Shown here: positions 1 to 64,000 of the stretch, piece by piece | How the letters are laid out: every line of letters starts with the position of its first letter | Numbering within the stretch: position 1 is the first letter of the stretch | Source of the DNA: Terricaulis sp. | GTDB taxonomy: Bacteria > Pseudomonadota > Alphaproteobacteria > Caulobacterales > Aquidulcibacteraceae | Reading direction: 5' to 3' | Length of the DNA: 64,000 nt | NCBI GenBank assembly: GCA_024707365.1 | Contig: JANPZV010000005.1 | Span: 1,612,001-1,676,000 of the forward strand | Notes under the pieces: generated by a model | Database searches by the model: none | The model's input: the letters and a program-made list of their open reading frames with translations, nothing else | Told to the model about the DNA's origin: nothing | Translations under genes and position numbers: made by a program

Positions 1-86
1 ATACGGGGGCCAAAACGGCGCAAAAAGCGCTTAAGGCGCGGGGCTTCCGCTTCGAACAGGGCGGCCCATTTGAAGGCGGAGCTCAT
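1..86 (-). CDS. ECF-type RNA polymerase sigma factor, N-terminal fragment cut by the window edge
   Basis: Only the first 28 codons are visible. The translated start (MSSAFKWAALFEAEAPRLKR, then FLRRFGPR) matches the opening helix of region 2 in FecI-type ECF sigma factors, where a 'LF..EAP.L.RFLRR' pattern precedes the core-binding region. The ATG at 84-86 overlaps the TGA of the upstream gene (ATGA), so the two are probably translationally coupled. Such sigma factors usually serve envelope or iron signalling, but the anti-sigma partner would lie outside the window. The family call rests on a short stretch and is moderate. Confidence 0.5.
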   Translation of the reverse strand, partial: MSSAFKWAALFEAEAPRLKRFLRRFGPR

Positions 87-436
87 GGGCCGCTCTCCTT
101 GGCCAGGAGCGCGGCAAGCTCATCGATGCGGGAGAGGGGGTAGGTTGGGATCTCGCCAGAGAGCGGAGGCTGGCCTTCGGCGGTGTAGACCATGAAGGCG
201 CGGGTGAAGTCACCTTCGGTGAGCATGGTTTTGAGCGCGATGTGATCAGCGGATTGTGGTTCGGTTGCGCAACGAATGACAATGGTTCGTCCGGCGCCAT
301 CAAGAAGTGCCAGATCGTAGGCGCGCTTTGAGTCCCACACGCGACCGATTACGGCGAAGCCTGTCGCCTTCAGTTGGCGCTCGATCCTCCGTGTGTTGAA
401 GGCCAAATCCGTGAATGTCTCGGTTATGCCGGTCAT
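83..436 (-). CDS. Hypothetical protein, 117 aa, coupled to the sigma factor
   Basis: I prefer the ATG at 434-436 (MTGITETFTDLAF). A longer reading to 568 would add 44 residues of low-complexity, promoter-like translation that overlaps the divergent HTH gene region. The protein is soluble and has no signal peptide. Its centre (SKRAYDLALLDGAGRTIVIR) has the strand-turn-strand look of a restriction-nuclease-like fold (D...I.R), but the usual D-E-K catalytic set is not convincing, so no function is claimed. The stop overlaps the start of the following sigma factor by ATGA. That suggests a two-gene operon in which this small protein may modulate the sigma factor. That role is inferred from position only. 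Confidence 0.5.
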   Translation of the reverse strand: MTGITETFTDLAFNTRRIERQLKATGFAVIGRVWDSKRAYDLALLDGAGRTIVIRCATEPQSADHIALKTMLTEGDFTRAFMVYTAEGQPPLSGEIPTYPLSRIDELAALLAKESGP

Positions 437-587
437 TTCGGGCAAGAGTCTACGTGATCCCTCTTCGGGATCAATCTGAAAACTGCTTACTCGGGCTGTC
501 CACCGCGTTTTTTGCGGAGCGGACGCGCCTTGGCCAAACACACTTCGCGATCCCAGATACCGAGCCATCGTCGCTCGCCTGATCGCA

Positions 588-794
588 ATGCGGAAGGCGG
601 CGGGATTGAATCAACGTGAGTTGGCGGAACGTCTTGAGAAAACTCAGTCGTACGTTGCCAAAGTTGAGCTTCATGAGCGGCGCCTCGACATCGTTCAGCT
701 GGTCGAGTGGCTTCGCGCGCTAGAGGAGGACGAGAAGTCTTTCTTCGCCGAGATGTTGAAGGATATTCCGAAGGCGAAGCGCAAGCGCGGATGA
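588..794 (+). CDS. XRE-family helix-turn-helix regulator, small
   Basis: The 68-residue product carries a classic Cro/CI helix-turn-helix: RKAAGLNQRELAERLEKTQS followed by YVAKVELHERRLD. It would bind an operator DNA, probably its own promoter. The reading frame stays open upstream to position 480, and that translation (DPRYRAIVARLIAMRKAAGL) looks like the normal first helix of the family. No ATG, GTG or TTG occurs there, only a CTG at 483. Either the start is the ATG at 588 with a shortened first helix, or the start is non-canonical, or an indel hides the true start. It is divergent from the 83-436 gene. The C-terminal tail is basic (PKAKRKRG). Confidence 0.75.
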   Translation: MRKAAGLNQRELAERLEKTQSYVAKVELHERRLDIVQLVEWLRALEEDEKSFFAEMLKDIPKAKRKRG

Positions 795-913
795 AGCGGT
801 GTTGGCGTCGCCCGCTGCGCGGGCCGGGCCTCGTCGCTTCATGATCGAAGCCGCTTCGCGTCTCGACCCTTTGGGCTTCGATCCCTGACGCGGCCGTGCG
901 TCGGCCGGGCGCT
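795..913. other. Intergenic stretch between two convergent genes
   Basis: A GC-rich gap with a short hairpin (GCCCGC-TGC-GCGGGC near 811-825) that could terminate the HTH gene. No coding signal is recognised. Confidence 0.4.
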
Positions 914-1323
914 TCAGTTGTCCCGCGCTTCCGTCAGTCGCCCAAACGCGAGCCAACCACCAAAGAGTGCGTAGGCGATTGAGATTGCCTGTCGCCACGC
1001 ACTGGACGGCACGAGGCCTTCCAACAGATCAAGACCGATATTGTAGCCGAGGATCAGCGAGGGAAGGATGAGCAAGAATGCGATGGCGTGCGCATCGGAC
1101 CGACCGGCATTGCGGCGAGAATGAAACGCAGGCAAGCGAAGGTTCCTATTGCCGCCGCCATGCCGACAATGGCCGCGCCTTCCATCCCGGCGCCCGAATT
1201 CCAGGCGAACGTCGCAGCGCTCCATCCTGCCACGAATGGCAGAGCGTAAACCGTGGCTGTGCGCAACATCCAGGCAAACGCGATCGCGGCGAAGGCGATC
1301 AGCACAAGAGGTAGGGCAAGCAT
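914..1323 (-). CDS. Small polytopic membrane protein, frameshifted
   Basis: Two overlapping reading frames together encode one protein of about 135 residues. The N-terminal part runs from the ATG at 1321-1323 (MLALPLVLIAFAAIAFAWML) to about 1098. The C-terminal part, in another frame, continues as hydrophobic helices (AFLLILPSLILGYNIGLDLL) and ends at 914. Four hydrophobic segments are visible, with no recognisable domain. The join falls near 1098 in a GGTCGGTCCG stretch and needs one base added or removed. The smooth continuation of the membrane topology across the break argues for a single-base error or a very recent mutation. Function unknown. Confidence 0.55.
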
Positions 1324-1534
1324 GGGCGACTAGTAAGCACGTGATCGAAGGACGGGGAACGGGCACGTTTGTGCCTATTGACAGGCGGCGGCGAGGTGCG
1401 CGGCCGCTTCGGGGCAGATGCACTAACCCGCTCTCGCGGGACGCAGTGCCTGTAAGGCTTGCGCATTTCCCTGATCCTCCTGTCTGAGGGCTGCGCCTGG
1501 ATTGGCTAGGTCGAGCCCGAGACGGGAGATCCCC

Positions 1535-2406
1535 ATGTCCGAGCCGACCCCGGTCCATCCGATCCGCCAACGCTTGATCGATGACATGACGCTGCGCGGC
1601 TTCACCGCGCCGACGCAGAAGGGCTACATCCGTGTTGTGCGCAATTGCTTGGCGCACGCGCAGAAGCCGCCGAAGGATTTGCAGGTCGACGATGTTCGCG
1701 CCTTCTTGCTCCATTTGCAGCAGAGCGGGGCAGCGTCTCCACCATCAACAGCGCTTCGGTGGCGTTGCGGTTTTTTCTTCGGGTGACGCTCGGGCGCAGC
1801 GAGCACATTGAGCGCATTCCGGTGTTGCGTGAGCCCAAGCGCTTGCCGGCTGTGCTGACGCCCGATGAAGTGGCCCGGTTGCTGCTATGTGCTCCGAGCT
1901 TGAAGTGGCGCGCCGCCCTGGGCGTCGCCTACGGCGCCGGACTCAGGGCGGCGGAGGTCTGCAACCTGAAGGTTGCCGACGTCGACGCCGGCGAGATGCG
2001 CATACGTGTCGAGCAGGGCAAGCGCCGCAAGGACCGCTATGCCAAGCTGTCTCCCAATCTGCTGGAGTTGCTGCGGGAGTGGTGGTTCGACGGACGCCCC
2101 ACTTATTGGCTGTTTCCTAGCCCGTGGGACGCGCATGCGCCGGTGACGCCGCGTTCGCTCAATCGCAACTTCCACAAGGCCAAGGCGGCCGCGGCGATCC
2201 AGAAGCCTGCTTCATTGCACACGCTGCGCCATTCATTCGCAACGCACCTGTTTGATGAGGACGTGGATATCCGTGTCATTCAGGTTCTGCTCGGTCACGC
2301 TAAGCTGGAGACCACGGCGATTTACACGCAGGTGTCGTCCAAGACGCTTGGCAGCGTGACCGGGCCGTTCGAGCGGTTGCCGCAGGTGCGCGAGTCTTCC
2401 GACTAA
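1535..2406 (+). pseudogene. IS91-associated tyrosine recombinase/integrase, one frame break
   Basis: The start MSEPTPVHPIRQRLIDDMTL at 1535 leads into an N-terminal SAM-like core-binding domain (TQKGYIRVVRNCLAHAQ). After a frame break near 1725-1735 the catalytic domain follows (STINSASVALRFFLRVTLGR). Catalytic residues of the tyrosine recombinase family are visible: the Arg of GAGLRAAEVCNL, the HTLRHSFATHL box, the HAKLETTAIYTQV box and its Tyr. Length is near 290 residues when joined, normal for these accessory integrases. GGGAGATCCCC precedes the ATG as a ribosome site. The break is a single-base indel, so it may be a sequence error. Confidence 0.8.
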
Positions 2407-2415
2407 CACACGCCG

Positions 2416-3593
2416 ATGCCTCGTTCAGTTCTGGAGGTGGCGGATATTTTCCGCGCCTCTGGGGCGGCGTTTCGCACGCAGCAAGCTGGCCATCTCAGTC
2501 TTGGCCAACTGCGCGTGATGTCGGCGATTGAAGCGTGTCGCACGTCAAGCCTTGGCGGCCATGTTCGCCGATGTGAAGACTGCGCCCATATCGATATCGC
2601 CTACAATTCCTGCCGCAACCGTCATTGTCCAAAGTGTCAAGCAGGCGCCGCCTATGCATGGCTTGAAGCGCGCCGTGCAGAGCTTTTGCCTACGGCTTAC
2701 TATCATGTCGTCTTCACGCTGCCGGCGCTGATCGCTGATATCGCCTATTTTAATAAGGCCGTCGTGTACGACGCGCTATTTAAGGCTGCCTCTGAGACGC
2801 TGCTCCGCATCGCCGCCGATCGCAAACATCTCGGCGCCAAGATTGGCGTCACCATGGTTTTGCACACCTGGGGATCGGCGCTGACGCATCATCCGCACGT
2901 GCATTGCATCGTCCCCGGCGGCGGCCTCGCGCCTGATGGCCAAAGCTGGATATCATGTCGTCTGGTTTCTTCCTGCCGGTGCGGGTTTTATCGCGGTTGT
3001 TTCGTCGGTTGATGCTGGAGCGGCTTGTCGTCGCCCATGGTGATGGTGCGCTTAAGTTTTTTGGCGATTACGCCAATCTCAGCGACATCAACGCCTTTCG
3101 GGCGTTCCTGAAGCCGCTCCACCGTACCGATTGGGTCGTCTACGCCAAGCGGCCCTTCGCCGGGCCGGAGCAGGTGCTCTCCTATCTCGCTCGCTACACA
3201 CACCGCGTGGCGATCGGCAATTCCCGCCTGGTGATGTTCGACGGCGCGCAGGTGAGCTTCAAGTGGAAGGATTATCGCAGCAACGGTCTGGCGCGCCGGA
3301 AGGTGATGACGCTCGGCGCGGGCGAATTCATACGCCGTTTCTTGTTGCACGTGCTTCCGGATGGCTTTCATCGCATTCGGCATTACGGCTTGTTCGCCAA
3401 CAGCGCCCGCAAGGCTAATGTGGATCTGGCCAAGCGCTTGCTGAGCGCGCCGCCGCCGCCAGAGCCGAAAGAACCGGTATCCAGCAATGAGATCGCTTGC
3501 CCGTGCTGTGGCGGCCGCATGCTGCTGATCGAGCGCTTTGAGCGGCGAACGCAGCCTTCGTCCTGGGCGGCGCTGGAGATCGACAGCTCATGA
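2416..3593 (+). pseudogene. IS91-family HUH transposase, one frame break
   Basis: The N-terminal half has the paired zinc-ribbon cysteines of Y2 transposases (HVRRCEDCAHIDIAYNSCRN then HCPKC) and the HUH metal motif (HPHVHCIVPGGGL). The reading frame breaks near 2960, where a single missing C in 'tgtcgt(c)ctggtt' would restore it. The second half follows in the new frame (FFLPVRVLSRLFRRLMLERL) and includes the catalytic Tyr region (YLARYTHRVAIGNSRL). It ends with a cysteine-rich tail (CPCCGGRMLLIERF). Joined length is about 392 residues, normal for the family. Function: rolling-circle cleavage and strand transfer of the element. Confidence 0.85.
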
Positions 3594-4050
3594 CCGCACC
3601 GGTGCGTTTCCGTAAGCTGCCTCAGTGCCGATCGTTCGCCGCCCCCAAGGCGCCGTGCGCGACGCCGCGCGTATCGAGGCCCGCAGACGGGCACGGGCGT
3701 GCGGCGGACATCGCAGCCGAAACGTCCGACGGGGTCCGGGGCTGCTGCGTTTGGGGCTTGTCGCTTGTTCTCGGTCAGGTTCGTCCGTCTGGGTCTGGCG
3801 GTTCGCCTGAGCTGGCCGCGCATAAATCCCCATAGCGACGCGCGCGGCATATCGCGGGTCAGGCATTGAGCTTTCTGAGACGCCCCCTTCAAGGCAGGGG
3901 CCGGCTTGGCGCTTGGCGGACGTCTCAGAAACCTAAACAACAAGAGACGTTGAGTGTTGGTAGCTTCTGGGCGGAAGCGGACATCTTAATCGATCAAAGT
4001 CCATCACTTCGATTCAGAGCACGGCGCGCTTGGGCAGGCGCGGGCTCTAG
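3594..4050. other. Non-coding stretch after the IS91 transposase
   Basis: Probably includes the right end of the IS91-like element, which should carry the replication origin for rolling-circle transfer. Open frames here on both strands have arginine/proline-rich shadow composition, and I support no gene. An imperfect inverted repeat around AGACGCCCCC...GGACGTCT (about 3878-3926) is the only structure seen. Confidence 0.4.
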
Positions 4051-4263
4051 CTAGGATCGTTCACCAGAGGGGCGCGCCAGCGCGCAGCGGATGTTCAGCA
4101 TGAAGCGCACCAGCGGCGCGTCCAACGCTTCGTGCGCGCCTTGGCCGCCGTCGCGCGTCAGGGCGTTCTCGACGTCGCGCCAGGTAGCGTGGAGGCCGGT
4201 ATCCGCCAACGCTCGTGCGCGAAGGCGCAGGCGCCTGCGTTTTTCTTTGTCACGCAGCAGCAC
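4051..4263 (-). CDS. Conserved-looking small basic protein, 70 aa
   Basis: The start is GTG at 4261-4263. The product opens with a strongly basic helix (DKEKRRRLRLRARALADTG) and continues HATWRDVENALTR. Small alphaproteobacterial proteins with an 'R..ARALA.TG....W..IE..L' layout resemble this, so I think it is a real gene, though I cannot name it. It lies 16 bp downstream of the small membrane peptide and follows the sensor kinase, all on the minus strand, consistent with one operon. No membrane segment or signal peptide is present. Function unknown. Confidence 0.45.
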   Translation of the reverse strand: MLLRDKEKRRRLRLRARALADTGLHATWRDVENALTRDGGQGAHEALDAPLVRFMLNIRCALARPSGERS

Positions 4264-4278
4264 AATTTCGATCCGGTC

Positions 4279-4425
4279 CTAAGGCCAAGCCCGCGACAGC
4301 GCGCGCGCAATCACCAGCGCGATAATAACAAGCGGTATCACGTACGGCGGAATGAACCAGGCCAACGCTACGTCGGCGGTCCGACGGGGACGTAGAGGTG
4401 CGGTTTTCGGCTTAGACCCGAGCAT
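4279..4425 (-). CDS. Small single-pass membrane peptide, 48 aa
   Basis: The ATG at 4423-4425 sits inside the 3' end of the sensor kinase gene (14-nt overlap). A basic N-terminus (MLGSKPKTAPLRPRRTADV) is followed by one hydrophobic helix (ALAWFIPPYVIPLVIIALVI) and a short tail. The overlap with the kinase and the clean single membrane span make it plausible as a coupled small protein. Its size and lack of homologues I can recall keep confidence low. Confidence 0.35.
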   Translation of the reverse strand: MLGSKPKTAPLRPRRTADVALAWFIPPYVIPLVIIALVIARALSRAWP

Positions 4426-5083
4426 TGGCTTGCCCGCATGCTTCATGGGACGCCGAGACGAAGTTGACCGGATCTGCCAGCAACAGCGGTGCAGTGAGTG
4501 TAAAGCGCGCGCCATTGGCACTTTCCGCGTCGAGGGTTCCGCCCAATTTTGCGATCATGGCGCGGACGAGCGTCATCCCGTAGCCGCGCCCTTCAGCGTA
4601 GTCGGGCGGCAAGCCAACGCCGTTGTCGGCGACGCTCACACACACCTGACGATCGTTCTTGGTTGCCGTGACAATGACGGCGCCGCCGCGATCGTGCGGG
4701 AATGCGTGCCGCAGTGCGTTTATGACAAGCTCGTTCACGGCCAACAGGAGCGGGCGCGCCAGAGAGAGCGGCGCTTCGATCGGCTCTGCCGCCACCTCGA
4801 TCTTGATCGACCGCGGATCGCCAGCCATGGCGTACACCGACTGGCACATCGCTTCGATCAGCGCACCCACATCGACGCTATCGTGGCAGCCGTTCAGCTG
4901 TAGCGCGTCGTGAATGCGCGCTACGGCCATAACACGGGCTGACGCCGCCCCAAGCGCGGCTCTTGTGTCGGCGCTTGGCGCACGACGCGCTTGCAGACTC
5001 AGGAGATTGGCCACGACTTGGAGGCTGTTTTTAATGCGGTGATCGCCCTCGCGCAGAAGCAATTCGTAGCGAGCGGCCGACAC
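4412..5083 (-). CDS. HWE/HisKA_2-type sensor histidine kinase, cytoplasmic
   Basis: A 223-residue kinase core without a membrane or PAS domain. The phospho-acceptor motif is EGDHRIKNSLQVVANLLSLQ with the conserved His of HisKA_2. The ATP-binding domain has the N box (LLLAVNELVINALRHAFP), G1 (VSVADNGVGLP) and G2 (GRGYGMTLVRAMIAKLGG). It should autophosphorylate on His and pass phosphate to a response regulator not seen in the window. The start is GTG at 5081-5083, with an in-frame stop six codons upstream. Family members often carry an extra N-terminal helix just before the His motif, and a short ORF in another frame (5031-5198) may be that missing part. Downstream lie two small genes and upstream a Crp-like regulator on the same strand. 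Confidence 0.85.
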   Translation of the reverse strand: MSAARYELLLREGDHRIKNSLQVVANLLSLQARRAPSADTRAALGAASARVMAVARIHDALQLNGCHDSVDVGALIEAMCQSVYAMAGDPRSIKIEVAAEPIEAPLSLARPLLLAVNELVINALRHAFPHDRGGAVIVTATKNDRQVCVSVADNGVGLPPDYAEGRGYGMTLVRAMIAKLGGTLDAESANGARFTLTAPLLLADPVNFVSASHEACGQANARV

Positions 5084-5198
5084 TTTGGTGCTCCGCGCAG
5101 ATCTTGGTCAGGCGGTTGTTCTCCCCGAGGTGGCACTGCATGGTGATTGGCGCTTCACCGATGCGCCCGTAGCTCGTTTGTGTGTCCCGGCGTCTCAT
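5031..5198 (-). CDS. Short ORF (55 aa), possible displaced N-terminus of the kinase
   Basis: The ATG at 5196-5198 is preceded by a good ribosome site (GGGAGAAAAGGCT). The peptide MRRRDTQTSYGRIGEAPITM goes on to CHLGENNRLTKICAEHQ and then overlaps the kinase start in a different frame. A single indel near 5080 would fuse it to the kinase as a short N-terminal helix. As written it is a separate small ORF. Either reading is possible. I favour a fused kinase because this window has many indels and the kinase start itself has no clear ribosome site. Confidence 0.3.
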   Translation of the reverse strand: MRRRDTQTSYGRIGEAPITMQCHLGENNRLTKICAEHQSVGRSLRIASARGRSPH

Positions 5199-5291
5199 AG
5201 CCTTTTCTCCCGTTTCCCAGCGAGTATCGGGCCAGCGCCGCGGCTAGTCGGTACGGCAAGCCACACATGGACATTTCTCACTGTATGCCGG

Positions 5292-6041
5292 TTACGCTTG
5301 CGGCGTCACGGCCGCCGCTACGTCATGACGATACTCGCCGAACAGCGCGCGATACTCGCCAGCGACCGCCTCGTAGCACTCGCAAGCCGCGTTCTCGAGG
5401 CCCACGCGGTCGGTGACGGTGATCTTGCCGTGATGATAACGGATCACGCCTGCCTTCTGCAGTGTGCCCGCGGCGATGCTGACAGTGGAGCGGCGCACGC
5501 CGAGCATCACGGCGATAAGGTCTTGCGTCAGCGAAAGCTCGGCGACGCTGCTGCGATCATGTGCGGCGAGCAGCCAGCGCGCGAGCCGCTGGCCCAAATC
5601 GTGATGGGCGTTGCAGGCCGCCGTCTGCGCCACCTGAACGTGGAAGACGTGCGTGTAACGGAGCAGCAGATCATGCAAATGCGGCGCGCGGGCCGCGACA
5701 TCCTTCAAAGCGCTGGCGGGTATGCGAAAGGCGTCGCCGCCGGTTTGGCACATGGTCTCGCTATACGACGCTGTGGCGCCGAGGATCACCGAAACGCCCG
5801 CTACGCCTTCCGATCCGATCAGTCCGATTTCGAGCGGCTGCCCGTCGGAGAGCATCGTCAGCGCGGAAATGAATCCGCTCTCGACAAAGAAGACATTGCC
5901 GATCTTATCGCCGGCACGATGCAGGGATTCCCCTAAGGCCAGCTCAACGCGGGTCAAATGCTCAGCAATCAGAGCAAATTCCGCCGCCGGAAGCGCGGCG
6001 AGGATGCGGTTTCGGACGGTGGCTTGAATGGGTCGAGACAT
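5292..6041 (-). CDS. Crp/Fnr-family transcriptional regulator
   Basis: From the ATG at 6039-6041 (MSRPIQATVRNRILAALPAA) the protein has a cyclic-nucleotide-binding-like jelly roll (LTRVELALGESLHRAGDKIG, FFVESGFISALTMLSDGQP) and a C-terminal winged helix (LTQDLIAVMLGVRRSTVSIA). No FNR-type N-terminal cysteine cluster and no clear cAMP-binding RxS motif is seen, so the ligand is unknown. About 250 residues, normal length. Alphaproteobacterial relatives act in stress or anaerobic responses and often sit near HWE kinases, as here. An alternative start ten codons upstream exists but adds a tail unlike the family. Confidence 0.85.
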   Translation of the reverse strand: MSRPIQATVRNRILAALPAAEFALIAEHLTRVELALGESLHRAGDKIGNVFFVESGFISALTMLSDGQPLEIGLIGSEGVAGVSVILGATASYSETMCQTGGDAFRIPASALKDVAARAPHLHDLLLRYTHVFHVQVAQTAACNAHHDLGQRLARWLLAAHDRSSVAELSLTQDLIAVMLGVRRSTVSIAAGTLQKAGVIRYHHGKITVTDRVGLENAACECYEAVAGEYRALFGEYRHDVAAAVTPQA

Positions 6042-6534
6042 AGTTCGGCTCCAGGGCGGGAGCACAGGCATCTCTCAGTCAACCCCGCGCCAAATGGGAG
6101 GGTCGATAGGAACACAATGCATCAAACGCCGCTTGGGGGCCAGGAAAACTGCTTCTAGGCCGATTGTGCTGCGATCTGTGCGATAGCGCACACACAGGCG
6201 CGGGTAGCCCGCTCTGATTGATTTCCGGCGCGTGCGCGATGTCGGGCAGACCGAACCGATTGAAGTATGCGAGAGAGTGGAACGTCGGAAGTCCTCCCCG
6301 ACCGCCACCGGCATGCTCTAGAACGGCTCTCTCGCCAGCGAGGGAGCCGTTCTCTCTTGCGACGCAAGTGATGCTGCTGCGCATTACGCACGCGATGCAT
6401 GGACTTCGACCGCACGCCGCCTACCTTAAAGAGCCAAGAGTTGCGGAGACGTGCTCTTTCCCCACAATTTGAGGCGAGGCGTCAATCGGCGGCCCGCCAG
6501 CGTGCGTGCACCGCGCAACGCGGAGTTAAGTGTA
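6042..6534. other. Intergenic region with a strong hairpin
   Basis: No supported gene. It should hold the promoter of the Crp-like gene at its left end. A perfect-looking stem (GAACGGCTC at 6321 pairing with GAGCCGTTC ending 6352) is terminator-like but lacks a long U-run on either strand. Confidence 0.45.
6321..6352. terminator. Stem-loop, terminator-like
   Basis: GAACGGCTCTCTCG, loop CCAG, CGAGGGAGCCGTTC: a 14-bp stem with one G-T-type mismatch. It is followed by TCTCTTG on the plus strand. No gene clearly ends just before it, so a role as an RNA structure is equally possible. Confidence 0.4.
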
Positions 6535-6678
6535 ATGCCGGCTCGAAGCAATTGGATTGATGTCTTCCGTTCCCTGATGAGCAAGCCGTGGGCGTCGCGC
6601 ACGCTCTGCGTCATCGTCGCCGTTCCGGTTGTGTGGCTCGTGTGTGCGCCAATCGTGATGCTCGCGGCGTCGATTTGA
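6535..6678 (+). CDS. Small single-pass membrane protein, 47 aa
   Basis: The ATG at 6535-6537 has GGAG nine bases upstream. The peptide MPARSNWIDVFRSLMSKPWA ends in one hydrophobic helix (TLCVIVAVPVVWLVCAPIVM) plus LAASI. Nothing identifies a family. It is followed 24 bp later by another short gene that the IS3 element interrupts, so the two may have formed an operon. Confidence 0.4.
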   Translation: MPARSNWIDVFRSLMSKPWASRTLCVIVAVPVVWLVCAPIVMLAASI

Positions 6679-6702
6679 GGGAGAAAGTCAGTGGAGAGCG
6701 CC

Positions 6703-6765
6703 ATGGATCGAAATCGGGCCTTGGGATCATACCGCTACTTCGCTGTCGGCGATAGCGATGAAGAC
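6703..6765 (+). pseudogene. N-terminal fragment of a gene interrupted by the IS3 element
   Basis: GGAGAGCGCC precedes an ATG at 6703 and 21 codons are readable (MDRNRALGSYRYFAVGDSDE, D) before the IS3 left end at 6766. The frame does not continue sensibly on the other side of the insertion at 8023, even if a 3- or 4-base duplication is allowed for. The original 3' part may therefore be deleted, or the neighbouring ORF at 8025 may be unrelated. Function unknown. Confidence 0.45.
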
Positions 6766-8022
6766 TGGAGTGCTGCCGGTTCAGTGGACGCCCGCCTAAG
6801 CTAACGCCTCCTGTTGCTCGAACGCAATTGGGCTGAGATAGCCCAGCGTCGAGTGACGCCGCTGAGGATTGTACCACCGCTCGACATAATCGAACACATC
6901 CGCCTTGGCCTGGTCGCGTGTTCGATAAGTTTTGCGCGCGACGCGCTCCGCTTTAAGCGATGCGAAGAAGCTCTCAGTTGCTGCATTGTCCCAGCAATTG
7001 CCGGCCCGGCTCATCGAGCAGGCGACGTCGTGCTCGGCCAACAGGCGTTGAAACTGATCGCTGGTGTACTGGCTGCCACGATCTGAGTGGTGCATCAGCG
7101 CGGCGGGCCGGCCGCGCCGGTAGAGCGCCATCGTCAGCGCTTCACCAACGAGCTCGGCTGTCATCGCCGAGCGCATCGACCAACCGACAACGCGGCGCGA
7201 ATAAAGATCGATCACCACCGCCACGTAGAGCCAGCCTTCGGCCGTCCAGATGTACGTGAAGTCCGCAGCCCACTTTTGGTTGGGCGCTGTCGCCACGAAA
7301 CGCCGATCGAGAACGTTGGGTGCGATGGCGCCGTTGCTACGATCGCCCGTGTCGGGCGGCAGGCGTCGCCGGCGAGGCCGCGCCTTTAAGGCTTGAATGC
7401 GCATCAAGCGCTCAATGCGATGCAAGCCGCAGGAGAACCCTTCTTCGAGCACATCACGCCAGACGCGCCGCGCACCATAGGTACGGTCGCTCCGGATGAA
7501 ACTCTCGCGCACTTTCGCTCCGATTGCTTCGTCGCTTTTGGCCCGAGCGGCCTGAGGCCGCGTCAGCCAGGCGAAGAAACCGCTCCGCGATACACCGAGC
7601 GCATCGCACATCCACGCCAGCGGCCAGATCCCCCGGTGCTTCGCAATGAAACCAAACATTACGCTTGGTCCTTCGCGAAGTAGGCCGCGGCTTTTTTTTA
7701 GGATGTCGCGCTCGGCTTTGAGCTTGGTCACTTCCTTGCGCAGCCGCTCGATCTCGGCCTGCTCGGGCTTCATTTGCCCCTGGCCCGGAAACGCTTGCTT
7801 CGGATCGTCCTCGAAATCTCGCACCCACTTGCGCAGCACGTTGACGTGAACCCCGAGATCACGCGACGCCTGCGCGAAGCTGACGCCGCGCTCCAGCACC
7901 AATCGAACCGCCTCTAACTTGAACTCACGCGTGAACTGCCGCCGCTGCTTCTGGGCCATCGCCCACCTCCGATCTCACCTTAAACACCTTAACTCGGTGT
8001 CCGTGAAACCGGCAGCACTCCA
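6766..8022 (-). mobile_element. IS3-family insertion sequence
   Basis: The transposase gene is bracketed by inverted repeats beginning TGGAGTGCTGCCGGTT on both sides: 6766 onward, and the complement ending at 8022. The next bases still match partially (CAGTGGACGCC against TCACGGACACC). Length about 1257 bp is typical. No clear target duplication is seen (GAC before, AAG after), which suggests an old insertion or a flanking rearrangement. Confidence 0.85.
6796..7959 (-). CDS. IS3-family transposase, OrfA-OrfB fused in one frame
   Basis: The N-terminal part is a helix-turn-helix OrfA (RREFTREFKLEAVRLV-like: QFTREFKLEAVRLVLERGVS) with a leucine-zipper stretch (EIERLRKEVTKLKAERDILK). The C-terminal part is the DDE integrase core: WAADFTYIWT with the first Asp, HHSDRGSQYTS with the second, and NCWDNAATESFFASLKAE with the Glu. 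In relatives OrfA and OrfB are separate and joined by programmed -1 slippage on a run of A. Here the run (7691-7698 read as T on the plus strand) has eight residues, so the two frames read through directly. The fusion is either a genuine variant or a homopolymer error. Confidence 0.9.
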   Translation of the reverse strand: MAQKQRRQFTREFKLEAVRLVLERGVSFAQASRDLGVHVNVLRKWVRDFEDDPKQAFPGQGQMKPEQAEIERLRKEVTKLKAERDILKKSRGLLREGPSVMFGFIAKHRGIWPLAWMCDALGVSRSGFFAWLTRPQAARAKSDEAIGAKVRESFIRSDRTYGARRVWRDVLEEGFSCGLHRIERLMRIQALKARPRRRRLPPDTGDRSNGAIAPNVLDRRFVATAPNQKWAADFTYIWTAEGWLYVAVVIDLYSRRVVGWSMRSAMTAELVGEALTMALYRRGRPAALMHHSDRGSQYTSDQFQRLLAEHDVACSMSRAGNCWDNAATESFFASLKAERVARKTYRTRDQAKADVFDYVERWYNPQRRHSTLGYLSPIAFEQQEALA

Positions 8023-8024
8023 AA

Positions 8025-8414
8025 GTGGCGCGTCTTATCGATGACGAGCAACTGGATGCGATCCGCCAGCACGCTCGCTTTGGTGCGCGTATCGACTGGC
8101 CGGTGTCGATCCGATCCATCTACGATGCTTCTGCAAAATGGAGCGACCCCAAGAACGGGGAGTATCAAATTGTCCACGAGTTCGATTTCTTGTTTACACC
8201 GCAGCATGAAATCTACTTTGCATTGGCGATCTTCGGACAAGAGTTCGTCATCAACTTGGGCGGGCCCTCGCTGGAGGGTTGGGAGGCTTGGCTAAGGGAC
8301 AACGAACAGCGCTCGCCTCTTCATCATGGGAAGAATGCTGGAGTGAACACGCCCGTAGTAAGCAGATCTCAGCCTGTTGGAGAGTTGGGCAATTTGATTT
8401 TCTTCACCGAGTGA
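8025..8414 (+). CDS. Hypothetical protein next to the IS3 end, possibly 5'-truncated
   Basis: A 129-residue acidic protein read from a GTG three bases after the IS3 end (ARLIDDEQLDAIRQHARFGA). It has a well-formed soluble composition (EFDFLFTPQHEIYFALAIFG, FVINLGGPSLEGWEAWLRDN). No ribosome site precedes the GTG because the upstream bases belong to the insertion, so the natural start was probably lost. No domain is recognised. It lies 193 bp upstream of the large ATPase gene. Confidence 0.5.
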   Translation: MARLIDDEQLDAIRQHARFGARIDWPVSIRSIYDASAKWSDPKNGEYQIVHEFDFLFTPQHEIYFALAIFGQEFVINLGGPSLEGWEAWLRDNEQRSPLHHGKNAGVNTPVVSRSQPVGELGNLIFFTE

Positions 8415-8607
8415 CATGGGCGCGTCGTAGTCATACGGGCTAGCATTGTTCGAGATATACTCGCGGGTGTGGCCCGGCTGGACGAGTCACTTTTCTTGCG
8501 TTACCGAAATAATCGCGGCCGCTTCAGGTGAGGGTTGAGCTGTAGCGGATCGGGTATCCTCCGAGTGAGTCGCCACAGCGAAGTTGATATAGCTAGAAGA
8601 GCCGTCG

Positions 8608-10774
8608 ATGGATCGGGTGAAGATCGAACTGAAGAACTGCTACGGCATAAAAGCTCTATCCCACGAGTTCGATTTCAAGGCGCGTAGGGCTTTCGCGATC
8701 TACGCGGCGAACGGGGTGATGAAATCCTCGCTTGCGCAGACTTTGCGCGACGCTGCGAGCAAGGTGCCGTCGCGCGACAGAATATTTCCTGACCGAGAGA
8801 CGTCGCGACACCTGATCGACGAAACGGGAGCTGAGATCGAAGGCGATCGGATTTTTGTTGTTCAAAGTTACGACGAGACGTTCGGGCCGAGCGAGAAAAC
8901 GTCGACGCTTCTGGTCGATGCGGCGCTCCGAAAAAGAATACGCCGGTCTTCATAAGGTGATCGACGAGGCCAAGAGGCGCCTTCTCGACGCTGTGCGCGA
9001 ACAGGCGGGCTCCCGTGCCGATTTCGACGCCGAAATCTCGACTGCGTTCACGAGTTCGAGCGATGAGTTTGAAACGGCGGTAAAGCGTATCTCTCGTGAG
9101 GTTTCAGATCTCAAGGAAACGCCTCTCGCGAGCGTTCGCTACGATGTGATCTTCGACGAAAAAGTCCTAAAGGCGCTGGAGCCGCTGAAAAACGACATCG
9201 AGAGCTACGTCCGCCGCTACAATGAGCTTCTGGCGTCATCGACCTATTTCAAGAAAGGCACCTTCGATTATTACAACGCTGGGCAGATCGCGAAGAGTCT
9301 TGCAGACAATGGGTTCTTCGACGCAAAGCACACCATTCTTCTCAAATCCGGGAAGGACTCGAAGGAGGTTGAAACTCAATCGGAGTTGACGGAGATCGTT
9401 GCGGCCGAGAAGGTCGCCATAATTGGTGATGCGAAGCTCCGCAAGGCTTTCGACGATATAGCGAAGAAGCTGGAGAAAAACGCCGAGCTGCGCGTTTTTC
9501 TGCGCTATCTGCAAGAGAACGAGCCGATCCTTAGCCGCATGAGTAACGTGGCCAAGCTCCGAGAAGACGTCTTGAAATCCTACCTCTCGGTGCACCTCGA
9601 TCTCTACCTGGACTTGCTGCTTAAGTACGACACCGTGGCGAAGCGGCGCGCGGAAATCGAGGAGGCGGCGCGCAAGCAACGCACCCAATGGGAAGAGGTC
9701 ATTAGAATTTTTAACGAGCGGTTCTACGTCCCCTTTAAGCTCGAAGCGCGCAATCGTACCGAGGTGATCCTCGGGGATGCGCCGATCGTTGACTTGGGGT
9801 TCTCGTATATCGATGGGAATGACAGCGCGGAGGTAACGCGTGGCGAGCTACTTAAGGCGCTGAGCACCGGCGAGAAGAAAGCCCTCTACGTTCTTAACGT
9901 GATATTCGAGGTCGAAACCAGACGGCGTGCCAAGCAGGAGACATTGCTCATTGTCGATGATATCGCGGATTCCTTCGACTACCAGAACAAGTACGCGATC
10001 ATTCAATATCTAAAAGACATCAATGAAGATGGTCTCTTTAGACAGGTCATTCTCACCCACAACTTCGACTTCTTCCGCACGCTTGAGAGTCGATTTGTCG
10101 GTTATCCCGGCTGTCTAATGGCATCAAAGACCGGAACGCAGGTCACGCTTACCAAGGCCGCCGGCATACGAAACGTCTTCGCAAATGACTGGAAGCCGAA
10201 CTTCTTTACAGACGACAGGAAAAAGCTGGCGTCTATTTGCTTTTTGCGAAATTTGATCGAAATGACACGTGGGGAGAACGATCCGAATTATCTTACCCTC
10301 ACGTCCATGCTCCACGTGCGGGCAGATTCAGGCACGCTCACAGTAGGCGTTCTGGATCGTATCTATAACGGACTGTGCGGCACCAACGGAAAATCGGCCA
10401 ACGCGAAATCGACGATTCATGACGTTCTTGATCACGAGGCGACGGCCTGCCTGACAGCGCAAACGGGCATCAATCTTGAAAACAAGATTGTTATGGCGAT
10501 GGCGACGAGGATTGCTGCGGAAAAATTCATGCTGAGTGCGATAAACGACCCGGCCTTTGTCGCGGCGATCACAAGCAATCAGACGCAAGCGCTGATCGCG
10601 AAATTCAAGAAAGTGAAGCAAGCTAACACGGCGGCGATCGAAACCTTGGATAAGGTGTCCCTGATGACGCCGGAAAACATCCATGTGAACTCTTTTATGT
10701 ATGAACCAATCCTCGATATGTCGGAAGAGCATCTGAAGAGGCTCTACGTGGAAGTAAAAGCGTTGCTCCCGTGA
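8608..10774 (+). CDS. Large ABC-type ATPase of PrrC/RloC style, frameshifted; possible defence protein
   Basis: Two frames joined near 8936 give about 720 residues. The N-terminus has a variant Walker A (FAIYAANGVMKSSLAQTL, where Met replaces the usual second Gly). A long helical middle (KLRKAFDDIAKKLEKNAELR, VAKRRAEIEEAARKQRTQWE) is coiled-coil like. The C-terminal half of the nucleotide domain has an ABC signature (LLKALSTGEKKALYVLNVIF), Walker B (TLLIVDDIADSFDYQNKY) and an H-loop (QVILTHNFDFFRTLESR). A region FLRNLIEMTRGENDPNYLTL then follows with R-x3-E and a later His. The break is one extra A in CGAAAAAGAA; removing it restores ALRKEYAGLHKV. Related ATPases act in anti-phage defence and often lie near restriction systems, as here. 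The stop overlaps a further ATG (TGATG). Confidence 0.7.
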
Positions 10775-10984
10775 TGGGTTTTGTCCCGGGATCTCGTTTT
10801 CACCGTGACCGCGCCGGCGGAAAGCGTGGGGCGACCGGAAGCGTCACGCTTAAGTGGTTCGCGATGTCGATAGCGTCGGTCCCGAACTTTTGCGCTGACG
10901 CCGGCGCTTCGCGGAGCCTACTTTTCGCGAGCAACTTGTGATGGCTTGCGGGCGTGGACGCCTTGGCGTCAAATCCAAACATCT
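10775..10984. other. Remnant region between the ATPase and the second IS3 element
   Basis: An ATG at 10774-10776 overlaps the ATPase stop and opens a 55-codon frame (MGFVPGSRFHRDRAGGKRGA) that ends at 10941. The overlap suggests an original second gene in the operon, but the peptide resembles nothing known and may be scrambled. A minus-strand frame also spans the stretch. I support no function. Confidence 0.3.
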
Positions 10985-11002
10985 TGACGTGACCCCCGTT
11001 TC

Positions 11003-11893
11003 TCATCCAGCGGGGACTGGAGTCCGGTCGTCATCAAACGCCCCCGATGGGCGTTGTTCAAGCTCTTCATTTTCCGTCCATCGCGCGGCGTAGGCGACTG
11101 GCGTCAGCCAGCCGAGTTTCCCGTGCGGGCGATGGTGGTTGTAATCGTCGCGCCACGCCGCCAGGGCGATGCGCGCGTGCGGCAGCGAGCGGAACAGCGT
11201 CTCGTTGAGAAGCTCGTCCCGCAGCCGGCCATTGAAGCTTTCGCTGAAGGCGTTCTGCTGCGGCTTCCCGGGCTGGATGTATTGCCAACCGACGCCGCGC
11301 TCATCGGCCCATTTCAGGATCGCGTTCGAGGTCAGCTCGGTCCCGTTGTCGGAGGTCACCGTCGCTGGCCGGCCACGCCAGGCGATGATGCGATCCAGCT
11401 CGCGCGCGACCCGCACGCCCGAGATCGAGGTGTCCGCGATCAGCGCCAGACATTCGCGCGTGCAATTATCGACCACGGCCAACACGCGGAAGCGGCGACC
11501 GTCTGTCATCTGATCGTGCACAAAGTCGAGCGACCAGCAGGCGTTGGGGCGATCCGGCGCCGCCATCGGCGCGCGCAGGCCCAAGGCGCGTTTGCGGCCA
11601 CCGCGACGGCGCACCATCAGCCGCTCTTCCTGATAGATGCGTTGCACGCGCTTCTTGTTCACCAGCCGACCCTCCCGGCGCAGCAGGATGTAAAGGCGAC
11701 GATAGCCGAAGCGCCGCCGCTCGTGCGCCAGAGCCCTGATGCGGGCGCGCAGGTCGGCGTCGTCAGGCGTCGTGCGCTGGTAACGCACGCTGGTCCGATC
11801 GACGCCGATCACCCGGCACGCCCGCCGCTCGCTCATCTCGTGCGTCGTTTCGAGATGCGCGACGGCTTCTCGCCGATGTGCGGGCGTCACCAT
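11003..11893 (-). CDS. IS3-family transposase OrfB (DDE integrase core)
   Basis: The 296-residue product starts at an ATG embedded in the OrfA slippage site. An N-terminal HTH_21 segment ([20 protein letters not shown]) leads to the rve core. The catalytic acids lie in [39 protein letters not shown] and [20 protein letters not shown]. The tail [20 protein letters not shown] is typical of the IS407 group. In the element it is made as an OrfAB fusion by -1 frameshifting. It appears intact. Confidence 0.92.
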
Positions 11894-12153
11894 TTTTTTC
11901 CGAGCAGGTCTTTCAGCGCCGCGTTGTCGAGCATCGCATCGGCCAACAGCCGCTTCAGCTTGGCGTTCTCCGCCTCCAGGCCTTTCAGCTTCTGGGCGTC
12001 GGCTACGTCCATGCCGCCATATTTGGCCTTCCAGGCATAGAAACTCGCGCTCGACATCCCGTGCTTGCGGCAGAGGTCGGCCGTGACCACGCCCGCCTCG
12101 TGCTCACGCAGGATTCCAATGATCTGCTCTTCGCTGAACCGCTTCCGTTTCAT
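11887..12153 (-). CDS. IS3-family transposase OrfA
   Basis: The 88-residue DNA-binding subunit starts at the ATG at 12151-12153 ([20 protein letters not shown]). It has the family helix-turn-helix ([26 protein letters not shown]) and a leucine zipper ([20 protein letters not shown]). The gene ends in GGAAAAAAATGGTGA, where seven A residues form the slippery site and the OrfB ATG overlaps the stop. That arrangement is diagnostic for programmed -1 frameshifting in IS3 elements. Confidence 0.92.
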
Positions 12154-12215
12154 CTTCCGGCTCCTAATAGGGCCGGACTCTAGCGCCAGATGGAGGAGTT
12201 TGCGGGGGCACGTCA

Positions 12216-12420
12216 GCTCGATGTGCATCAACTGATCGTGCCGGACCTCACATTGAGAGAGCGCCTCTTTCTACAGAGAGATGTCGTCGGGAAATCGCGA
12301 GAAGAGTTGGTGGCCGGACTGGGATTCAAGCGCGCTGGCGAGATCGAAGTGGCCGACTTCCTCGAGAACTATAAGCGCTACTACCGGTTTTATCCGACGT
12401 TGCTCACCGCTGACGTTTGA
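12216..12420 (+). pseudogene. C-terminal fragment of a gene cut by the IS3 element
   Basis: In-frame sequence resumes directly after the IS right end (LDVHQLIVPDLTLRERLFLQ) and runs to a stop at 12420 (DFLENYKRYYRFYPTLLTAD, V). The apparent ATG at 12190 lies inside the IS end and is not the natural start. The fragment is acidic and helical with no recognisable domain. It may be the remaining 3' end of the gene that followed the ABC-type ATPase, whose start codon overlaps the ATPase stop. The IS would then have replaced the middle. It is convergent with the nuclease-like gene, with only 5 bp between stops. Confidence 0.5.
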
Positions 12421-12425
12421 GCTAC

Positions 12426-13355
12426 TTAGAGACGCTTGAGCGCCGGCGAGAACACGTACTCGGCCGAATACTGCACGCCGCCTAACTCGACCGATATATC
12501 GCCGTGCTCATCGACGACAACGTCGCTGCGTTCTCTCAGCGCCGTGTGCAGTGCAACGACGCTGCCTTTTGCGAACCGCTTCACCACAACCGGAATGCAA
12601 AACGCAAAAGCCTCATCTTTCAAAATTGCCAGCGTTTGATTGGCGATCTGCTCGGCGATAATCGGATCGCCGATCTTGACCTCCACCGCGATGGCGCCGG
12701 TCTCCAGCTTGCCGTCCTGCATGCGCGTCGCTTGATAGAGCGCGTCGATCTCGACAGCGGCGAGCTTCACGTTGTTCTGCAAATGTACAACTTCGCGAAC
12801 GCCCCAGCCGACCGCGTGGCTGGACGAGGCCAAGAAGTGCTCGATCAGATGCAAACGCGCCGAGAGCTGAGCCAGGGATTGCTCGTCTTCGCGTACGATT
12901 TCGCGCGTCGCCAAAGGCAGGCTCAGAGTTTCCAACACGAAGCTCGACTGGCCCGGCTGCGGTTGGAAATCGTCGGGGAAGGGGTCTTCGCCCTCTGCAA
13001 GCGGCACAAATTCGAAGCATCGTCCCTCGCCGGTGCGCTGGCGCGCCGTGTAGCCCGCGTCGCGGATAGAGTCGGGCCAGTTCTTATTGCGCGCCGCAGA
13101 TCTCAAATAGTCTTTGATGAAGTTGGCGGGATTTCTCGTCGACAGCTCCGTCAAACCGGCCGCGTTCGTCTGAGCAATTGCATCGCTGACCGCCTGTAGC
13201 GTAACCATAGGTTCGCTCAACGTCTTCGACGTTGCGTCGTAGCGCTTGGCGAACAGCGCCTCGAATACGTGGTTCTTCGACAGCGGTCGACTCCGGTTTT
13301 TATCGTTCTTGTCGGCAAAGCAGCACAAAGCGCCCGATTCAGCCAGGGCTTTCAC
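12426..13355 (-). CDS. Probable type II restriction endonuclease, PD-(D/E)XK fold
   Basis: A 309-residue protein that is divergent from vsr and dcm. A nuclease-like core is visible near residues 205-235: AVEIDALYQATRM, then LETGAIAVEVKIGDPIIAEQ, giving Asp...Glu-Val-Lys as in PD-(D/E)XK enzymes. An N-terminal segment (SKNHVFEALFAKRYDATSKT) may bind DNA. Position in a cytosine methyltransferase/Vsr cluster supports the role of cutting DNA that lacks the cognate methylation. The target site cannot be predicted. The start at 13353-13355 leaves a 50-bp promoter gap to vsr. An internal ATG (MVTLQAVSDA) is the alternative. Confidence 0.65.
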   Translation of the reverse strand: MKALAESGALCCFADKNDKNRSRPLSKNHVFEALFAKRYDATSKTLSEPMVTLQAVSDAIAQTNAAGLTELSTRNPANFIKDYLRSAARNKNWPDSIRDAGYTARQRTGEGRCFEFVPLAEGEDPFPDDFQPQPGQSSFVLETLSLPLATREIVREDEQSLAQLSARLHLIEHFLASSSHAVGWGVREVVHLQNNVKLAAVEIDALYQATRMQDGKLETGAIAVEVKIGDPIIAEQIANQTLAILKDEAFAFCIPVVVKRFAKGSVVALHTALRERSDVVVDEHGDISVELGGVQYSAEYVFSPALKRL

Positions 13356-13405
13356 CTGAAGTGCGCTCTCGCCGCCGCGCTCAAGCGTCAGTAAAACGCA
13401 CGGCG

Positions 13406-13825
13406 ATGGCCGATACCCGATCCCCCGAACAGCGCCGGCGCATCATGCAAAGCGTGGGAACGCGCGACACCGGGCCTGAGAAATTGGTGCGGTCGTTGTT
13501 GCATCGCGCAGGCTACCTCTTCCGATTGCATCGGCGCGACTTGCCTGGACGACCCGACATTGTGTTGCCTACGAAACGAGCGGTCATATTTGTGCACGGC
13601 TGCTATTGGCACGGACACGGCTGCGCGAAAGGACAGCTGCCGAAATCGCGGCTTGACTATTGGGGCGAGAAGATAGAAACAAATAGAGAACGTGACGCGC
13701 GGAATCGTCGCGATCTCAAGCGCCTAGGATGGGCGAGCGCAGTGGTGTGGCAGTGCGAATTGAAGCGGCCCGAGGGGGTGCTGCAACGCCTGCAAAAATT
13801 CTTAGAGAAGCGTTCGCCACGATGA
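13406..13825 (+). CDS. vsr: Very short patch repair endonuclease
   Basis: The 139-residue product from the ATG at 13406 opens with the family signature (DTRSPEQRRRIMQSVGTRDT, GPE). It then has LHRRDLPGRPDIVLPTKRAV with the metal-binding Asp and IFVHGCYWHGHGC with the conserved His/Cys residues. Vsr nicks beside T:G mismatches that arise when 5-methylcytosine deaminates, which limits mutation at methylated sites. It lies 46 bp before the C5 methyltransferase, the expected partner. A longer open frame upstream is not used because it crosses the divergent nuclease gene. Confidence 0.93.
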   Translation: MADTRSPEQRRRIMQSVGTRDTGPEKLVRSLLHRAGYLFRLHRRDLPGRPDIVLPTKRAVIFVHGCYWHGHGCAKGQLPKSRLDYWGEKIETNRERDARNRRDLKRLGWASAVVWQCELKRPEGVLQRLQKFLEKRSPR

Positions 13826-13871
13826 CCTGGACCTTAGAATCGGTGTCGGTTCAAACCGAACGGGATTTGCC

Positions 13872-15194
13872 ATGCCACGACCGATTGCAATCGACCTTTT
13901 CGCCGGCGCAGGCGGCTTAAGTCTCGGCTTAGAACAGGCGGGCTTTGACGTCGTCGCAGCGGTCGAAATCGATCCGGTGCACGCCGCGGTTCATAAGTTC
14001 AATTTTCCCGATTGCGCCGTACTTGCGACTTCGGTCGTGGGCCTGAGCGGCAAGCGCATTCGCGCCGTCGCCGGCATTGGCAGGCGCAAAGTCGATCTCG
14101 TCGCGGGCGGCGCGCCTTGCCAAGGTTTCTCGATGATCGGCCAACGCGCGCTCGACGATCCGCGCAACTCGCTGGTGCGCGAATTCGTGCGCATCGTGCG
14201 CGAACTGAACGCTGACTACTTCATCTTCGAGAACGTCAAAGGTCTGACGCTCGGCAAACAGAAGTCGTTTTTGAACGAGATCGTCGCCGAGTTCGAAGGC
14301 TGCGGCTACAATGTGCGCAAGCCTTGGAAGGTGCTGAACGCGGCCGAATACGGCGCTCCGCAGAACAGAGAGCGTCTCATCCTGTTCGGCGCCAAGAAAG
14401 GGCTTGCGATCCCGGAATATCCCGCCGCGCTCTTCACGCCGGCCGACGAAGACCAACAGAGCTTAGGCTTGCCCATCGGCCCGAGTTGTTCGGACGCGCT
14501 TGCCGATTTGCCCGATGCGGAAAAGTTCGCAGCTTTGCTCGATCGCGATTGGGTCAAGACCAAAACGATGGCGAAGCCAAAGTCGGACTACGCGCGCGCC
14601 ATGCGCTGCGTCGACGACGCCTCGTGGGGCTACGGTTACGCGCGTAGGTGGGATCCGACTATCCTGACCGGCAGCATGCGCACCGACCACTCCGACATCT
14701 CTCGTCGCCGCTTTAAGGCGACCGAAGGCGGCGACACCGAGCCTGTTTCCCGTTTCTTCAGGCTCCATGCGAACGGCCTCAGCAATACGTTGCGCGCTGG
14801 CACCGATGCTGCGCGCGGCGCATTCACCAGCCCGCGGCCTATTCACTACAAGTATGCGCGCTGCGTCACCGTGCGCGAGATGGCGCGTCTGCACGGTTTT
14901 CCGGACTGGTTCAGACTCCACGCCACTAAATGGCACGGCGCGCGCCAGATCGGCAATTCTGTGCCGCCTCCGCTTGCACGCGCGGTCGGAGCGAGCGTCG
15001 TGCGCGCCATGGGCCATAAACCCCGGCGCCCGAAGCGCGTCCTCGAACTTGGCAACACGTCGCTCGTCGAGATCGGCATGGCCGAAGCGGCGGCTCTGTT
15101 CGGCATCGAGGTACCCATCGGTCGGCGCGACAAGAAGAGCGGCGCCAAGAAGCGTAAGCAATGGGAAATAGAGGCCGAGCGCTTGGCGGCCTAA
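13872..15194 (+). CDS. dcm: DNA (cytosine-5) methyltransferase
   Basis: A 440-residue C5 methyltransferase with motifs in order: I (DLFAGAGGLSLGLEQAGF), IV with the catalytic Cys (GGAPCQGFSMIGQRALDD), VI (FENVKG), VIII (QNRERLILFGA) and X (QIGNSVPPPLARAVGASVVR). A variable target-recognition region lies between VIII and X (about residues 185-320). A basic C-terminal tail follows (RRDKKSGAKKRKQWEIEAER). It transfers methyl from S-adenosylmethionine to cytosine C5 and protects DNA from the neighbouring nuclease. The gene is intact. Its stop overlaps the 3' end of the convergent exonuclease gene by four bases. Confidence 0.95.
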   Translation: MPRPIAIDLFAGAGGLSLGLEQAGFDVVAAVEIDPVHAAVHKFNFPDCAVLATSVVGLSGKRIRAVAGIGRRKVDLVAGGAPCQGFSMIGQRALDDPRNSLVREFVRIVRELNADYFIFENVKGLTLGKQKSFLNEIVAEFEGCGYNVRKPWKVLNAAEYGAPQNRERLILFGAKKGLAIPEYPAALFTPADEDQQSLGLPIGPSCSDALADLPDAEKFAALLDRDWVKTKTMAKPKSDYARAMRCVDDASWGYGYARRWDPTILTGSMRTDHSDISRRRFKATEGGDTEPVSRFFRLHANGLSNTLRAGTDAARGAFTSPRPIHYKYARCVTVREMARLHGFPDWFRLHATKWHGARQIGNSVPPPLARAVGASVVRAMGHKPRRPKRVLELGNTSLVEIGMAEAAALFGIEVPIGRRDKKSGAKKRKQWEIEAERLAA

Positions 15195-16108
15195 CCATTT
15201 GCTACTCCAACCATAATCGTGACGAGTACCGCCGAGGTCGCCGGCGCCTTGAACACGGTCACATCGCGATCGCCGCCATAGACGTCCGTCCTGAGCCAAT
15301 CGAGTTCGGCTTGGGGGTCATTGGTCATGATCCACCAGGCCTTGACGCGCTTTCCTTCGCCGTCGTCCCAGCGATAGCCGCGCGCCTTGAGCGACGCGCG
15401 TTGTTCGAAGGCTGTATCTTCGGCGCGCACGATCCAGAGCTGGCGGCGGGCGCATTCGAGCAGGGCGCTGAGCCCGAGCTTGCCTGAGGTTGGCAGGGGA
15501 AGCGTTAACAGGAAGAGCGCCGCTTCGGCATCCGACAATGCGCGGTGCCCCTCATGAAACCAGCCGCGGGACCACAAGAGATAGTCGAGTTTTGCCGATC
15601 CGGCGCCCTCGGCCTTCCAGTCAATCTCCGCGAACGAACACGCCCAATGCTTCTCTTCAAAGATGGGCCAATGCTTTTCCACCATCGGGCGGTCGAAGGC
15701 GGCGTTGTGGGCGATGACGATATGCGCAGGCCCGATGATTGCTTTTATGCGTTCCGGATCGATGATTTGGCCTTTGACCATCTCATCATTGATGCCGTGA
15801 ATCTTGCTGCTCTCAAGCGGGATCGGGAAGGATGGCTCGCGGAAGGCATTGAGTGCGGCGTCCGCATCGACGCGCACGACCGCGCCGGTGTCGCGTTCGT
15901 ATTCGAACGGCAGAAGCGCCAGTTCGATAACTTCATCTGTGTCGGGATCGAGCCCCGTCGTCTCGGTGTCGACGAAGACGCCCTGCCGGGTTTCGCTGCT
16001 TGCGCTTTGGAGCGGCCAATCGCCAGGCGGCGGGACGCGCCGCAACAAGCGGAAGTCTGGACTGGCCTCGATGAGGCGGGCAGCTTCGGGAATGTCCATC
16101 TGCGCCAT
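15191..16108 (-). CDS. DEDDh-type 3'-5' exonuclease (DnaQ/epsilon-like)
   Basis: A 305-residue protein with the exonuclease motifs: ExoI GVFVDTETTGLDPDTDEVIE (Asp and Glu), ExoII AHIVIAHNAAFDRPMVEKHW (Asp) and ExoIII HEGHRALSDAEAALFLL (His and Asp). The N-terminal 40 residues and the C-terminal 100 residues (ARRQLWIVRAEDTAFEQRAS, ARGYRWDDGEGKRVKAWWIM) form an accessory domain seen in stand-alone relatives found on genomic islands. It probably trims single-stranded DNA in repair or in island processing. Intact, with no polymerase partner nearby. Confidence 0.88.
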   Translation of the reverse strand: MAQMDIPEAARLIEASPDFRLLRRVPPPGDWPLQSASSETRQGVFVDTETTGLDPDTDEVIELALLPFEYERDTGAVVRVDADAALNAFREPSFPIPLESSKIHGINDEMVKGQIIDPERIKAIIGPAHIVIAHNAAFDRPMVEKHWPIFEEKHWACSFAEIDWKAEGAGSAKLDYLLWSRGWFHEGHRALSDAEAALFLLTLPLPTSGKLGLSALLECARRQLWIVRAEDTAFEQRASLKARGYRWDDGEGKRVKAWWIMTNDPQAELDWLRTDVYGGDRDVTVFKAPATSAVLVTIMVGVANG

Positions 16109-16276
16109 TAGCGCTTATGCTTGGATATCAGGCAATCGCTTTCGAAGTCAGCATGTCAAATGACCGCCAGCCTGCGCCCTTCGCGCGCGCAGTGCTGCCC
16201 AGCAGCTTCAGCAAAGCCGGTTGCGTCGAAGGCCGATTGGCGTACGTCGACGCGGTTCAAGTGCGATGACGTGAAG

Positions 16277-16726
16277 CTATTCCTCAGTTCGACGCACGAC
16301 GAGGCCGGGTACACGCTTGGCAAGCTCGGCCATTGCGCTTTGCTTGGCAGCGTCGAGGAGCTTTTGCGGAATGAAGCCGTAAAGCGCGTCCGCCGGATTG
16401 CTGCCGGGCACGGGCCTGAGATCGGGACCAGGCCAAACGAAACGATTGAGCGTCGCTATGCTGATCCAGGATCGGTCCGCATCGAGACCCAAATGCGCAC
16501 GCACGCGCTGTGGCATCTCTACAGCGGGCGCGCCTTGGTCTGGTGGGACAGTGGTGATGGGGGCGACGACGACTTCTTCCCCGTCGGCCAAGAGCACGAG
16601 CACGACGACGGGCCGATCCTTTGCGCCTTCGGCCTGACCGCGCTCAGCCTCGTGCTTCCACAGGAAGCTATAGTGCAGGACCATACCCGCTTGCGGCGCC
16701 TGCGGTATCATCTCGTGGCTGGTCAC
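16277..16726 (-). CDS. PemK/MazF-like toxin
   Basis: A 149-residue protein whose first half has the CcdB/MazF-fold pattern: GMVLHYSFLWKHEAERGQAE, then KDRPVVVLVLLADGEEVVVA with the usual 'RP.VV' strand, and ITTVPPDQGAPAVEMPQRVR. MazF-type toxins cut mRNA at short sequences and halt growth until neutralised by an antitoxin. The start ATG overlaps the antitoxin stop (ATGA at 16723-16726), as in a coupled toxin-antitoxin pair. The toxin is longer than classic MazF by a C-terminal helical tail (KLLDAAKQSAMAELAKRVPG). Confidence 0.75.
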   Translation of the reverse strand: MTSHEMIPQAPQAGMVLHYSFLWKHEAERGQAEGAKDRPVVVLVLLADGEEVVVAPITTVPPDQGAPAVEMPQRVRAHLGLDADRSWISIATLNRFVWPGPDLRPVPGSNPADALYGFIPQKLLDAAKQSAMAELAKRVPGLVVRRTEE

Positions 16727-17019
16727 GCGCCCGATTGGGCGTCGTCATCCATCAAGCGATCGAGCGCTTGCGCCTCAGGAGAGGCGGGCGCGTTAGCCAG
16801 GGCTTGGAAGAGCTCCGCCGCCTCGTCGGGCGTCGTCTCATTGAGCACCACCACACGCCGGAACGAGGCGCGAAGGCGCTGGTATTCAGCAGCTGAAAGC
16901 ACCACGAGTTCGTCGCGACCGTAGCGCGTGACAACGACCGGCGCCTGCTTGGCGGCGTCTGTATAGCGACCGAAATTGTTCTGGAATTCCGCCGCTGAGA
17001 CTTTGGTAGTGGCGCTCAT
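16723..17019 (-). CDS. Phd/YefM-type antitoxin
   Basis: From the ATG at 17017-17019 (MSATTKVSAAEFQNNFGRYT) the protein shows the Phd fold: a DNA-binding N-terminus with DAAKQAPVVVTRYGRDELVV and LSAAEYQRLRASFRRVVVLN. An acidic, unstructured C-terminus (ETTPDEAAELFQALANAP and beyond) would wrap the toxin. It should repress its own operon and neutralise the downstream toxin. A longer start nine codons upstream is possible. Pairing a Phd-type antitoxin with a MazF/PemK-fold toxin is a mixed arrangement. Confidence 0.85.
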   Translation of the reverse strand: MSATTKVSAAEFQNNFGRYTDAAKQAPVVVTRYGRDELVVLSAAEYQRLRASFRRVVVLNETTPDEAAELFQALANAPASPEAQALDRLMDDDAQSGA

Positions 17020-17046
17020 GTTCGCCAAATTAGCTAACATCCCCAA

Positions 17047-17304
17047 AATGTCAAGAGTCCGGTTTCATCCAGCCAAGAACGGTCGCGAGAGAATTGTATG
17101 TATCGGTTTTAATGAGGCTTTATTTGAGGCGCTGAAGCGCAACCCTGCTGCTCGTCGCCGAGTAGCCTGCGCGATGGCCGCTTCGCCCGCGCGTCCGTCC
17201 CTGTCGAGGGACGCTCCGCTCTAAAGCCCTCGACAGCGCCGGCCTGAACGCGGGCGGAGGAGGAGGGGTCGCGCACGCGGCCCCGGCGAGCAATCACGCT
17301 GCCG
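17047..17304. other. Leader region upstream of the ParB-like gene
   Basis: A GC-rich stretch with no supported gene. It contains a palindromic segment around CCCTGTCGAGGGA (17200-17212) and a second copy of CCCTCGACAG (17225-17234). Its end (GCGGCCCCGG...GCCGGGAAA) resembles the leader of the SSB-like gene at 21405-21445. Confidence 0.35.
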
Positions 17305-17325
17305 GGAAAGCCAAAGAGGCTTTCC
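17305..17325 (+). promoter_or_regulatory. Inverted repeat covering the ribosome site of the ParB-like gene
   Basis: GGAAAGCC, loop AAAGA, GGCTTTCC is a perfect 8-bp stem that ends exactly at the ATG at 17326. The likely Shine-Dalgarno (AGAGG) lies in the loop and right arm. It could be an autoregulatory operator or an RNA structure that limits translation. Confidence 0.45.
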
Positions 17326-19297
17326 ATGACACAAGCAATCGCAACACATGACGAGCATGCCGTCCAAACCGGCGTGGTTCTCATTCCGCTCAACAAGCTG
17401 AAGAAGTCGCCGGCTAATGCGCGCAAGACCCCGCACGCCAAAGCCGAGATCGAGGCGCTGGCCGCCTCCATTCACGCCAAGGGCATCCTGCAAAACCTGG
17501 TTGTTGCGCCAGAGCTTTCAGAGGCTGGGGCGTCGACTGGCCTCTACTTCGTCACCATCGGCGAGGGCCGCCGGCAAGCGCAGCTCTTGCGCGTCAAGCG
17601 CAAGCAGATCGCTGAGACCGAGCCCGTCCGCTGCGTCATCGATACCGGCAATGACGCCGCCGAGATCAGTCTCGATGAAAACGTCACCCGTTCGCCCATG
17701 TCGGTGATGGATGAGGTCGAAGCCTTTGCGGGCCTCGTCGATGGCGGCATGAGCATTGATAATGTCGCGCGCCGCTTTGGCTGCACCGTACGGCTGGTTG
17801 AACAGCGTCTCGCGCTGGCGCGGCTGTCGCCGAAGATTCGCGCGGCCTATCGCAAAGGCGACATTAATCTCGATGTCGCGCGCGCGTTTTTCGATCAATG
17901 ACGATCATGCCGCCCAGGAACGGGTGTTCCGTCAGATCGCAAAGCCCATCACACATGCGCCGAGCGTTCGCAGCGCCCTGACAGCGGGGCGCATCCCGGC
18001 GCACGACCGCCTGGCGCGTTTCGTCGGCGCCGAAGCGTACGAAGCCGCTGGCGGTCGGCTCGTGCGCGATCTCTTCGAGCCGGACATCGTCTTCTTCGAC
18101 GACGGCGAATTGCTGCAGCGGCTTGCGGTCGAACGTCTCGACCAGATGCGTGAGGCCCTCGCCGCCGAAGGCTGGGGCTGGGTCGAGACATTGACCGGCC
18201 ACGGCCAGGTCGATGGCTGCGCAGGTGAGCGACTGCATCCGACGCAGCGCAAACTGAAGCCGGCGGAGAAAAAGCAGATCGCGGCGCTGGAAGCCCGGCT
18301 CGAGGCGCTGGACGATAAACTGGAGGACGCCGAGGAGGACAATCCACTCTGGAGCGAGCGCGATGAAGTGGAAGCCAAGCTTGATGGTCTTCGTGAAGCC
18401 GCGCGCGTTTTCGATTCAAAGCTCATGAAGCACGCTGGCGCCGCGGTTTCGATCGACCGCGACGGGCGCCCCATCATCACCAAGGGGCTCATCAAGCGCG
18501 CCGATGCGAAGGCGATCGCAAAACTACGCAAGCGCGCGACCTCGCCGGTCGACGAGACGGGCGTTGCTGACGCCGTCGAGCCGGAAGAGGAGACCGGGCC
18601 GCGCCTGACCAAGGCGCTTACGGAACGATTGAGCGAAGCCCGCACCCGCGGCTTGCGCGCCGCTCTCGCCTGTAATCCCCAGGTTGCGCTCGGGCTCATG
18701 GTCTACACTTTGATGCGCCAAAGCGCGGATCGTTCAGCTGTGCCGGGTGTCGGTATCGAGGCGCGCCCAGTTGGGTTCGACGATGATGACGTGATGGAGA
18801 ACGCGCGCATCTCCTATGCTGAGAAGGCCGAGGCGCAGGAGTTCGCGTTCTTGGCCGCATGCATTGAACAACCGGCCGACACATTGCTCGGCATGCTCGC
18901 CGTGTTCGTCGCCGAGACCATCGATCTCACCCATGGCGGCGTCACCTCCGAGGACAAACGCCGTCAGCTGATAGGGGATGCGCTCGCGGCTTCCCTTGAC
19001 CTCGACATGACGCGCCACTGGGAAGCCGACGAGGATTTCTGGTCGGCGGCGCCGAAGGCGCTCGCGGTCGCGGCGCTCGAAAGCGCGCCGGCGATCGCCT
19101 CGCTCGGTGAGCAAGAGCGCGGCGGCATGGTCGCTGCGTTCCAGAAGATGAAGAAGGCCGAACTCGCGCGCACGGCGGCGCAAACGCTGAAAGGCGCGGG
19201 CTGGTTGCCCGATCTTTTGATCACGCCGCCGCGTGAGGGGGCGTTCTCCGTCACCGCCGAAGGCAAGCGCGCCTTGGCCAAGGCGCAGGCCGCCTAG
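17326..19297 (+). CDS. ParB/Spo0J-type partition protein of a mobile element, frameshifted
   Basis: The N-terminal ParB domain is clear: IPLNKLKKSPANARKTPHAK, EALAASIHAKGILQNLVV, GEGRRQAQLL and DENVTRSPMSVMDEVEAFAG. The HTH region is NVARRFGCTVRLVEQRLALA. The frame breaks near 17890, where GCGTTTTTCGATCAATGA carries one T too many; with four T residues the text reads ARAFSINDDHAAQERVFRQI. The remaining 460 residues include a long charged coil (KKQIAALEARLEALDDKLED) and a helical C-terminus. Joined length is about 656, normal for ParB-like proteins of plasmids and ICEs. These proteins help maintain or regulate the element. It is the first gene of the ArdC/Toprim/SSB block. Confidence 0.85.
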
Positions 19298-19366
19298 TTC
19301 GAGCTTCTTACCAATCTCGCGCCGCTGGCCTTGCGCCGGCGGCGCTCTTCTTTCGAGGTCATCATC

Positions 19367-20287
19367 ATGACAAGCCATCACGCGCGCGCTGACGCGCGCC
19401 GCGACATCGCGGCTGACATCACTGCGAAGATACTTTCTGAGCTGGAGGCGGGCGTTCTGCCTTGGCGCAAGCCCTGGGACGGCGCGCGCACTGGCGCTGT
19501 ATTGCCCCGCCGCGCAACTGGCGAGACTTATAGGGGCGTCAACGTCATCCTGTTGTGGAGCGCTGCGATCGAGCGCGGCTACGTTTCGCCTTTTTGGCTC
19601 ACCTTCAACCAAGCCGTGAAACTCGGTGCGCAGGTGCGCAAGGGCGAACGCGGTGAAGTGGTCGTCTATTACGGTCAGGGTAAACGCACGCGCATCGGCG
19701 GGGGCGGCGCGGAGGTTGAAGACGCGTTCCGCTTCTTGAAATGGTATGTGGTCTTCTCGGCCGATCAGATCGACAACCTTCCGGATCGGTTTTTTCCGGC
19801 GCCTGTCATGTCTTCGCGTGCGCCGCTCGCGGCGCACGAGGCCTGGTTCGAAAAGCTGGAGATCGTCCGCATCGCGACGCGTGACATCGCCTGCTACATT
19901 CCGAGCAAGGATGTGATCGGCATGCCGCCGGTGGCGGCCTTCGACACGGCCGAGGATTATGCCGCGACCCTCAATCATGAGAGCGTGCATGCGACCATGG
20001 CGGCGCACCGCGTCGGGCGCGACATGGGCCAGAAGTTTAGCCAACACGCCATCGCGGCTGAAGAGTTGGTTGCCGAAATCGGCGCAAGCTTGCTAGGGGC
20101 GCATTTGCGGTTGCCACCGCATCACATCCACGACCACGCGTCCTATATTGGTCACTGGATGAAGCTCTTGGCCGATGACAAACGCGCGTTTTTGACCGCT
20201 GCAGCGCAGGCGCAGGTGGCGGTCGACTGGTTGCTGGCGAAGAGCTCTTCACCTTTCGCGGAGGAGGGCGGCCATGTCGCGGCTTGA
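19367..20287 (+). CDS. ardC: ArdC-like antirestriction protein with zincin domain
   Basis: The start ATG at 19367 follows TTTCGAGGTCATCATC. The N-terminal ssDNA-binding domain (DUF1738 type) shows ITAKILSELEAGVLPWRKPW, GETYRGVNVILLWSAAIERG and FNQAVKLGAQVRKGERGEVV. The C-terminal metallopeptidase-like domain has the HExxH motif (AATLNHESVHATMAAHRVG) and the downstream Glu region (AAEELVAEIGASLLGAHLRL). About 306 residues. Proteins of this family coat incoming single-stranded DNA during conjugation and protect it from host restriction. The following Toprim gene overlaps its 3' end by 14 bp. This family is a marker of conjugative or integrative elements. Confidence 0.9.
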   Translation: MTSHHARADARRDIAADITAKILSELEAGVLPWRKPWDGARTGAVLPRRATGETYRGVNVILLWSAAIERGYVSPFWLTFNQAVKLGAQVRKGERGEVVVYYGQGKRTRIGGGGAEVEDAFRFLKWYVVFSADQIDNLPDRFFPAPVMSSRAPLAAHEAWFEKLEIVRIATRDIACYIPSKDVIGMPPVAAFDTAEDYAATLNHESVHATMAAHRVGRDMGQKFSQHAIAAEELVAEIGASLLGAHLRLPPHHIHDHASYIGHWMKLLADDKRAFLTAAAQAQVAVDWLLAKSSSPFAEEGGHVAA

Positions 20288-21167
20288 GCGCATCGTCGCG
20301 GCCTGCGGCGGCATCCTGCTGGATGGTGGAACGCGCGCCCTGATCCCTGGGCCCAATCACAGCCACAAGGATCGCTCGGTCTCGCTGCGCCTGACGGAGG
20401 AGGGACGTATCCTCATCCATTGCTTCAGCCCAAAGGATGATTGGCGCGACGTCCGCCGCGTCCTCGCTGATCTTGGTCTGTTGGACGAAGAAACTGGCGC
20501 CGGATCGCCAAGCACGCGCTGGTCGCCACTGAGGGTCGTGGCGCAGCCGCTTGATGAGGAGCGCGTCGCTCGCGCTGGGCGGATTTGGGAAGAAAGTGGC
20601 CCGCTAAAGCACTCGGTGGCGGAAGCCTATCTGCGCAAACGCGCCGTTCCGGCGGGTTGGTGGGGCAGTCAGGCGCTTCGCTTTCACGGGCGCATGACGA
20701 GCCTCGAGGATCGCGACAAGCGGCCAGCTTTGGTCGCGGCGATCAGCGATGCCCAAGGCGCGCTTCAGGGCGTGCAGGTGACTCTGCTCAGTGCGCACGG
20801 AACGGCCAAGGCCGCCTTGGCGACGCCCCGACGCGTCATCGGCAAATTGATGGGCGGGACGGTTCGTCTGGCCGATGCGCAGGACGAGCTCGTCATCGGC
20901 GAGGGCGTCGAAACCATGCTGACCGCCTCGGAGGTGTTTGGCGTTCCGGCTTGGGCCGCGCTCAGTGCGGACAATCTCAGCCGCCTCATCATCTCCCATC
21001 CGCTGCGCCGGCTCATCATCGTGGCCGATAATGACGAAGCCGGGATGCGCGCTGCGCAATCCTTGCGTGCTCGGATGGTCAGTTCGACGATCGTCGAGAT
21101 CGAAGCAGCGCCGCCGGGCTTCAATGATTGGAACGATTGGGCGCGTGCGCAAACACCAGGCGCGTGA
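20274..21167 (+). CDS. Toprim-domain, primase-like protein
   Basis: The N-terminal 80 residues look like a zinc-less primase or plasmid-replication domain (HCFSPKDDWRDVRRVLADLG). A linker follows (ARAGRIWEESGPLKHSVAEA, RAVPAGWWG), and then a Toprim domain: ELVIGEGVETMLTASEVFGV with the conserved Glu, and LRRLIIVADNDEAGMRAAQS with the DxD pair. Such proteins accompany ArdC and ParB-like genes on alphaproteobacterial islands and may prime synthesis of the complementary strand after transfer. It overlaps the ArdC gene by 14 bp. The gene is intact, 297 residues. Confidence 0.85.
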   Translation: MSRLERIVAACGGILLDGGTRALIPGPNHSHKDRSVSLRLTEEGRILIHCFSPKDDWRDVRRVLADLGLLDEETGAGSPSTRWSPLRVVAQPLDEERVARAGRIWEESGPLKHSVAEAYLRKRAVPAGWWGSQALRFHGRMTSLEDRDKRPALVAAISDAQGALQGVQVTLLSAHGTAKAALATPRRVIGKLMGGTVRLADAQDELVIGEGVETMLTASEVFGVPAWAALSADNLSRLIISHPLRRLIIVADNDEAGMRAAQSLRARMVSSTIVEIEAAPPGFNDWNDWARAQTPGA

Positions 21168-21445
21168 GCGGGCTTGGCGCAAGCATCCTAGTTCACCTCC
21201 AGCGGTCTATGCAGGCCGCAAGCCTCGCCCACGTCGTCGCCAGTGACGCCCGGCCGTCGCCGCCGGCAAGGCGAAAATCGTTTCCCCGCCCGCTGACGCG
21301 GCTTCGGTCGCGTGCGTGCCGCCCACGACGCGGGCCCCACCATTTTCACCTTGCCCGCGCCGCCTCATGGCCGGGCGCGATGTGCGCCGTCGCGGGCGAG
21401 GCCCACGGCCCCGATCAACCGGGAAACGCTATCGAGGACACTTCC
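21168..21445. other. Leader region upstream of the SSB-like gene
   Basis: GC-rich, with no supported gene. The last 40 bases (CACGGCCCCGATCAACCGGG onward to ACACTTCC) resemble the leader just before the ParB-like ATG, suggesting shared control of the two transcripts. Confidence 0.35.
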
Positions 21446-21781
21446 ATGACCAACCGCATCACCATCACCGGCACGCTCGTCGACGATCCCAAGATCCGCT
21501 CGTTTGAGCAAAAGGGCGGCACAATCGAAATCGTCTCGCTCTGGCTTGAAGTCAAAGACGAGCACCGAACCGACCGCTTCACCGTCGAGATCAATGACGG
21601 CAAGGCCGCCACCGCCGCGAAGGCGATGACAAAGGGCGTCAACGCCGAAGTGAGTGGCAAGCTTCGCCACGACCGCTGGAAGGACAAAGGCACCGGCCGC
21701 TGGACTGGCAAAGTCTTTGTCGCCGTCGACCCGGGCGAGGGCGTGATCAAATCGCTCGGCAAGGCAAGCGCAGCCGCCTGA
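21446..21781 (+). CDS. Single-stranded DNA-binding protein-like (OB fold), 111 aa
   Basis: From the ATG at 21446 the product begins MTNRITITGTLVDDPKIRSF, the typical SSB opening strand. It continues with TIEIVSLWLEVKDEHRTDRF, VEINDGKAATAAKAMTKGVN, AEVSGKLRHDRWKDKGTGRW and VFVAVDPGEGVIKSLGKA, matching the OB-fold strand order. It lacks the acidic DDDIPF-type tail of housekeeping SSB. It probably coats single-stranded DNA of the mobile element. A hairpin at 21787-21817 may end its transcript. Confidence 0.75.
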   Translation: MTNRITITGTLVDDPKIRSFEQKGGTIEIVSLWLEVKDEHRTDRFTVEINDGKAATAAKAMTKGVNAEVSGKLRHDRWKDKGTGRWTGKVFVAVDPGEGVIKSLGKASAAA

Positions 21782-21786
21782 TCGCC

Positions 21787-21817
21787 AGACGCCGCTTCCG
21801 ATAGCCGGAGGCGGCGT
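21787..21817 (+). terminator. Stem-loop after the SSB-like gene
   Basis: GACGCCGC at 21787 pairs with GCGGCGTC ending at 21817, and inner bases CCG...CGG extend it. There is no U-run (CGCTCGC follows), so it could be a rho-assisted terminator or an mRNA-stabilising hairpin before the next gene. Confidence 0.4.
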
Positions 21818-21860
21818 CGCTCGCTTCCGTTCATTCCATTCAAATGAGGAGACACGTCTC

Positions 21861-22223
21861 ATGTCTTCACCGACGCTCCGCGCCTGTGATCTGGCGCAGT
21901 TCACTGGTAGCGAATGCTGGTATCGCCATCCGCTCTATCCCTCGATCACCTATACGGACGGGGCTCAATACGTGGCCGAAGCTGGCGGCGCGTACTGGTT
22001 GCTCGACGCCATCGTCTCACATCAGCACGACGCCCGCGTGCGCAGCGAGCCATTCCAGGTTTGGACGCTTCGTGTGGCGGCGGATCGCACCGCTCTGCTA
22101 AGCTGCGAGGACGGCGACCATGGTGAGGTTGCCCGTCAGGCCATCGCGTTTACGGACTTCCCGCTTTCGGAAATCACGCTCTGGCTGCAGAACGACGTGA
22201 TCTTTCTGCCGAGCGAGTATTGA
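21861..22223 (+). CDS. DUF6876-like protein, 120 aa
   Basis: The protein opens SPTLRACDLAQFTGSECWYR and continues HPLYPSITYTDGAQYVAEAG, GAYWLLDAIVSHQHDARVRS, FQVWTLRVAADRTALLSCED. It ends with an EITLWLQNDVIFLPSEY tail. This layout matches the DUF6876 proteins common on plasmids and ICEs beside ArdC and SSB genes. Their function is unknown. A strong ribosome site (GAGGAGACACGTCTC) precedes the ATG and contains a short palindrome. Confidence 0.75.
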   Translation: MSSPTLRACDLAQFTGSECWYRHPLYPSITYTDGAQYVAEAGGAYWLLDAIVSHQHDARVRSEPFQVWTLRVAADRTALLSCEDGDHGEVARQAIAFTDFPLSEITLWLQNDVIFLPSEY

Positions 22224-22297
22224 AGCTCAAGTGCGCGGCGATCGGAACCTCAATTGGCTTCCGGTCGCTTCGCGCCCAGCCTCAGGAGGTTGTCAGT

Positions 22298-22405
22298 ATG
22301 CTGGCCGATCTCGTACGCGGCGCCCGTCAGCCAGGGGTGATTTGTTGGCCCGGTGGTCTTATGGCTTATTTGCTTCGCAAACGGAGGCGCGGCACATTCG
22401 TCTGA
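22298..22405 (+). CDS. Possible 35-aa peptide with a strong ribosome site
   Basis: AGGAGG lies eight bases before the ATG at 22298. The peptide MLADLVRGARQPGVICWPGG ends in a basic tail (LRKRRRGTFV). It might be a real small protein, or the 5' remnant of a gene lost when the cargo after 22405 was acquired. No family is recognised. Confidence 0.25.
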   Translation: MLADLVRGARQPGVICWPGGLMAYLLRKRRRGTFV

Positions 22406-22427
22406 GGGTGGTGTGGAGACGACGAGG

Positions 22428-23291
22428 ATGCTGGTTCGATATGCTTTCATGGCGACGGCATTGTTCGTCGCTTCATGTGCAAGCTCTCCAGATGAGGCCC
22501 GGCCGCTGCGACTGGCGGCCTGGAATCTCGAACATCTGGCCGAGGCGGATAATTCAGGATGCAAGCCGCGCACGGAAGCCGATTATGCGAATTTGAGGGC
22601 TTATGCGGATCGGTTGGACGCTGATGTGATTGCCTTCCAGGAGGTGGAATCCGCGGCTGCGGCGGCGCGGGTGTTTGATCCCGCCCACTACGTAATCGTT
22701 ATCGAAGAGCGGCAGGGCGGGAGCGCTCGTATGGCCTGCAGAGGACTGCCAGGGCATGTGCTCAATCGCCAAGCGACCGGGTTTGCGATCCGCCGCGAAA
22801 TGGCGTTTGAGCGCCATCCGGACCTCAATGTTTTGCGACTCGGCGATCCCAATTTGAGATCGGCGGTGGACGTCACCATTCTGCCGAGAGGCCAAGCACC
22901 GATCCGTCTCTTGTCGGTGCATCTCAAATCCGGCTGCGCATCAGGGGCGAGCGCCGAAGCCTGCGCGGTGCTGCGTGACCAGGTCGCGCTGCTTGAGACC
23001 TGGATTGACGCGCGTGATGCTGATGCGCATTTTGCCGTCATGGGCGATTTTAACCGCCGGCTCTCATCGGCGGAGGACAGCCTATGGGCAGACCTCAATG
23101 ACGGCGACCCACGCCCCTTGCGGCTGGCGTCGGGGCGCCAAGGCCCCAATTGCGACCCGCGCTACACCACTTTCATCGACTACATCGTGACAGCTGAACG
23201 AGACGCGCCCTGGGCGTTTCGCGAATGGCTGTTTGAGGGCGAGAATCTTTCTGACCATTGCGCCGTGAGTGTGGATATCCAAACACACTGA
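22428..23291 (+). CDS. Endonuclease/exonuclease/phosphatase-family lipoprotein
   Basis: From the ATG at 22428 the N-terminus MLVRYAFMATALFVASCASS is a lipoprotein signal with a Cys lipobox. The EEP fold follows: LRLAAWNLEHLAEADNSGC (N-W-N-L-E motif), DVIAFQEVESAAAAARVF with the catalytic Glu, AVMGDFNRRLSSAEDSLWAD with D-F-N, and GENLSDHCAVSVDIQ with S-D-H. About 287 residues. It would act at the cell surface or in the periplasm on a phosphodiester or phosphate substrate (DNA or lipid). Upstream is the island maintenance block, downstream an IS fragment. Confidence 0.85.
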   Translation: MLVRYAFMATALFVASCASSPDEARPLRLAAWNLEHLAEADNSGCKPRTEADYANLRAYADRLDADVIAFQEVESAAAAARVFDPAHYVIVIEERQGGSARMACRGLPGHVLNRQATGFAIRREMAFERHPDLNVLRLGDPNLRSAVDVTILPRGQAPIRLLSVHLKSGCASGASAEACAVLRDQVALLETWIDARDADAHFAVMGDFNRRLSSAEDSLWADLNDGDPRPLRLASGRQGPNCDPRYTTFIDYIVTAERDAPWAFREWLFEGENLSDHCAVSVDIQTH

Positions 23292-23379
23292 GCCCAGCAC
23301 TTGTGGGGTCGGAAGGCGTTGGCGCTCGACGAGCGGCGTCGCTTTGCGATCAGCGACGCGGCGTTGGTGGAGCGCTGAC

Positions 23380-23806
23380 TCACTACCGCGGTGAAGACGT
23401 GGTGGCGCCTCTCGAACATGTCTGCGTCGAGATCGGCTATCTGCGTTCAATCCGTATTGATCAAGGCTCGGAGTTCGTATCGTGCGATCTCGAACTTTGC
23501 GCATATCTTCACGACGTTGCGCTCGATTTCAGTTGGCCGGGCAATCTGACCGACAACGCGTTTGTCGAGACGTTCAACGGGCGCCGGCGCGCTGGGTGCG
23601 CGAACACGCATTGGTTCTCGTCGCTCGCAGACAGAGAAAATTTGGAGCGTTGGCGGGGGCACTATAACGAGGTAAGACCACGTGGCGCGATCGAGAGCAA
23701 AACCCCGATGACGCTGCTGAACCACCCGGTCGCGACCAGCCCGACCGAGCAATTGGAGTGCGAAAGTTCCAGCTTCCTATTAGGCGTGTTGGCGGTGGAT
23801 CAGTGA
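23380..23806 (+). pseudogene. IS3-family transposase C-terminal remnant
   Basis: The translated stretch contains SIRIDQGSEFVSCDLELCAY and DFSWPGNLTDNAFVETFNG, the second Asp and the Glu of the DDE core, then NTHWFSSLADRENLERWRGH and YNEVRPRGAIESKTPMTLLN. This is the last third of an IS407-type OrfB, with substitutions at several normally conserved places (for example NGRRRAGC for NGRLRDEC). The N-terminal catalytic Asp and OrfA are missing. It is a decayed relic, and no terminal repeats were found. Confidence 0.8.
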
Positions 23807-23824
23807 CTCTAAATCTTGAAGTGG

Positions 23825-25973
23825 TTATTCGGGAAGCGCAGGGGGCGGGGGCGGGTTTTGGTCGCCCGCATGCTCTGCGTTTGAGCCAAATCGATATGTC
23901 AGGGTCGCCCGCGCGATTGTTCCTCGGCCGCTCGTGCGGCTCCATTCATAATAATCATTGGCGCTGACGATGGTTTCGCTGTCGGCGGAATCGAAAATGT
24001 CCTCAACGGCCAGCACCGCGGCCAGTCGAGTCGTCAGACTTCTTCGCCAGGTCAGGTTGGCCACGACGAACGCCTCCGACTCAGATTGAAGGGTGTGTCG
24101 GGGCCCTTGAAAGCGCAATTCAAGTTGCACCTGATCGGCGTTGGGCGCCGATTGATCGCGGTCGCGATATTCAATTTGGGCGCTTCCTGAGTACTCGAAA
24201 GCGGACTCGCCGCGTATAGAGCCGCCGCGCAACACATCGAATTCGCGATTCAGCGCGTTGGCGCTCAGCGAGTAACGCCAGTTTTGCTTGACTGGGCCGC
24301 GGAGAACGACTTGCACGCCGCGCTCCTCGCTGCGACCAGCATTCACCACCGTCGAATAGGTGACATCGCCGACGGTTTCGGTAAGGGGCGAGATGATGTT
24401 TTCGCTAACACGGTCATAGGCGGTGAGACTGTAGGTTCGACCTCTGTTCTGGTAGATGAAATTGATCTCATAGGCATCTGTCGTGGTAGGATCGAGGTCT
24501 GGATTGCCGATGAAGGCGCGCCGAGCTTCCGAATAGTTGATAGTTGGATTGAGCATAGCCAATCCGGGCCGCAAAATGCGGCTCGAATAACTGAGATCAA
24601 GGTCAATCTGATTGCTGATCGCGCGCCGTATATGCAAGGTCGGAAATAGGCGAGCATCGTCCTCGCTCTGCCTGCCGGCGCTGGAATTGATCTCGCGCGC
24701 AAAGGCTTCAAGCCGCAATCCTGGCAGCCAAGTCCATGCGTCGATTGTGAATTGGTATGTTCCATAAATGGCCGCTGTTTGACGCTGCCAGCTGATAGAG
24801 GCGATAGAGTCCGCGCCTGCCCCGCTGAACACGTTTAGCCGCGTCAGCTGACTCTGATCGTTGTTTTCGAAGGAGCCGCCCAAGGTTAGCAGTCTGCCTT
24901 CTGAGAGCGGGTGTTCATAGTCGGCTTTGATGGTTGCCGTGGTCGAAGCGAAGGCGGCGGTGTAGAGGAAGTTGTCTTCCGGGGCGGCGGTTGCGGGCGT
25001 TAGCTCAATCAAGCGATCTGCGTCGTTTTCGTAACGTCCAAGTAGAATGTTGATCTTCAGCGCCTCACCGTCGGTATCCCCATCCTGCTGAAAGTCGAAG
25101 CTTAGCCGATTGATGTGATATGTGGATTCATTGTGCTGCAATTGCGTTGAAACGGGGCCAGCGAGATCAGCGCGCCACACAGTCTGCGCTAAGTTTATGT
25201 CGCCGGTCGTGTGGTCATAAGCGAGGCTAGACTTCCGCCTGCCTGGTGGCTGATGGGAGGCGCGCAGTCCGAGCGACCAGTATGAAAAAATCGGTTTCTG
25301 ACGCGCCGTCTTCATAGAAGCTCGGGCTGGCGCCGTAACCCTCGCGTGTGCGCTCCACTGCTCCTTCGCTAGGGTTTGAGGAGTGGTTGAGGCGAGCGCC
25401 CAACGCCCAAGGGCCGCGCATCCAGTTCGGCGAAATATAGGCCTGATAGCCGCCAAAGGAGTCCGTACTGAGGGAGCTTAGCCCACTCATGCCCTGCGAA
25501 CGAAAACGCTGCCGCGTGACAATGTTGATGACGCCGCCCGTGCCCTCTGAGGAGTGTTGCGCGGAAGGATTGGAAAGCACTTCGATGCGCTCGATATCAT
25601 CTCCGTTCAACCCGCGCAGTGTTTGTTCAAGCGAACCCTCCGGCGCCGGTTGCCCGTTGATTTGAACAACGACATCAGTCGAGCCGAGCAGGGTGACCGC
25701 GCCTGAGGGAGCAACGCTGACAGCGGGCACACGGCCAAGGATGTCGAACAGATTGGTGGTCTGGGCCACTGGATCGTCGCGCAAGGTATAGACGCGTCGG
25801 TCAATGCGGACTTGATCGCCAGGCGCGGCGCTGACGATGATGGGATCATCGGACTCATCCGAAGCCCTGGATTGTTGCTCTATTGAGGCTTGCGGCGGTT
25901 CTTGCGCGGCGGCGGCGGTCGCCAGCAAAGCCGCCAGGGAAAACGCGGCGCTGCACTTCCAAGCTGAGATCAT
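23825..25973 (-). CDS. TonB-dependent outer-membrane receptor, frameshifted
   Basis: The start ATG at 25971-25973 gives a signal peptide (MISAWKCSAAFSLAALLATA). The plug domain is visible (TTNLFDILGRVPAVSVAPSG, VVVQINGQPAPEGSLEQTLR, IERIEVLSNPSAQHSSEGTG, GVINIVTR). A frame break near 25285 separates it from the barrel; one T fewer in GATTTTTTCATAC restores ETDFSYWSLGLRAS. Barrel strands continue to LTYRFGSN, followed by a short proline-rich tail. Joined length is about 715, normal for the family. The protein would import a metal chelate or other large solute across the outer membrane using TonB energy. The substrate is unknown. Confidence 0.85.
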
Positions 25974-26343
25974 GAGATTTTCCGCCGTCCTTGTGTCGTG
26001 CACGTAATGTCCGAATGATAGGACAACATATCTTTTCTGTTTGGTCCAGCGCGTCGGGCAAGCGCGGCATATTGGGCGATCCGAGCGCGCCGGCGGATTT
26101 GCGTTTGGACTGCCCAATCCCGGCTCCAGGCGACTTAGCCTCGTGTCGAGGCGGCGGTTCGCGGCCGATCCTACGTTCTATGCGTTCGCCGCCGCCACGC
26201 GGTTGCGGCGTGTCATCGTTATTGTCGCCGCCAGCAGGGATCATGAGAGAGCGCCCGGACGCCTTGTTTTGGGGAGGAGGCGACATCAAGGCAGTGCTGC
26301 CGTCGCTTGCCTGTGCTCGGCTGTGTCGAGGCGGGATAAAGTT
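25974..26343. other. Intergenic region upstream of the TonB receptor
   Basis: It holds the promoter of the minus-strand receptor at its left end. Open frames on both strands look like shadows (proline/arginine rich), and no gene is supported. Confidence 0.4.
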
Positions 26344-26373
26344 AAGGCCCGCGCAGATTCCTGCGCGGGCCTT
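26344..26373 (-). terminator. Rho-independent-type terminator after the superoxide dismutase gene
   Basis: AAGGCCCGCGCAG, loop ATTC, CTGCGCGGGCCTT: a perfect 13-bp stem. On the minus strand it is followed by AACTTTAT and lies 70 bp after the sod stop. The opposite side is also T-rich (TTATTAA), so it may act in both directions. Confidence 0.75.
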
Positions 26374-26443
26374 ATTAACGAGCGCGCGCGGGAAGGTGGT
26401 GGCGCGTCGTCAATTCCATTGCGCGCGCGCGCTGCACCGCGTC

Positions 26444-27139
26444 TCAGCGCGCGGCCTCATAGAGCCGGTTCACTTCGTTCCAATTCACAACGCTCCACCA
26501 AGCCGTAAGATAGTCGGCGCGGCGGTTTTGATACTTCAGATAATAGGCGTGCTCCCACACATCGATGGCGAGCAGCGGTGCGCCTTGTGTTGGCGCGACA
26601 TCCATCAGCGGATTGTCTTGATTGGGGGTGCTGGTTATGCGCAAGGCGCCGTCTGCGACGACGAGCCATGCCCAACCTGATCCGAACTGTCCGGTTGCTG
26701 CGCGGTTGAACGCCGCTTTGAACGCGTCCATCGAGCCAAAATCGCGGACGATTGCTTCTTGTAATGCTGCTGAGGGCTCACCGCCTTGTCCGACCGGCGC
26801 CATCAGGCGCCAGAACAGGCTGTGATTATAGTGGCCGCCGCCATTGTTGCGGATTGCGGCGGGCAATTGGCCAGCGTTCGCCAATAGCGCCTCCAAAGGC
26901 GTCGCCGCGAGTTGGGCATTTTCCGCCAGAGCGGCGTTGAGATTATTCACATAGCCCTGATGGTGGCGCCCGTGATGGATTTCCATCGTCTGGGCGTCGA
27001 TTGCGCCCTCAAGCGCGTCATACGCATAGGGCAAAGCAGGGAGTGTGTAAGAATTGCTCCCCTGTTGAGCTTGGGCGCCTTCTATGGAGGCGCAGCCCGA
27101 TAGGGCAAAGCCCAGAGCACCAATGATAAGGTATTTCAT
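26444..27139 (-). CDS. Fe/Mn superoxide dismutase, predicted lipoprotein
   Basis: The N-terminus [20 protein letters not shown] is a lipoprotein signal with lipobox LSGC, so the enzyme should be exported and membrane-anchored. The mature part has all SOD metal ligands: His in [20 protein letters not shown], His in [13 protein letters not shown], and Asp and His in [20 protein letters not shown]. The helix [15 protein letters not shown] is also standard. It converts superoxide to peroxide and oxygen outside the cytoplasm. It lies in line with the ferredoxin reductase and two membrane proteins on the same strand, which points to a redox-stress function for the cluster. Confidence 0.9.
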
Positions 27140-27164
27140 AAATTGGCTCCGTTCACTTTATCGC

Positions 27165-27954
27165 TCAATCAACGAACGCCCGTTCGATGACATACTCGCC
27201 AGGGGCGACGTTGGCGCCTTCAGTCAGGCCCTGTGATTCCAATAGAGCCGCAACATCGGCGATCATCGCATTGCTGCCGCACACCATGACGCGATCTTGA
27301 TCCGGATTAAAGGCGTTCGCAGCGACGCCAATATCATGAAACAATTGCCCGGTTTCGATCAGGCGCGTAATCCGCGCAGTGCGCACAAAAGCTTCGCGCG
27401 TCACGGCCGGCACGTAATGGAATCGGCCGCGCGCCAAATCGCCCACCAGCGGGTCGTCAAACAGCCCTTTGGGTAAGCAGCTCCTGATGAGCCAGTTCCG
27501 AGACCTTGCGGACGCAATGGACGAGGATAACCTGCTCAAAGGCTTCAAACGCCTGAGGATCGCGAAGGATGCTCAGGAAAGGGGCGAGCCCGGTGCCGGT
27601 GGCGAGCAAGAACAGGCGCTTCCCTGGCTTAAGCGCATCAAGCACCAAAGTTCCGGTCGGCTTTCGGCCTAGTAAAATCGGATCGCCCAACTTGATCTCT
27701 CGCAAGCGCGACGTTAGCGGGCCATCCTCAACTTTGATCGATAGAAATTCCAATTCTTCAGCGAAATGTGGGCTTGCAATCGAATAGGCGCGGACGATGG
27801 GGCGCGGTTCGCCTTCGAGGCCGATCATCACAAACTCGCCCGATCGAAAGCGAAAGCTTGCGGGGCGCGAGATTGAGAAGCTGAAAAGCCGATCATCCCA
27901 GTGTCGGACAGATTTCACTTCCTCAACGAAATAGGCTTTAGCCTGCGCGTTCAT
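27165..27954 (-). CDS. fpr: Ferredoxin--NADP(+) reductase, frameshifted
   Basis: The start MNAQAKAYFVEEVKSVRHWD leads to the FAD domain (RPIVRAYSIASPHFAEELEF with the RxYS motif) and the NADP domain (LFLLATGTGLAPFLSILRDP, VILVHCVRKVSELAHQELLT). The frame breaks near 27472, where CCCAAAGGG appears to carry one A too many. The second frame continues LFDDPLVGDLARGRFHYVPA and has DQDRVMVCGSNAMIADVAAL. The C-terminus ends VIERAFVD, typical of bacterial Fpr. Joined length is near 262. It shuttles electrons between NADPH and ferredoxin or flavodoxin. A 7Fe ferredoxin lies 2.2 kb away. Confidence 0.88.
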
Positions 27955-27966
27955 GTCTGTGTCCCC

Positions 27967-28000
27967 AAAAAAGAGGCGATCGAGTAAACTCGATCGCCTC
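27967..28000 (-). terminator. Rho-independent terminator after the first membrane paralogue
   Basis: On the minus strand, GAGGCGATCGAG, loop TTTA, CTCGATCGCCTC is followed by TTTTTT. The perfect 12-bp stem lies 10 bp after the stop of the membrane gene and 12 bp before the fpr start. It therefore separates the two transcripts. Confidence 0.9.
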
Positions 28001-28010
28001 AGTATTGTGC

Positions 28011-28945
28011 TTAGCTTTGTGACTTCTGCTCAGTGACCTGACGTCTCTGGGGGGCTATGGCCGCCAATCCCAGAAGAGCGCCAAGCGCCAAGAGAAGCAC
28101 CAGCATGTGCACGGGGTAGTCGAGCGGGTGCAGCCAGAACTCCTCATACCAGCCGTACTTCACCGCAAGTTCGCCGATAGCGAGCCAAAGGATCGCTTTC
28201 GTAGGGATCGCCCAACGGATCGCCGCCATGAGGCGGGTGAAGCGAAGCAGCTTCCAGGTGAGGTAGAGCCCCCAAACCGCCGCTCCGACAAACACAAAGT
28301 ATGTGAAGGGTGATGATAGCCCAAGAAGCGCTCGTCACCGAGAAACAGCGTGACCGCATAGCAGAACCAGATCACGTAGACGGTTTCGATAAAAGTGATG
28401 CGGCAGACATTGCGCGACTGCCCTGAGTCCGGTTTGCCGAGATTGAGGCGCAGGACCCGCTGGATCCATCGAAAAGCATCACATTTCGTATCTTTGTTGA
28501 GCACAAAGAACAGCAGAGTAAGGATGCAAATGCCGATTGAGCCTTGGATGAAGAACAGATGCGCCGCGCGCGTAAGTTCGCCGTCCGCCGAGATCGGGTA
28601 GCGCGGCATGTCGAAGCTCAATGGATTGAACTTGAACGCGTAGGACGCGTAGCAAGACCAGAGCAGAAGCCCCGCCACCCATCCGATCAAGGTGCCCGAA
28701 ACCTCCTTGTTGCGCCGAATGCCCCAAATCAGCAGCACCACCATAATGGCGCCCATGGTCTGGTAGAACAAAAACTCATGGCTGGGGCCGAAGAGCTTTT
28801 TCGTCGCGACAACGCACGCATGCATGATCGGGTTGCCAACGAGTGTCAGCAAAAGCGCAATGAGACCGATTAAGGGCGGCTTGTAAAACCGCATGAGGCC
28901 TTTGGGCGGCGCTGATGGCGACGGTTCAGTATCTGTGACGGCCAT
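28011..28945 (-). CDS. Uncharacterised polytopic membrane protein, paralogue 1, frameshifted
   Basis: The start at 28945 has a strong ribosome site (GGAGGAGGG). Seven or eight hydrophobic segments are visible: FYKPPLIGLIALLLTLVGNP, TMGAIMVVLLIWGIRRNKEV, GTLIGWVAGLLLWSCYASYA and GSIGICILTLLFFVLNKDTK, then a cytoplasmic loop (CDAFRWIQRVLRLNLGKPDS) and more helices. The frame breaks near 28300, where one missing T in CCTTTCACATAC restores HHPFTYFVFVGAAVW. Joined length is about 311. It is very close to the neighbour at 28997 and more distantly similar to 30839. No named domain is recognised. Neighbours suggest a redox or metal role. Confidence 0.75.
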
Positions 28946-28996
28946 GAATTTCCCTCCTCCGAATCGTAGCCCTCGCCCGTGATGTCGGGCGCGCGG

Positions 28997-29914
28997 CTAT
29001 GAAGCTTTTTGCTCAGATGTGCTCTGGCGCCGTTGAGGCGCAATGACGGCAAGGCCGATCAGCACCAGCAGCACGATGCCGAGGCCCAGCATGTGGAATG
29101 GATAGTCGAACGGGTGCAGCCAGAATTCTTCGTAATAGCCGTACTTCACGGCGAGTTCGCCGACGGCTGTCCAAAGGATGGCTTTTGTAGGGATGGCCCA
29201 GCGGATCGCCGCCGAAAGACGCGTGAAACGCAGAAGCTTCCAGGTGAGGTATAATCCCCAAACGGCGCAACCGACAAACACGCCATAGGTGACGGGGTGA
29301 TGATAGCCCAAGAAGCGCTCATCACCGAGAAACAGCGTCACGGCGTAACAGAACCAAATCACATAGACTGTTTCAATGAATGTGATGCGGCAGAAATTCC
29401 GCGACTGTCCAGAATCAGGTCGGCCGAGATTCATGCGCAACATGCGCTGTATCCAGCGGAACGCATCACATTTCGTGTCCTTGTTAAAGACAAAGAACAA
29501 CAGCGTGAGAAAGCAGATGCCGATCGATCCTTGGATAAAAAAGAGATATGCGGGGCGTCGTCCTTGACCTCCATCGGTCACGGACATCGCCGGCATTTCG
29601 AGGCTGATCGGATTGAACTTGAAGGCATAGGACGCATAGGCGGTCCACAACAACAAGCCTGCGATCCATCCGATGAGCGTCCCTGACGCTTCCTGGTTGC
29701 GTCGGATGCCCCAAATCAAAAGCAGCAGAACGATGGCGCCAAGAATTTGGTAAAACCAAAGCTCATTCGCGGGGCCTAGTGTCTGCTTGCTCCACACCAC
29801 CAATGCGTGGGTGATCGGGTTGCCGATCATGGTCAGAGCGAGCGCGATCAAGCCGATGAGAGGCGGCTTGAAATACCGCTTAAGGTCGCCGGCTCGCGAA
29901 GCTTCCGCGGACAT
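28997..29914 (-). CDS. Uncharacterised polytopic membrane protein, paralogue 2
   Basis: Intact copy of the family, about 305 residues from the ATG at 29912-29914 (MSAEASRAGDLKRYFKPPLI). A run of G before a second ATG at 29918-29920 makes that start possible too. Helices include GLIALALTMIGNPITHALVV, ILGAIVLLLLIWGIRRNQEA, GTLIGWIAGLLLWTAYASYA and SIGICFLTLLFFVFNKDTKC. Conserved family features are the CDAFRWIQR loop, NFCRITFIETVYVIWFCYAV, LGDERFLGYHHPVTYG, WGLYLTWKLLRFTR and AIRWAIPTKAILW. It shares strand with paralogue 1 (51 bp apart) and is divergent from the ferredoxin gene. The exact function is unknown. Confidence 0.8.
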   Translation of the reverse strand: MSAEASRAGDLKRYFKPPLIGLIALALTMIGNPITHALVVWSKQTLGPANELWFYQILGAIVLLLLIWGIRRNQEASGTLIGWIAGLLLWTAYASYAFKFNPISLEMPAMSVTDGGQGRRPAYLFFIQGSIGICFLTLLFFVFNKDTKCDAFRWIQRMLRMNLGRPDSGQSRNFCRITFIETVYVIWFCYAVTLFLGDERFLGYHHPVTYGVFVGCAVWGLYLTWKLLRFTRLSAAIRWAIPTKAILWTAVGELAVKYGYYEEFWLHPFDYPFHMLGLGIVLLVLIGLAVIAPQRRQSTSEQKAS

Positions 29915-30157
29915 TCGCATCCCCCCGATCGTCGCAGAAAATCGACAAGCCATTGCGGCTGTCGTTAGACGACATGAGAACTATATGTTATTATGACGGC
30001 ATGACAAGAAGGTTGGTGGCTGCTCGACCGTGAGTGGGGCAGGCGCCCATTTAGGGGGCTTGGCCGAGCAATCTGCTCCCATCATGAGCGCGCCCGGCAT
30101 TCTTGGTTCTTGTTCGCATGGCCTGAAAGGCGCTGTGCTTAGTGAGGGGAGAACAAG
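29915..30157. promoter_or_regulatory. Divergent promoter region between membrane paralogue 2 and ferredoxin
   Basis: This 240-bp gap holds AT-rich sequence in a GC-rich neighbourhood (CTATATGTTATTATGACGGC near 29981-30000). The string ATGTTATTATGAC has a near match, inverted, at 30643-30656 (TGACAACATAATAA). A shared regulator for both sides is possible, but no known box (Fur, Fnr, OxyR) fits well. Confidence 0.35.
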
Positions 30158-30496
30158 TTGGCCTATGTCGTCACCGACGCGTGCGTTCGCTGTAAGCATC
30201 AAGAGTGCGTGGAAGTCTGCCCAGTCGATTGCTTTCACGAGGGGGAAAATTTCCTCGTGATCAATCCTGATGAGTGCATTGATTGCGCGGTGTGTGTGCC
30301 GGAATGTCCGGTGGACGCAATTATTCCTGCGAAGAAGGACAAAGGCGGACGGTGGCTCGATATCAATAAGCGTTACGCGAAGCTGTGGCCGGTGATCACC
30401 GTGCGTGGCGTTGCGCCTGCAGACGCGGCGGAATTTGCCGAGGAGACCGATAAGTTCGAAAAGTATTTCAGCGAGGCGCCGGGCAAGGGCTCCTAG
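30158..30496 (+). CDS. fdxA: 7Fe ferredoxin (3Fe-4S/4Fe-4S)
   Basis: Start is TTG at 30158-30160 after a good ribosome site (GGGGAGAACAAG). The protein begins [20 protein letters not shown] with the first cluster cysteines and [20 protein letters not shown]. It continues [17 protein letters not shown] with the second cluster motif. The C-terminal extension ([20 protein letters not shown] and on) is typical of FdxA at 112 residues. It is a low-potential electron carrier, here between membrane paralogues 2 and 3 and near fpr, its likely reductase. Its 3' end is followed by a strong terminator. Confidence 0.93.
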
Positions 30497-30532
30497 CGCT
30501 CGACGATATTGGTTGTTTAAAGATCGTGTGGC

Positions 30533-30564
30533 GGCCCAGCGTATTGCGCGCTGGGCCGTTTTTT
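30533..30564 (+). terminator. Rho-independent terminator after fdxA
   Basis: GGCCCAGCG, loop TATTGCG, CGCTGGGCC followed by GTTTTTTG. It lies 37 bp after the fdxA stop and ends that transcript before the next gene. Confidence 0.88.
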
Positions 30565-30838
30565 GTGCGCCGCAACATTGTGTGCGACCGCAAAAATGCA
30601 CGCACAGCGCCATTTTCCGCCCATTTAGTGGTCATGTAGCAATGACAACATAATAAAAAAGACGGGCTTTCTGCGCGCTCGTTCGCGGTGCTCATGCGCT
30701 TGAAAAGAATAAATAAAAGTCAGCACCCCTGTCGGGAATATGTGCCCGCATGCGAAAAATGCGCGCTGCGCGCGCTTGACGCACTTAAAAGTTATGTGAT
30801 CACGTTGTTATGCCAATATATCAACGCGGGAGGGCGTT
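30565..30838 (+). promoter_or_regulatory. Promoter region of membrane paralogue 3
   Basis: Unusually AT-rich in parts (ATGACAACATAATAAAAAAG at 30642-30661). TTGACG at 30776-30781 could serve as a -35 element. A repeated GTTATG (30791 and 30807) flanks the palindrome GTGATCAC (30797-30804). A regulated promoter is likely, but no known operator is identified. Confidence 0.35.
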
Positions 30839-31804
30839 GTGTCTCAGCGTGACACGCAGTCGTCGGCAGCGTCGACTGAGTCTGGCGAGGTTGAGCGGCC
30901 CTACGGCAGGCTCTATCGCGCCCCATTTATCGGGCTTGTGGCGTTCTTTGTAGCGCTGCTTGCGAGCCCTATTTTTCATAGTGTCAGCGTGCTCGCCAAG
31001 CATGCGGGGCCGGAAGAGTACGCGATTTACATCCACCTTGCGATTGGTGCGGTGGGGCTTGCTGTTTTTCTTTATGGCGTCCGCAAAGAAGGCGAAGCGA
31101 TCGGAACGATCACGGGCTTTGTCGCGGGAAGTTTGTTGTGGGTCGGCTGGGCGAGCGCCTCGTTTTACTATCATGCGCACGGCGCAGGTATTGATCCGGT
31201 CCAGTTGAGCGAGACGCAGCGCCGAAATGCGAATTTCATTTTTATTGAATCGTCGTTTGCAATTTGCGTCGTCGTTTTGCTGTTCTTCGTGTTCAACAAA
31301 GATACAAAATGTGACGCCTTTCGTTGGATCCAGCGGGTCACGCGCATCAATTTGGGGCGCGCAAGCTCGGGGCAAGGGCGTAATTATTGCCGCATCACTT
31401 TTCTCGAGACGATCTTCGTCACCTGGTTTTGCTACGGCTTCGCACTTTATCTGAGTGACGATCGCTTTCTCGGTCGTCATCACGTGGCGACCTACGCCAT
31501 TGTTGGCCTTATGGCGCTTTGGGCGCTGTATCTCATCTGGAAGCTTTTGCGGTTCGAGCGCGCGATGCCAGCATTGCGCTTTGCTATCCCTACCAAGGCG
31601 ATCTTTTGGATCCCTTTTGGCGAATATGGCCCCAATTACGGCTTCTACGAGGACGTTTGGGTCAAGCCGCTCGAATACACCGGCCCGATGTGGGCCGTGT
31701 TCATCGTTTTCATCGGCACTCTAGCGGCCGTGGTGCTTGTGCACCAGCGGCGGGAGGCGGCGCGCAATGCGCGTCGCGCCGCGCGTATCGCGGCGGAGTC
31801 TTGA
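30839..31804 (+). CDS. Uncharacterised polytopic membrane protein, paralogue 3
   Basis: Start is GTG at 30839 after GGGAGGGC. About 321 residues, intact. Helices: YRAPFIGLVAFFVALLASPI, IGAVGLAVFLYGVRKEGEAI, TGFVAGSLLWVGWASASFYY, SSFAICVVVLLFFVFNKDTK. The family loop CDAFRWIQRVTRINLGRASS and NYCRITFLETIFVTWFCYGF are kept, as are LSDDRFLGRHHVATYA and WALYLIWKLLRFERAMPALR, then FAIPTKAIFWIPFGEYGPNY. The basic C-terminus (RREAARNARRAARIAAES) should be cytoplasmic. It is 46 bp upstream of a TonB receptor on the same strand and likely co-transcribed. This links the family to uptake across the outer membrane. Confidence 0.8.
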   Translation: MSQRDTQSSAASTESGEVERPYGRLYRAPFIGLVAFFVALLASPIFHSVSVLAKHAGPEEYAIYIHLAIGAVGLAVFLYGVRKEGEAIGTITGFVAGSLLWVGWASASFYYHAHGAGIDPVQLSETQRRNANFIFIESSFAICVVVLLFFVFNKDTKCDAFRWIQRVTRINLGRASSGQGRNYCRITFLETIFVTWFCYGFALYLSDDRFLGRHHVATYAIVGLMALWALYLIWKLLRFERAMPALRFAIPTKAIFWIPFGEYGPNYGFYEDVWVKPLEYTGPMWAVFIVFIGTLAAVVLVHQRREAARNARRAARIAAES

Positions 31805-31850
31805 ATTGCCCGATCTTGGATTTGCGGTTGGGTTTGAGAGGGGAAGTGTA

Positions 31851-34432
31851 ATGTTCATGGCTAGGTTATCGCGTGCTTGTTTGCTGGCTTCGGCCGCGGC
31901 GTTGTTTGGCGCACCGCAGGCAAACGCGCAGGAGGCCCAGGCCGGCCAAGTGGTCGACTCAGGTGAAGAGATTGTCGTGACGGCGCGGCGCGCGCTGAAT
32001 TGCTGCAGGATACGCCGATCAGCGTGCAGGCATTCACTGCCGCAGAGATTGAGCGCCTCGGTATCACCGATATGACGGATGTTATTTCGCTATCGCCGTC
32101 TTTGGTGTTTGAGCAAGCGTCAAACCCGGAAGCCAGCACGATTACGATCCGTGGCCTTAACCCGAGCCGCGGCCGCGCCAATGCGGCTATCCTCGTTGAT
32201 GGTGTGGACGTCACGACCGAGGCGATTGGATCGTCCGGCGGCGGCATGCTCATCAATACGCATTTGCTTGATATTGAAAGGGTGGAAATCGTCCGCGGCC
32301 CGCAAGCGGTTGAGTATGGGCGCAGCGCTTTCGCCGGGGCCATCCAATACGTGACGGCCGATCCTACGGAAGAGGCGTCAGGGCGTGTCTCGGCGCAGTT
32401 CGACGAAGATGGCGGCAATAATCTCGGCTTGTCATTCAGCGCTTCGCCGTTGCCTGGCGTGTTTGGCTTTCGCGTCGGTGTGAATTCGTGGCGCGAGAAG
32501 GGCGACTATGTTGATGAAGCGCTGCTAAGCGAGCACGGCGGCGCCAGCGGCGGCGGTGTCGCGCTGTCGACGCTCCTCACGCCGACCGAGAATCTGCGTA
32601 TGAAGACACGCCTCGAATATTTCGAGAGCCAAAGCGCGCCCGAAGCGCAAGTGTTGTTGCGTTCGAACAGCGGCCTGGTGAACGCAACAAACAACACCAA
32701 TTTTGCGACAGCGCGTACTGCTGGCGTTATCAGCGCATCGCCCTTTGCCGTCTGGACGGGCGTTGTGCCGGATGCGTCCGAGGTTGGGTTGCCGCAGATG
32801 AGCCCCGATCCTGTGACGGGCCAGCGTTTCGCGGGCACCGAAAGGGACGCTTTTCGCTTTAGCAACGTGCTCGACTACGATGTCGGCCATGGCGAGGTGC
32901 GTGGCGTCGTGAGCTATCTGCACGGTAATTTCTATTCTCGACAAGACAGTGACAAGGACGCCGAGCTTTCCGGAACGCCAGGCTCGATGATTGATGTGTC
33001 GCGTCGGACCGGCGTGCAGGAATCGAGCAGTGAAGTTGATCAGTATACGCTAGAGCTGCGTTACGCCTCAGATTGGGACGGCCCGATCCAGGTCGTTTTG
33101 GGCGGCTTGTATTGGAAAGAGGAATCGGAACGAATTTCCTCTACGGTGAGCGTAACCTGTGCGAACACCGTGGCGCTTTGCGCGGTGAACCCCAATCCTG
33201 TCTTTGACCAGATTGTGTACGTGCCTGATCCGACGACGCGGGCGATTGAGCACACGTCGTTCTACGGCCAAGTGGCTTGGGACATCAGCTCGACGCTCTC
33301 GCTCTCAATTGGCGCGCGCTATGTGAGCGAGGACGAAACGGTGATGGGCGCGGTCTGTGGCCTCCCTACCAATGCCTTTGGCGTTGTCTGTGGCGATCCC
33401 TACGCGACTTCGGCTGCGACGCCGTCCGTTTATGGCCCGTCTTCTTTGTTGGCCAATCGCATCACCATGGCGTCTGCATATTCGCAATACGTGACGATCG
33501 ATCACAGCGAGAGCTACGTCACCCCGCAAGTGATCCTTGAGTGGAATCCAAGCGATGATCACATGCTCTATGTGAGCGCCTCCGAAGGCGTGAAGCCGGG
33601 CGGCACGTCCACTGTGGGTGCGGGCGCGTGGTTTGACTCAGATCTGGACGGTGACACGGATGAACTCGCCTATGAGCGGGAATCTGTCTGGGTCTACGAA
33701 GTCGGCGCGAAATCCGCTTGGCTTGGTGGGCGCTTGCGCACCAATGCGGCGCTTTTCTATCAGGACTATACCAACCAACAGGTGGCGACGTCGGTGGCGA
33801 CCCCCTCCGGGCTCAATGCCGCCATCATCCAAAACGCCGGCGCCTCGCGCGTCTACGGTTTGGAGCTGGAAGGCAGGCTGCGGGTGACCAATCACCTCAC
33901 GCTTAGCGCAGCCTACACCTATCTTGACGCCGAATATGTGGATTTCACCTTCGCCAGCGATTCCAAGTCCCAAATCATCTTGGGGCCGGAATGCAACGTC
34001 ATCACTGTAGGCACGACCCCGATGTGCGAGATCCGCTTGGGCGGCAATAAGCTCGAGCGTGCGCCAGAGAACGCGGCTGTTGTGATGGCGCGCTATGATC
34101 GCCCGGATTCGTTTATCGGCCCCGAGATTGGCTGGTATCTTGAAGGTACGGTCACCTATCAGGGCGAGCGTTTTGTTGACCAGTTCAATACGCGCGTGCT
34201 TCAGGACTACACGCTGACCGATATTCGGTTTGGGTTGACCAGTGATGCTTGGACGCTTGGCTTCTTTGTCAATAACGTGTTTGACGATGATACCATCCGG
34301 CAAGCGGACGTCCGCACTGGTGATGTAGACCGTTATGTTGTTGGCGGTGGCGTGGCTTCGAGCACGAATGTTGTGCTGGTAACCTTGCCTGATCCGCGTA
34401 CATACGGCATGCGTTTGAGCTATCGCTTCTGA
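31851..34432 (+). CDS. TonB-dependent outer-membrane receptor, frameshifted near the TonB box
   Basis: From the ATG at 31851 the signal peptide is ARLSRACLLASAAALFGAPQ and the TonB box region GEEIVVTARR. The frame breaks near 32000; one missing C in CGGCGC(C)GCGCTG restores RRRAELLQDTPISVQAFTAA. The plug follows (VISLSPSLVFEQASNPEAST, ANAAILVDGVDVTTEAIGSS, RVEIVRGPQAVEYGRSAFAG), and then a long barrel ending in GMRLSYRF. About 860 residues in all. It resembles receptors of the FecA/CirA style, with unknown ligand. It follows membrane paralogue 3 and ends at a strong terminator. Confidence 0.9.
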
Positions 34433-34448
34433 GCAGGGCGAAGAACAG

Positions 34449-34481
34449 AAAGGGCCAGCTCTCATTGAGCTGGCCCTTTTT
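34449..34481 (+). terminator. Rho-independent terminator after the TonB receptor
   Basis: AAAGGGCCAGCTC, loop TCATT, GAGCTGGCCCTTT plus TT. A perfect 13-bp stem located 16 bp after the receptor stop. Confidence 0.92.
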
Positions 34482-34842
34482 GACTCTGCGGTTTAACGCG
34501 CCAAATCGAACTCTGATGCTCACCTGATGATGTGACCGGTGAGCGTGCAGTAGTTCGCACATTGATCAAGGACCGCTCCAGCGTTGGGATGGAAGGAAAC
34601 GAACTCTTCACCTCGCCGCAACGAGCGCCGCCATTGCGCGGTAAAAACTGTCGGCGAGGTAAAGCGCAATCAGTCCATGCTTGGCGCATTATCTTAATTG
34701 ATGCGCCAGCACGGTTGAACACTATTTCATCCGGCCTAGGTTGGTACACACCTGAGAACAACGGCGTTCAATCGCCCCCGACAAGAGCGCCGACGGGCCT
34801 GAACGCCAACGTTTAAAAGCGATCGCAAAGGGGCGGTTACGC
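34482..34842. other. Intergenic stretch, no gene recognised
   Basis: Open frames on both strands are short, overlap one another and have no recognisable domains. It lies between convergent transcripts (the TonB receptor and the copper locus), where a 360-bp gap is longer than needed. A decayed fragment is possible. Confidence 0.4.
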
Positions 34843-35375
34843 CTAGTGATGGATATGCTCATCTTCCGCCGCTCGCGCTTCGTGCAGCGTAAGTATGGGC
34901 GCTGGCCGAGGTACCGAGCCCCACGCCGCGCCGTGCGGTGGTATCTGCTCCCAGCGCTGTTCACCGCTGGAGCATGTCTGAACGACCGGAAAATAAAGGG
35001 GGCCCGACCGATCGGGCAGGCGCATCATAACGCCAAATTGGTCAAACTGATCTGCTGGCAGTTCGCCGCGCCAAGTGATCGTGCTCACCCGCTAATCTGG
35101 TGACCGCCTTCGGCTTGGATTGGCGTCGCCAGCGGCGACCGCTCAATCTCTATGCTCCAACCGGGCTTTGGCTGCGGTCTTGCGATGTTGACCCCTTCGG
35201 GGATTTCCACCCGGATCGCCCGCGTGGGTGAATCGCCGCAGCCATGACTTACGCGGAGGAAGCCCGCGTAATACGCGCCGGGTTTGGCTTCCGGTTCAGC
35301 GAACACGATATGGGCGGATGCGGCGGATGCGAGCATCAAGGTAAGCGCGCCGCCAGCGAGGAAGATGCGAAACAT
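34843..35375 (-). CDS. YcnI/DUF1775-family periplasmic protein, frameshifted
   Basis: The signal peptide is MFRIFLAGGALTLMLASAAS, followed by AHIVFAEPEAKPGAYYAGFL; the His after cleavage is a hallmark of the family. Then come VSHGCGDSPTRAIRVEIPEG and ARPQPKPGWSIEIE. The frame breaks near 35088; one missing G in AGCGGGTGAGC restores the join to STITWRGELPADQFDQFGVM. The rest (LPDRSGPLYFPVVQTCSSGE, RWEQIP) matches the C-terminal half of DUF1775. YcnI proteins bind copper through the N-terminal His. It is the last gene of the copper-type operon. Confidence 0.85.
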
Positions 35376-35386
35376 GAAAGGGCTCC

Positions 35387-36031
35387 TTAGCTCAAGAATG
35401 CGCGCAATTGCGCGAGGGTGCGTTGGTGGGGATTGCCGTAGCCGATGATGTCCACGACATCGCCGGCCGGGCTGATAAGGAAGGTGATCGCCGTGTGGTT
35501 GACGGTGTAGTCGCCCTCCGATGTCGGCACATATTCGTAGAAGGCCTGGAATGACTTAACGAGCCGGTCGATCTCGGCGCGCGCGCCGCTATAGCCGGTG
35601 AAGCGTGGCCCAAAGCTTTGGAAATACGCCGCGAGATGCTCTGGAGTGTCGCGTGCAGGATCAACGCTGATGAACGCAACCGAGACATCGGCTTCGGTGG
35701 CGCCCAGTTCATCGAGCGCTGCGCTCAGCTCAAACACGGTTGTCGGGCAGACTTCTGGGCATCGGGTAAAGCCGAAAAACAGCAAAGTGGGTTTGCCAGT
35801 AAGATCGGCCCAACGAACCGACTGGCCGTCCTGATTGACGAGCAGGACATCAGAGACGTCGTGGCCAAGGGCGGAAAACATCTCCGCTCTTGTCTGGACG
35901 CTAGGTTCAGAATTAGGCCGCGTGGCCACGTAAATCAGAACCAAAACCACAAGCAGGGCGCTCAAGCCCGCCAGCGCCAGCACCGGCCAGTCGCTCCAAC
36001 GCAATCGCCGCCGCCGGTCAATGGTGTTCAT
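35387..36031 (-). CDS. SCO1/SenC-family copper chaperone
   Basis: Start is the ATG at 36029-36031 (MNTIDRRRRLRWSDWPVLAL) with a membrane anchor (LAGLSALLVVLVLIYVATRP). The thioredoxin-like domain has the copper-binding CxxxC in LLFFGFTRCPEVCPTTVFEL and the conserved His in YTVNHTAITFLISPAGDVVD. About 214 residues, intact. SCO proteins deliver copper to the CuA centre of cytochrome oxidase or act as thiol reductases. It overlaps the PCuAC gene by 14 bp and follows it in the operon. Confidence 0.92.
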   Translation of the reverse strand: MNTIDRRRRLRWSDWPVLALAGLSALLVVLVLIYVATRPNSEPSVQTRAEMFSALGHDVSDVLLVNQDGQSVRWADLTGKPTLLFFGFTRCPEVCPTTVFELSAALDELGATEADVSVAFISVDPARDTPEHLAAYFQSFGPRFTGYSGARAEIDRLVKSFQAFYEYVPTSEGDYTVNHTAITFLISPAGDVVDIIGYGNPHQRTLAQLRAFLS

Positions 36032-36502
36032 GGCCGGAGCTCCGTTGCGCGTGACGCGGACGTGCGATGAACTCAACCTCAAACGCGCCGGCGCGTTCGA
36101 AGGTGAGCGTGACGATGATGCGTTCGTCCGCATGGATCGGCGCTACTCAACACCGAAGAACATGATGTGCAGCCCGCCCGGCGCGAGCGTGACGCTTCCT
36201 CCGGGCGCCAATGCGATGGCGTGAACTTGGCGCATGCGCATGACGCCGTTGTCCATGAGCATTTCGTGCAACTCAACGCGCGAAGCGCGCGGGGATGTTG
36301 CCGAGAGCAGCCGGTCAGGCGCCGCGCCGTTGTTGTGGAGTGTGACATAACCAGCCGCGACATTGGCGCCGGGATTGGTCGTCCCCACCCATGGATCATG
36401 GATGGCGATGGCGCCGTGGGTTTGGCCGTGGGCCGATGGGTAGAGGGCGAGCCCCGCCAGCAAAAAGCTGACGGCGACGATACGCGAGAAGATGGTTTGC
36501 AT
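36018..36502 (-). CDS. PCu(A)C-type periplasmic copper chaperone, frameshifted
   Basis: Signal peptide MQTIFSRIVAVSFLLAGLAL. The mature domain has the copper ligands of the DUF461 family: HDPWVGTTNPGANVAAGYVT, then VELHEMLMDNGVMRMRQVHA and APGGLHIMFFGVE. That gives the H(M)x10Mx21HxM set. As written it stops at 36143. One missing G in GTTGAGTAGCG restores VEVAPIHADERIIVTLTFER and a His-rich tail (SSGHEHH), ending at 36018 with overlap into the SCO start. It would pass Cu(I) to SCO or CuA. Expected order and partners are present. Confidence 0.88.
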
Positions 36503-36516
36503 GTGAACGTCCTTGT

Positions 36517-38532
36517 TCAGAAGCGATAAGACAGCCCGCCATAAATTGCGCGGCCTTCACCGGGGTAGAAGACGGCGGTATTCGCGCCGGGCGCGCTCGC
36601 ATCAACGACCGCGCCAAATTCCGGGACGTATGTTTCATCGGTCAGATTGCGCGCATCGAGGAACAGCGAGACGCCATTAGCGAACTCCCAGCCGGCGTTG
36701 AGCGACCAGATTGTGTAGCCAGGCGCTCTCAGCGTATTGGCGTAATCGACCCAAGTTTCCCCTGGCCGCCATTCGACGCGTGGGGCGATGAACCAGCCGG
36801 CGCTATGGGTGTAACGGAGCATGGCGCCGACTTGGTGTTCTGGCGCCACCGGCATGTCATTATCGCCATAGATGGGATCGCCATCAAAGAAGAAGTCCGA
36901 ATAGGTGTAGCTGCCGCGCAGCAGAAGCCCTTCGGTAATTTCCCAATCGATCGCAAGCTCAACGCCCTGATGCACGGTTTGATGTGCGTTGAAGAACGCC
37001 GCAGGCACGCCACTTGTTGGGTTGAAGCTCAGAATTTCGTTGTCGATCTCGGCGCGATAGAGTGTGACGTCCCATGCGAGCGCGCCAACGCGTCCGCGCG
37101 CGCCAATCTCGCCGGTCCATGCCTCTTGCGGCGCGATCGGCACAAAGCCCGGATAGGGCGATTGAACGAGGGCGCCATAATGGGGCGGCTCCACTGAGTT
37201 GGTGAGGTTGGCGTAGATCTGGGCGCCGCTCTGGCTTTCCCAAAGCACGCCAATGCGCGGGGCGAACCAATCGTCGTCTAGGTCGTCATTGTTGCTGGGG
37301 TTCAGGTTGTCGACATAGTCGCGCGTGAAGCGGCCATAGGCGCCGCCCGCGACAAGCGCCAAGTGTTCGGTCACGAAAAGTCGCGCCTCCGCGAACAGCT
37401 CCATCCCGGTTGCTTCACGCCGGCTGTCGCCAGCGATAGGAAACATGACGGGGCCAAGAATCTGATCAACATGGCCCTGGCGATAGGAGAGGCCGACATA
37501 AAGATCGGCGCGTTTGCCGGCCATTTCGCCCTGCCAATCGAGCCGCCCAAACGCGCCTTGGGTCTCGACTTGCTGATCGATCAGCAATGAGATTGGGTGG
37601 TAGAGATCGGTGGTGGTGGCGTAGAGGCCACCTTCAAATAGCAGCGCATCCGAGAAGCGCCAGCGCCCCTGCAGACTGGTGCGGAAAATCGTCTGGTCGC
37701 GCTGCCAATCGAAATTGGCGGCGGTGAAACTCGCCTGAGCCGGATCGGCGAGCGCTTGGGCGAGCGTCAGCGTGCCTGGAACCTGTTGATCGATGTCGGC
37801 GCCATAGACGATGAGACGAAGCTCACGGTCCTCGCCGAAACTGCGCCCGATATTCAGCGTGCCGCGCACTTGGTGCTGTTCGGCATGGTCGCGGAAGCCG
37901 TCGCCCTCCAACCAGGTGATGGCGGCGAAGGCATCCCAATCCCCGGAGCTGCGCGCGATTTGCGCCGCCGCGCGTCGAAAGTCGAACGAGCCGGCCTCAA
38001 CGCGCAGGAGGTTTTCTGATTGCGCGGTGCGTCCGGTGGGGGTGACGAGGTTGAGCGCGCCGCCCAGTTGCGCTCCGCCAAAACGCAGCGCATTGCCGCC
38101 GCGATAGACCTCGACATAGCGCGCCGTCAGCGGATCGATCTTCTGGAAATCCGCGAAGCCATCGGCGTCGGCAAACGGAACCCCGTCTTGGGCAAACAGT
38201 ACGCCGCGCTGGTGATAGGCCTGATCAAGGCCCGAGCCGCGGATGGAAAAGCGTGATTCCTCGCCGTAGCGCCGTTGCGCGAGCACGCCCGGCACGTCGC
38301 GGAGAAGATCGGTGAGGCCGGTGGCGGCCCGCGCCTCGAAGCTCTCATTGGAAACGACCGAGACCGCGCCCGGCGTGCGCGAGAGCCGCTCGCGCGCGTC
38401 GGCCACGACCGGAGGGTCCTCTGAATTGGGGCGGGCGGTGACGATGATGGCGTCAGTTGTGATGGTTTGCGCGAACGCGACGCATGGGGCGAGCGTCAGC
38501 GCGCTGACAAGCAGCGTGCATTTGAAAGACAT
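36517..38532 (-). CDS. TonB-dependent receptor, likely for copper
   Basis: A 671-residue intact receptor. Signal peptide MSFKCTLLVSALTLAPCVAF, then the TonB box ITTDAIIVTA. The plug carries SVVSNESFEARAATGLTDLL, RDVPGVLAQRRYGEESRFSI, YVEVYRGGNALRFGGAQLGG and ALNLVTPTG. The barrel ends in YGGLSYRF. No ligand can be read from the sequence. Its position, 14 bp upstream of the PCuAC gene in one operon with SCO and YcnI, supports copper or a copper chelate, as in OprC-like systems. The gene is preceded by a DUF2946 protein, another copper-locus marker. Confidence 0.85.
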   Translation of the reverse strand: MSFKCTLLVSALTLAPCVAFAQTITTDAIIVTARPNSEDPPVVADARERLSRTPGAVSVVSNESFEARAATGLTDLLRDVPGVLAQRRYGEESRFSIRGSGLDQAYHQRGVLFAQDGVPFADADGFADFQKIDPLTARYVEVYRGGNALRFGGAQLGGALNLVTPTGRTAQSENLLRVEAGSFDFRRAAAQIARSSGDWDAFAAITWLEGDGFRDHAEQHQVRGTLNIGRSFGEDRELRLIVYGADIDQQVPGTLTLAQALADPAQASFTAANFDWQRDQTIFRTSLQGRWRFSDALLFEGGLYATTTDLYHPISLLIDQQVETQGAFGRLDWQGEMAGKRADLYVGLSYRQGHVDQILGPVMFPIAGDSRREATGMELFAEARLFVTEHLALVAGGAYGRFTRDYVDNLNPSNNDDLDDDWFAPRIGVLWESQSGAQIYANLTNSVEPPHYGALVQSPYPGFVPIAPQEAWTGEIGARGRVGALAWDVTLYRAEIDNEILSFNPTSGVPAAFFNAHQTVHQGVELAIDWEITEGLLLRGSYTYSDFFFDGDPIYGDNDMPVAPEHQVGAMLRYTHSAGWFIAPRVEWRPGETWVDYANTLRAPGYTIWSLNAGWEFANGVSLFLDARNLTDETYVPEFGAVVDASAPGANTAVFYPGEGRAIYGGLSYRF

Positions 38533-38609
38533 GGGAATTCACAGCCTGAGATCTCGCGCGCTTGGCGCGAGGCATGAGTGTTGGGGCGCACACGCGCCCT
38601 GCGATGGGT

Positions 38610-39005
38610 TCAGGCTTGGAGGGGAGGCCCGCGCGCGGGGAGCGGCGGACCGGTAGTCTCGCGCGGATTGATTGCTTCCTGCGCCGCCGCGCCCGACAGG
38701 AGGACAGGGCTAGGCTTTGGCGGGGCAATGGCGGACGGCGCGTCCAAAACTGGCGTATTCGCCATGGCGAACGGGCAGTGCGGGCTTACGCCGTCGCCGT
38801 CCGGATCGTGATCCGCATCTGGTGCTATTGCGCCAGTCAAAGGATCGAACAGCGCGTTCGCGCCGTTGCAGAGCACAATCGCGACGCCGTTTTGCTGCGC
38901 CTCCAGCATGAAGCCGGGGGCAGCATCGCCTTGAACACAAGTGCATAGAGCGCGAGCAATAGCCCGGCGCTGCGCATGCGCTGAAGGATGCCGCCCCTGT
39001 TCATA
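38610..39005 (-). CDS. DUF2946-type protein, frameshifted
   Basis: From the ATG at 39003-39005 the N-terminus is MNRGGILQRMRSAGLLLALY with ALVFKAMLPP, a single membrane helix. One missing C in a run of C near 38915 restores GFMLEAQQNGVAIVLCNGAN. The remainder includes HDPDGDGVSPHCPFAMANTP, the HCPFA-type Cys/His motif of DUF2946. Members occur next to copper TonB receptors and PCuAC genes in alphaproteobacteria. Their function is unproven. The low-complexity tail is proline rich. Total about 131 residues. Confidence 0.75.
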   Translation of the reverse strand, partial: YEQGRHPSAHAQRRAIARALCTCVQGDAAPGFMLEAQQNGVAIVLCNGANALFDPLTGAIAPDADHDPDGDGVSPHCPFAMANTPVLDAPSAIAPPKPSPVLLSGAAAQEAINPRETTGPPLPARGPPLQA

Positions 39006-39491
39006 ACGGACCTAACTTAGCGCCGAGCGGCGTGCGTGGGGAAAGCGGCAGGTCGCCGCAGCGAGCGCGGCTCGAGTTTTCGATCGCCCGCTCGCCGGTG
39101 CAGGAGCGATGAGATCAGCCCCTGCGCGCGTGCATCAAGCTGCCTCGCTTTGTTGTGCTTTCGCGCTCGTCATGTCTGCTATCGAACGCACGACAGCCGA
39201 TCTCATTACTGGGATTCTCACGACGGCGGATTGTGTTCGCCGCAGCCACGAGACTGGCAGGTGCGAGGGTGATCGCCTCCCAAAGCGCTGAGACGGGACA
39301 AGCTTAAGCGGTGTTTTTGCCGCAAGTTGCCGCACTCTCGTCTTTTCGACTGTAAAGCCGATCACGTTGGCTTCGCCGACGGTCGGGCTGTCGTGGTTCG
39401 AGCCCCGAGGGTCTCGGCGCTTCGGGCTTTCATCCCTATCGCGAGACATGCCCACCCGCCCCAGTTGAATTGAGGTGAGGGGATTGGGCGC
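39006..39491. other. Intergenic region between copper locus and transfer genes
   Basis: It should hold the promoter of the DUF2946-led operon at its left end and the leader of the TraF gene at its right. A 60-codon frame at 39109-39291 (MRSAPARVHQAASLCCAFAL) is present but resembles nothing known. No other structure is clear. Confidence 0.35.
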
Positions 39492-39992
39492 TTGCGTTTG
39501 ATTGGGGGCGTGCATGCGAGGACCCATAAGTTTTGGCTAGGCGGCGCTGCATTCGCGGTGGCGGCGCTCGTTCTAGATGGCGCGCCACACCACGTCGTGC
39601 TGTTCAATCACAGTCCATCGGTGCCGGTAGGTTTTTACATCCGAGAAACAGGTGAGCCCGCCCGCGGGATGTTTGTGACCGTGCGCGCCCGCGACGTCGC
39701 GCCTATCGAAGCCGCCGCGCACCACTATGACGACGAAGACGACCGCTTCATCAAACGCCTGGCCGCAATGGCGGGCCAGCAGGTGTGTAGCGATGGACGA
39801 AGGCTGAGCGTCGACGGCGTTCAAATCGCGATGGTGAAGAAGCGGGATGGCGTTCCGGAGGGATGGGTCGGGTGCCGCACGCTTGCGCCTTCTGAAATTC
39901 TCCTGCTTGGCGATAGTGCGGACTCGTTTGACGGGCGCTATTGGGGGCCGATATCGGACGATTTGATCGAAGGCGTCTGGCGTCCGCTCTGA
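39492..39992 (+). CDS. traF: TraF-type S26 signal peptidase of a conjugative element
   Basis: Start is TTG at 39492 (RLIGGVHARTHKFWLGGAAF). After one N-terminal membrane helix come the S26 motifs: the catalytic Ser in FNHSPSVPVGFYIRE, the Lys in DRFIKRLAAMAGQQVCSDG, and box E in EILLLGDSADSFDGRYWGPI. About 166 residues. TraF peptidases mature the conjugative pilin in IncP-type systems and mark ICEs in alphaproteobacteria. It precedes the relaxase gene on the same strand. No pilus or type IV secretion genes are seen within the window. Confidence 0.85.
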   Translation: MRLIGGVHARTHKFWLGGAAFAVAALVLDGAPHHVVLFNHSPSVPVGFYIRETGEPARGMFVTVRARDVAPIEAAAHHYDDEDDRFIKRLAAMAGQQVCSDGRRLSVDGVQIAMVKKRDGVPEGWVGCRTLAPSEILLLGDSADSFDGRYWGPISDDLIEGVWRPL

Positions 39993-40234
39993 GTTTTCTC
40001 CAACACTAGGATTTGCTGTGCAACGCGCGGCAACATTGCGGGACGTCAGTGCATGCGAGGTCCACTGGGGAAGGAGAAGGGCGATGACGAAGGGTTGCGG
40101 TGGAGAGCAAGATTAAGAGCGCCGCAGGTTTTCTTCTGAGGCTTGTGAATGCTAGAGTTTTCGCGCGGCATGTTTGATCATCGTGCAGCGAAATCAGCAG
40201 CATCGCTTCAAATTCAACCTGGCGTGACGCGGCA
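39993..40234. other. Gap between traF and the relaxase, possible oriT location
   Basis: 240 bp without a supported gene. Transfer origins commonly lie beside relaxase genes, but I could not recognise a nic site or a clear inverted repeat. Confidence 0.25.
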
Positions 40235-42003
40235 ATGGCCAAAGCATCACTTTCCGAACGCCTGAAGACGTCAGCTCTCGTGCGCCCAAGCGATGTCATG
40301 CACGACATTGCGGCTGTGCGTGACATGGCTTTCTTTCGCGAAGAGGACGGTCTCACCGGCAAAGTCCACAAGGCTGTCGCTTCGAGTGGATCTGCGCGCA
40401 GCGGCGCGCTTGGCGGGCAATTGTCCAAGCTGCTTTCCGGACGCCGGCCCGGCCGCCGCGTTCGCGCGATCGGTGCGAATGCCGCATTCGCGCAAGACCC
40501 GCGTCAGCGCGTCGTGGTGACGGTGTTCTATCAAGGCCATGGCGGGGGCGGGGCGGGCAAGCTTATTGCGCACGGCAAATATCTCGAACGAGACGGCGCC
40601 GGGCCGGAAGGCGAGCCAGGTCAGTTCTATGACCGCGAAGAGGATCGTGTGGAGGCGGGGTCTCGGCTGACCCAATGGGCGGACGAGGACAAGCGCCACA
40701 TGCGTTTGATGCTCGCGCCCGAGAGCGGAACCCGCGTCGAGGATCTGAAAGACTTCACGCGCGGGACGATGGCCCAGATGGAACGCGACCTCGGCGCGCC
40801 GTTGGATTGGGTGGCGGTCGATCACCACAACACCGACAATCCTCATGTGCACGTAATCCTGCGCGGCCGCCGGCGCGATGGACCAGACCTGATCATCCCA
40901 CGCGATTACGCTACTTGGGGGCTGCGCCATGCGGCTCGCGAGGTGGCCACGCAGATGCTTGGGGATCGCGGCCGCGATGACGAACGTCTGGCGCTTGAGC
41001 GTGAGGCGCGCGCGGAGCGAATGACACGGCTTGATCAGTTGCTGGCCGCTGAACTGAAGCCTGGCAAGACGTATCGCATTCAGGCGATCGGACAGGGGCT
41101 CGAGCCCACGCTTTGGGCCGCGCTGCGAAACCGCGTTCGCGAGCTGGCGCGCATGGGGCTGGGACGAGAGGAGAAGCGCGATCACTTTCGTCTCGATCAC
41201 GACTGGGCGGCGCGGCTTGAGGACATCGGCAAAGGGATCGATCTCCGCCGCCGCCTCGGCCGCGAACTTGAGCCGGGCCAAGGCCGGCTCAAACTCTATG
41301 ACCGTTCGATGGGGCGTGTCGTCGGTCCGGTCTTGGAGTCCGGCAGACGCGGCGAGACGGGCAAAGGCTATGTGATTGTGCTTGACGGCATGAAGCGTCC
41401 GGTGCTCGCCAATGTGCGCGAGCGCGATGGTGCGGGTCTGCAGACAGGGGCGTTGGTTGCGATCGAACCGAAAGTCCACGAGGGCGCGGGAACGCGGGTC
41501 AAGGTCGACCGGCTTTCCGAAATGCCGATCGCGACGCAGATAGAGGCTCCGCTGAGACCGAGCTTGATCGTGAAATGGTCCGTCAGCTCACTGGCGAGGC
41601 GCCGCGCCTGCCAAACATGCGAGAGGTCCGCAACGCCATCACCGAGCGGGTCGGTTGGCATCTACGACAGGGGAACGGTGGCCGCGACCTCACTGGCCGC
41701 TTCGAATTCAACGCGGGCGCGCTGGAGCGGCTACGCGGCTCTGAGCTCTTGCGCGCAGAAGTCGCGCTGACGAGGACGACCGGCAAGCGAGCTATCAATA
41801 TTGCTGATGGGTTGGAGCGCGAATGGCGCGTGCGCGGGTTTGTGCAGCTTCACCAAGGTAGGTTCGCTATGCTTGAGCGAAACGATGGCGTGGCGTTGTT
41901 GCGCGTAACGCGGTCGCTCACGCTGAAGCAAGGGAGGGCCTATTCGCTCTCAATCACCAACGGCAAAGTCAAAGCGACGCCGTCTCTGGGGTTGGATCGC
42001 TGA
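40235..42003 (+). CDS. Relaxase/mobilisation protein with DUF3363 domain, frameshifted
   Basis: The N-terminal relaxase domain has the histidine triad in DWVAVDHHNTDNPHVHVILR and an upstream region with the likely catalytic Tyr (KLIAHGKYLERDGA). A central RRRRDGPDLIIPRDYATWGL-like stretch follows (RRDGPDLIIPRDYATWGLRH), and then the DUF3363 region (YRIQAIGQGLEPTLWAALRN, HFRLDHDWAARLEDIGKGID). The frame breaks near 41555; a missing G in GCTCCG(G)CTGAG restores the join to LDREMVRQLTGEAPRLPNMR. Joined length is about 589. It would nick the element's oriT and pilot single-stranded DNA into a recipient. DUF3363 relaxases usually pair with TraF and DUF736 genes on alphaproteobacterial ICEs. Confidence 0.88.
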
Positions 42004-42265
42004 ACGATCTTTTCTCGCGATGCGGGAAATACGGGAACTTTCGCCAGCAACGTGAGGCAACACCAGGCAACGCCGGTACAGGTACACCAAGCAACGGCAT
42101 ATGCTTTCAGGAAATCTGAAACAGGCTTGGATGTTGGATTATGTTGTCGTCGACCCGTGGCGTCGCGTGCCGCCAAACAATTGTTGTTCTCAACTCAGCG
42201 ACTAATCAACTTCGCAAACGCAATGATCTCGCGCAGAATGGCTCACCGAAACGCGGTCAATAGTC

Positions 42266-42676
42266 ATGAAGCTCGCTCGCAAGTCAGTGCGTCACGCATC
42301 CGCCAATCAACTTTCGTTTCTGTTCGCGGAAGCCGCGCCAATTGTGCGACAGATTTCGGCGGAGGCGCAGCGTTGCGCTCATCCAGAGCCTGCACCCCCG
42401 GTCCGCAGAACACGCGCGAAGCCTCAGAAGAAAGTCGCGAGGGAGGCAACGGTAGCGCTCGGCCAACAAGATCGGCGTTTGACAGTGGAGGAAGCCGCGC
42501 AGGTACTCAGCGTGAGCGTCAAAACTCTGGAAGCGTGGCGGCGTCTCGGCAAGGGGCCGGAGTTCGTGAAGCTCGGCCGCTCTGTCCGTTACACCATGCG
42601 CGCGCTTGATCAATTCACGCTCGAACGTACTGTGCGCAACTCCGCTGAAGGCCGAATGCTCGATATGCGGCGCTGA
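42266..42676 (+). CDS. Helix-turn-helix protein, AlpA/excisionase-like
   Basis: The first 70 residues are low complexity and basic (ARKSVRHASANQLSFLFAEA, VRRTRAKPQKKVAREATV). The last 65 form a MerR/excisionase-type winged helix: RLTVEEAAQVLSVSVKTLEA, WRRLGKGPEFVKLGRSVRYT and MRALDQFTLER. Such proteins act as excision or transcription factors at the edges of integrative elements. It is the last gene before the break in the glycosyltransferase at 42804, supporting a role in element excision or control. Intact, 136 residues. Confidence 0.8.
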   Translation: MKLARKSVRHASANQLSFLFAEAAPIVRQISAEAQRCAHPEPAPPVRRTRAKPQKKVAREATVALGQQDRRLTVEEAAQVLSVSVKTLEAWRRLGKGPEFVKLGRSVRYTMRALDQFTLERTVRNSAEGRMLDMRR

Positions 42677-42779
42677 TCGGCGCTTCCCTATGACGCCCTT
42701 CTGCTTACTTTTTGCAGTTACCCACAGAAATGAGAGCGGAACGGGATGCGCAAATCGCGGTGCGCATAAAATGCTGATT

Positions 42780-43733
42780 TTACTCGATAAAAGTGCGTTC
42801 TTTTTCGCTGACATTATACGGATCCCAGCCGCCGATTGCTTTGAGTGTCTCTGTGCGGAAATGATTGCTGGTGCCGCCGAGCGGCAGCGGCAGGCCTAGG
42901 CGCGAAAGCAGAGGCAGCATTTCCCGAAACTGGATCGCATATTCAGCCGCGAATTGGCGCGAAATCCAGCTGGCGTGGCCATTGTCGATGCTCAGCGGGG
43001 CCTGCACGCAGGCAAGGTGGGGCCCGCCATCTGCAAAGGCGGCAAGCGCGGCGCGCAATTGCTGCGGATGGGGCCGATCCTCTGCGTCATAGACAACGAC
43101 ATATTCGCCGCGCGCGCGGGCAAGGCCGGCATTGAGCGCCTTGGGCTTGGTGCGCGGCGCGGCGGGCGCGATGGCGAGGATCTCAATGTGCGGCGGCGCC
43201 ACCGCCAAAGCGGCGGCGAGCGTATCGACGTCATCGGCTTCAATCAGCAATTTGATGTCGAGGGCGTGAATTGGATAATCCAGCCGGCCGAGCGCGGCGA
43301 TCAAATCCGACGCGACATTGGCTTCGCGGTAGAGCGGGCAGAGGATTGTGTATGTCGGCCAGCGCGCGGGCGCGGCAAGGCGCGTCATGGCGGGCAAAAG
43401 GCTCGCCGCCGCGTAGAGCCGCCACGCGATCGCGCAGGCGAACAAGGCAAACGCCACCAGATGCAGCACCCCAAGCGTGAGCCCGGCATCCCGATAAAGT
43501 GCAAAGCCAAGCCCGCCGAGCATCGCCAGCAGCAGGCAAGCTTGGGTGATGTGAAACACGCGCTTGGCCGATTGGCGCGGGAAGGCGCGATGAAAGGCTT
43601 CGCCGGCGTCGCGCGCGGCGTTGGCGTCGATCGACACCGTAACTGGCAGAAGCTCCCCGTCCGCGCCCATGACAACATAAGATTGTGGTGGGCGCCGGTG
43701 CACAACTTTCTTATGGTTGTAACATGCAACCAT
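42780..43733 (-). pseudogene. Family 2 glycosyltransferase (cellulose-synthase-like), 3'-truncated by the island
   Basis: Two N-terminal membrane helices (ITQACLLLAMLGGLGFALYR, LGVLHLVAFALFACAIAWRL) precede the GT-A domain: YTILCPLYREANVASDLIAA, LDIKLLIEADDVDTLAAALA, KPKALNAGLARARGEYVVVY with DAEDRPHP (the DxD), and LGGTSNHFRTETLKAIGGWD. The text should continue as in relatives with an 'EDADLG' motif and more helices. Instead, after PYNVSE it reads KERTFIE and stops. The junction at about 42804 marks the right end of foreign DNA. The rest of the gene is not in the window. It would have polymerised or transferred sugars for an exopolysaccharide. Confidence 0.85.
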
Positions 43734-43747
43734 AAGTCGCGCGCGCT

Positions 43748-44959
43748 TTATGCGGGCGCGGCGGGTTCGCTGCGGGCTTCGTGACGCTGGGCGATGATTT
43801 CGCCGACGCGAAACATCGCCGGATTGAGCGCGACCGAGATCAGCGCTGAGGCGAGAATGAGGTTGTAAGTCTCGGGCGTCATCAGATCGAGGCGCACGCC
43901 CATGCCCGCCAGCACGAAGGAGAACTCCCCCACTTGCGCCAGCGCCGCGGCGATCATCAGCCCGGTGCGCAGCGGCAGCTTATAAAGCGAGGTGATGGCC
44001 AGCGCCGCCAGCGCCTTGCCCACCATGATGATGAGCACGATGGCGAGCACCCCAAGCGGCTCGCGCACCAGCGTCATCGGGTCAAACAGCATGCCGACGG
44101 AGACGAAAAACAGCACCGCGAAGGTATCGCGCAGCGGCTGGCTGTCTTCGGCCACGCGATGGGTGAATTTCGAGCCGTTGAGCGCCACCCCGCCTAAAAA
44201 GGCGCCCAGCGCGAACGAGGCGTCAAACAGCGCATAGGCGAGATACGCCACCCCGAGCGCAAGCGAGAGCGTGCCAAGCGATAAGAGTTCGCGCGACTTG
44301 GTGTGGGCGATGCGCACGATCAGCCAGGGAAACACCCGCGCGCCCACGATCAGCATGAGGATCACGAACACGCCGATCTTGCCGATGGTGAGCCCGAGCG
44401 TGCGCAGCGATTCCGCCGGCGTGGCCGCTTCGCCATGGGCGATGGCGGCGAACGCCGGCAGCAGCACGATGGCGAGCACGATGGCGACATCCTCCACCAC
44501 CAGCCAGCCCACGGTGATACGCCCGTTCTCGCTTTTGACGATGCCGCGCTCTTCCAGCGCGCGCAGCAGCACCACGGTGGAGGCGACCGAGAGCGAAAAG
44601 CCCAACATGATGGCGGCGGCGTGAGGCAACCCCATCAAAAGGCCGACACCCCAGCCCAGCAACGTGGCCGAGCCCATCTGCACCAATGCGCCGGGCAGGG
44701 CCACGCCGCGCACGGCCCACAGATCCTCCAGCGAAAATTTGAGCCCAACGCCGAACATCAAAAGAATGACGCCCAGCTCAGCGAATTGGAACGCAAGGCC
44801 GCTATCGCCCACAAAGCCCGGCGTGTAGGGGCCAACAGCAACGCCCGCGAGCAAATATCCAATCAGGGGCGAGATGCGCAGCCGCTGGGCGATAAAGCCA
44901 AAAGCGAACGCCAGCACCAGCGCGAGCACGAGATTGGATATGAGCGAATGGTCGTCCAT
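43748..44959 (-). CDS. Kef/YbaL-type cation:proton antiporter, membrane domain only
   Basis: The preferred start is the ATG at 44957-44959 (MDDHSLISNLVLALVLAFAF). Twelve or so helices include the CPA2 features LRISPLIGYLLAGVAVGPYT, FAELGVILLMFGVGLKFSLE, SVASTVVLLRALEERGIVKS, TVGWLVVEDVAIVLAIVLLP (Glu/Asp of the ion site) and DASFALGAFLGGVALNGSKF. The protein stops after about 403 residues with a short tail (HEARSEPAAPA). YbaL and KefB/C relatives carry a TrkA-N domain beyond this point, and none is present here. It exports K+ or Na+ in exchange for protons. Intact. Confidence 0.88.
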   Translation of the reverse strand: MDDHSLISNLVLALVLAFAFGFIAQRLRISPLIGYLLAGVAVGPYTPGFVGDSGLAFQFAELGVILLMFGVGLKFSLEDLWAVRGVALPGALVQMGSATLLGWGVGLLMGLPHAAAIMLGFSLSVASTVVLLRALEERGIVKSENGRITVGWLVVEDVAIVLAIVLLPAFAAIAHGEAATPAESLRTLGLTIGKIGVFVILMLIVGARVFPWLIVRIAHTKSRELLSLGTLSLALGVAYLAYALFDASFALGAFLGGVALNGSKFTHRVAEDSQPLRDTFAVLFFVSVGMLFDPMTLVREPLGVLAIVLIIMVGKALAALAITSLYKLPLRTGLMIAAALAQVGEFSFVLAGMGVRLDLMTPETYNLILASALISVALNPAMFRVGEIIAQRHEARSEPAAPA

Positions 44960-45099
44960 TGGCCTCACAATATGAGCGTCGTCGCGCCCGTTGGGCGCGG
45001 CGGCGATCAATCATTGGGAATGTCGCTTTACGACAATCGACCTGATGGACGCGGCCTTGTCAAACAGCGTGAGGCCAAGCTGCGCGCTTTCCAGCCGGA

Positions 45100-45498
45100 T
45101 TAGGCTGCTGGCGCGCCCACCTGTGTCACCGTGAGACGGTGGATGGCCCCGTCCGGGTCGGGCCACCAGATGCTCTGGCCTTGAGCGAGGCCGATCAGCG
45201 CCGCGCCCACCGGCGTCAGCACGGAGATGCGGCCCTCGGCGAAATTGGCCCCGGCCGGGTGCACCAGGCGGAAATCCCGATAGGTGCGGCCGTCATATTC
45301 AAAGGCCACCGCCCCGTTCATGGCGAGCACCCCGGCAGGCAGCGCCTCCGCCGGGACCAGGGTGGCGCGCTCCATTTCCTCAAGCAGCATCGCCGCGCCC
45401 GGCGCGCGGCCGAGCGCCTTGTGGGCGAGATCAATAAGCACTTCGTGGTCATCCTGGGTGACGACGATTTCGGGGCGTTGAACATTTGTTGCTGACAT
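45100..45498 (-). CDS. rnk: Rnk-type nucleoside diphosphate kinase regulator (GreA/GreB C-terminal fold)
   Basis: From the ATG at 45496-45498 (MSATNVQRPEIVVTQDDHEV) a short coiled N-terminus leads to a Gre C-terminal FKBP-like domain: AMNGAVAFEYDGRTYRDFRL, VHPAGANFAEGRISVLTPVG and AALIGLAQGQSIWWPDPDGA. About 132 residues, standard for Rnk. Rnk binds RNA polymerase near the secondary channel and affects nucleotide pools. A longer start seven codons upstream is possible. It follows the antiporter region convergently in strand order, without obvious coupling. Confidence 0.85.
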   Translation of the reverse strand: MSATNVQRPEIVVTQDDHEVLIDLAHKALGRAPGAAMLLEEMERATLVPAEALPAGVLAMNGAVAFEYDGRTYRDFRLVHPAGANFAEGRISVLTPVGAALIGLAQGQSIWWPDPDGAIHRLTVTQVGAPAA

Positions 45499-45858
45499 GG
45501 CGATGGCCTTGAGCGCCACGCACGGGCGCGGCTTTTTTGAGATGAAAATGCGGATTGAGCGAGCCCCTAGCTCAGCAGCGGGGCGAGCTAGGGGCTAAGC
45601 ACGGTCGGCCGCGCGGTCGGCGCGGGCAAAAATGCAGAAAAGGGCCGCGCTCGGACACATACCCTATGAGATCGGGCGCCGGGGGCGAATGTCAAGATGG
45701 GCGGCAAAACCGTCATCAAGGCAGGGAGGGCTGTCGCGGCTTTGTCGTAAAGCCCCCTTGTGGGCGCGGCGAATGCAACAATTCGGCTTTGCGGCGCGTT
45801 TTCGCGCCTTCAAAGCTTAACCGCGCATGACAATTCGGCCCTAAGGCGGGTTAAGCCG
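45499..45858. other. Intergenic region between lysS and rnk, with a perfect hairpin
   Basis: No supported gene. It contains the rnk promoter and a long stem at 45562-45596. The stretch near 45600-45790 is GC rich and repetitive, with CGCGG and GGGCG words. Confidence 0.4.
45562..45596. terminator. Perfect 12-bp stem-loop between lysS and rnk
   Basis: AGCCCCTAGCTC, 11-base loop, GAGCTAGGGGCT. There is no U-run on either side. It may be a rho-independent-like terminator for readthrough from lysS or an RNA structure in the rnk leader. Confidence 0.45.
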
Positions 45859-47454
45859 TCACGTTTCCGTCGCAGCCAAGAATGCGCCCTCCAGGCCCTT
45901 GCGCAGCAGCGCGCTGGTTTCGCGCACGCCGAAAATGGCCGCGAACTGGCCAAAGCGCGGCCCGCTCTCGACGCCGAACAGCACCTCATAGAGCGCCTTG
46001 AACCAATCGCGCAGCGGCTCAAAGCCGTGCTCTTTGCCCACGGCGTAGACCTCGTTCTGGATCAGCTCGCCATCGGCGATGTCGGCGGGCAGGGCGTCAA
46101 AACGCGCGATCAGCGCCTCGAACGCGGCGCGTTCTTTCTCGGTCGCGGCGCGGAACACCTTTGTTGGCTTCACGAAATCATTGAAATAACGCAGCGCATA
46201 GCCGGTGAGCTTGTCCAGGAACGGCGCGCTCTCGGGGGTCGCGCCTGGCGCGTATTTGCGGATGAAGCCCCAAAGCTGATCCTTGGTTTCGGCGTTGGCG
46301 GCCGAAACCAGGTTCATCAGCAGCGCGAACGAAATCGGCGAGACGTTCGTGGGCGGATTGCCGGAATGGATGTGCCACACCGGGTTTTCCAGCCGCTCAG
46401 CTTCGTTCTGCTTGATAGGCGTCGATGAACGAAAGATATTCGTCCACCGCCTTGGGGATCACGTCGAAATAGAGCTTCTTGGCCGTCTTGGGCTTTTGAA
46501 ACATGTAAAGCGAGAGGCTCTCGGGCGCGGCGTAGGTCAGCCATTCATCGATGGTGAGGCCATTGCCCTTGGACTTGGAAATCTTCTGGCCCTGATCGTC
46601 CAGAAAGAGCTCGTAATTGAAGCCCTCAGGCGGGGTCGCGCCAAGCGCGCGCGCGATCTTCGAGCTCTGCTGCACGGAATCGATCAGATCCTTGCCGGCC
46701 ATTTCGTAATCGACGCCAAGCGCGGTCCAACGCAGCGCCCAATCGGGCTTCCACTGGATTTTCACATTGCCGCCGGTGACGGGCAGTTCGGTTTTCGCGC
46801 CGTCCTCATCCTCGAACGTGATCGTGCCGCGCTCGAAATTGCGCGCCAAAGTTGGCACTTGCAGCACGCGGCCGGTTTTCGGGCTGATCGGCAGGAACGG
46901 GGAATAAGTGGCGCGCCGCTCCTCGCCCAGCGTGGGCAGCATGATGTTCATCACCTGATCATAGCGATCGAGCATGGTCAGCAGCGTCTGATCGAACGCG
47001 CCGGACTTATATTGCGCGGTCGAGGACATGAACTCGTACTCAAAGCCGAAGCTATCGAGGAAAGCTCGCGCAGCTGCTTGTTGTTGTGATGGGCGAAGCT
47101 TTCGCAGCAGCCGAACGGATCGGGCACTTTCGTCAGCGGCAGGTGCAGGTGCTGGGCCAACATCTCCTGGTTCGGCAGATTGGTCGGCACCTTGCGGAAG
47201 CCGTCCATATCGTCGCTGAAGGCGATCAGCCGCGTCTTGATCTTATCGCCGGTGATGCAGCGGAAGGCGTGGCGCACCATGCTCGTGCGCGCCACTTCCC
47301 CGAACGTGCCGATATGCGGCAGGCCGCTCGGCCCGTAGCCGGTCTCAAAGATCACCTCGTCCTTCGGCGTCTTTTTCAGCCGTTCCACCACCAGGCGCGC
47401 TTGCTCGAACGGCCAAGCCTTGGCGGCGGCGGAAAGGGTCGAAAGATCGGTCAT
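45859..47454 (-). CDS. lysK: Class I lysine--tRNA ligase, two frame breaks
   Basis: Start [20 protein letters not shown] at 47454. The class I HIGH-like motif is in [20 protein letters not shown] and the KMSKS-like motif in [20 protein letters not shown]. Breaks lie near 47064 (a missing G would give [15 protein letters not shown]) and near 46414 (one base extra before [19 protein letters not shown]). The C-terminal helical part ([40 protein letters not shown]) is complete. Joined length is about 530. It charges tRNA-Lys and is essential in bacteria that lack the class II enzyme. Two breaks in such a gene argue strongly for sequence error, not decay. Confidence 0.9.
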
Positions 47455-47514
47455 CAGCGAATCCAGCGGAAACCCTGATCTAACGATCCGCGCGCGCCGG
47501 TGCAAAGGCTCAGC

Positions 47515-47778
47515 CTATTCGGTGCTGGGCTGCTGCTTTCCGCCGAAGAAACGCTGCTTGAGGCGCGTCAGCATGGCGCGGCGCCCGGCCAGGAAGCTCC
47601 AGCCCAGCACCCCCGCGCACACCCAGAGGAAGGCCTCCAGCGAAAGCGCGCCCGCCGTAACAAGGCCAATCCACAGCGCGCGGCTGGGCTCAAAGAAAAA
47701 ATAGGCGATGGCCGCCGCGCTCCAGGTGGCGATCACGGCCGCGCCGGCGAGGCTCAAGATGATCCATTTGGTTTTCAT
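47515..47778 (-). CDS. Small two-helix membrane protein, 87 aa
   Basis: The ATG at 47776-47778 has an excellent ribosome site (AAGGAGCACCGC). The product MKTKWIILSLAGAAVIATWS continues with AAAIAYFFFEPSRALWIGLV, TAGALSLEAFLWVCAGVLGW and a basic tail (RRAMLTRLKQRFFGGKQQPS). Two membrane segments. It is 61 bp before lysK on the same strand. No family recognised. Confidence 0.7.
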   Translation of the reverse strand: MKTKWIILSLAGAAVIATWSAAAIAYFFFEPSRALWIGLVTAGALSLEAFLWVCAGVLGWSFLAGRRAMLTRLKQRFFGGKQQPSTE

Positions 47779-47875
47779 GCGGTGCTCCTTGCTTTGGTTA
47801 TTCGCAGCCGCGGCGGGGGGCGATCGGATGCAGGGGCGTTGCGCTTTTTTTGAAGCAGGGCACAGTGCGCGCACG

Positions 47876-48373
47876 ATGCGCACGTTGATCCTCTTCCGCC
47901 ACGCCAAAGCCGTCCGCCCGCATGAGGCGGAAAATGATAAGGCCCGCGGCCTCACCGGGCGCGGCCGGCGCGAAGCGGCGCTCGCGGGCGCGGCGATGGA
48001 GGACGCCGGCCTCAAGCCCACGCTCGCGCTTGTCTCCACCTCGGAGCGCACGCGGCAAACGGCGGCGCACGGCCTCGCCAATTTCACGTTGGAGACGGTG
48101 TTCGAGGAAGCGCTCTACCACGCCGAGCCGGAAAGCATCTGGGATGCGTTCGCCGCCAGCGATGCTGAAAGCGTCGTCATTGTCGGCCACAATCCGGGGA
48201 TTGGCGATCTGGTGTCGATGCTGGTGCATCAGGCCCATGACGGCTCGCGCCTTGCACGCGATCTCGCCGGGCATTTTCCCACCGCCGCCTTCGCCGCCTT
48301 TGAAATTCGCGGCGACATCCTCGAAGCCGCCGGCCCCAGCCTGCGCGCGGCCTGGAAGGCGGATCGGGATTAG
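47876..48373 (+). CDS. sixA: SixA-like phosphohistidine phosphatase
   Basis: From the ATG at 47876 the protein starts MRTLILFRHAKAVRPHEAEN with the RHG-type motif of the histidine phosphatase superfamily, SixA branch (RHAKA). It continues ALVSTSERTRQTAAHGLANF, with the second catalytic Arg, and ESVVIVGHNPGIGDLVSMLV with the second catalytic His (GHNPG). About 165 residues, normal. SixA removes phosphate from phosphohistidine in signalling or phosphotransfer proteins. It is divergent from the small membrane protein. Confidence 0.88.
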   Translation: MRTLILFRHAKAVRPHEAENDKARGLTGRGRREAALAGAAMEDAGLKPTLALVSTSERTRQTAAHGLANFTLETVFEEALYHAEPESIWDAFAASDAESVVIVGHNPGIGDLVSMLVHQAHDGSRLARDLAGHFPTAAFAAFEIRGDILEAAGPSLRAAWKADRD

Positions 48374-48450
48374 CTTTGTGCGCGTTCTGAGCGCGCGCGC
48401 CGGACATTCCCGCTTCCGCCTATCGCCCGCCACATGCTAATCTTGCGCCC

Positions 48451-48678
48451 ATGGCCGACCTCCCGCGCATTCATGCCGATCCCGCGATCCTTGCCGGCAA
48501 ACCCGTCATCAGGGGCACGCGGCTTTCGGTGGCGTTCGTGGTCGGGCTCCTGGCCGAAGGTTGGAGCGTGGCGGACATTGAACGCGAATATCCCGGCGTT
48601 ACGGCCGAGGATGTCGCGGCCTGCCTAGCCTATGCCCGCGATGCGCTCGAGGGGGAGCGCATCTTCGCGCTGTCCTGA
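48451..48678 (+). CDS. DUF433 protein, putative antitoxin
   Basis: A 75-residue protein with the DUF433 pattern: ADLPRIHADPAILAGKPVIR, GTRLSVAFVVGLLAEGWSVA and DIEREYPGVTAEDVAACLAY. The helix-turn-helix-like fold is thought to bind DNA. It overlaps the next gene by one base (TGATG), giving the standard DUF433-DUF5615 pair, which behaves like a VapB-VapC type toxin-antitoxin system. Confidence 0.85.
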   Translation: MADLPRIHADPAILAGKPVIRGTRLSVAFVVGLLAEGWSVADIEREYPGVTAEDVAACLAYARDALEGERIFALS

Positions 48679-49043
48679 TGCGTTTCCTCGCAGATGAGAA
48701 CATGCCGCGCGCATGTGTCGAGGCGCTTCGCGCCGCCGGCCATGATTTAGTTTGGGTGCGCGAGGACGCGCCGGGCATGGACGACACTGACATATTCGCC
48801 TGGGCCGCGCGCGAAGGGCGCGTGCTCTTGACGTTTGACAAGGATTTTGGCGAGGCGGCGGTGCGGGCCGGGCTTCCCGGCGATGCCGGGATTATCCTGT
48901 TCCGCGTGTCGATCCCGCCCGATGGCGGCGGCCGGCTTGCGCAGATCATCCTGTTGCGCTCGGATTGGCCAGGGCGCTTCTCCGTGGTTGAACCTGGCCG
49001 CGTGCGGATGCGTGATCTGCCTACGCCTCCAAACCGGCCTTGA
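48678..49043 (+). CDS. DUF5615 PIN-like protein, putative toxin
   Basis: The product begins MRFLADENMPRACVEALRAA, with the DEN motif of DUF5615, and goes on GHDLVWVREDAPGMDDTDIF, AWAAREGRVLLTFDKDFGEA (the T-x-D-x-D-F PIN-like acids) and GIILFRVSIPPDGGGRLAQI. About 121 residues, intact. It is predicted to be an RNase-type toxin, silenced by the DUF433 partner encoded just upstream. Confidence 0.85.
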   Translation: MRFLADENMPRACVEALRAAGHDLVWVREDAPGMDDTDIFAWAAREGRVLLTFDKDFGEAAVRAGLPGDAGIILFRVSIPPDGGGRLAQIILLRSDWPGRFSVVEPGRVRMRDLPTPPNRP

Positions 49044-49058
49044 GGTGAAGCGCTCTAG

Positions 49059-49680
49059 CTACTGGCTCGCCCACACGATCCGCGCGATCCAATCCACCTC
49101 GGCGGCGCTGAGTTCGCGCGGCTTGTGCGCGGGGTTGAGCGAAAGCAGCTCCACGGTTTGCTCATTGCGGCGGCCAAGCAGTTTGGCCAGCACCTCGCCC
49201 TCGCGCGTGCGCACCACCACGCGATCGCCGCGCCGCACCGCCGCGCCCGGCTGCACGATCACGATGTCGCCGGCGCGATACATCGGCTCCATCGAGATCG
49301 CCGGCGATCTCCAGCGCGTAGACGCGGTCTTCGCCCAGATCAGGAAAGCGCACGGTTTCATCCGCGCCCACGGGAAAGCCCGCTTCGTCAAAGAAGCCGT
49401 CCTTGCCCGCGCGCGCCATGCCCACGATCGGGATCGCCCGGCCCGCGCCTTCGCGGCCGGCCATCAGCGCGGCGAATTCGTCCCAGCTGGTTTCCGCCGC
49501 CTCAAGTGCGCGGGCGAGGCTCTCGGTGGAGGGCCAGCGGGCCTTGCCATCGGCGGCTTGGCGCTTGGATTTGTTGAACGTGGTGGGGTCAAGCCCGGCG
49601 GCGCGCGCCAAGGCGGAAGGGGAAAGCCCCCGCCGCGCCGCCAGCGCATCCAGCGCCCGCCAAATCTGCCCATGGTTCAT
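49059..49680 (-). CDS. S24-family (LexA/CI-like) transcriptional regulator, frameshifted
   Basis: An N-terminal XRE domain (MNHGQIWRALDALAARRGLS, PSALARAAGLDPTTFNKSKR) joins an S24 peptidase-like domain. The frame breaks near 49300; one extra C in GGCGAT(C)TCGATGGAG hides GDSMEPMYRAGDIVIVQPGA with the nucleophile Ser. The general base Lys lies in RVVVRTREGEVLAKLLGRRN. The C-terminus ends IARIVWASQ. Joined length is about 206. Such regulators cleave themselves or sense stress and repress a small regulon. It is divergent from pyrD and faces a palindrome at 49722-49739 that may be its operator. Confidence 0.82.
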
Positions 49681-49721
49681 GGCTGGCTGTTATAGCGGAA
49701 GCGATGAGGATTATCAACCCA

Positions 49722-49739
49722 GGAATAGGAAATTATTCC
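49722..49739. promoter_or_regulatory. Perfect palindrome, candidate operator of the S24 regulator
   Basis: GGAATA, spacer GGAAAT, TATTCC. It lies 42 bp upstream of the regulator start and about 50 bp before the preferred pyrD start, in the right place to control either gene. Confidence 0.5.
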
Positions 49740-49787
49740 CGATCGCAAAGGGGCGACACGGCGGATCGAATCGGCCACGCAACGGGT

Positions 49788-50852
49788 GTGAGTTTTCCGC
49801 ACGATCTCGCCACCAGCGCCATGCGCCTGCTGGACCCCGAAACGGCCCACCGCGCCGCGCTGCTGGGCCTGCGTGGCGGCTTTGGCCCGCGCACGCGCGC
49901 CGATAAATTTCCGCGCCTGCGCACGAGGCTCGCCGGGATGGATCTGCCCAACCCGATCGGCATGGCGGCGGGGTTTGATAAAAACGCCGAAGCGCCCGAT
50001 GCGCTGATCGCCGCCGGCTTTGGCTTTGTAGAGTGCGGCACGGTCACGCCGCTGGCGCAGGCGGGCAATCCGCGCCCGCGCATTTTCCGCCTCAGCGAAG
50101 ATCGCGCCGTGATCAATCGGCTCGGCTTCAATAATGAGGGGCTTGAGCCGTTCGCCGATCGGCTCGCCGCGCGCGCGGGGCGGGCTGGCATTGTCGGCGC
50201 CAATGTTGGCGCCAACAAGGAAAGCGCCGATCGCGCCGCCGATTATGTGCGCGGGCTGGGGATGGTGTGGAAACACGCCGCCTACGTCACCGCCAATATC
50301 TCCTCGCCCAACACGCCCGGCCTGCGCGGCCTGCAAGAGCGCGGCGCGCTCGAGGATTTGCTGGGGCGCATGAACGAGGCGCGCAGCGCCCTGGAAGCCG
50401 CGCACGGCAAGCGTCCGCTTTTCCTCAAAGTGGCGCCTGATCTGGATGAAGCGGCGGTGCGCGACATCGCCGAGCTGGCGCTGGCGTATCAGCTCGACGC
50501 GCTGATCGTTTCCAACACCACGCTGCAACGCCCGCCGCAGCTCACCTCAGACAATCGCGATGAATCCGGCGGGCTCTCCGGCCAGCCGCTGTTCCAGATT
50601 TCCACGCATGTGCTGCGCTTGTTTGCGCAAGCGCTGGAAGGGCGTTTGCCGTTGATCGGCGTCGGCGGGATCGAAAACGGCGCCACGGCTTTCGCCAAGA
50701 TTCTGGCCGGCGCGAGCGCGGTGCAGCTCTATTCGGCGCTGGTGTTTCAAGGCCCCGGCCTTGCCGCGCGCATCGCCGATGAACTGGACGGGCTGCTCGC
50801 GGCTGAAGGCTTTGACTCCGTCGCCGAGGCGGTGGGCAAGGGGCTAGGCTAA
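49788..50852 (+). CDS. pyrD: Dihydroorotate dehydrogenase, quinone type
   Basis: I prefer the GTG at 49788 (SFPHDLATSAMRLLDPETAH), since the residues encoded before it (from an ATG at 49704) span the operator-like palindrome and do not look like the family. FMN and catalytic motifs: NPIGMAAGFDKNAEAPDALI, GFGFVECGTVTPLAQAGNPR, NRLGFNNEGLEPFADRLAAR, YVTANISSPNTPGLRGLQER with the class 2 catalytic Ser, and LIGVGGIENGATAFAKILAG. About 354 residues. It oxidises dihydroorotate to orotate with membrane quinone in pyrimidine synthesis. Intact. Confidence 0.93.
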   Translation: MSFPHDLATSAMRLLDPETAHRAALLGLRGGFGPRTRADKFPRLRTRLAGMDLPNPIGMAAGFDKNAEAPDALIAAGFGFVECGTVTPLAQAGNPRPRIFRLSEDRAVINRLGFNNEGLEPFADRLAARAGRAGIVGANVGANKESADRAADYVRGLGMVWKHAAYVTANISSPNTPGLRGLQERGALEDLLGRMNEARSALEAAHGKRPLFLKVAPDLDEAAVRDIAELALAYQLDALIVSNTTLQRPPQLTSDNRDESGGLSGQPLFQISTHVLRLFAQALEGRLPLIGVGGIENGATAFAKILAGASAVQLYSALVFQGPGLAARIADELDGLLAAEGFDSVAEAVGKGLG

Positions 50853-50859
50853 AACGAAA

Positions 50860-50886
50860 AGAGCCGCCGGGCGCGCCGGCGGCTCT
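50860..50886. terminator. Bidirectional terminator between pyrD and mlaC
   Basis: AGAGCCGCCGG, loop GCGCG, CCGGCGGCTCT. A perfect 11-bp stem between the convergent stops of pyrD and mlaC, followed by GATCTTGTTT on the plus strand and TTTTCGTTTT on the minus strand. Confidence 0.8.
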
Positions 50887-50909
50887 GATCTTGTTTAAGC
50901 GCAAAGCGC

Positions 50910-51587
50910 TTAAGCGCGGCCCACGCGCTCGCGGATCGAGGCGGTGCGTTGGCGGATATCATCGGCCAGCGCGCGCACATTGCCGTTGTTGCGGTCAAGG
51001 AAGGCCAGGAATTCGCCTTGCTGCTGTTGCGCAAGCCAGATCTGGTTGCCCTCAAGGATCACGGCCACATCGATCACGCGCCAGGCGCCGTCACGGTTGA
51101 CGATGCGCCATTGCACCGGCTGGGCGCGCCCGCCGGCGCGCGGAACCATCTCGCTCATGACGATCACGTCATTGGCGTTGCGCTCGGTGGAGCCGACAAC
51201 GCGGATGGTGGAGCCATCGAACGCGCCAAGACGCCATTCGTAGACGGCGATCGAATAATCCTTGAACGCCTGCACCCAGCCATCGCGCAGGGAAGCATCG
51301 CTGCGCAGCTGGCCGGCATAGCGCCCCAACACAAAGCCGGCGATGCGCGGCATGTCGGCGAAGCGTTCGATCATCTGATAAAAAGTTTGCTGGCGCTGTG
51401 CGCCGGTCACGCTCGGATTGGCGAGCGCGGCGAGCGCGCGGGTGGCGTGCTCTTGCACGTAAGCTTCCGCTTCCGCGTTGCGGGCGGCGTGCGCGGCCGG
51501 CGCGGCCACAAGGGCGCCAAGGCTGGCAAGTGCGGCCACGAAAGCGGCGCGGGTGAATGAAACGGCGGTCACGGCATTACTCCTCAT
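50910..51587 (-). CDS. mlaC: MlaC-type phospholipid-binding periplasmic protein
   Basis: The start ATG at 51585-51587 gives a signal peptide (VSFTRAAFVAALASLGALVA, APAAHA). The MlaC fold shows in AEAYVQEHATRALAALANPS, RQQTFYQMIERFADMPRIAG, FVLGRYAGQLRSDASLRDGW and QPVQWRIVNRDGAWRVIDVA. About 225 residues. It ferries phospholipids between the outer-membrane MlaA complex and the inner-membrane Mla transporter, keeping outer-leaflet asymmetry. The start overlaps the end of mlaA by 11 bp, so the two are coupled. MlaBDEF are not in the window. Confidence 0.9.
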   Translation of the reverse strand: MRSNAVTAVSFTRAAFVAALASLGALVAAPAAHAARNAEAEAYVQEHATRALAALANPSVTGAQRQQTFYQMIERFADMPRIAGFVLGRYAGQLRSDASLRDGWVQAFKDYSIAVYEWRLGAFDGSTIRVVGSTERNANDVIVMSEMVPRAGGRAQPVQWRIVNRDGAWRVIDVAVILEGNQIWLAQQQQGEFLAFLDRNNGNVRALADDIRQRTASIRERVGRA

Positions 51588-52475
51588 CGTTGGGGAGAGG
51601 TGGGTTCGGATTGGGCTCGGCCAAGCCTCCGCCAAGAGTTGAGCCGTCAATTGGTTCCGGGTGTTGCGCGATATCCTCAGTTTCCCCGTCATCTCCGTAG
51701 AGATCATAGGTGTCGTCAAATTCCGGCAAATCCTGGACGTTCATGCGTCCGTTTTGGATCGCGCTTTGCCGTAACAATAAATACGACGTGCGGATCGACA
51801 CATAAGGATCCATGGAATCGCGGCGAATATCCTCAACCGTATCGAGCACAGATTCCGCGCGGACAGCGCCGTTAACGCTAAGCGTGCGGCGTTGAAGCTT
51901 TCGACATTGTCGAAATCCGCGTAATTCAAAGGATTGATCGCTGCATCGACGATCGCGCCGCCGCCGTCGCGCACCGTCGACGGCCCCATCAGCGGGATGA
52001 AGAGATAAGGGCCGGACTCCACGCCCCAAACAGCCAGCGTCTGCCCAAAATCTTCGTTATGGCCTTCGATGCCAAGGCCAGTGGCCGGATCAAACAACCC
52101 CAAAAATCCAACCGTGGTGTTCAGGCTAAAACGCACCGCCGTGCGGCCAGCGCGCGAAAATTCGCCCTGCATCAGATCATTGGCGAAAATCACCGGGCTG
52201 CGCAGATTACGCAGGAATGCGCGCACGCTGTTGCGCACCGGCTCGGGCGTCACGGCGCGATAACCGCGCGTTACCGGCTCAAGCACGGCCTGATCCACCG
52301 CTTCATGGGTTGCGAACATGGCGCGATTGAAGCCCTCCCACGGATCGACATTGTCTTCGGGGATAAGGGCGTAAGCTTCAGGCGCCGCCGCAGCCTCGGG
52401 CGCGGCCTCCTGCGCATGCGCAAGCGCCGGCGACATAAATGCCGCCATGGTCAAAATCGCGAGAGCGCCCCGCAT
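51577..52475 (-). CDS. mlaA: MlaA/VacJ-type outer-membrane protein, frameshifted
   Basis: The ATG at 52473-52475 follows AAAAGGATGTGTTG and gives a signal peptide (MRGALAILTMAAFMSPALAH). The MlaA core includes DNVDPWEGFNRAMFATHEAV, VRNSVRAFLRNLRSPVIFAN, DLMQGEFSRAGRTAVRFSLN, LGIEGHNEDFGQTLAVWGVE and YLFIPLMGPSTVRDGGGAIV. The frame breaks near 51855; a missing G restores the join to ESVLDTVEDIRRDSMDPYVS. The acidic tail ends LPNDEE, inside the mlaC start. Joined length is about 299. It removes misplaced phospholipid from the outer leaflet. Confidence 0.9.
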
Positions 52476-52692
52476 CAACACATCCTTTTGCATTTGCTCT
52501 AGCGGGCTTCGGTTAACGCCCGCCAACCGACGCTAGATGAGAATGCCGCCCCGGTTCGTCGCGGCCAAAAGCGGCGAAATTGTCCCCTGGCGCGCGAACA
52601 GGGCCGGGGTGCTGCGTCCGCGCAACAGGTTCGGGGCTGGCGGGCTGTGGAAAGCTTAACAAGGGGGCTTTTCAGCGGCGTCCGATCTGGTC

Positions 52693-52712
52693 ATATAAAG
52701 ATATGTTTATAT
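52693..52712. promoter_or_regulatory. Palindrome overlapping the ArsR-methyltransferase start codon
   Basis: ATATAAA, centre GATATG, TTTATAT. The ATG at 52703-52705 sits inside it. It is a candidate autoregulatory operator for the ArsR-type protein and its methionine operon. Similar AT-rich palindromes have been proposed for SAH-responsive ArsR regulators, but I cite that only from memory. Confidence 0.6.
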
Positions 52713-53689
52713 CTCCAACCCTCCCGGCGCCGGCCGAGCGGCGCGACGCTGAGCGCGTCGTCACCGCGTTGCGGGCGGCGGGCGAGCAGACGCGCCTCCG
52801 GGTGCTGGCGCTGCTGACGGAGGGGGAATTGGCCGTGGGCGAGATCGCCCAGGTGCTGGGCCAAAGCCAGCCGCGCGTCTCGCGCCACATGAAGCTGCTG
52901 ACGGAAGCGGGCCTGGTGGAACGCTCGCCCGAAGGCGCCTGGGTGTTTTACCGGCTGCCCCGCGCACACGCGACCGAGCGGCACTTGGCCGACGCCGCGC
53001 TCGCCATGCTCGATCCCAGCGACCCGATGCTGGCGGCGGACGCCGAGCGGCTTGAGGCGATCCGCGTTGCGCGCGAAGCGGCGGCGGCGGCCTATTTCGA
53101 GCGCAACGCCGCCGATTGGGATCGCGTGCGCGCGCTGCATCTGCCGGAAGCTGACATCGATAGCGCCATTCTCGCGGCGGCGGGCGCGGGCCCGTTTGAT
53201 CTCATGGTCGATGTGGGCGTGGGGCAGGGGCGGATGATCCAGCTGTTCGCGGAGCGGGTGCGCCGCGCCGAGGGCTTTGACACCTCGCGCCAGATGCTGG
53301 CCATCGCCCGCGCCAGCTTGGCGGATTTGAAGGCGAAGGCCGCGGTGCGGTTTGGCGATGCGCATGCGCCGCCGCTTGAGGCGGGCGTGGCCGATCTCGT
53401 CACCATCCACCAGGTTTTGCACTTTCTTTCCGATCCGGCGCGGGCGATCGCGCGCGCGCGCGCGGCGCGGCTGCTCAAGCGCGGCGCGCGGCTTTTGATC
53501 ATCGATTTTGCGCCGCATGATTTGGAATTCCTACGTGAAGAGCACGCCCATCGCCGGCTTGGCTTTTCCGATGCCGACATCGCCGATTGGTGCGCCGCTG
53601 CGGGCGTGGGCGATCTGAAAATCACAACCCTCGCGCCCAGCGGGCGTGATCGCCTCACCGTGAAAATCTGGGCGGGAGATAAAGTATGA
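52703..53689 (+). CDS. ArsR-family regulator fused to a SAM-dependent methyltransferase domain
   Basis: Residues 1-95 form an ArsR winged helix: VVTALRAAGEQTRLRVLALL, TEGELAVGEIAQVLGQSQPR and VSRHMKLLTEAGLVERSPEG. Residues 130-328 are a class I methyltransferase with motif I FDLMVDVGVGQGRMIQLFAE, then VADLVTIHQVLHFLSDPARA and RLLIIDFAPHDLEFLREEHA. No metal-binding cysteines of classic ArsR are seen. This fusion heads the metF-metH operon and probably senses SAM or S-adenosylhomocysteine to repress methionine synthesis. The start ATG lies within a palindrome, and the stop overlaps metF (ATGA). Confidence 0.88.
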   Translation: MFISPTLPAPAERRDAERVVTALRAAGEQTRLRVLALLTEGELAVGEIAQVLGQSQPRVSRHMKLLTEAGLVERSPEGAWVFYRLPRAHATERHLADAALAMLDPSDPMLAADAERLEAIRVAREAAAAAYFERNAADWDRVRALHLPEADIDSAILAAAGAGPFDLMVDVGVGQGRMIQLFAERVRRAEGFDTSRQMLAIARASLADLKAKAAVRFGDAHAPPLEAGVADLVTIHQVLHFLSDPARAIARARAARLLKRGARLLIIDFAPHDLEFLREEHAHRRLGFSDADIADWCAAAGVGDLKITTLAPSGRDRLTVKIWAGDKV

Positions 53690-54593
53690 GCGCATCAGTC
53701 GCGCAAAACCTGATCGCGGAGGCCGCCACGCGCGTGGGCCGGCCGCGCGTGTCGTTCGAGTTCTTCCCGCCGAAAACCGAAGCGCTGGAAACGCAGCTGT
53801 GGGAATCGATCGCGCGGCTTGCGCCGCTTGATCCCAGCTTTGTTTCCGTGACCTATGGCGCGGGCGGCTCCACGCGCGACCGCACGCATCGCACCGTTTC
53901 GCGCATCGTCAGCGAAACCGCGCTTAAGCCCGCCGCGCACCTCACTTGCGTCGCCGCCAGCCGCGAGGAGGTGGATGGGGTGCTGCGCGATTATTGGAAC
54001 GCGGGCGTGCGCCATATTGTGGCGCTGCGCGGGGATCCGCCCGGCGGGGTCGGCGCTGCGTACGAGCCGCACCCGCAAGGCTATGCGGGCGCGGCTGAAT
54101 TGGTGCAAGGCGCGCGCGCGATCGGCGATTTCGAGATTTCGGTGGCGGTGCACCCGGAAAAGCATCCGGCCAGCCCCACCTGGGCGCACGACATTGAAAA
54201 TTTCAAACGTAAGCTCGGCGCCGGCGCCACGCGCGGGGTGTCGCAATTTTTCTTCGATGCGGAGGTGTTCTTGCGTTTCCGCGATCGCTTGGCCGGCGCG
54301 GGCGTCACAGCGCCCGTGCTGCCAGGCATTATGCCGATCTCCAACGCCAAGGGCCTCGCCAAAATGGCGGCCGGTTGCGGCGCGAGCCTGCCGAAATGGC
54401 TGACGAATTTGTTCGATGGCCTCGATGACGATCCGGAAACGCGCAAGCTGGTTTCAGCCGCCACCACGGCCCAGCTCTGCGCGCAGCTCGCCGCCGAGGG
54501 CGTTGAGGATTTCCATTTCTATACGCTCAACCGCGCCGAGCTCACGCTCGCGATCTGCCGGATTTTGGGCGTGCGCGCGGCGGAGGCGCAAGC

Positions 54594-54597
<4 letters not shown>
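53686..54597 (+). CDS. metF: 5,10-methylenetetrahydrofolate reductase
   Basis: A 303-residue TIM barrel with RPRVSFEFFPPKTEALETQL at the start (the catalytic Glu region), SVTYGAGGSTRDRTHRTVSR and AAHLTCVAASREEVDGVLRD. FAD-binding segments follow (GVRHIVALRGDPPGGVGAAY, ISVAVHPEKHPASPTWAHDI). The C-terminus FHFYTLNRAELTLAICRILG is standard. It makes 5-methyl-THF, the methyl donor for the following methionine synthase. ATGA overlaps at both ends couple it to the regulator and to the metH N-half. Intact. Confidence 0.95.
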
Positions 54598-55655
<1,058 letters not shown>

Positions 55656-55656
55656 A

Positions 55657-56340
55657 ATGACGGAGATCGTGTTCAACGCCGAAATGGCGAAAGCCTATGA
55701 CGAGAAAGGCCCGCGCCTGCTCGTGCCCGGCTATGCCGCATTTCTGCAAGCCATCGCCACGCTGCTCGAAGCTGACTTGGCCGATGACGCCTCCATCCTC
55801 GTGATGGGCGCAGGCGGCGGGGCCGAGCTGATGGCGCTGGCGCCCGTGCGCGCCGGCTGGCGCTTTGTTGGCGTTGATCCATCGCCCGATATGCTGGGCG
55901 CGGCGCAGGCCAAGTTGGCTGAAGCAGGTCATGCCGAACGCGCCGCGCTGCATGTGGGTTACGCCGCCGATGCGCCCGAAGGCCCGTTCGATGCGGCCAC
56001 ATCCTGCCTGCTCATGCCGTTCATTCCCGATGATGGCGGCAAGCTTGACTATCTGCGCCAAGTGCGCCGCCGGCTAAAGCCGGGCGCGCCTTTGCTCATG
56101 GTCGAGGGCTTTGCCTCGCGCGAGCCGGAGGCGTGGGCGCGCTATCTTAAGCTTTACATCACGCACGGCCTGTTGCGCGGCGCGCCGGAGGCGCACGTCA
56201 ATATGGCGGCGGGCGCGCAAGCGGGCCTGCACTATGTTTCAACCGCCCGGCAAAAAGAGCTCATCACCGAAGCAGGCTTTGCTTCCATCGAGCCCTTCTT
56301 TCAGGCGCTTTATATTCACGGCTGGATCGCACGCGCATGA
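55657..56340 (+). CDS. Class I SAM-dependent methyltransferase inside the met operon
   Basis: A 227-residue protein from the ATG at 55657. Motif I is [20 protein letters not shown], motif II region [20 protein letters not shown], post-[21 protein letters not shown] and a C-terminal sheet ([20 protein letters not shown]). The substrate is not evident. It sits between the two metH halves with a one-base gap upstream and an ATGA overlap downstream. That location suggests it shares regulation with methionine and SAM metabolism, perhaps as a SAM-use or salvage enzyme. This is an inference from position. Confidence 0.85.
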
Positions 56341-58992
56341 GCGATGGAAATCTCTTCGCAAACTTCATCATCGTTGGTGAGCGCACCAACGTCACCGGCT
56401 CTGCGAAATTCCGCAAGCTGATCGAGGCTGATGATTACGCCGGCGCGCTCGTGGTGGCGCGTCAGCAGGTGGAAAACGGCGCCAACGTGCTCGACGTGAA
56501 CGTCGATGCCGCCATGATCGATGGGCCTGCGGCGATGACGCGGTTTTTGAACCTGATCGCCTCAGAGCCCGATATCGCCAAAATTCCGCTGATGATCGAT
56601 AGCTCCAAATGGGAGGTGATCGAGGCCGGCCTCAAATGCGCGCAGGGCAAATCGGTGGTGAACTCGATTTCGCTCAAGGAAGGGGAGGAAGCCTTCCTCC
56701 ACCACGCCAAGCGCGTGCGCCGCTATGGCGCGGCCGCCGTGGTGATGGCGTTCGATGAGAAAGGCCAGGCCGACACCGCCAAGCGCAAGATCGAGATCTG
56801 CACGCGCGCGTACAATCTGCTCACCGAGCACGGCTTTCCGCCCGAGGACATCATCTTCGATCCCAACATTTTCGCGGTGGCGACGGGGATCGAGGAGCAC
56901 GCCGATTACGCCAAGGATTTCTTCGAGGCCACGGCCTATATCCGCAGCGAGCTGAAAGGCGCGCACGTATCGGGCGGTGTGTCGAACGTCTCGTTCTCGT
57001 TCCGCGGCAATGAGCCGGTGCGCGAGGCGATGCACGCGGTGTTCCTCTATCACGCCATCCGCGCCGGCATGGATATGGGCATCGTCAATGCCGGCACGCT
57101 GGCGCTTTATGATGATGTCGCGCCCGATCTGCGCGAGCGGGTGGAGGATGTGATCCTCAACCGCCGCGAGGACGCAACCGAGCGCCTGCTCGACGTGGCC
57201 GAAGCGGCCAAAGCCGGCGGCAAGAAAAAAGATACAGAGCGCGATCTCGCCTGGCGCGAGCAGCCGGTGCGGGCGCGGCTGGCGCATGCGCTGGTGCACG
57301 GCATCACCGAATTCATCATTGAAGACACCGAAATCGCGCGCCTTGAGGCGGAGCGCCCGCTGCACGTGATCGAAGGCCCGCTGATGGACGGCATGGGCGT
57401 CGTGGGCGATCTCTTCGGCGCGGGCAAGATGTTCTTGCCGCAAGTGGTGAAATCCGCGCGCGTGATGAAGCAGGCGGTGGCGTATCTGCTGCCGTATATG
57501 GAGGCGGAAAAACAAGCCACCGGCATGGCCAGCAAGTCCAACGGCAAGATCGTGATGGCGACCGTGAAGGGCGATGTGCACGATATCGGCAAGAACATCG
57601 TCGGCGTCGTGCTGCAATGCAACGGCTATGAGATCGACGATCTTGGCGTCATGGTGCCGGCCGATCGCATCCTGGAGCGCGCCAAGGAAATCGGCGCGGA
57701 CGCGATCGGCCTTTCGGGCCTCATTACGCCGAGCCTTGATGAGATGGTGTTCGTCGCTTCCGAGATGCAGCGCTTGGGCATGAGCCTGCCGCTGCTGATC
57801 GGCGGCGCCACCACATCGCGCACGCATACGGCGGTGAAGATCGCGCCCGCCTATAAAGGCCCCACCATCTACGTCACCGACGCTTCGCGCGCCGTGCCCG
57901 TGGTGCAAAAGCTGATGGGCGCCGAGCGCGAAACGCTGGTGGCCGAAACCAAGGCAGATCAGCTCGCCGCGCGGCAAAGCTATCTTGCCGGCCAAGATAA
58001 GCGCCCGCGCCTGCCGATCGCGCTGGCGCGCAAGCGCGCGCCGAAGCTCGAATATAAGCCGGTGAAGCCAAGCTTCCTCGGCGTGCGCGCGTTCGATAAT
58101 TTCCCGCTTGAAGAGCTTGTGCCCTATATCGATTGGACGCCGTTCTTCGCCTCCTGGGAATTGATCGGCCGCTTCCCCGCCATTTTGCAGGACGATATCG
58201 TCGGCGAGCCCGCGCGCGCGCTGTATAAAGATGCGCAAGCCATGCTGGATCAGCTGGTCGCGGAAAAATGGGTGAAGGCCTCCGGCGTCATCGGCTTTTG
58301 GCCCGCGAACGCCGATGGCGACGACATCGTGCTTTATCAGGATGAAACGCGCGCGGCGGAGCTGGCGCGGCTCCACACGCTGCGCCAGCAGATGGATAAG
58401 GGCGAAGCCAAAGGCAATTTCGCGCTGTCCGATTTCATCGCCCCGAAGGGCGCGCCCGATTATGTCGGGGGCTTTGCCGTCACCGCCGGCATCGGCGAGG
58501 AGGAGGTCGCCATCCGCTTCAAGCGCGCGAATGACGATTACTCCGCCATCATGGCCCAAGCCTTGTGCGATCGCCTGGCCGAAGCCTTCGCCGAATGCAT
58601 GCACGCCAAGGTGCGGCGCGAGCTTTGGGGCTATGCGGCCGAGGAAACGCTTCGGCTATGAGGATTTCATCGCCGAGAAATATCGCGGAATCCGCCCCGC
58701 GCCCGGCTATCCGGCCCAGCCCGACCACACCGAAAAGCGCGTGATCTTCGATCTGCTCAACGCGCACGAAAACACCGGCATCGATCTCACCGAAAGCATG
58801 GCGATGACGCCGCCGAGTTCGGTTTCCGGGCTCTATTTCGCGCATCCGCGCGCGGAATATTTCGGCGTCGGCAAGATCGACCGCGATCAGGTGGAAGATT
58901 ACGCCCGCCGAAAGGGCTGGGATTTGGCCCTGGCCGAACGCTGGCTCGCGCCGATCCTGGCGTATGACCCGGCGCTGGCGAAGGCCGGCTAG
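56337..58992 (+). CDS. metH: Methionine synthase, pterin/B12/activation half, frameshifted
   Basis: The product covers the folate-binding domain ([40 protein letters not shown]), the cap ([20 protein letters not shown]) and the cobalamin domain with the B12-ligand His in [20 protein letters not shown]. It then has the AdoMet activation domain ([20 protein letters not shown]). The frame breaks near 58645, where GAGGAAACGC has one A too many. Removing it joins [11 protein letters not shown] to [20 protein letters not shown] and [20 protein letters not shown], the SAM-binding end. Joined length is about 885. Together with the first half it makes methionine from homocysteine using 5-methyl-THF and cobalamin. 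Confidence 0.93.
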
Positions 58993-59096
58993 GGCGGAAC
59001 CTTCCGCTCGTCCGGCGAAACGCCGGCTCAGTCGCAATTTCCTGGCCCTGGGAGGCGCGGGCGGCTAAGACCGCCCAAACTTTCCGGGGACTCCTC
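58993..59096. other. Short gap between metH and the M16 peptidase gene
   Basis: About 100 bp with an imperfect stem (CGCTCGTCCGGCGAAACGCCGG near 59006-59027) and the leader of the next gene. No gene is supported. Confidence 0.35.
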
Positions 59097-61929
59097 ATGA
59101 AACGCATCGTGATGTTCGTGGCCGCCGCGTTCGCGCTGGCGGCCTGCGCCACAGCTTCCGCGCCGCAAGGCGAGGGCGCGCTTGCTGTCGCGCCGCTGCA
59201 ATACACCACGCGCACGCTGGAAAACGGCCTGCGCGTTTATGCGATGCCCGATCCGAACACCGCGAACGTCTCGGTGCATGTCTGGTACGATGTGGGATCG
59301 AAGGATGATCCCGAAGGCCGCTCGGGCTTTGCGCACCTGTTTGAACACATCATGTTCAAATCCACCCGCAACATGCCGAACGAAACGTTCGACCGGCTGA
59401 CCGAAGATGTCGGCGGCTTCAACAACGCCTCCACCTATGACGATCTCACCAATTATTTCGAGGTCGTGCCCGCCAATCACCTTGAGCGCATTCTCTGGGC
59501 CGAATCCGAGCGCATGGGCTCGCTCGTCGTTGATGCGGCGACGTTCGATTCAGAGCGTGACGTGGTGAAGGAAGAGCTGCGCCAGCGCGTGCTGGCTTCG
59601 CCCTATGGGCCGCTTTTCTATATGTATCTGCCGCAGGCCAATTATAGCGTGCACCCGTATGGCCGCCCCGGCATCGGCTCGATCGAGGATCTCGACGCGG
59701 CCACCGTCGATGACGTGCGCGCCTTCCACGCCGCTTATTATCGCCCCGATAACGCTGTGCTCGTCGTCGCCGGGAATTTCGATCCGGCCCAGCTTGATGC
59801 CTGGGTGGACGAATATTTCGCCCCCATCGCCACGCCCGAGCGCGCCATCCCGCGCGTGGAAGCGGTGGAGCCCGAACGCACCGCGCCGCGCGAATTCACC
59901 GTCTATCAGCCCAACGTGCCGCTGCCGGCTTTGATGCTGGCCTATCCGCAGCCGGCCGCGGGCGATCCCGATCTGCCCGCGCTGATGGTGCTGGACGCGA
60001 TCATGTCGCGCGGGGATTCCTCGCGGCTCTATCAATCCATGGTCTATGAGCAGCAGGTGGCCGCGCAGGTGTTCACCTTCATCGAGGCCACGCAGGATCC
60101 AGGCGTCTACGGCTTGTTTGCAATCCTCTCAGCCGGCCAATCGCCGGAGGCGGGGCTGCAAAGCCTGATGGCCGAGGTGGCGCGTTTCCGCGATGAGTTG
60201 GTCACGCCAGCCGAGCTTGACGAGGCCAAGAACGAGATCGTCACCGGCACCATCCAGGGCCGCGAAACCGCCTATGGCCGCGCCTTTGAATTGGCGGACG
60301 CGGTGATCCGCTATGGCGATGCGGCCTATGCCGATCGCCTGCTCGCCGCGATCCAGGCGACCACCGCCGCCGACGTGCAGCGCGTGGCCCGCCGCGTGCT
60401 GAACGATCAGCGCCGCGTGGTCGTGAATTATCTGCCCGAGGCGATGAAGCCCGAAGGCGTCACAGGCGATACGATCACCACCGCATCCACGATCGTGGCG
60501 CGCCCGCTCAACATTCCGCAATCGGAAATCGTGATCCACACGCTGGCCGCCGAAGGCGAGCGCGCGGCCCCGCCCGCGCCCGGCGCGCCGGTGGATGCGC
60601 GCATCCCGGCTGTGGCTGAGCGCACGCTCGGCAACGGCCTGCGCGTGCTGGTGGCCTCCAACCGCGCGCTGCCGCTGATCAGCGCCGATCTGCGCATTGG
60701 CTTTGGCTCGGCCTCCGATCCCGAAGGGCGCGCGGGCGTTGCCGGCCTCACGGCGGATCTGCTGCCGCGCGGCACGCAAACCCGCACGGCTTCGGAAATC
60801 GCCAGCGCGATTGAATCGCTCGGCGCCGGCATCGGCTCCGGCGCCGGCGTGGATTCATCCGCGGTTTCGCTGCAAACCCGCACCGACCGCGCCGAGGAAG
60901 CGTTCGCCATCTACGCGGACGTGGTCCGCAACCCCGCCTTCGCCGAGGAAGAGCTCGACCGCGCCCGCCAGCAATCGCTCGATGGGCTGATGGTGGCGCT
61001 GAGCGAGCCGGGCTCGATCGGCTCGATGGCGATGACGCGCGCGATTTATGGCGCGGGCCCTTACTGGCGCCGTCGCCACCGCGAACACGCTGCAGGCGAT
61101 CACCACCGAGAACACGCGCGCGTTCCACCAAACCTATTGGCGCCCGGATACGGCGGTGCTCGTCATCACCGGCGATGTCAGCGCCGAGGAAGGCTTTGCC
61201 CTGGCCGAACGGCATTTCGGCTCCTGGCCGAACGCGGGCGGCGCGCGCCCGCAGAGCCCGGATGTCAGCACACATGCGCCGGCGGCGCGCACGATCGTTG
61301 TCGATCTGCCGCAGACGGGGCAGGCGGCGGTGCTGATGGGGCTGCGCGGCGTCGCGCGCTCTGACGCTGATTATCTGCCGCTGCTGGTGGCCAACAACGT
61401 TCTGGGCGGGGGCTATTCGGCGCGGCTGAACGCGGAAATCCGCATCCGGCGCGGGCTCTCCTACGGCGCGGGCTCGTCGCTTTCGGCGCGGCTTGGCCCT
61501 GGGCCGATCGTGGCTTCGGCGCAAACCCGCAACGATGCGGCGGTGCAGGTCTATGAACTGATGCGCGCCGAAATCGTGCGCATTGGCCGTGATCTCACCC
61601 CGGAAGCGGAGATGAACGCGCGCAAGGCGGTGCTGATCGGCGGCTTTGCGCGCAGCGTGGAAACCACCGCCGGCCTCGCCGGGCAGATCTCCACGCTGGC
61701 GCTGTTTGGCCTGCCGCCCTCGAGCCTCAACACCTACGTGGCCGACATCACCGCCGTCACGCCCGCACAGGCGCGTGACGCGGCGGCCCGGTATTTCCGG
61801 GCGGATGCGGCCGATCTCGTGGTCGTGGGCGATGCGCAGCATTTCTACGAAGCGCTGCGCCGCGCCCACCGCAATGCCGAGCGCATCCAGATCGAGCAGC
61901 TTAATCTCGATAGCGAAACGCTCCGCTAA
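59097..61929 (+). CDS. M16-family zinc metallopeptidase lipoprotein, frameshifted
   Basis: The N-terminus KRIVMFVAAAFALAACATAS is a lipoprotein signal with LAAC. The first M16 domain has the inverted zinc motif in GFAHLFEHIMFKSTRNMPNE (HxxEH) and a downstream Glu in DSERDVVKEELRQRVLASPY. A second, zinc-less M16 domain begins near residue 500 (ERTLGNGLRVLVASNRALPL). The frame breaks near 61065; one extra T in CCCTTACTGGCGCC hides GAVATANTLQAITTENTRAF. The rest runs to LNLDSETLR. Joined length is about 943. It would degrade peptides or misfolded proteins in the periplasm. Two-domain M16 proteins of this form are common in alphaproteobacteria. Confidence 0.9.
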
Positions 61930-61939
61930 GATTGCACGT

Positions 61940-61981
61940 CGTCATTCCGGGTTCTTCGCTGCGCGAAGCCCCGGAATGACG
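61940..61981. repeat. REP-like palindrome after the M16 gene
   Basis: CGTCATTCCGGG and CCCCGGAATGACG are arms of a long hairpin around TTCTTCGCTGCGCGAAG. Similar 'gtcattccgggg' palindromes are dispersed intergenic repeats in alphaproteobacterial genomes. No second copy was noticed in this window, so its repeat status is an inference. Confidence 0.55.
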
Positions 61982-62096
61982 AAGCTGCGTCATCGAGCGC
62001 GCGACGGAAGCCGGCTATCCACACCAGCCTTGCCCCGTTTGGGTGACGCTGGGGGCCGACTCACTTAAGGCTGGTCCGTCCAACGGGGACGTTACG

Positions 62097-62454
62097 ATGC
62101 GCGTGATTTTGGCCGCTGTGGCGCTGACGGCGCTTTCCTTCGTCGCTGGCGTGGCGGGGGATCTCACCAAGCCGGCGAATGCCGGGGCCTCGGTGACGCT
62201 GCGCATCCCGCCGCCGATTCCCGCAGACGCGCCGCGCGCTGCGCCGCTGCCGCCGCTGGTTTCCGCCGCCGCCGCCGCCGAGCCGCCGCGCCGGGCTGAA
62301 AAAGGCCGAGGAAATCGAGGCGGAAGCCGCCGCGCCCTGGGCTGCGCCGGCGCATCCGAGCTATGCCAAGCAGCGGCGGGATCGCGTGCTCCGCGCCGAT
62401 CCCAAGCAGGACGCCCGGCTCGCGGCCAAGCAGGAGCCCAAAAAGGGCAATTAA
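62097..62454 (+). CDS. Small exported protein, frameshifted
   Basis: From the ATG at 62097 a signal peptide (RVILAAVALTALSFVAGVAG) leads to an alanine/proline-rich stretch (GASVTLRIPPPIPADAPRAA, PLPPLVSAAAAAEPP). A frame break near 62300 is inferred because the other frame then reads LKKAEEIEAEAAAPWAAPAH, PSYAKQRRDRVLRADPKQDA and ends RLAAKQEPKKGN at a TAA. Joined length is about 118. No domain is recognised. It is probably periplasmic. Confidence 0.5.
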
Positions 62455-62537
62455 GTGCGGCTTTGCCGCAACACTGCCGTCACGCTTCAACACAGCGTCA
62501 AAAAAGCGCCCAGGTCCGGGCGCTTCGTCTCGCCGCT

Positions 62538-63417
62538 ATGAGCCAATCGCGTGGCATGAGTCTGGCGGCGCAGAGCGCCTGGGCGGTCGCCGCCGCCCTT
62601 ACGGTGGTTGCGCCGGGCGCGGCGCATGGCCAGGGCTTTCAGCAGAATTTCCAGGCCGGCCCTGCAGCGCCCGGCCGGCAAATCCTCCAGCCCGGCCGCA
62701 GCACCCATATCCAGCAACCGCAAGAGCGGGCCCCAGCAGCAGCGCCAGCAGGAAAGCCAGCCGCGCCCGCTGGTTGAGGGGCTTGTCACCGTCACCATGG
62801 GCTCGCGCCGTTACGCGACGCCCGATGGCGCGGTGCGCTTTTTGTGTTCGATCGCACCGGCGCGCGCGCGGCGTTGCTGCGTTTTGACGGCGACGATGAA
62901 GTGCACGTGCTGCTGCCCGAGATGGGCTCGCGCGGGGATGAGATTTATCGCAACGAGGATGGCTCCATCATGTTGCGCGTCACCGCCCAAGGCGGGGTGA
63001 CGGTTTACACGCGCCAGATCCGCACCGGCGCGGCCGCATCCGAACTCGCCTCCGTCGCGCCGATCGCGCCGCAAGCGATCGCGGCCGCGCAGTTGAATGA
63101 GCGCGTGCGCTTGCTGCAAATCCGCGCCGCCCGCGCGGTGGGCGAGCCGGTGCAGTTTGTCGTGCCCGCGCAAATGAGGCGCGCCGGTGGCCGGCCTTGT
63201 GGTCGATGCGGCTGAGCGTGTGGCCGAAGGGCTCACCCAAGCGCCGCTGACGGGCGTGCGCCGCGTGGTGATCTCGCTGGGGCGCCAGCCGGCGGCGGCG
63301 CTGCGCGGTGAGGTGCTTTACGTGCAAGTCGCGCCCGAGATGGGCTATGCGGGCCGGCCTTCGTCCAACGCGATCCGCAATGTCGTCACCGGCGCGGTGC
63401 AAGGCCCGCAGGATTAA
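62538..63417 (+). CDS. Exported DUF4908-like protein, several frame breaks
   Basis: The ATG at 62538 starts SQSRGMSLAAQSAWAVAAAL with a signal ending GAAHGQ. A Gln/Pro/Ala-rich linker follows. Readable blocks in three frames then fit one protein: VEGLVTVTMGSRRYATPDGA with VRF, RTGARAALLRFDGDDEVHVL with LPEMGSRGDEIYRNEDGSIM, and VAEGLTQAPLTGVRRVVISL ending GAVQGPQD. Breaks fall near 62720, 62850 and 63180. The layout recalls DUF4908 proteins known from Caulobacterales, but I am not certain. Length about 290. Function unknown, probably periplasmic. Confidence 0.5.
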
Positions 63418-63471
63418 GCTGCATTATGGAGCGCGGGCGTCCCGCCCGCGTTGTGCTCCATACGCATCGCA
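63418..63471. terminator. Hairpin between convergent genes
   Basis: ATGGAGC, GCGGGCG, TCC, CGCCCGC, GCTCCAT form a long imperfect stem at 63425-63464 between the DUF4908-like gene and gloB. It is likely a bidirectional terminator or repeat. Confidence 0.5.
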
Positions 63472-64000
63472 CTATTTGAACGAATCCTTGCGGCGGCGGA
63501 TTTCCGCGAACGCTTCCCAATCGGCAAGCTCCGGCAAAAGCAGCGGCGCGCGCAGGAACGGGTTTGCGGCTTTTTCTTCCGCCAGCGTCATCGGCACGGT
63601 GGGCTCGCCCGCCGCGCGTTTGCGCTCCACCTCCTTGATGCGCACGGCAAGCTCAGGATTATCGCCATCGACGCTGGCGGCGAAGCGGGCGTTGGCGAGC
63701 GTATATTCATGCGCGCAATAGAGCGTGGTTTGGCGCGGCAGCGCCGCCAGCTTTGAAAGGCTCGCCCACATCTGCTGCGGCGTGCCTTCAAACAAACGCC
63801 CGCAGCCGAGCGCAAACAGCGTATCGCCCACGAACGCCACATGTTCGCTATCGAACACATAGGCCACATGCCCGAGCGTATGCCCGCCCACATCGAGCAC
63901 CCGCGCCTCAAACGCGCCAAGCTTCACCACATCGCCTTGGCCGATAATGCGATCGGGCGCTTGGCCGATGCGCTCCACCTCGGCCGGGCCAGTGATGGTA
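63472..64000 (-). CDS. gloB: Hydroxyacylglutathione hydrolase, C-terminal part, cut by the window edge
   Basis: The visible 176 residues cover the second half of glyoxalase II. HTLGHVAYVFDSEHVAFVGD contains a metal-ligand His and Asp of the metallo-beta-lactamase fold. TLFALGCGRLFEGTPQQMWA has the GCGRLFEG signature, followed by LYCAHEYTLANARFAASVDG with another metal His and the substrate-binding helices. The C-terminus (RAPLLLPELADWEAFAEIRR, RKDSFK) is typical. The N-terminal HxHxDH motif lies beyond the edge. The enzyme releases D-lactate and glutathione from S-lactoylglutathione in methylglyoxal detoxification. Confidence 0.93.
   Translation of the reverse strand, partial: TITGPAEVERIGQAPDRIIGQGDVVKLGAFEARVLDVGGHTLGHVAYVFDSEHVAFVGDTLFALGCGRLFEGTPQQMWASLSKLAALPRQTTLYCAHEYTLANARFAASVDGDNPELAVRIKEVERKRAAGEPTVPMTLAEEKAANPFLRAPLLLPELADWEAFAEIRRRKDSFK

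Follow-up and report, generated by a model that had tools for sequence, protein, structure and literature searches.

The window, by which we mean the whole stretch of 64,000 nucleotides analysed, encodes three related membrane proteins, P1, P2 and P3, which are best explained as members of an undescribed family of inner-membrane proteins with eight predicted helices. They lie together with genes for a ferredoxin-NADP reductase (fpr), an FdxA-type ferredoxin (fdxA) and a TonB-dependent receptor. We tentatively propose, with somewhat less than even confidence, that, within a cassette for TonB-dependent uptake, they carry out the inner-membrane step, with Fpr and FdxA supplying electrons in the cytoplasm. 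The receptor would deliver its ligand, for which an iron chelate or a heme-like compound is the likeliest candidate, to the periplasm, and a family member would then take either this ligand or the metal released from it through the inner membrane. Low-potential electrons passing from NADPH through Fpr to FdxA could then serve to release or process the ligand in the cytoplasm; in Bacteroidales, a PepSY protein would act as the reducing step instead. For the family, we infer the transport function, its direction, the cargo and the use of electrons, and P1, P2 and P3 may not all carry the same cargo.

P1, P2 and P3 Are Homologs without a Named Family

P1 (28011..28945, minus strand) is composed of two overlapping open reading frames (28160-28945 and 28011-28295) with a frameshift, and P2 (28997..29914, minus strand, 305 aa, with a possible upstream start at 29953) and P3 (30839..31804, plus strand, 321 aa) are open and intact. 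Comparison of the sequences confirmed the three as true homologs, as the original prediction of three paralogous membrane proteins at these positions had it. The P1 pieces are 76% and 78% identical to P2 (E 6e-116 and about 2e-45), P3 is 43% identical to P2 (E 7e-92), and the larger P1 piece is 43% identical to P3 (E 1e-64). The AlphaFold2 model of P2 (pLDDT 80, pTM 0.80) contains eight membrane-length helices, in agreement with the seven to eight hydrophobic segments noted earlier. We found no internal repeat of four plus four helices in the family, and this idea, suspected from helices 3 and 7, was dropped on an hhalign probability of 0.1-0.2%.

Searches of 32 aligned members against Pfam and NCBIfam returned isolated rows only (best E 0.0098), supporting that the family is unnamed in both databases. 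The PDB held no credible sequence relative: one search returned nothing, and the single row of another, "subunit-i/j" (E 0.21), was taken as chance. The earlier statement that the proteins cannot be assigned to a named family was therefore upheld by profile search. Foldseek comparison of the P2 model reached a best E of 0.34 against the PDB, and the best E against viral models was 0.20; among the best 50 of 211 Foldseek rows there was no useful TM-score to a transporter. None of the 32 members matched PF03929 (PepSY_TM) or the FecCD/BtuC ABC permeases of Pfam. Copper membrane monooxygenases (AmoC/PmoC) were rejected as relatives (no Pfam match among the 32 members; Foldseek 9cl6_C, E 3.2, TM 0.24), as was the Nramp/MntH fold (Foldseek 8e60, E 0.37, TM 0.16). 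A literature search requiring most of ferredoxin, Fpr, TonB-dependent receptors, siderophore reductase and Caulobacter to be mentioned together gave no match, and the family may be in print under another name.

Genes of the Cassette

Two of the neighbors are as originally described, namely the gene for a lipoprotein Fe/Mn superoxide dismutase (26444..27139, minus strand; Pfam Sod_Fe_N/C, lipobox by eye) and fdxA (30158..30496, plus strand; NCBIfam FdxA_Protbact, 147.6 bits at a cut-off of 135). The predicted fpr (27165..27954, minus strand) is present but not intact, being split into two open reading frames (27457-27954 and 27165-27548). The TonB-dependent receptor gene (31851..34432, plus strand) does start with an ATG at 31851, 46 bp past the end of P3, but it is not a single open reading frame, since its body (32000-34432) lies in another frame. 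Because a further TonB receptor gene (23825-26117) and a gene that resembles lysyl-tRNA synthetase by eye (46397-47454) are likewise split, we read the frameshifts as probable assembly errors, not decay. The window genome holds a second Fpr (G000:C3:55523) and a second FdxA (G000:C5:847242), the latter 68% identical to the copy in the cassette.

No Rfam family was detected in the window at gathering thresholds. Two simple patterns identified no Fur-like site in the intergenic stretches of the cassette, and each matched once in the window, the first at 49702 (chance mean 0.36) and the second at 25137 (chance mean 2.5). The lack of a Fur-like site there weakens the uptake reading, as do the negative Foldseek and internal-repeat searches. 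The window receptor had no plasmid match at E 1e-60. HmuY gave no match in the window genome, but the controls of that search matched nowhere either.

The superoxide dismutase gene is adjacent to fpr, P1 and P2 and on the same strand, as would be expected if the enzyme, Fpr and FdxA formed a protective unit against oxidative stress in which the membrane proteins act as sensors or in an accessory role. We consider this highly improbable, as inspection by eye of six other loci (L011, L005, L006, L061, L076 and L077) recognized no superoxide dismutase gene next to the family gene. That none was recognized in L011 also makes the membership of superoxide dismutase in the cassette uncertain.

The Four Genes Recur in a Brevundimonas MAG

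Locus L011, from a Brevundimonas MAG, contains fdxA, a family member, fpr and a TonB receptor gene together. In the tree, the family protein of L011 groups with P3 as its sister (support 99/97), and the receptor is 50% identical to the window receptor over 783 aa. Among 60 relatives of the window genome, the best-scoring match to the window receptor is 28% identical over most of its length (short pieces reach 42%), and the family is found in none of the 60. As in the window genome, the Fpr beside the family in L011 is the second copy of its genome. The recurrence of the four genes with a sister of P3 and a related receptor, the relatives without the family, the second Fpr in both genomes and the second FdxA in the window genome all argue for the uptake cassette. 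Of 24 genomes of the same genus that lack the family, 3 also encode a second Fpr, which weakens this reading.

The window Fpr is 61% identical to that of L011 and 75% to that of G046; the window FdxA is 64% identical to that of L011 and 65-69% to the single-copy FdxA of the genus. Since neither is especially close to its counterpart in L011, fpr and fdxA may have been acquired independently of the rest, which counts against the uptake cassette.

The Family Is Rare and Its Neighbors Are Mixed

The family is rare: of 397 further genomes from the order, 2 gave matches. Relatives were also sought in viral contigs, where none of the 79 and 8 candidate stretches was confirmed. We surveyed 26 loci, not all of them independent, leaving aside the 3.4-kb contig G443:C229, which bears two copies, and the G441:C101 fragment. 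A TonB receptor gene lies within 6 kb at 9 of these loci, the other 17 having mixed neighbors, and fpr/fdxA are near the family gene at two. The predicted linkage with fdxA, fpr and a TonB receptor thus recurs in L011 but not across the survey, and these counts speak against the uptake cassette. In its favor, the L050 copy has a TonB receptor and a Peripla_BP_2 protein nearby, accompanied by permease and ATPase genes recognized by eye.

Several of the other neighbors would fit a membrane-bound catabolic enzyme, such as an oxygenase or a hydroxylase, with Fpr and FdxA as partners and with the TonB receptor importing an organic substrate and no iron. They include Rieske-type and FAD oxidase genes (L051 and L057, by eye), a molybdenum hydroxylase (L058 by Pfam, L050 by BLAST), a carbon-nitrogen hydrolase (nitrilase) cluster (L059, L062, L076, L077 and a doubtful open reading frame in L054; Pfam for L077 only), alpha/beta hydrolases (L007-L009 and L053, by eye) and a beta-propeller protein (in 5 of the 26; the Pfam test, with PD40, covered L076). 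Further, of the 12 genomes or large records holding the family, 5 have between four and six matching places each, a pattern that diversification towards different substrates would be expected to produce. We nevertheless judge such an enzyme unlikely: searches of Pfam, NCBIfam and the PDB gave no match to an enzyme family, a single histidine is invariant, and the Bacteroidales-type loci described below are HmuY operons, two of the three with PepSY_TM. Exporter genes also occur among the neighbors. The propeller neighbor had one distant plasmid match.

Bacteroidales-Type Loci Combine the Family with HmuY

All three Bacteroidales-type loci show the gene order TonB receptor, HmuY, family gene, with an HmuR-like receptor, and in two of them (L005 and L006) a PepSY_TM gene follows next. 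The products of these PepSY_TM genes are proteins separate from the family and match PF03929. This arrangement again points to uptake. In L006, HmuY and the family gene are separated by a 93-aa open reading frame. The record of L006 is labeled "Bacteriophage sp." (MT835990); we consider a phage origin implausible, as no phage gene was recognized by eye and the family member is 65% identical to a Prevotella one.

More broadly, the family could be a new kind of transporter that provides the missing inner-membrane step of some TonB iron or heme systems in both Bacteroidales and Proteobacteria, with reduction by PepSY in the former and by an Fpr/FdxA chain of its own in the latter, a generalization that we regard as doubtful.

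Conserved Residues

Alignment A4 is without the G443:C229 copies, the G441:C101 fragment, the truncated second L007 copy, L076 and L077; the last two, found later, were included in the tree. H36 forms the sole invariant histidine column (31/31 rows), H206 is the next most kept (26/32), and Cys149, although invariant, is isolated in a loop whose charge places it on the cytoplasmic side. The buried His/Cys site that would have supported the original idea was not recovered as a two-ligand heme site, and two conserved axial ligands in helices, as in a b-type cytochrome, are absent. Conserved charged residues in or beside the helices are H36, R172, E181, R238 and E253, with R238 counted on 31 rows, not 32, because the end of the P1 row in A2-A4, past its frameshift, is out of frame. 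Such residues would suit a transporter, and a conserved heme ligand pair is lacking.

The loop between helices 4 and 5 (residues 143-173) contains 7 K/R versus 3 D/E and the invariant Cys149, Trp154 and Arg172. As this loop is basic and the window FdxA acidic (pI 4.8), docking of FdxA is conceivable. Fpr and FdxA might accordingly reduce the protein from the cytoplasmic side, and the protein in turn a periplasmic metal chelate; the second Fpr copies of both genomes are compatible with such a transmembrane electron conduit. However, no bis-His heme pair is conserved family-wide, H206 being less well kept than H36, and with fpr/fdxA close by in so few loci we consider a conduit improbable. The original idea of metal-chelate uptake or reduction fed by Fpr/FdxA therefore survives in part, favored by L011 and the HmuY/PepSY linkage and disfavored by the two of 26 loci with fpr/fdxA and by the missing two-ligand site.

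Comparison with Known Systems

As excerpted, the literature on XusABC of Bacteroides thetaiotaomicron describes a TonB receptor, a surface lipoprotein and an inner-membrane PepSY protein in one operon, and these excerpts mention no further membrane protein of the P1-P3 kind (PMC13142918, PMC10434189). The Bacteroidales-type loci share with it the TonB receptor and, in two of three cases, PepSY_TM, and have HmuY. In the part of their text consulted, the authors of the Xus work state that it is unknown which transporter takes the freed iron over the inner membrane, and with it how metal crosses this membrane after TonB import and PepSY-type reduction (PMC13142918). Found in this position in HmuY operons, and accompanied in two proteobacteria by an fpr, an fdxA and a receptor gene of its own, the family with its eight predicted helices is a tangible candidate open to testing one gene at a time.

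HiuABC of Caulobacter crescentus, according to the excerpted account, comprises a TonB receptor, a PepSY reductase and HiuC, which is needed for some substrates (PMC13001220). HiuC resembles the family in being a second, previously uncharacterized inner-membrane protein. By its description there it is small (PMC13001220), whereas family members have about 300 residues and eight predicted helices. The Hmu heme operon of Porphyromonas (HmuY, HmuR, HmuSTUV; PMC10434189, PMC12106395) resembles the Bacteroidales-type loci, in which the family gene follows those for HmuY and an HmuR-like receptor. Other hmu products listed in the same excerpts are CobN, hypothetical, MotA/TolQ/ExbB and DUF2149 proteins (PMC10434189, PMC12106395). 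By these descriptions, the listed Porphyromonas products differ from the family.

The Cassette Lies between Mobile-Element Markers

The P1-P3 cassette looks like part of a mobile DNA segment. To its left (17326..21167, plus strand) are genes for a ParB-like protein (near the Pfam cut-off), an ArdC-like anti-restriction protein and a DUF7146/Toprim protein, and to its right (39492..41770, plus strand) those for an S26 peptidase, probably TraF-like, and a DUF3363 protein with a weak relaxase match. The GC content is 0.56 at 28-32 kb versus 0.61-0.68 over 36-64 kb, and a copper-type gene group (DUF1775, SCO1, PCuAC, TonB receptor) adjoins the cassette. Unrelated cargo stacked by chance in a mobile element, with no common function, would look much like this, and the Fpr and FdxA sequences, not especially close to those of L011, also speak for it. 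We hold chance assembly to be quite improbable, since L011 again brings together fdxA, fpr and a family gene with a TonB receptor related to that of the window.

TonB-linked genes accompany the family in a subset of loci

To survey gene linkage, we inspected 26 loci within 6 kb of a family gene, that is, of P1 (28011-28945, minus strand), P2 (28997-29914, minus) or P3 (30839-31804, plus) of the window or of a homologue elsewhere. Several of the contigs stop short of the 6-kb limit, and the loci do not count as independent. A TonB receptor was found in 9 of them (the window, L005, L006, L061, L010, L011, L050, L076 and L077), compared with a rough expectation of about 8% per locus, estimated for a 3.4-Mb genome with some 20 receptor hits. 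Pfam identified the receptor in six (the window, L005, L010, L011, L050 and L076), and BLAST grouped those of L006, L061 and L077 with the others. In the remaining 17, no receptor was recognised by eye.

All three Bacteroidales-type loci share the order receptor, HmuY, family gene. HmuY was assigned by Pfam in L005 and L006. In L061 it was recognised by eye, through its similarity to those two, and 4 bp separate it from the start of the family gene. L006 has two family genes, the first of which is separated from HmuY by a 93-aa ORF. PepSY_TM comes next in L005 and L006, not in L061. L006 (MT835990), filed as a bacteriophage, resembles a heme-type operon of a Bacteroidales chromosome and includes a transposase-like gene. 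For the window and the Bacteroidales-type lineages, a role in TonB-linked uptake is the reading with the best support.

Across the family as a whole, the evidence is mixed; a serious competitor to an uptake role is that the protein is a membrane enzyme, or a general partner for organic compounds that are imported. L076 and L077 show the order MFS, family gene, propeller, TonB receptor. Five loci were listed with a nitrilase cluster (confirmed by Pfam in L077; in L054 the ORF itself is doubtful), and other loci have ABC exporters, Rieske or molybdenum hydroxylase genes as neighbours, named partly by eye.

A probably exported beta-propeller protein is encoded in the vicinity of the family gene at five of the 26 loci (L051, 6026-7294; L057, 3487-4644; L065, 6629-7702; L076, 5059-6195, PD40 by Pfam; L077, 8174-9274). 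In L008 and L009, a closely spaced, divergently oriented pair of family members is accompanied by TetR, HlyD-like and ABC exporter genes (by eye).

Reading frames, fold and conserved residues

P1, P2 and P3 are present in the window at the coordinates first given, with homology far above chance. P2, P1, fpr and the superoxide dismutase gene point left; fdxA, P3 and the receptor (31851-34432) point right. P2 and P3 are open frames and P1 consists of two overlapping frames; Fpr, the receptor and another receptor (23825-26117) are also frame-split. A gene at 46397-47454, resembling class I lysyl-tRNA synthetase by eye, is likewise broken into two frames. Since the breaks extend to this gene, the receptors and Fpr, they suggest assembly indel errors rather than decay, in P1 as elsewhere.

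Neither Pfam nor NCBIfam names the family: 32 aligned members scanned singly gave isolated rows only, each profile in one member (best E 0.0098). The PDB held no credible relative by sequence, nor by fold (best E 0.34). The AlphaFold2 model of P2, built from 13 sequences, has eight membrane-length helices (mean pLDDT 79.7, pTM 0.80).

The 32-row alignment has partial rows for P1 and L011, and the P1 row runs out of frame at its end. Its invariant positions are G82, G86, W90, C149, W154, R172, E181, W187, Y190 and R238. All 31 rows covering H36 and E253 retain both, while D198 is conserved in 31/32 and H206 in 26/32. Loop charges suggest, by the positive-inside rule, cytoplasmic N- and C-termini; H36, D198 and E253 would therefore face the periplasm, and C149, W154 and R172 would sit in a basic cytoplasmic loop. 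A single invariant histidine is not enough for a heme pair. Because no heme pair is conserved, a permease would be favoured over an electron conduit.

A related gene cluster in Brevundimonas

L011, from the Brevundimonas sp. UBA7635 MAG (G445), carries fdxA (2976-3314, minus strand) divergent from a frame-split family member (3706-4633), after which come fpr (4764-5585) and a TonB receptor (5656-8301). The tree groups P3 with the 234-aa piece of the L011 member as sisters (support 99/97), and P1 with P2 (100/99). The window and L011 receptors are 50% identical over 783 aa; in 60 relatives of the window genome, the best-scoring among the matches listed for the window receptor is 28% identical (positions 2-743), and shorter pieces reach 42%.

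Fpr can feed iron-releasing reactions, e.g. heme oxygenase. Besides the fpr of the window, the window genome carries another Fpr, which shares 64% identity with the 165-aa query piece. Among the 24 genomes of the genus that were searched, one Fpr match was obtained in 10, two in each of G006 and G008, three in G023 and none in 11; a second Fpr is therefore not unique to the window genome. In G445 there is another strong Fpr (57%) besides that of L011, plus a third, weak match; two separate Fpr were seen in just one (G728) of 10 further genomes of this genus group. A second FdxA, 68% identical, is present in the window genome, and all 12 same-genus genomes examined have a single FdxA.

The window Fpr is 75% identical to one in genome G046, versus 61% to that of L011; no family member was seen in the 16 kb fetched from G046. 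For FdxA, identity between the window and L011 is 64%, which is not above the 65-69% shared with the listed copies from the genus. These identities would weigh against a common origin of the window and L011 redox genes.

Distribution and origin

Relatives were located in six proteobacterial MAGs, in Prevotella sp. oral taxon 299, in a faecal contig labelled 'Bacteriophage sp.' and in four further genomes (G260, G351, G1007 and G1118). The window genome has three family genes and G445 one in two pieces. Matching places number six each in genomes G441 and G442, five in G443 and four each in G444 and G446, some cut by contig ends; the Prevotella record and G351 have two, and G260, G1007 and G1118 one each.

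No member was found in 60 relatives of the window genome (29 from its genus, 7 from its family and 24 from its order), in 130 others of the genus group of G445 or in 273 others of the class of G446. Two were positive among 384 other genomes of the class and two among 397 of the order; the class and order sets sample larger groups, there is overlap among the sets, and a loose initial screen restricts what gets scored. On these counts, the family is otherwise rare.

The cassette is flanked on the left by ParB-like, ArdC-like and Toprim genes (17326-21167) and on the right by an S26 peptidase and a DUF3363 gene that weakly matches a relaxase (39492-41770). GC content is 0.56 at 28-32 kb versus 0.61-0.68 over 36-64 kb, and ranges from 0.55 to 0.65 on the left side of the window. 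Together with the absence in relatives, this fits a recent arrival on a presumed integrative mobile element. Beside the cassette, on the same presumed element, DUF1775, SCO1/SenC, PCuAC and a second TonB receptor stand in a row (35085-38532), a group which we take to be probably copper-related cargo.
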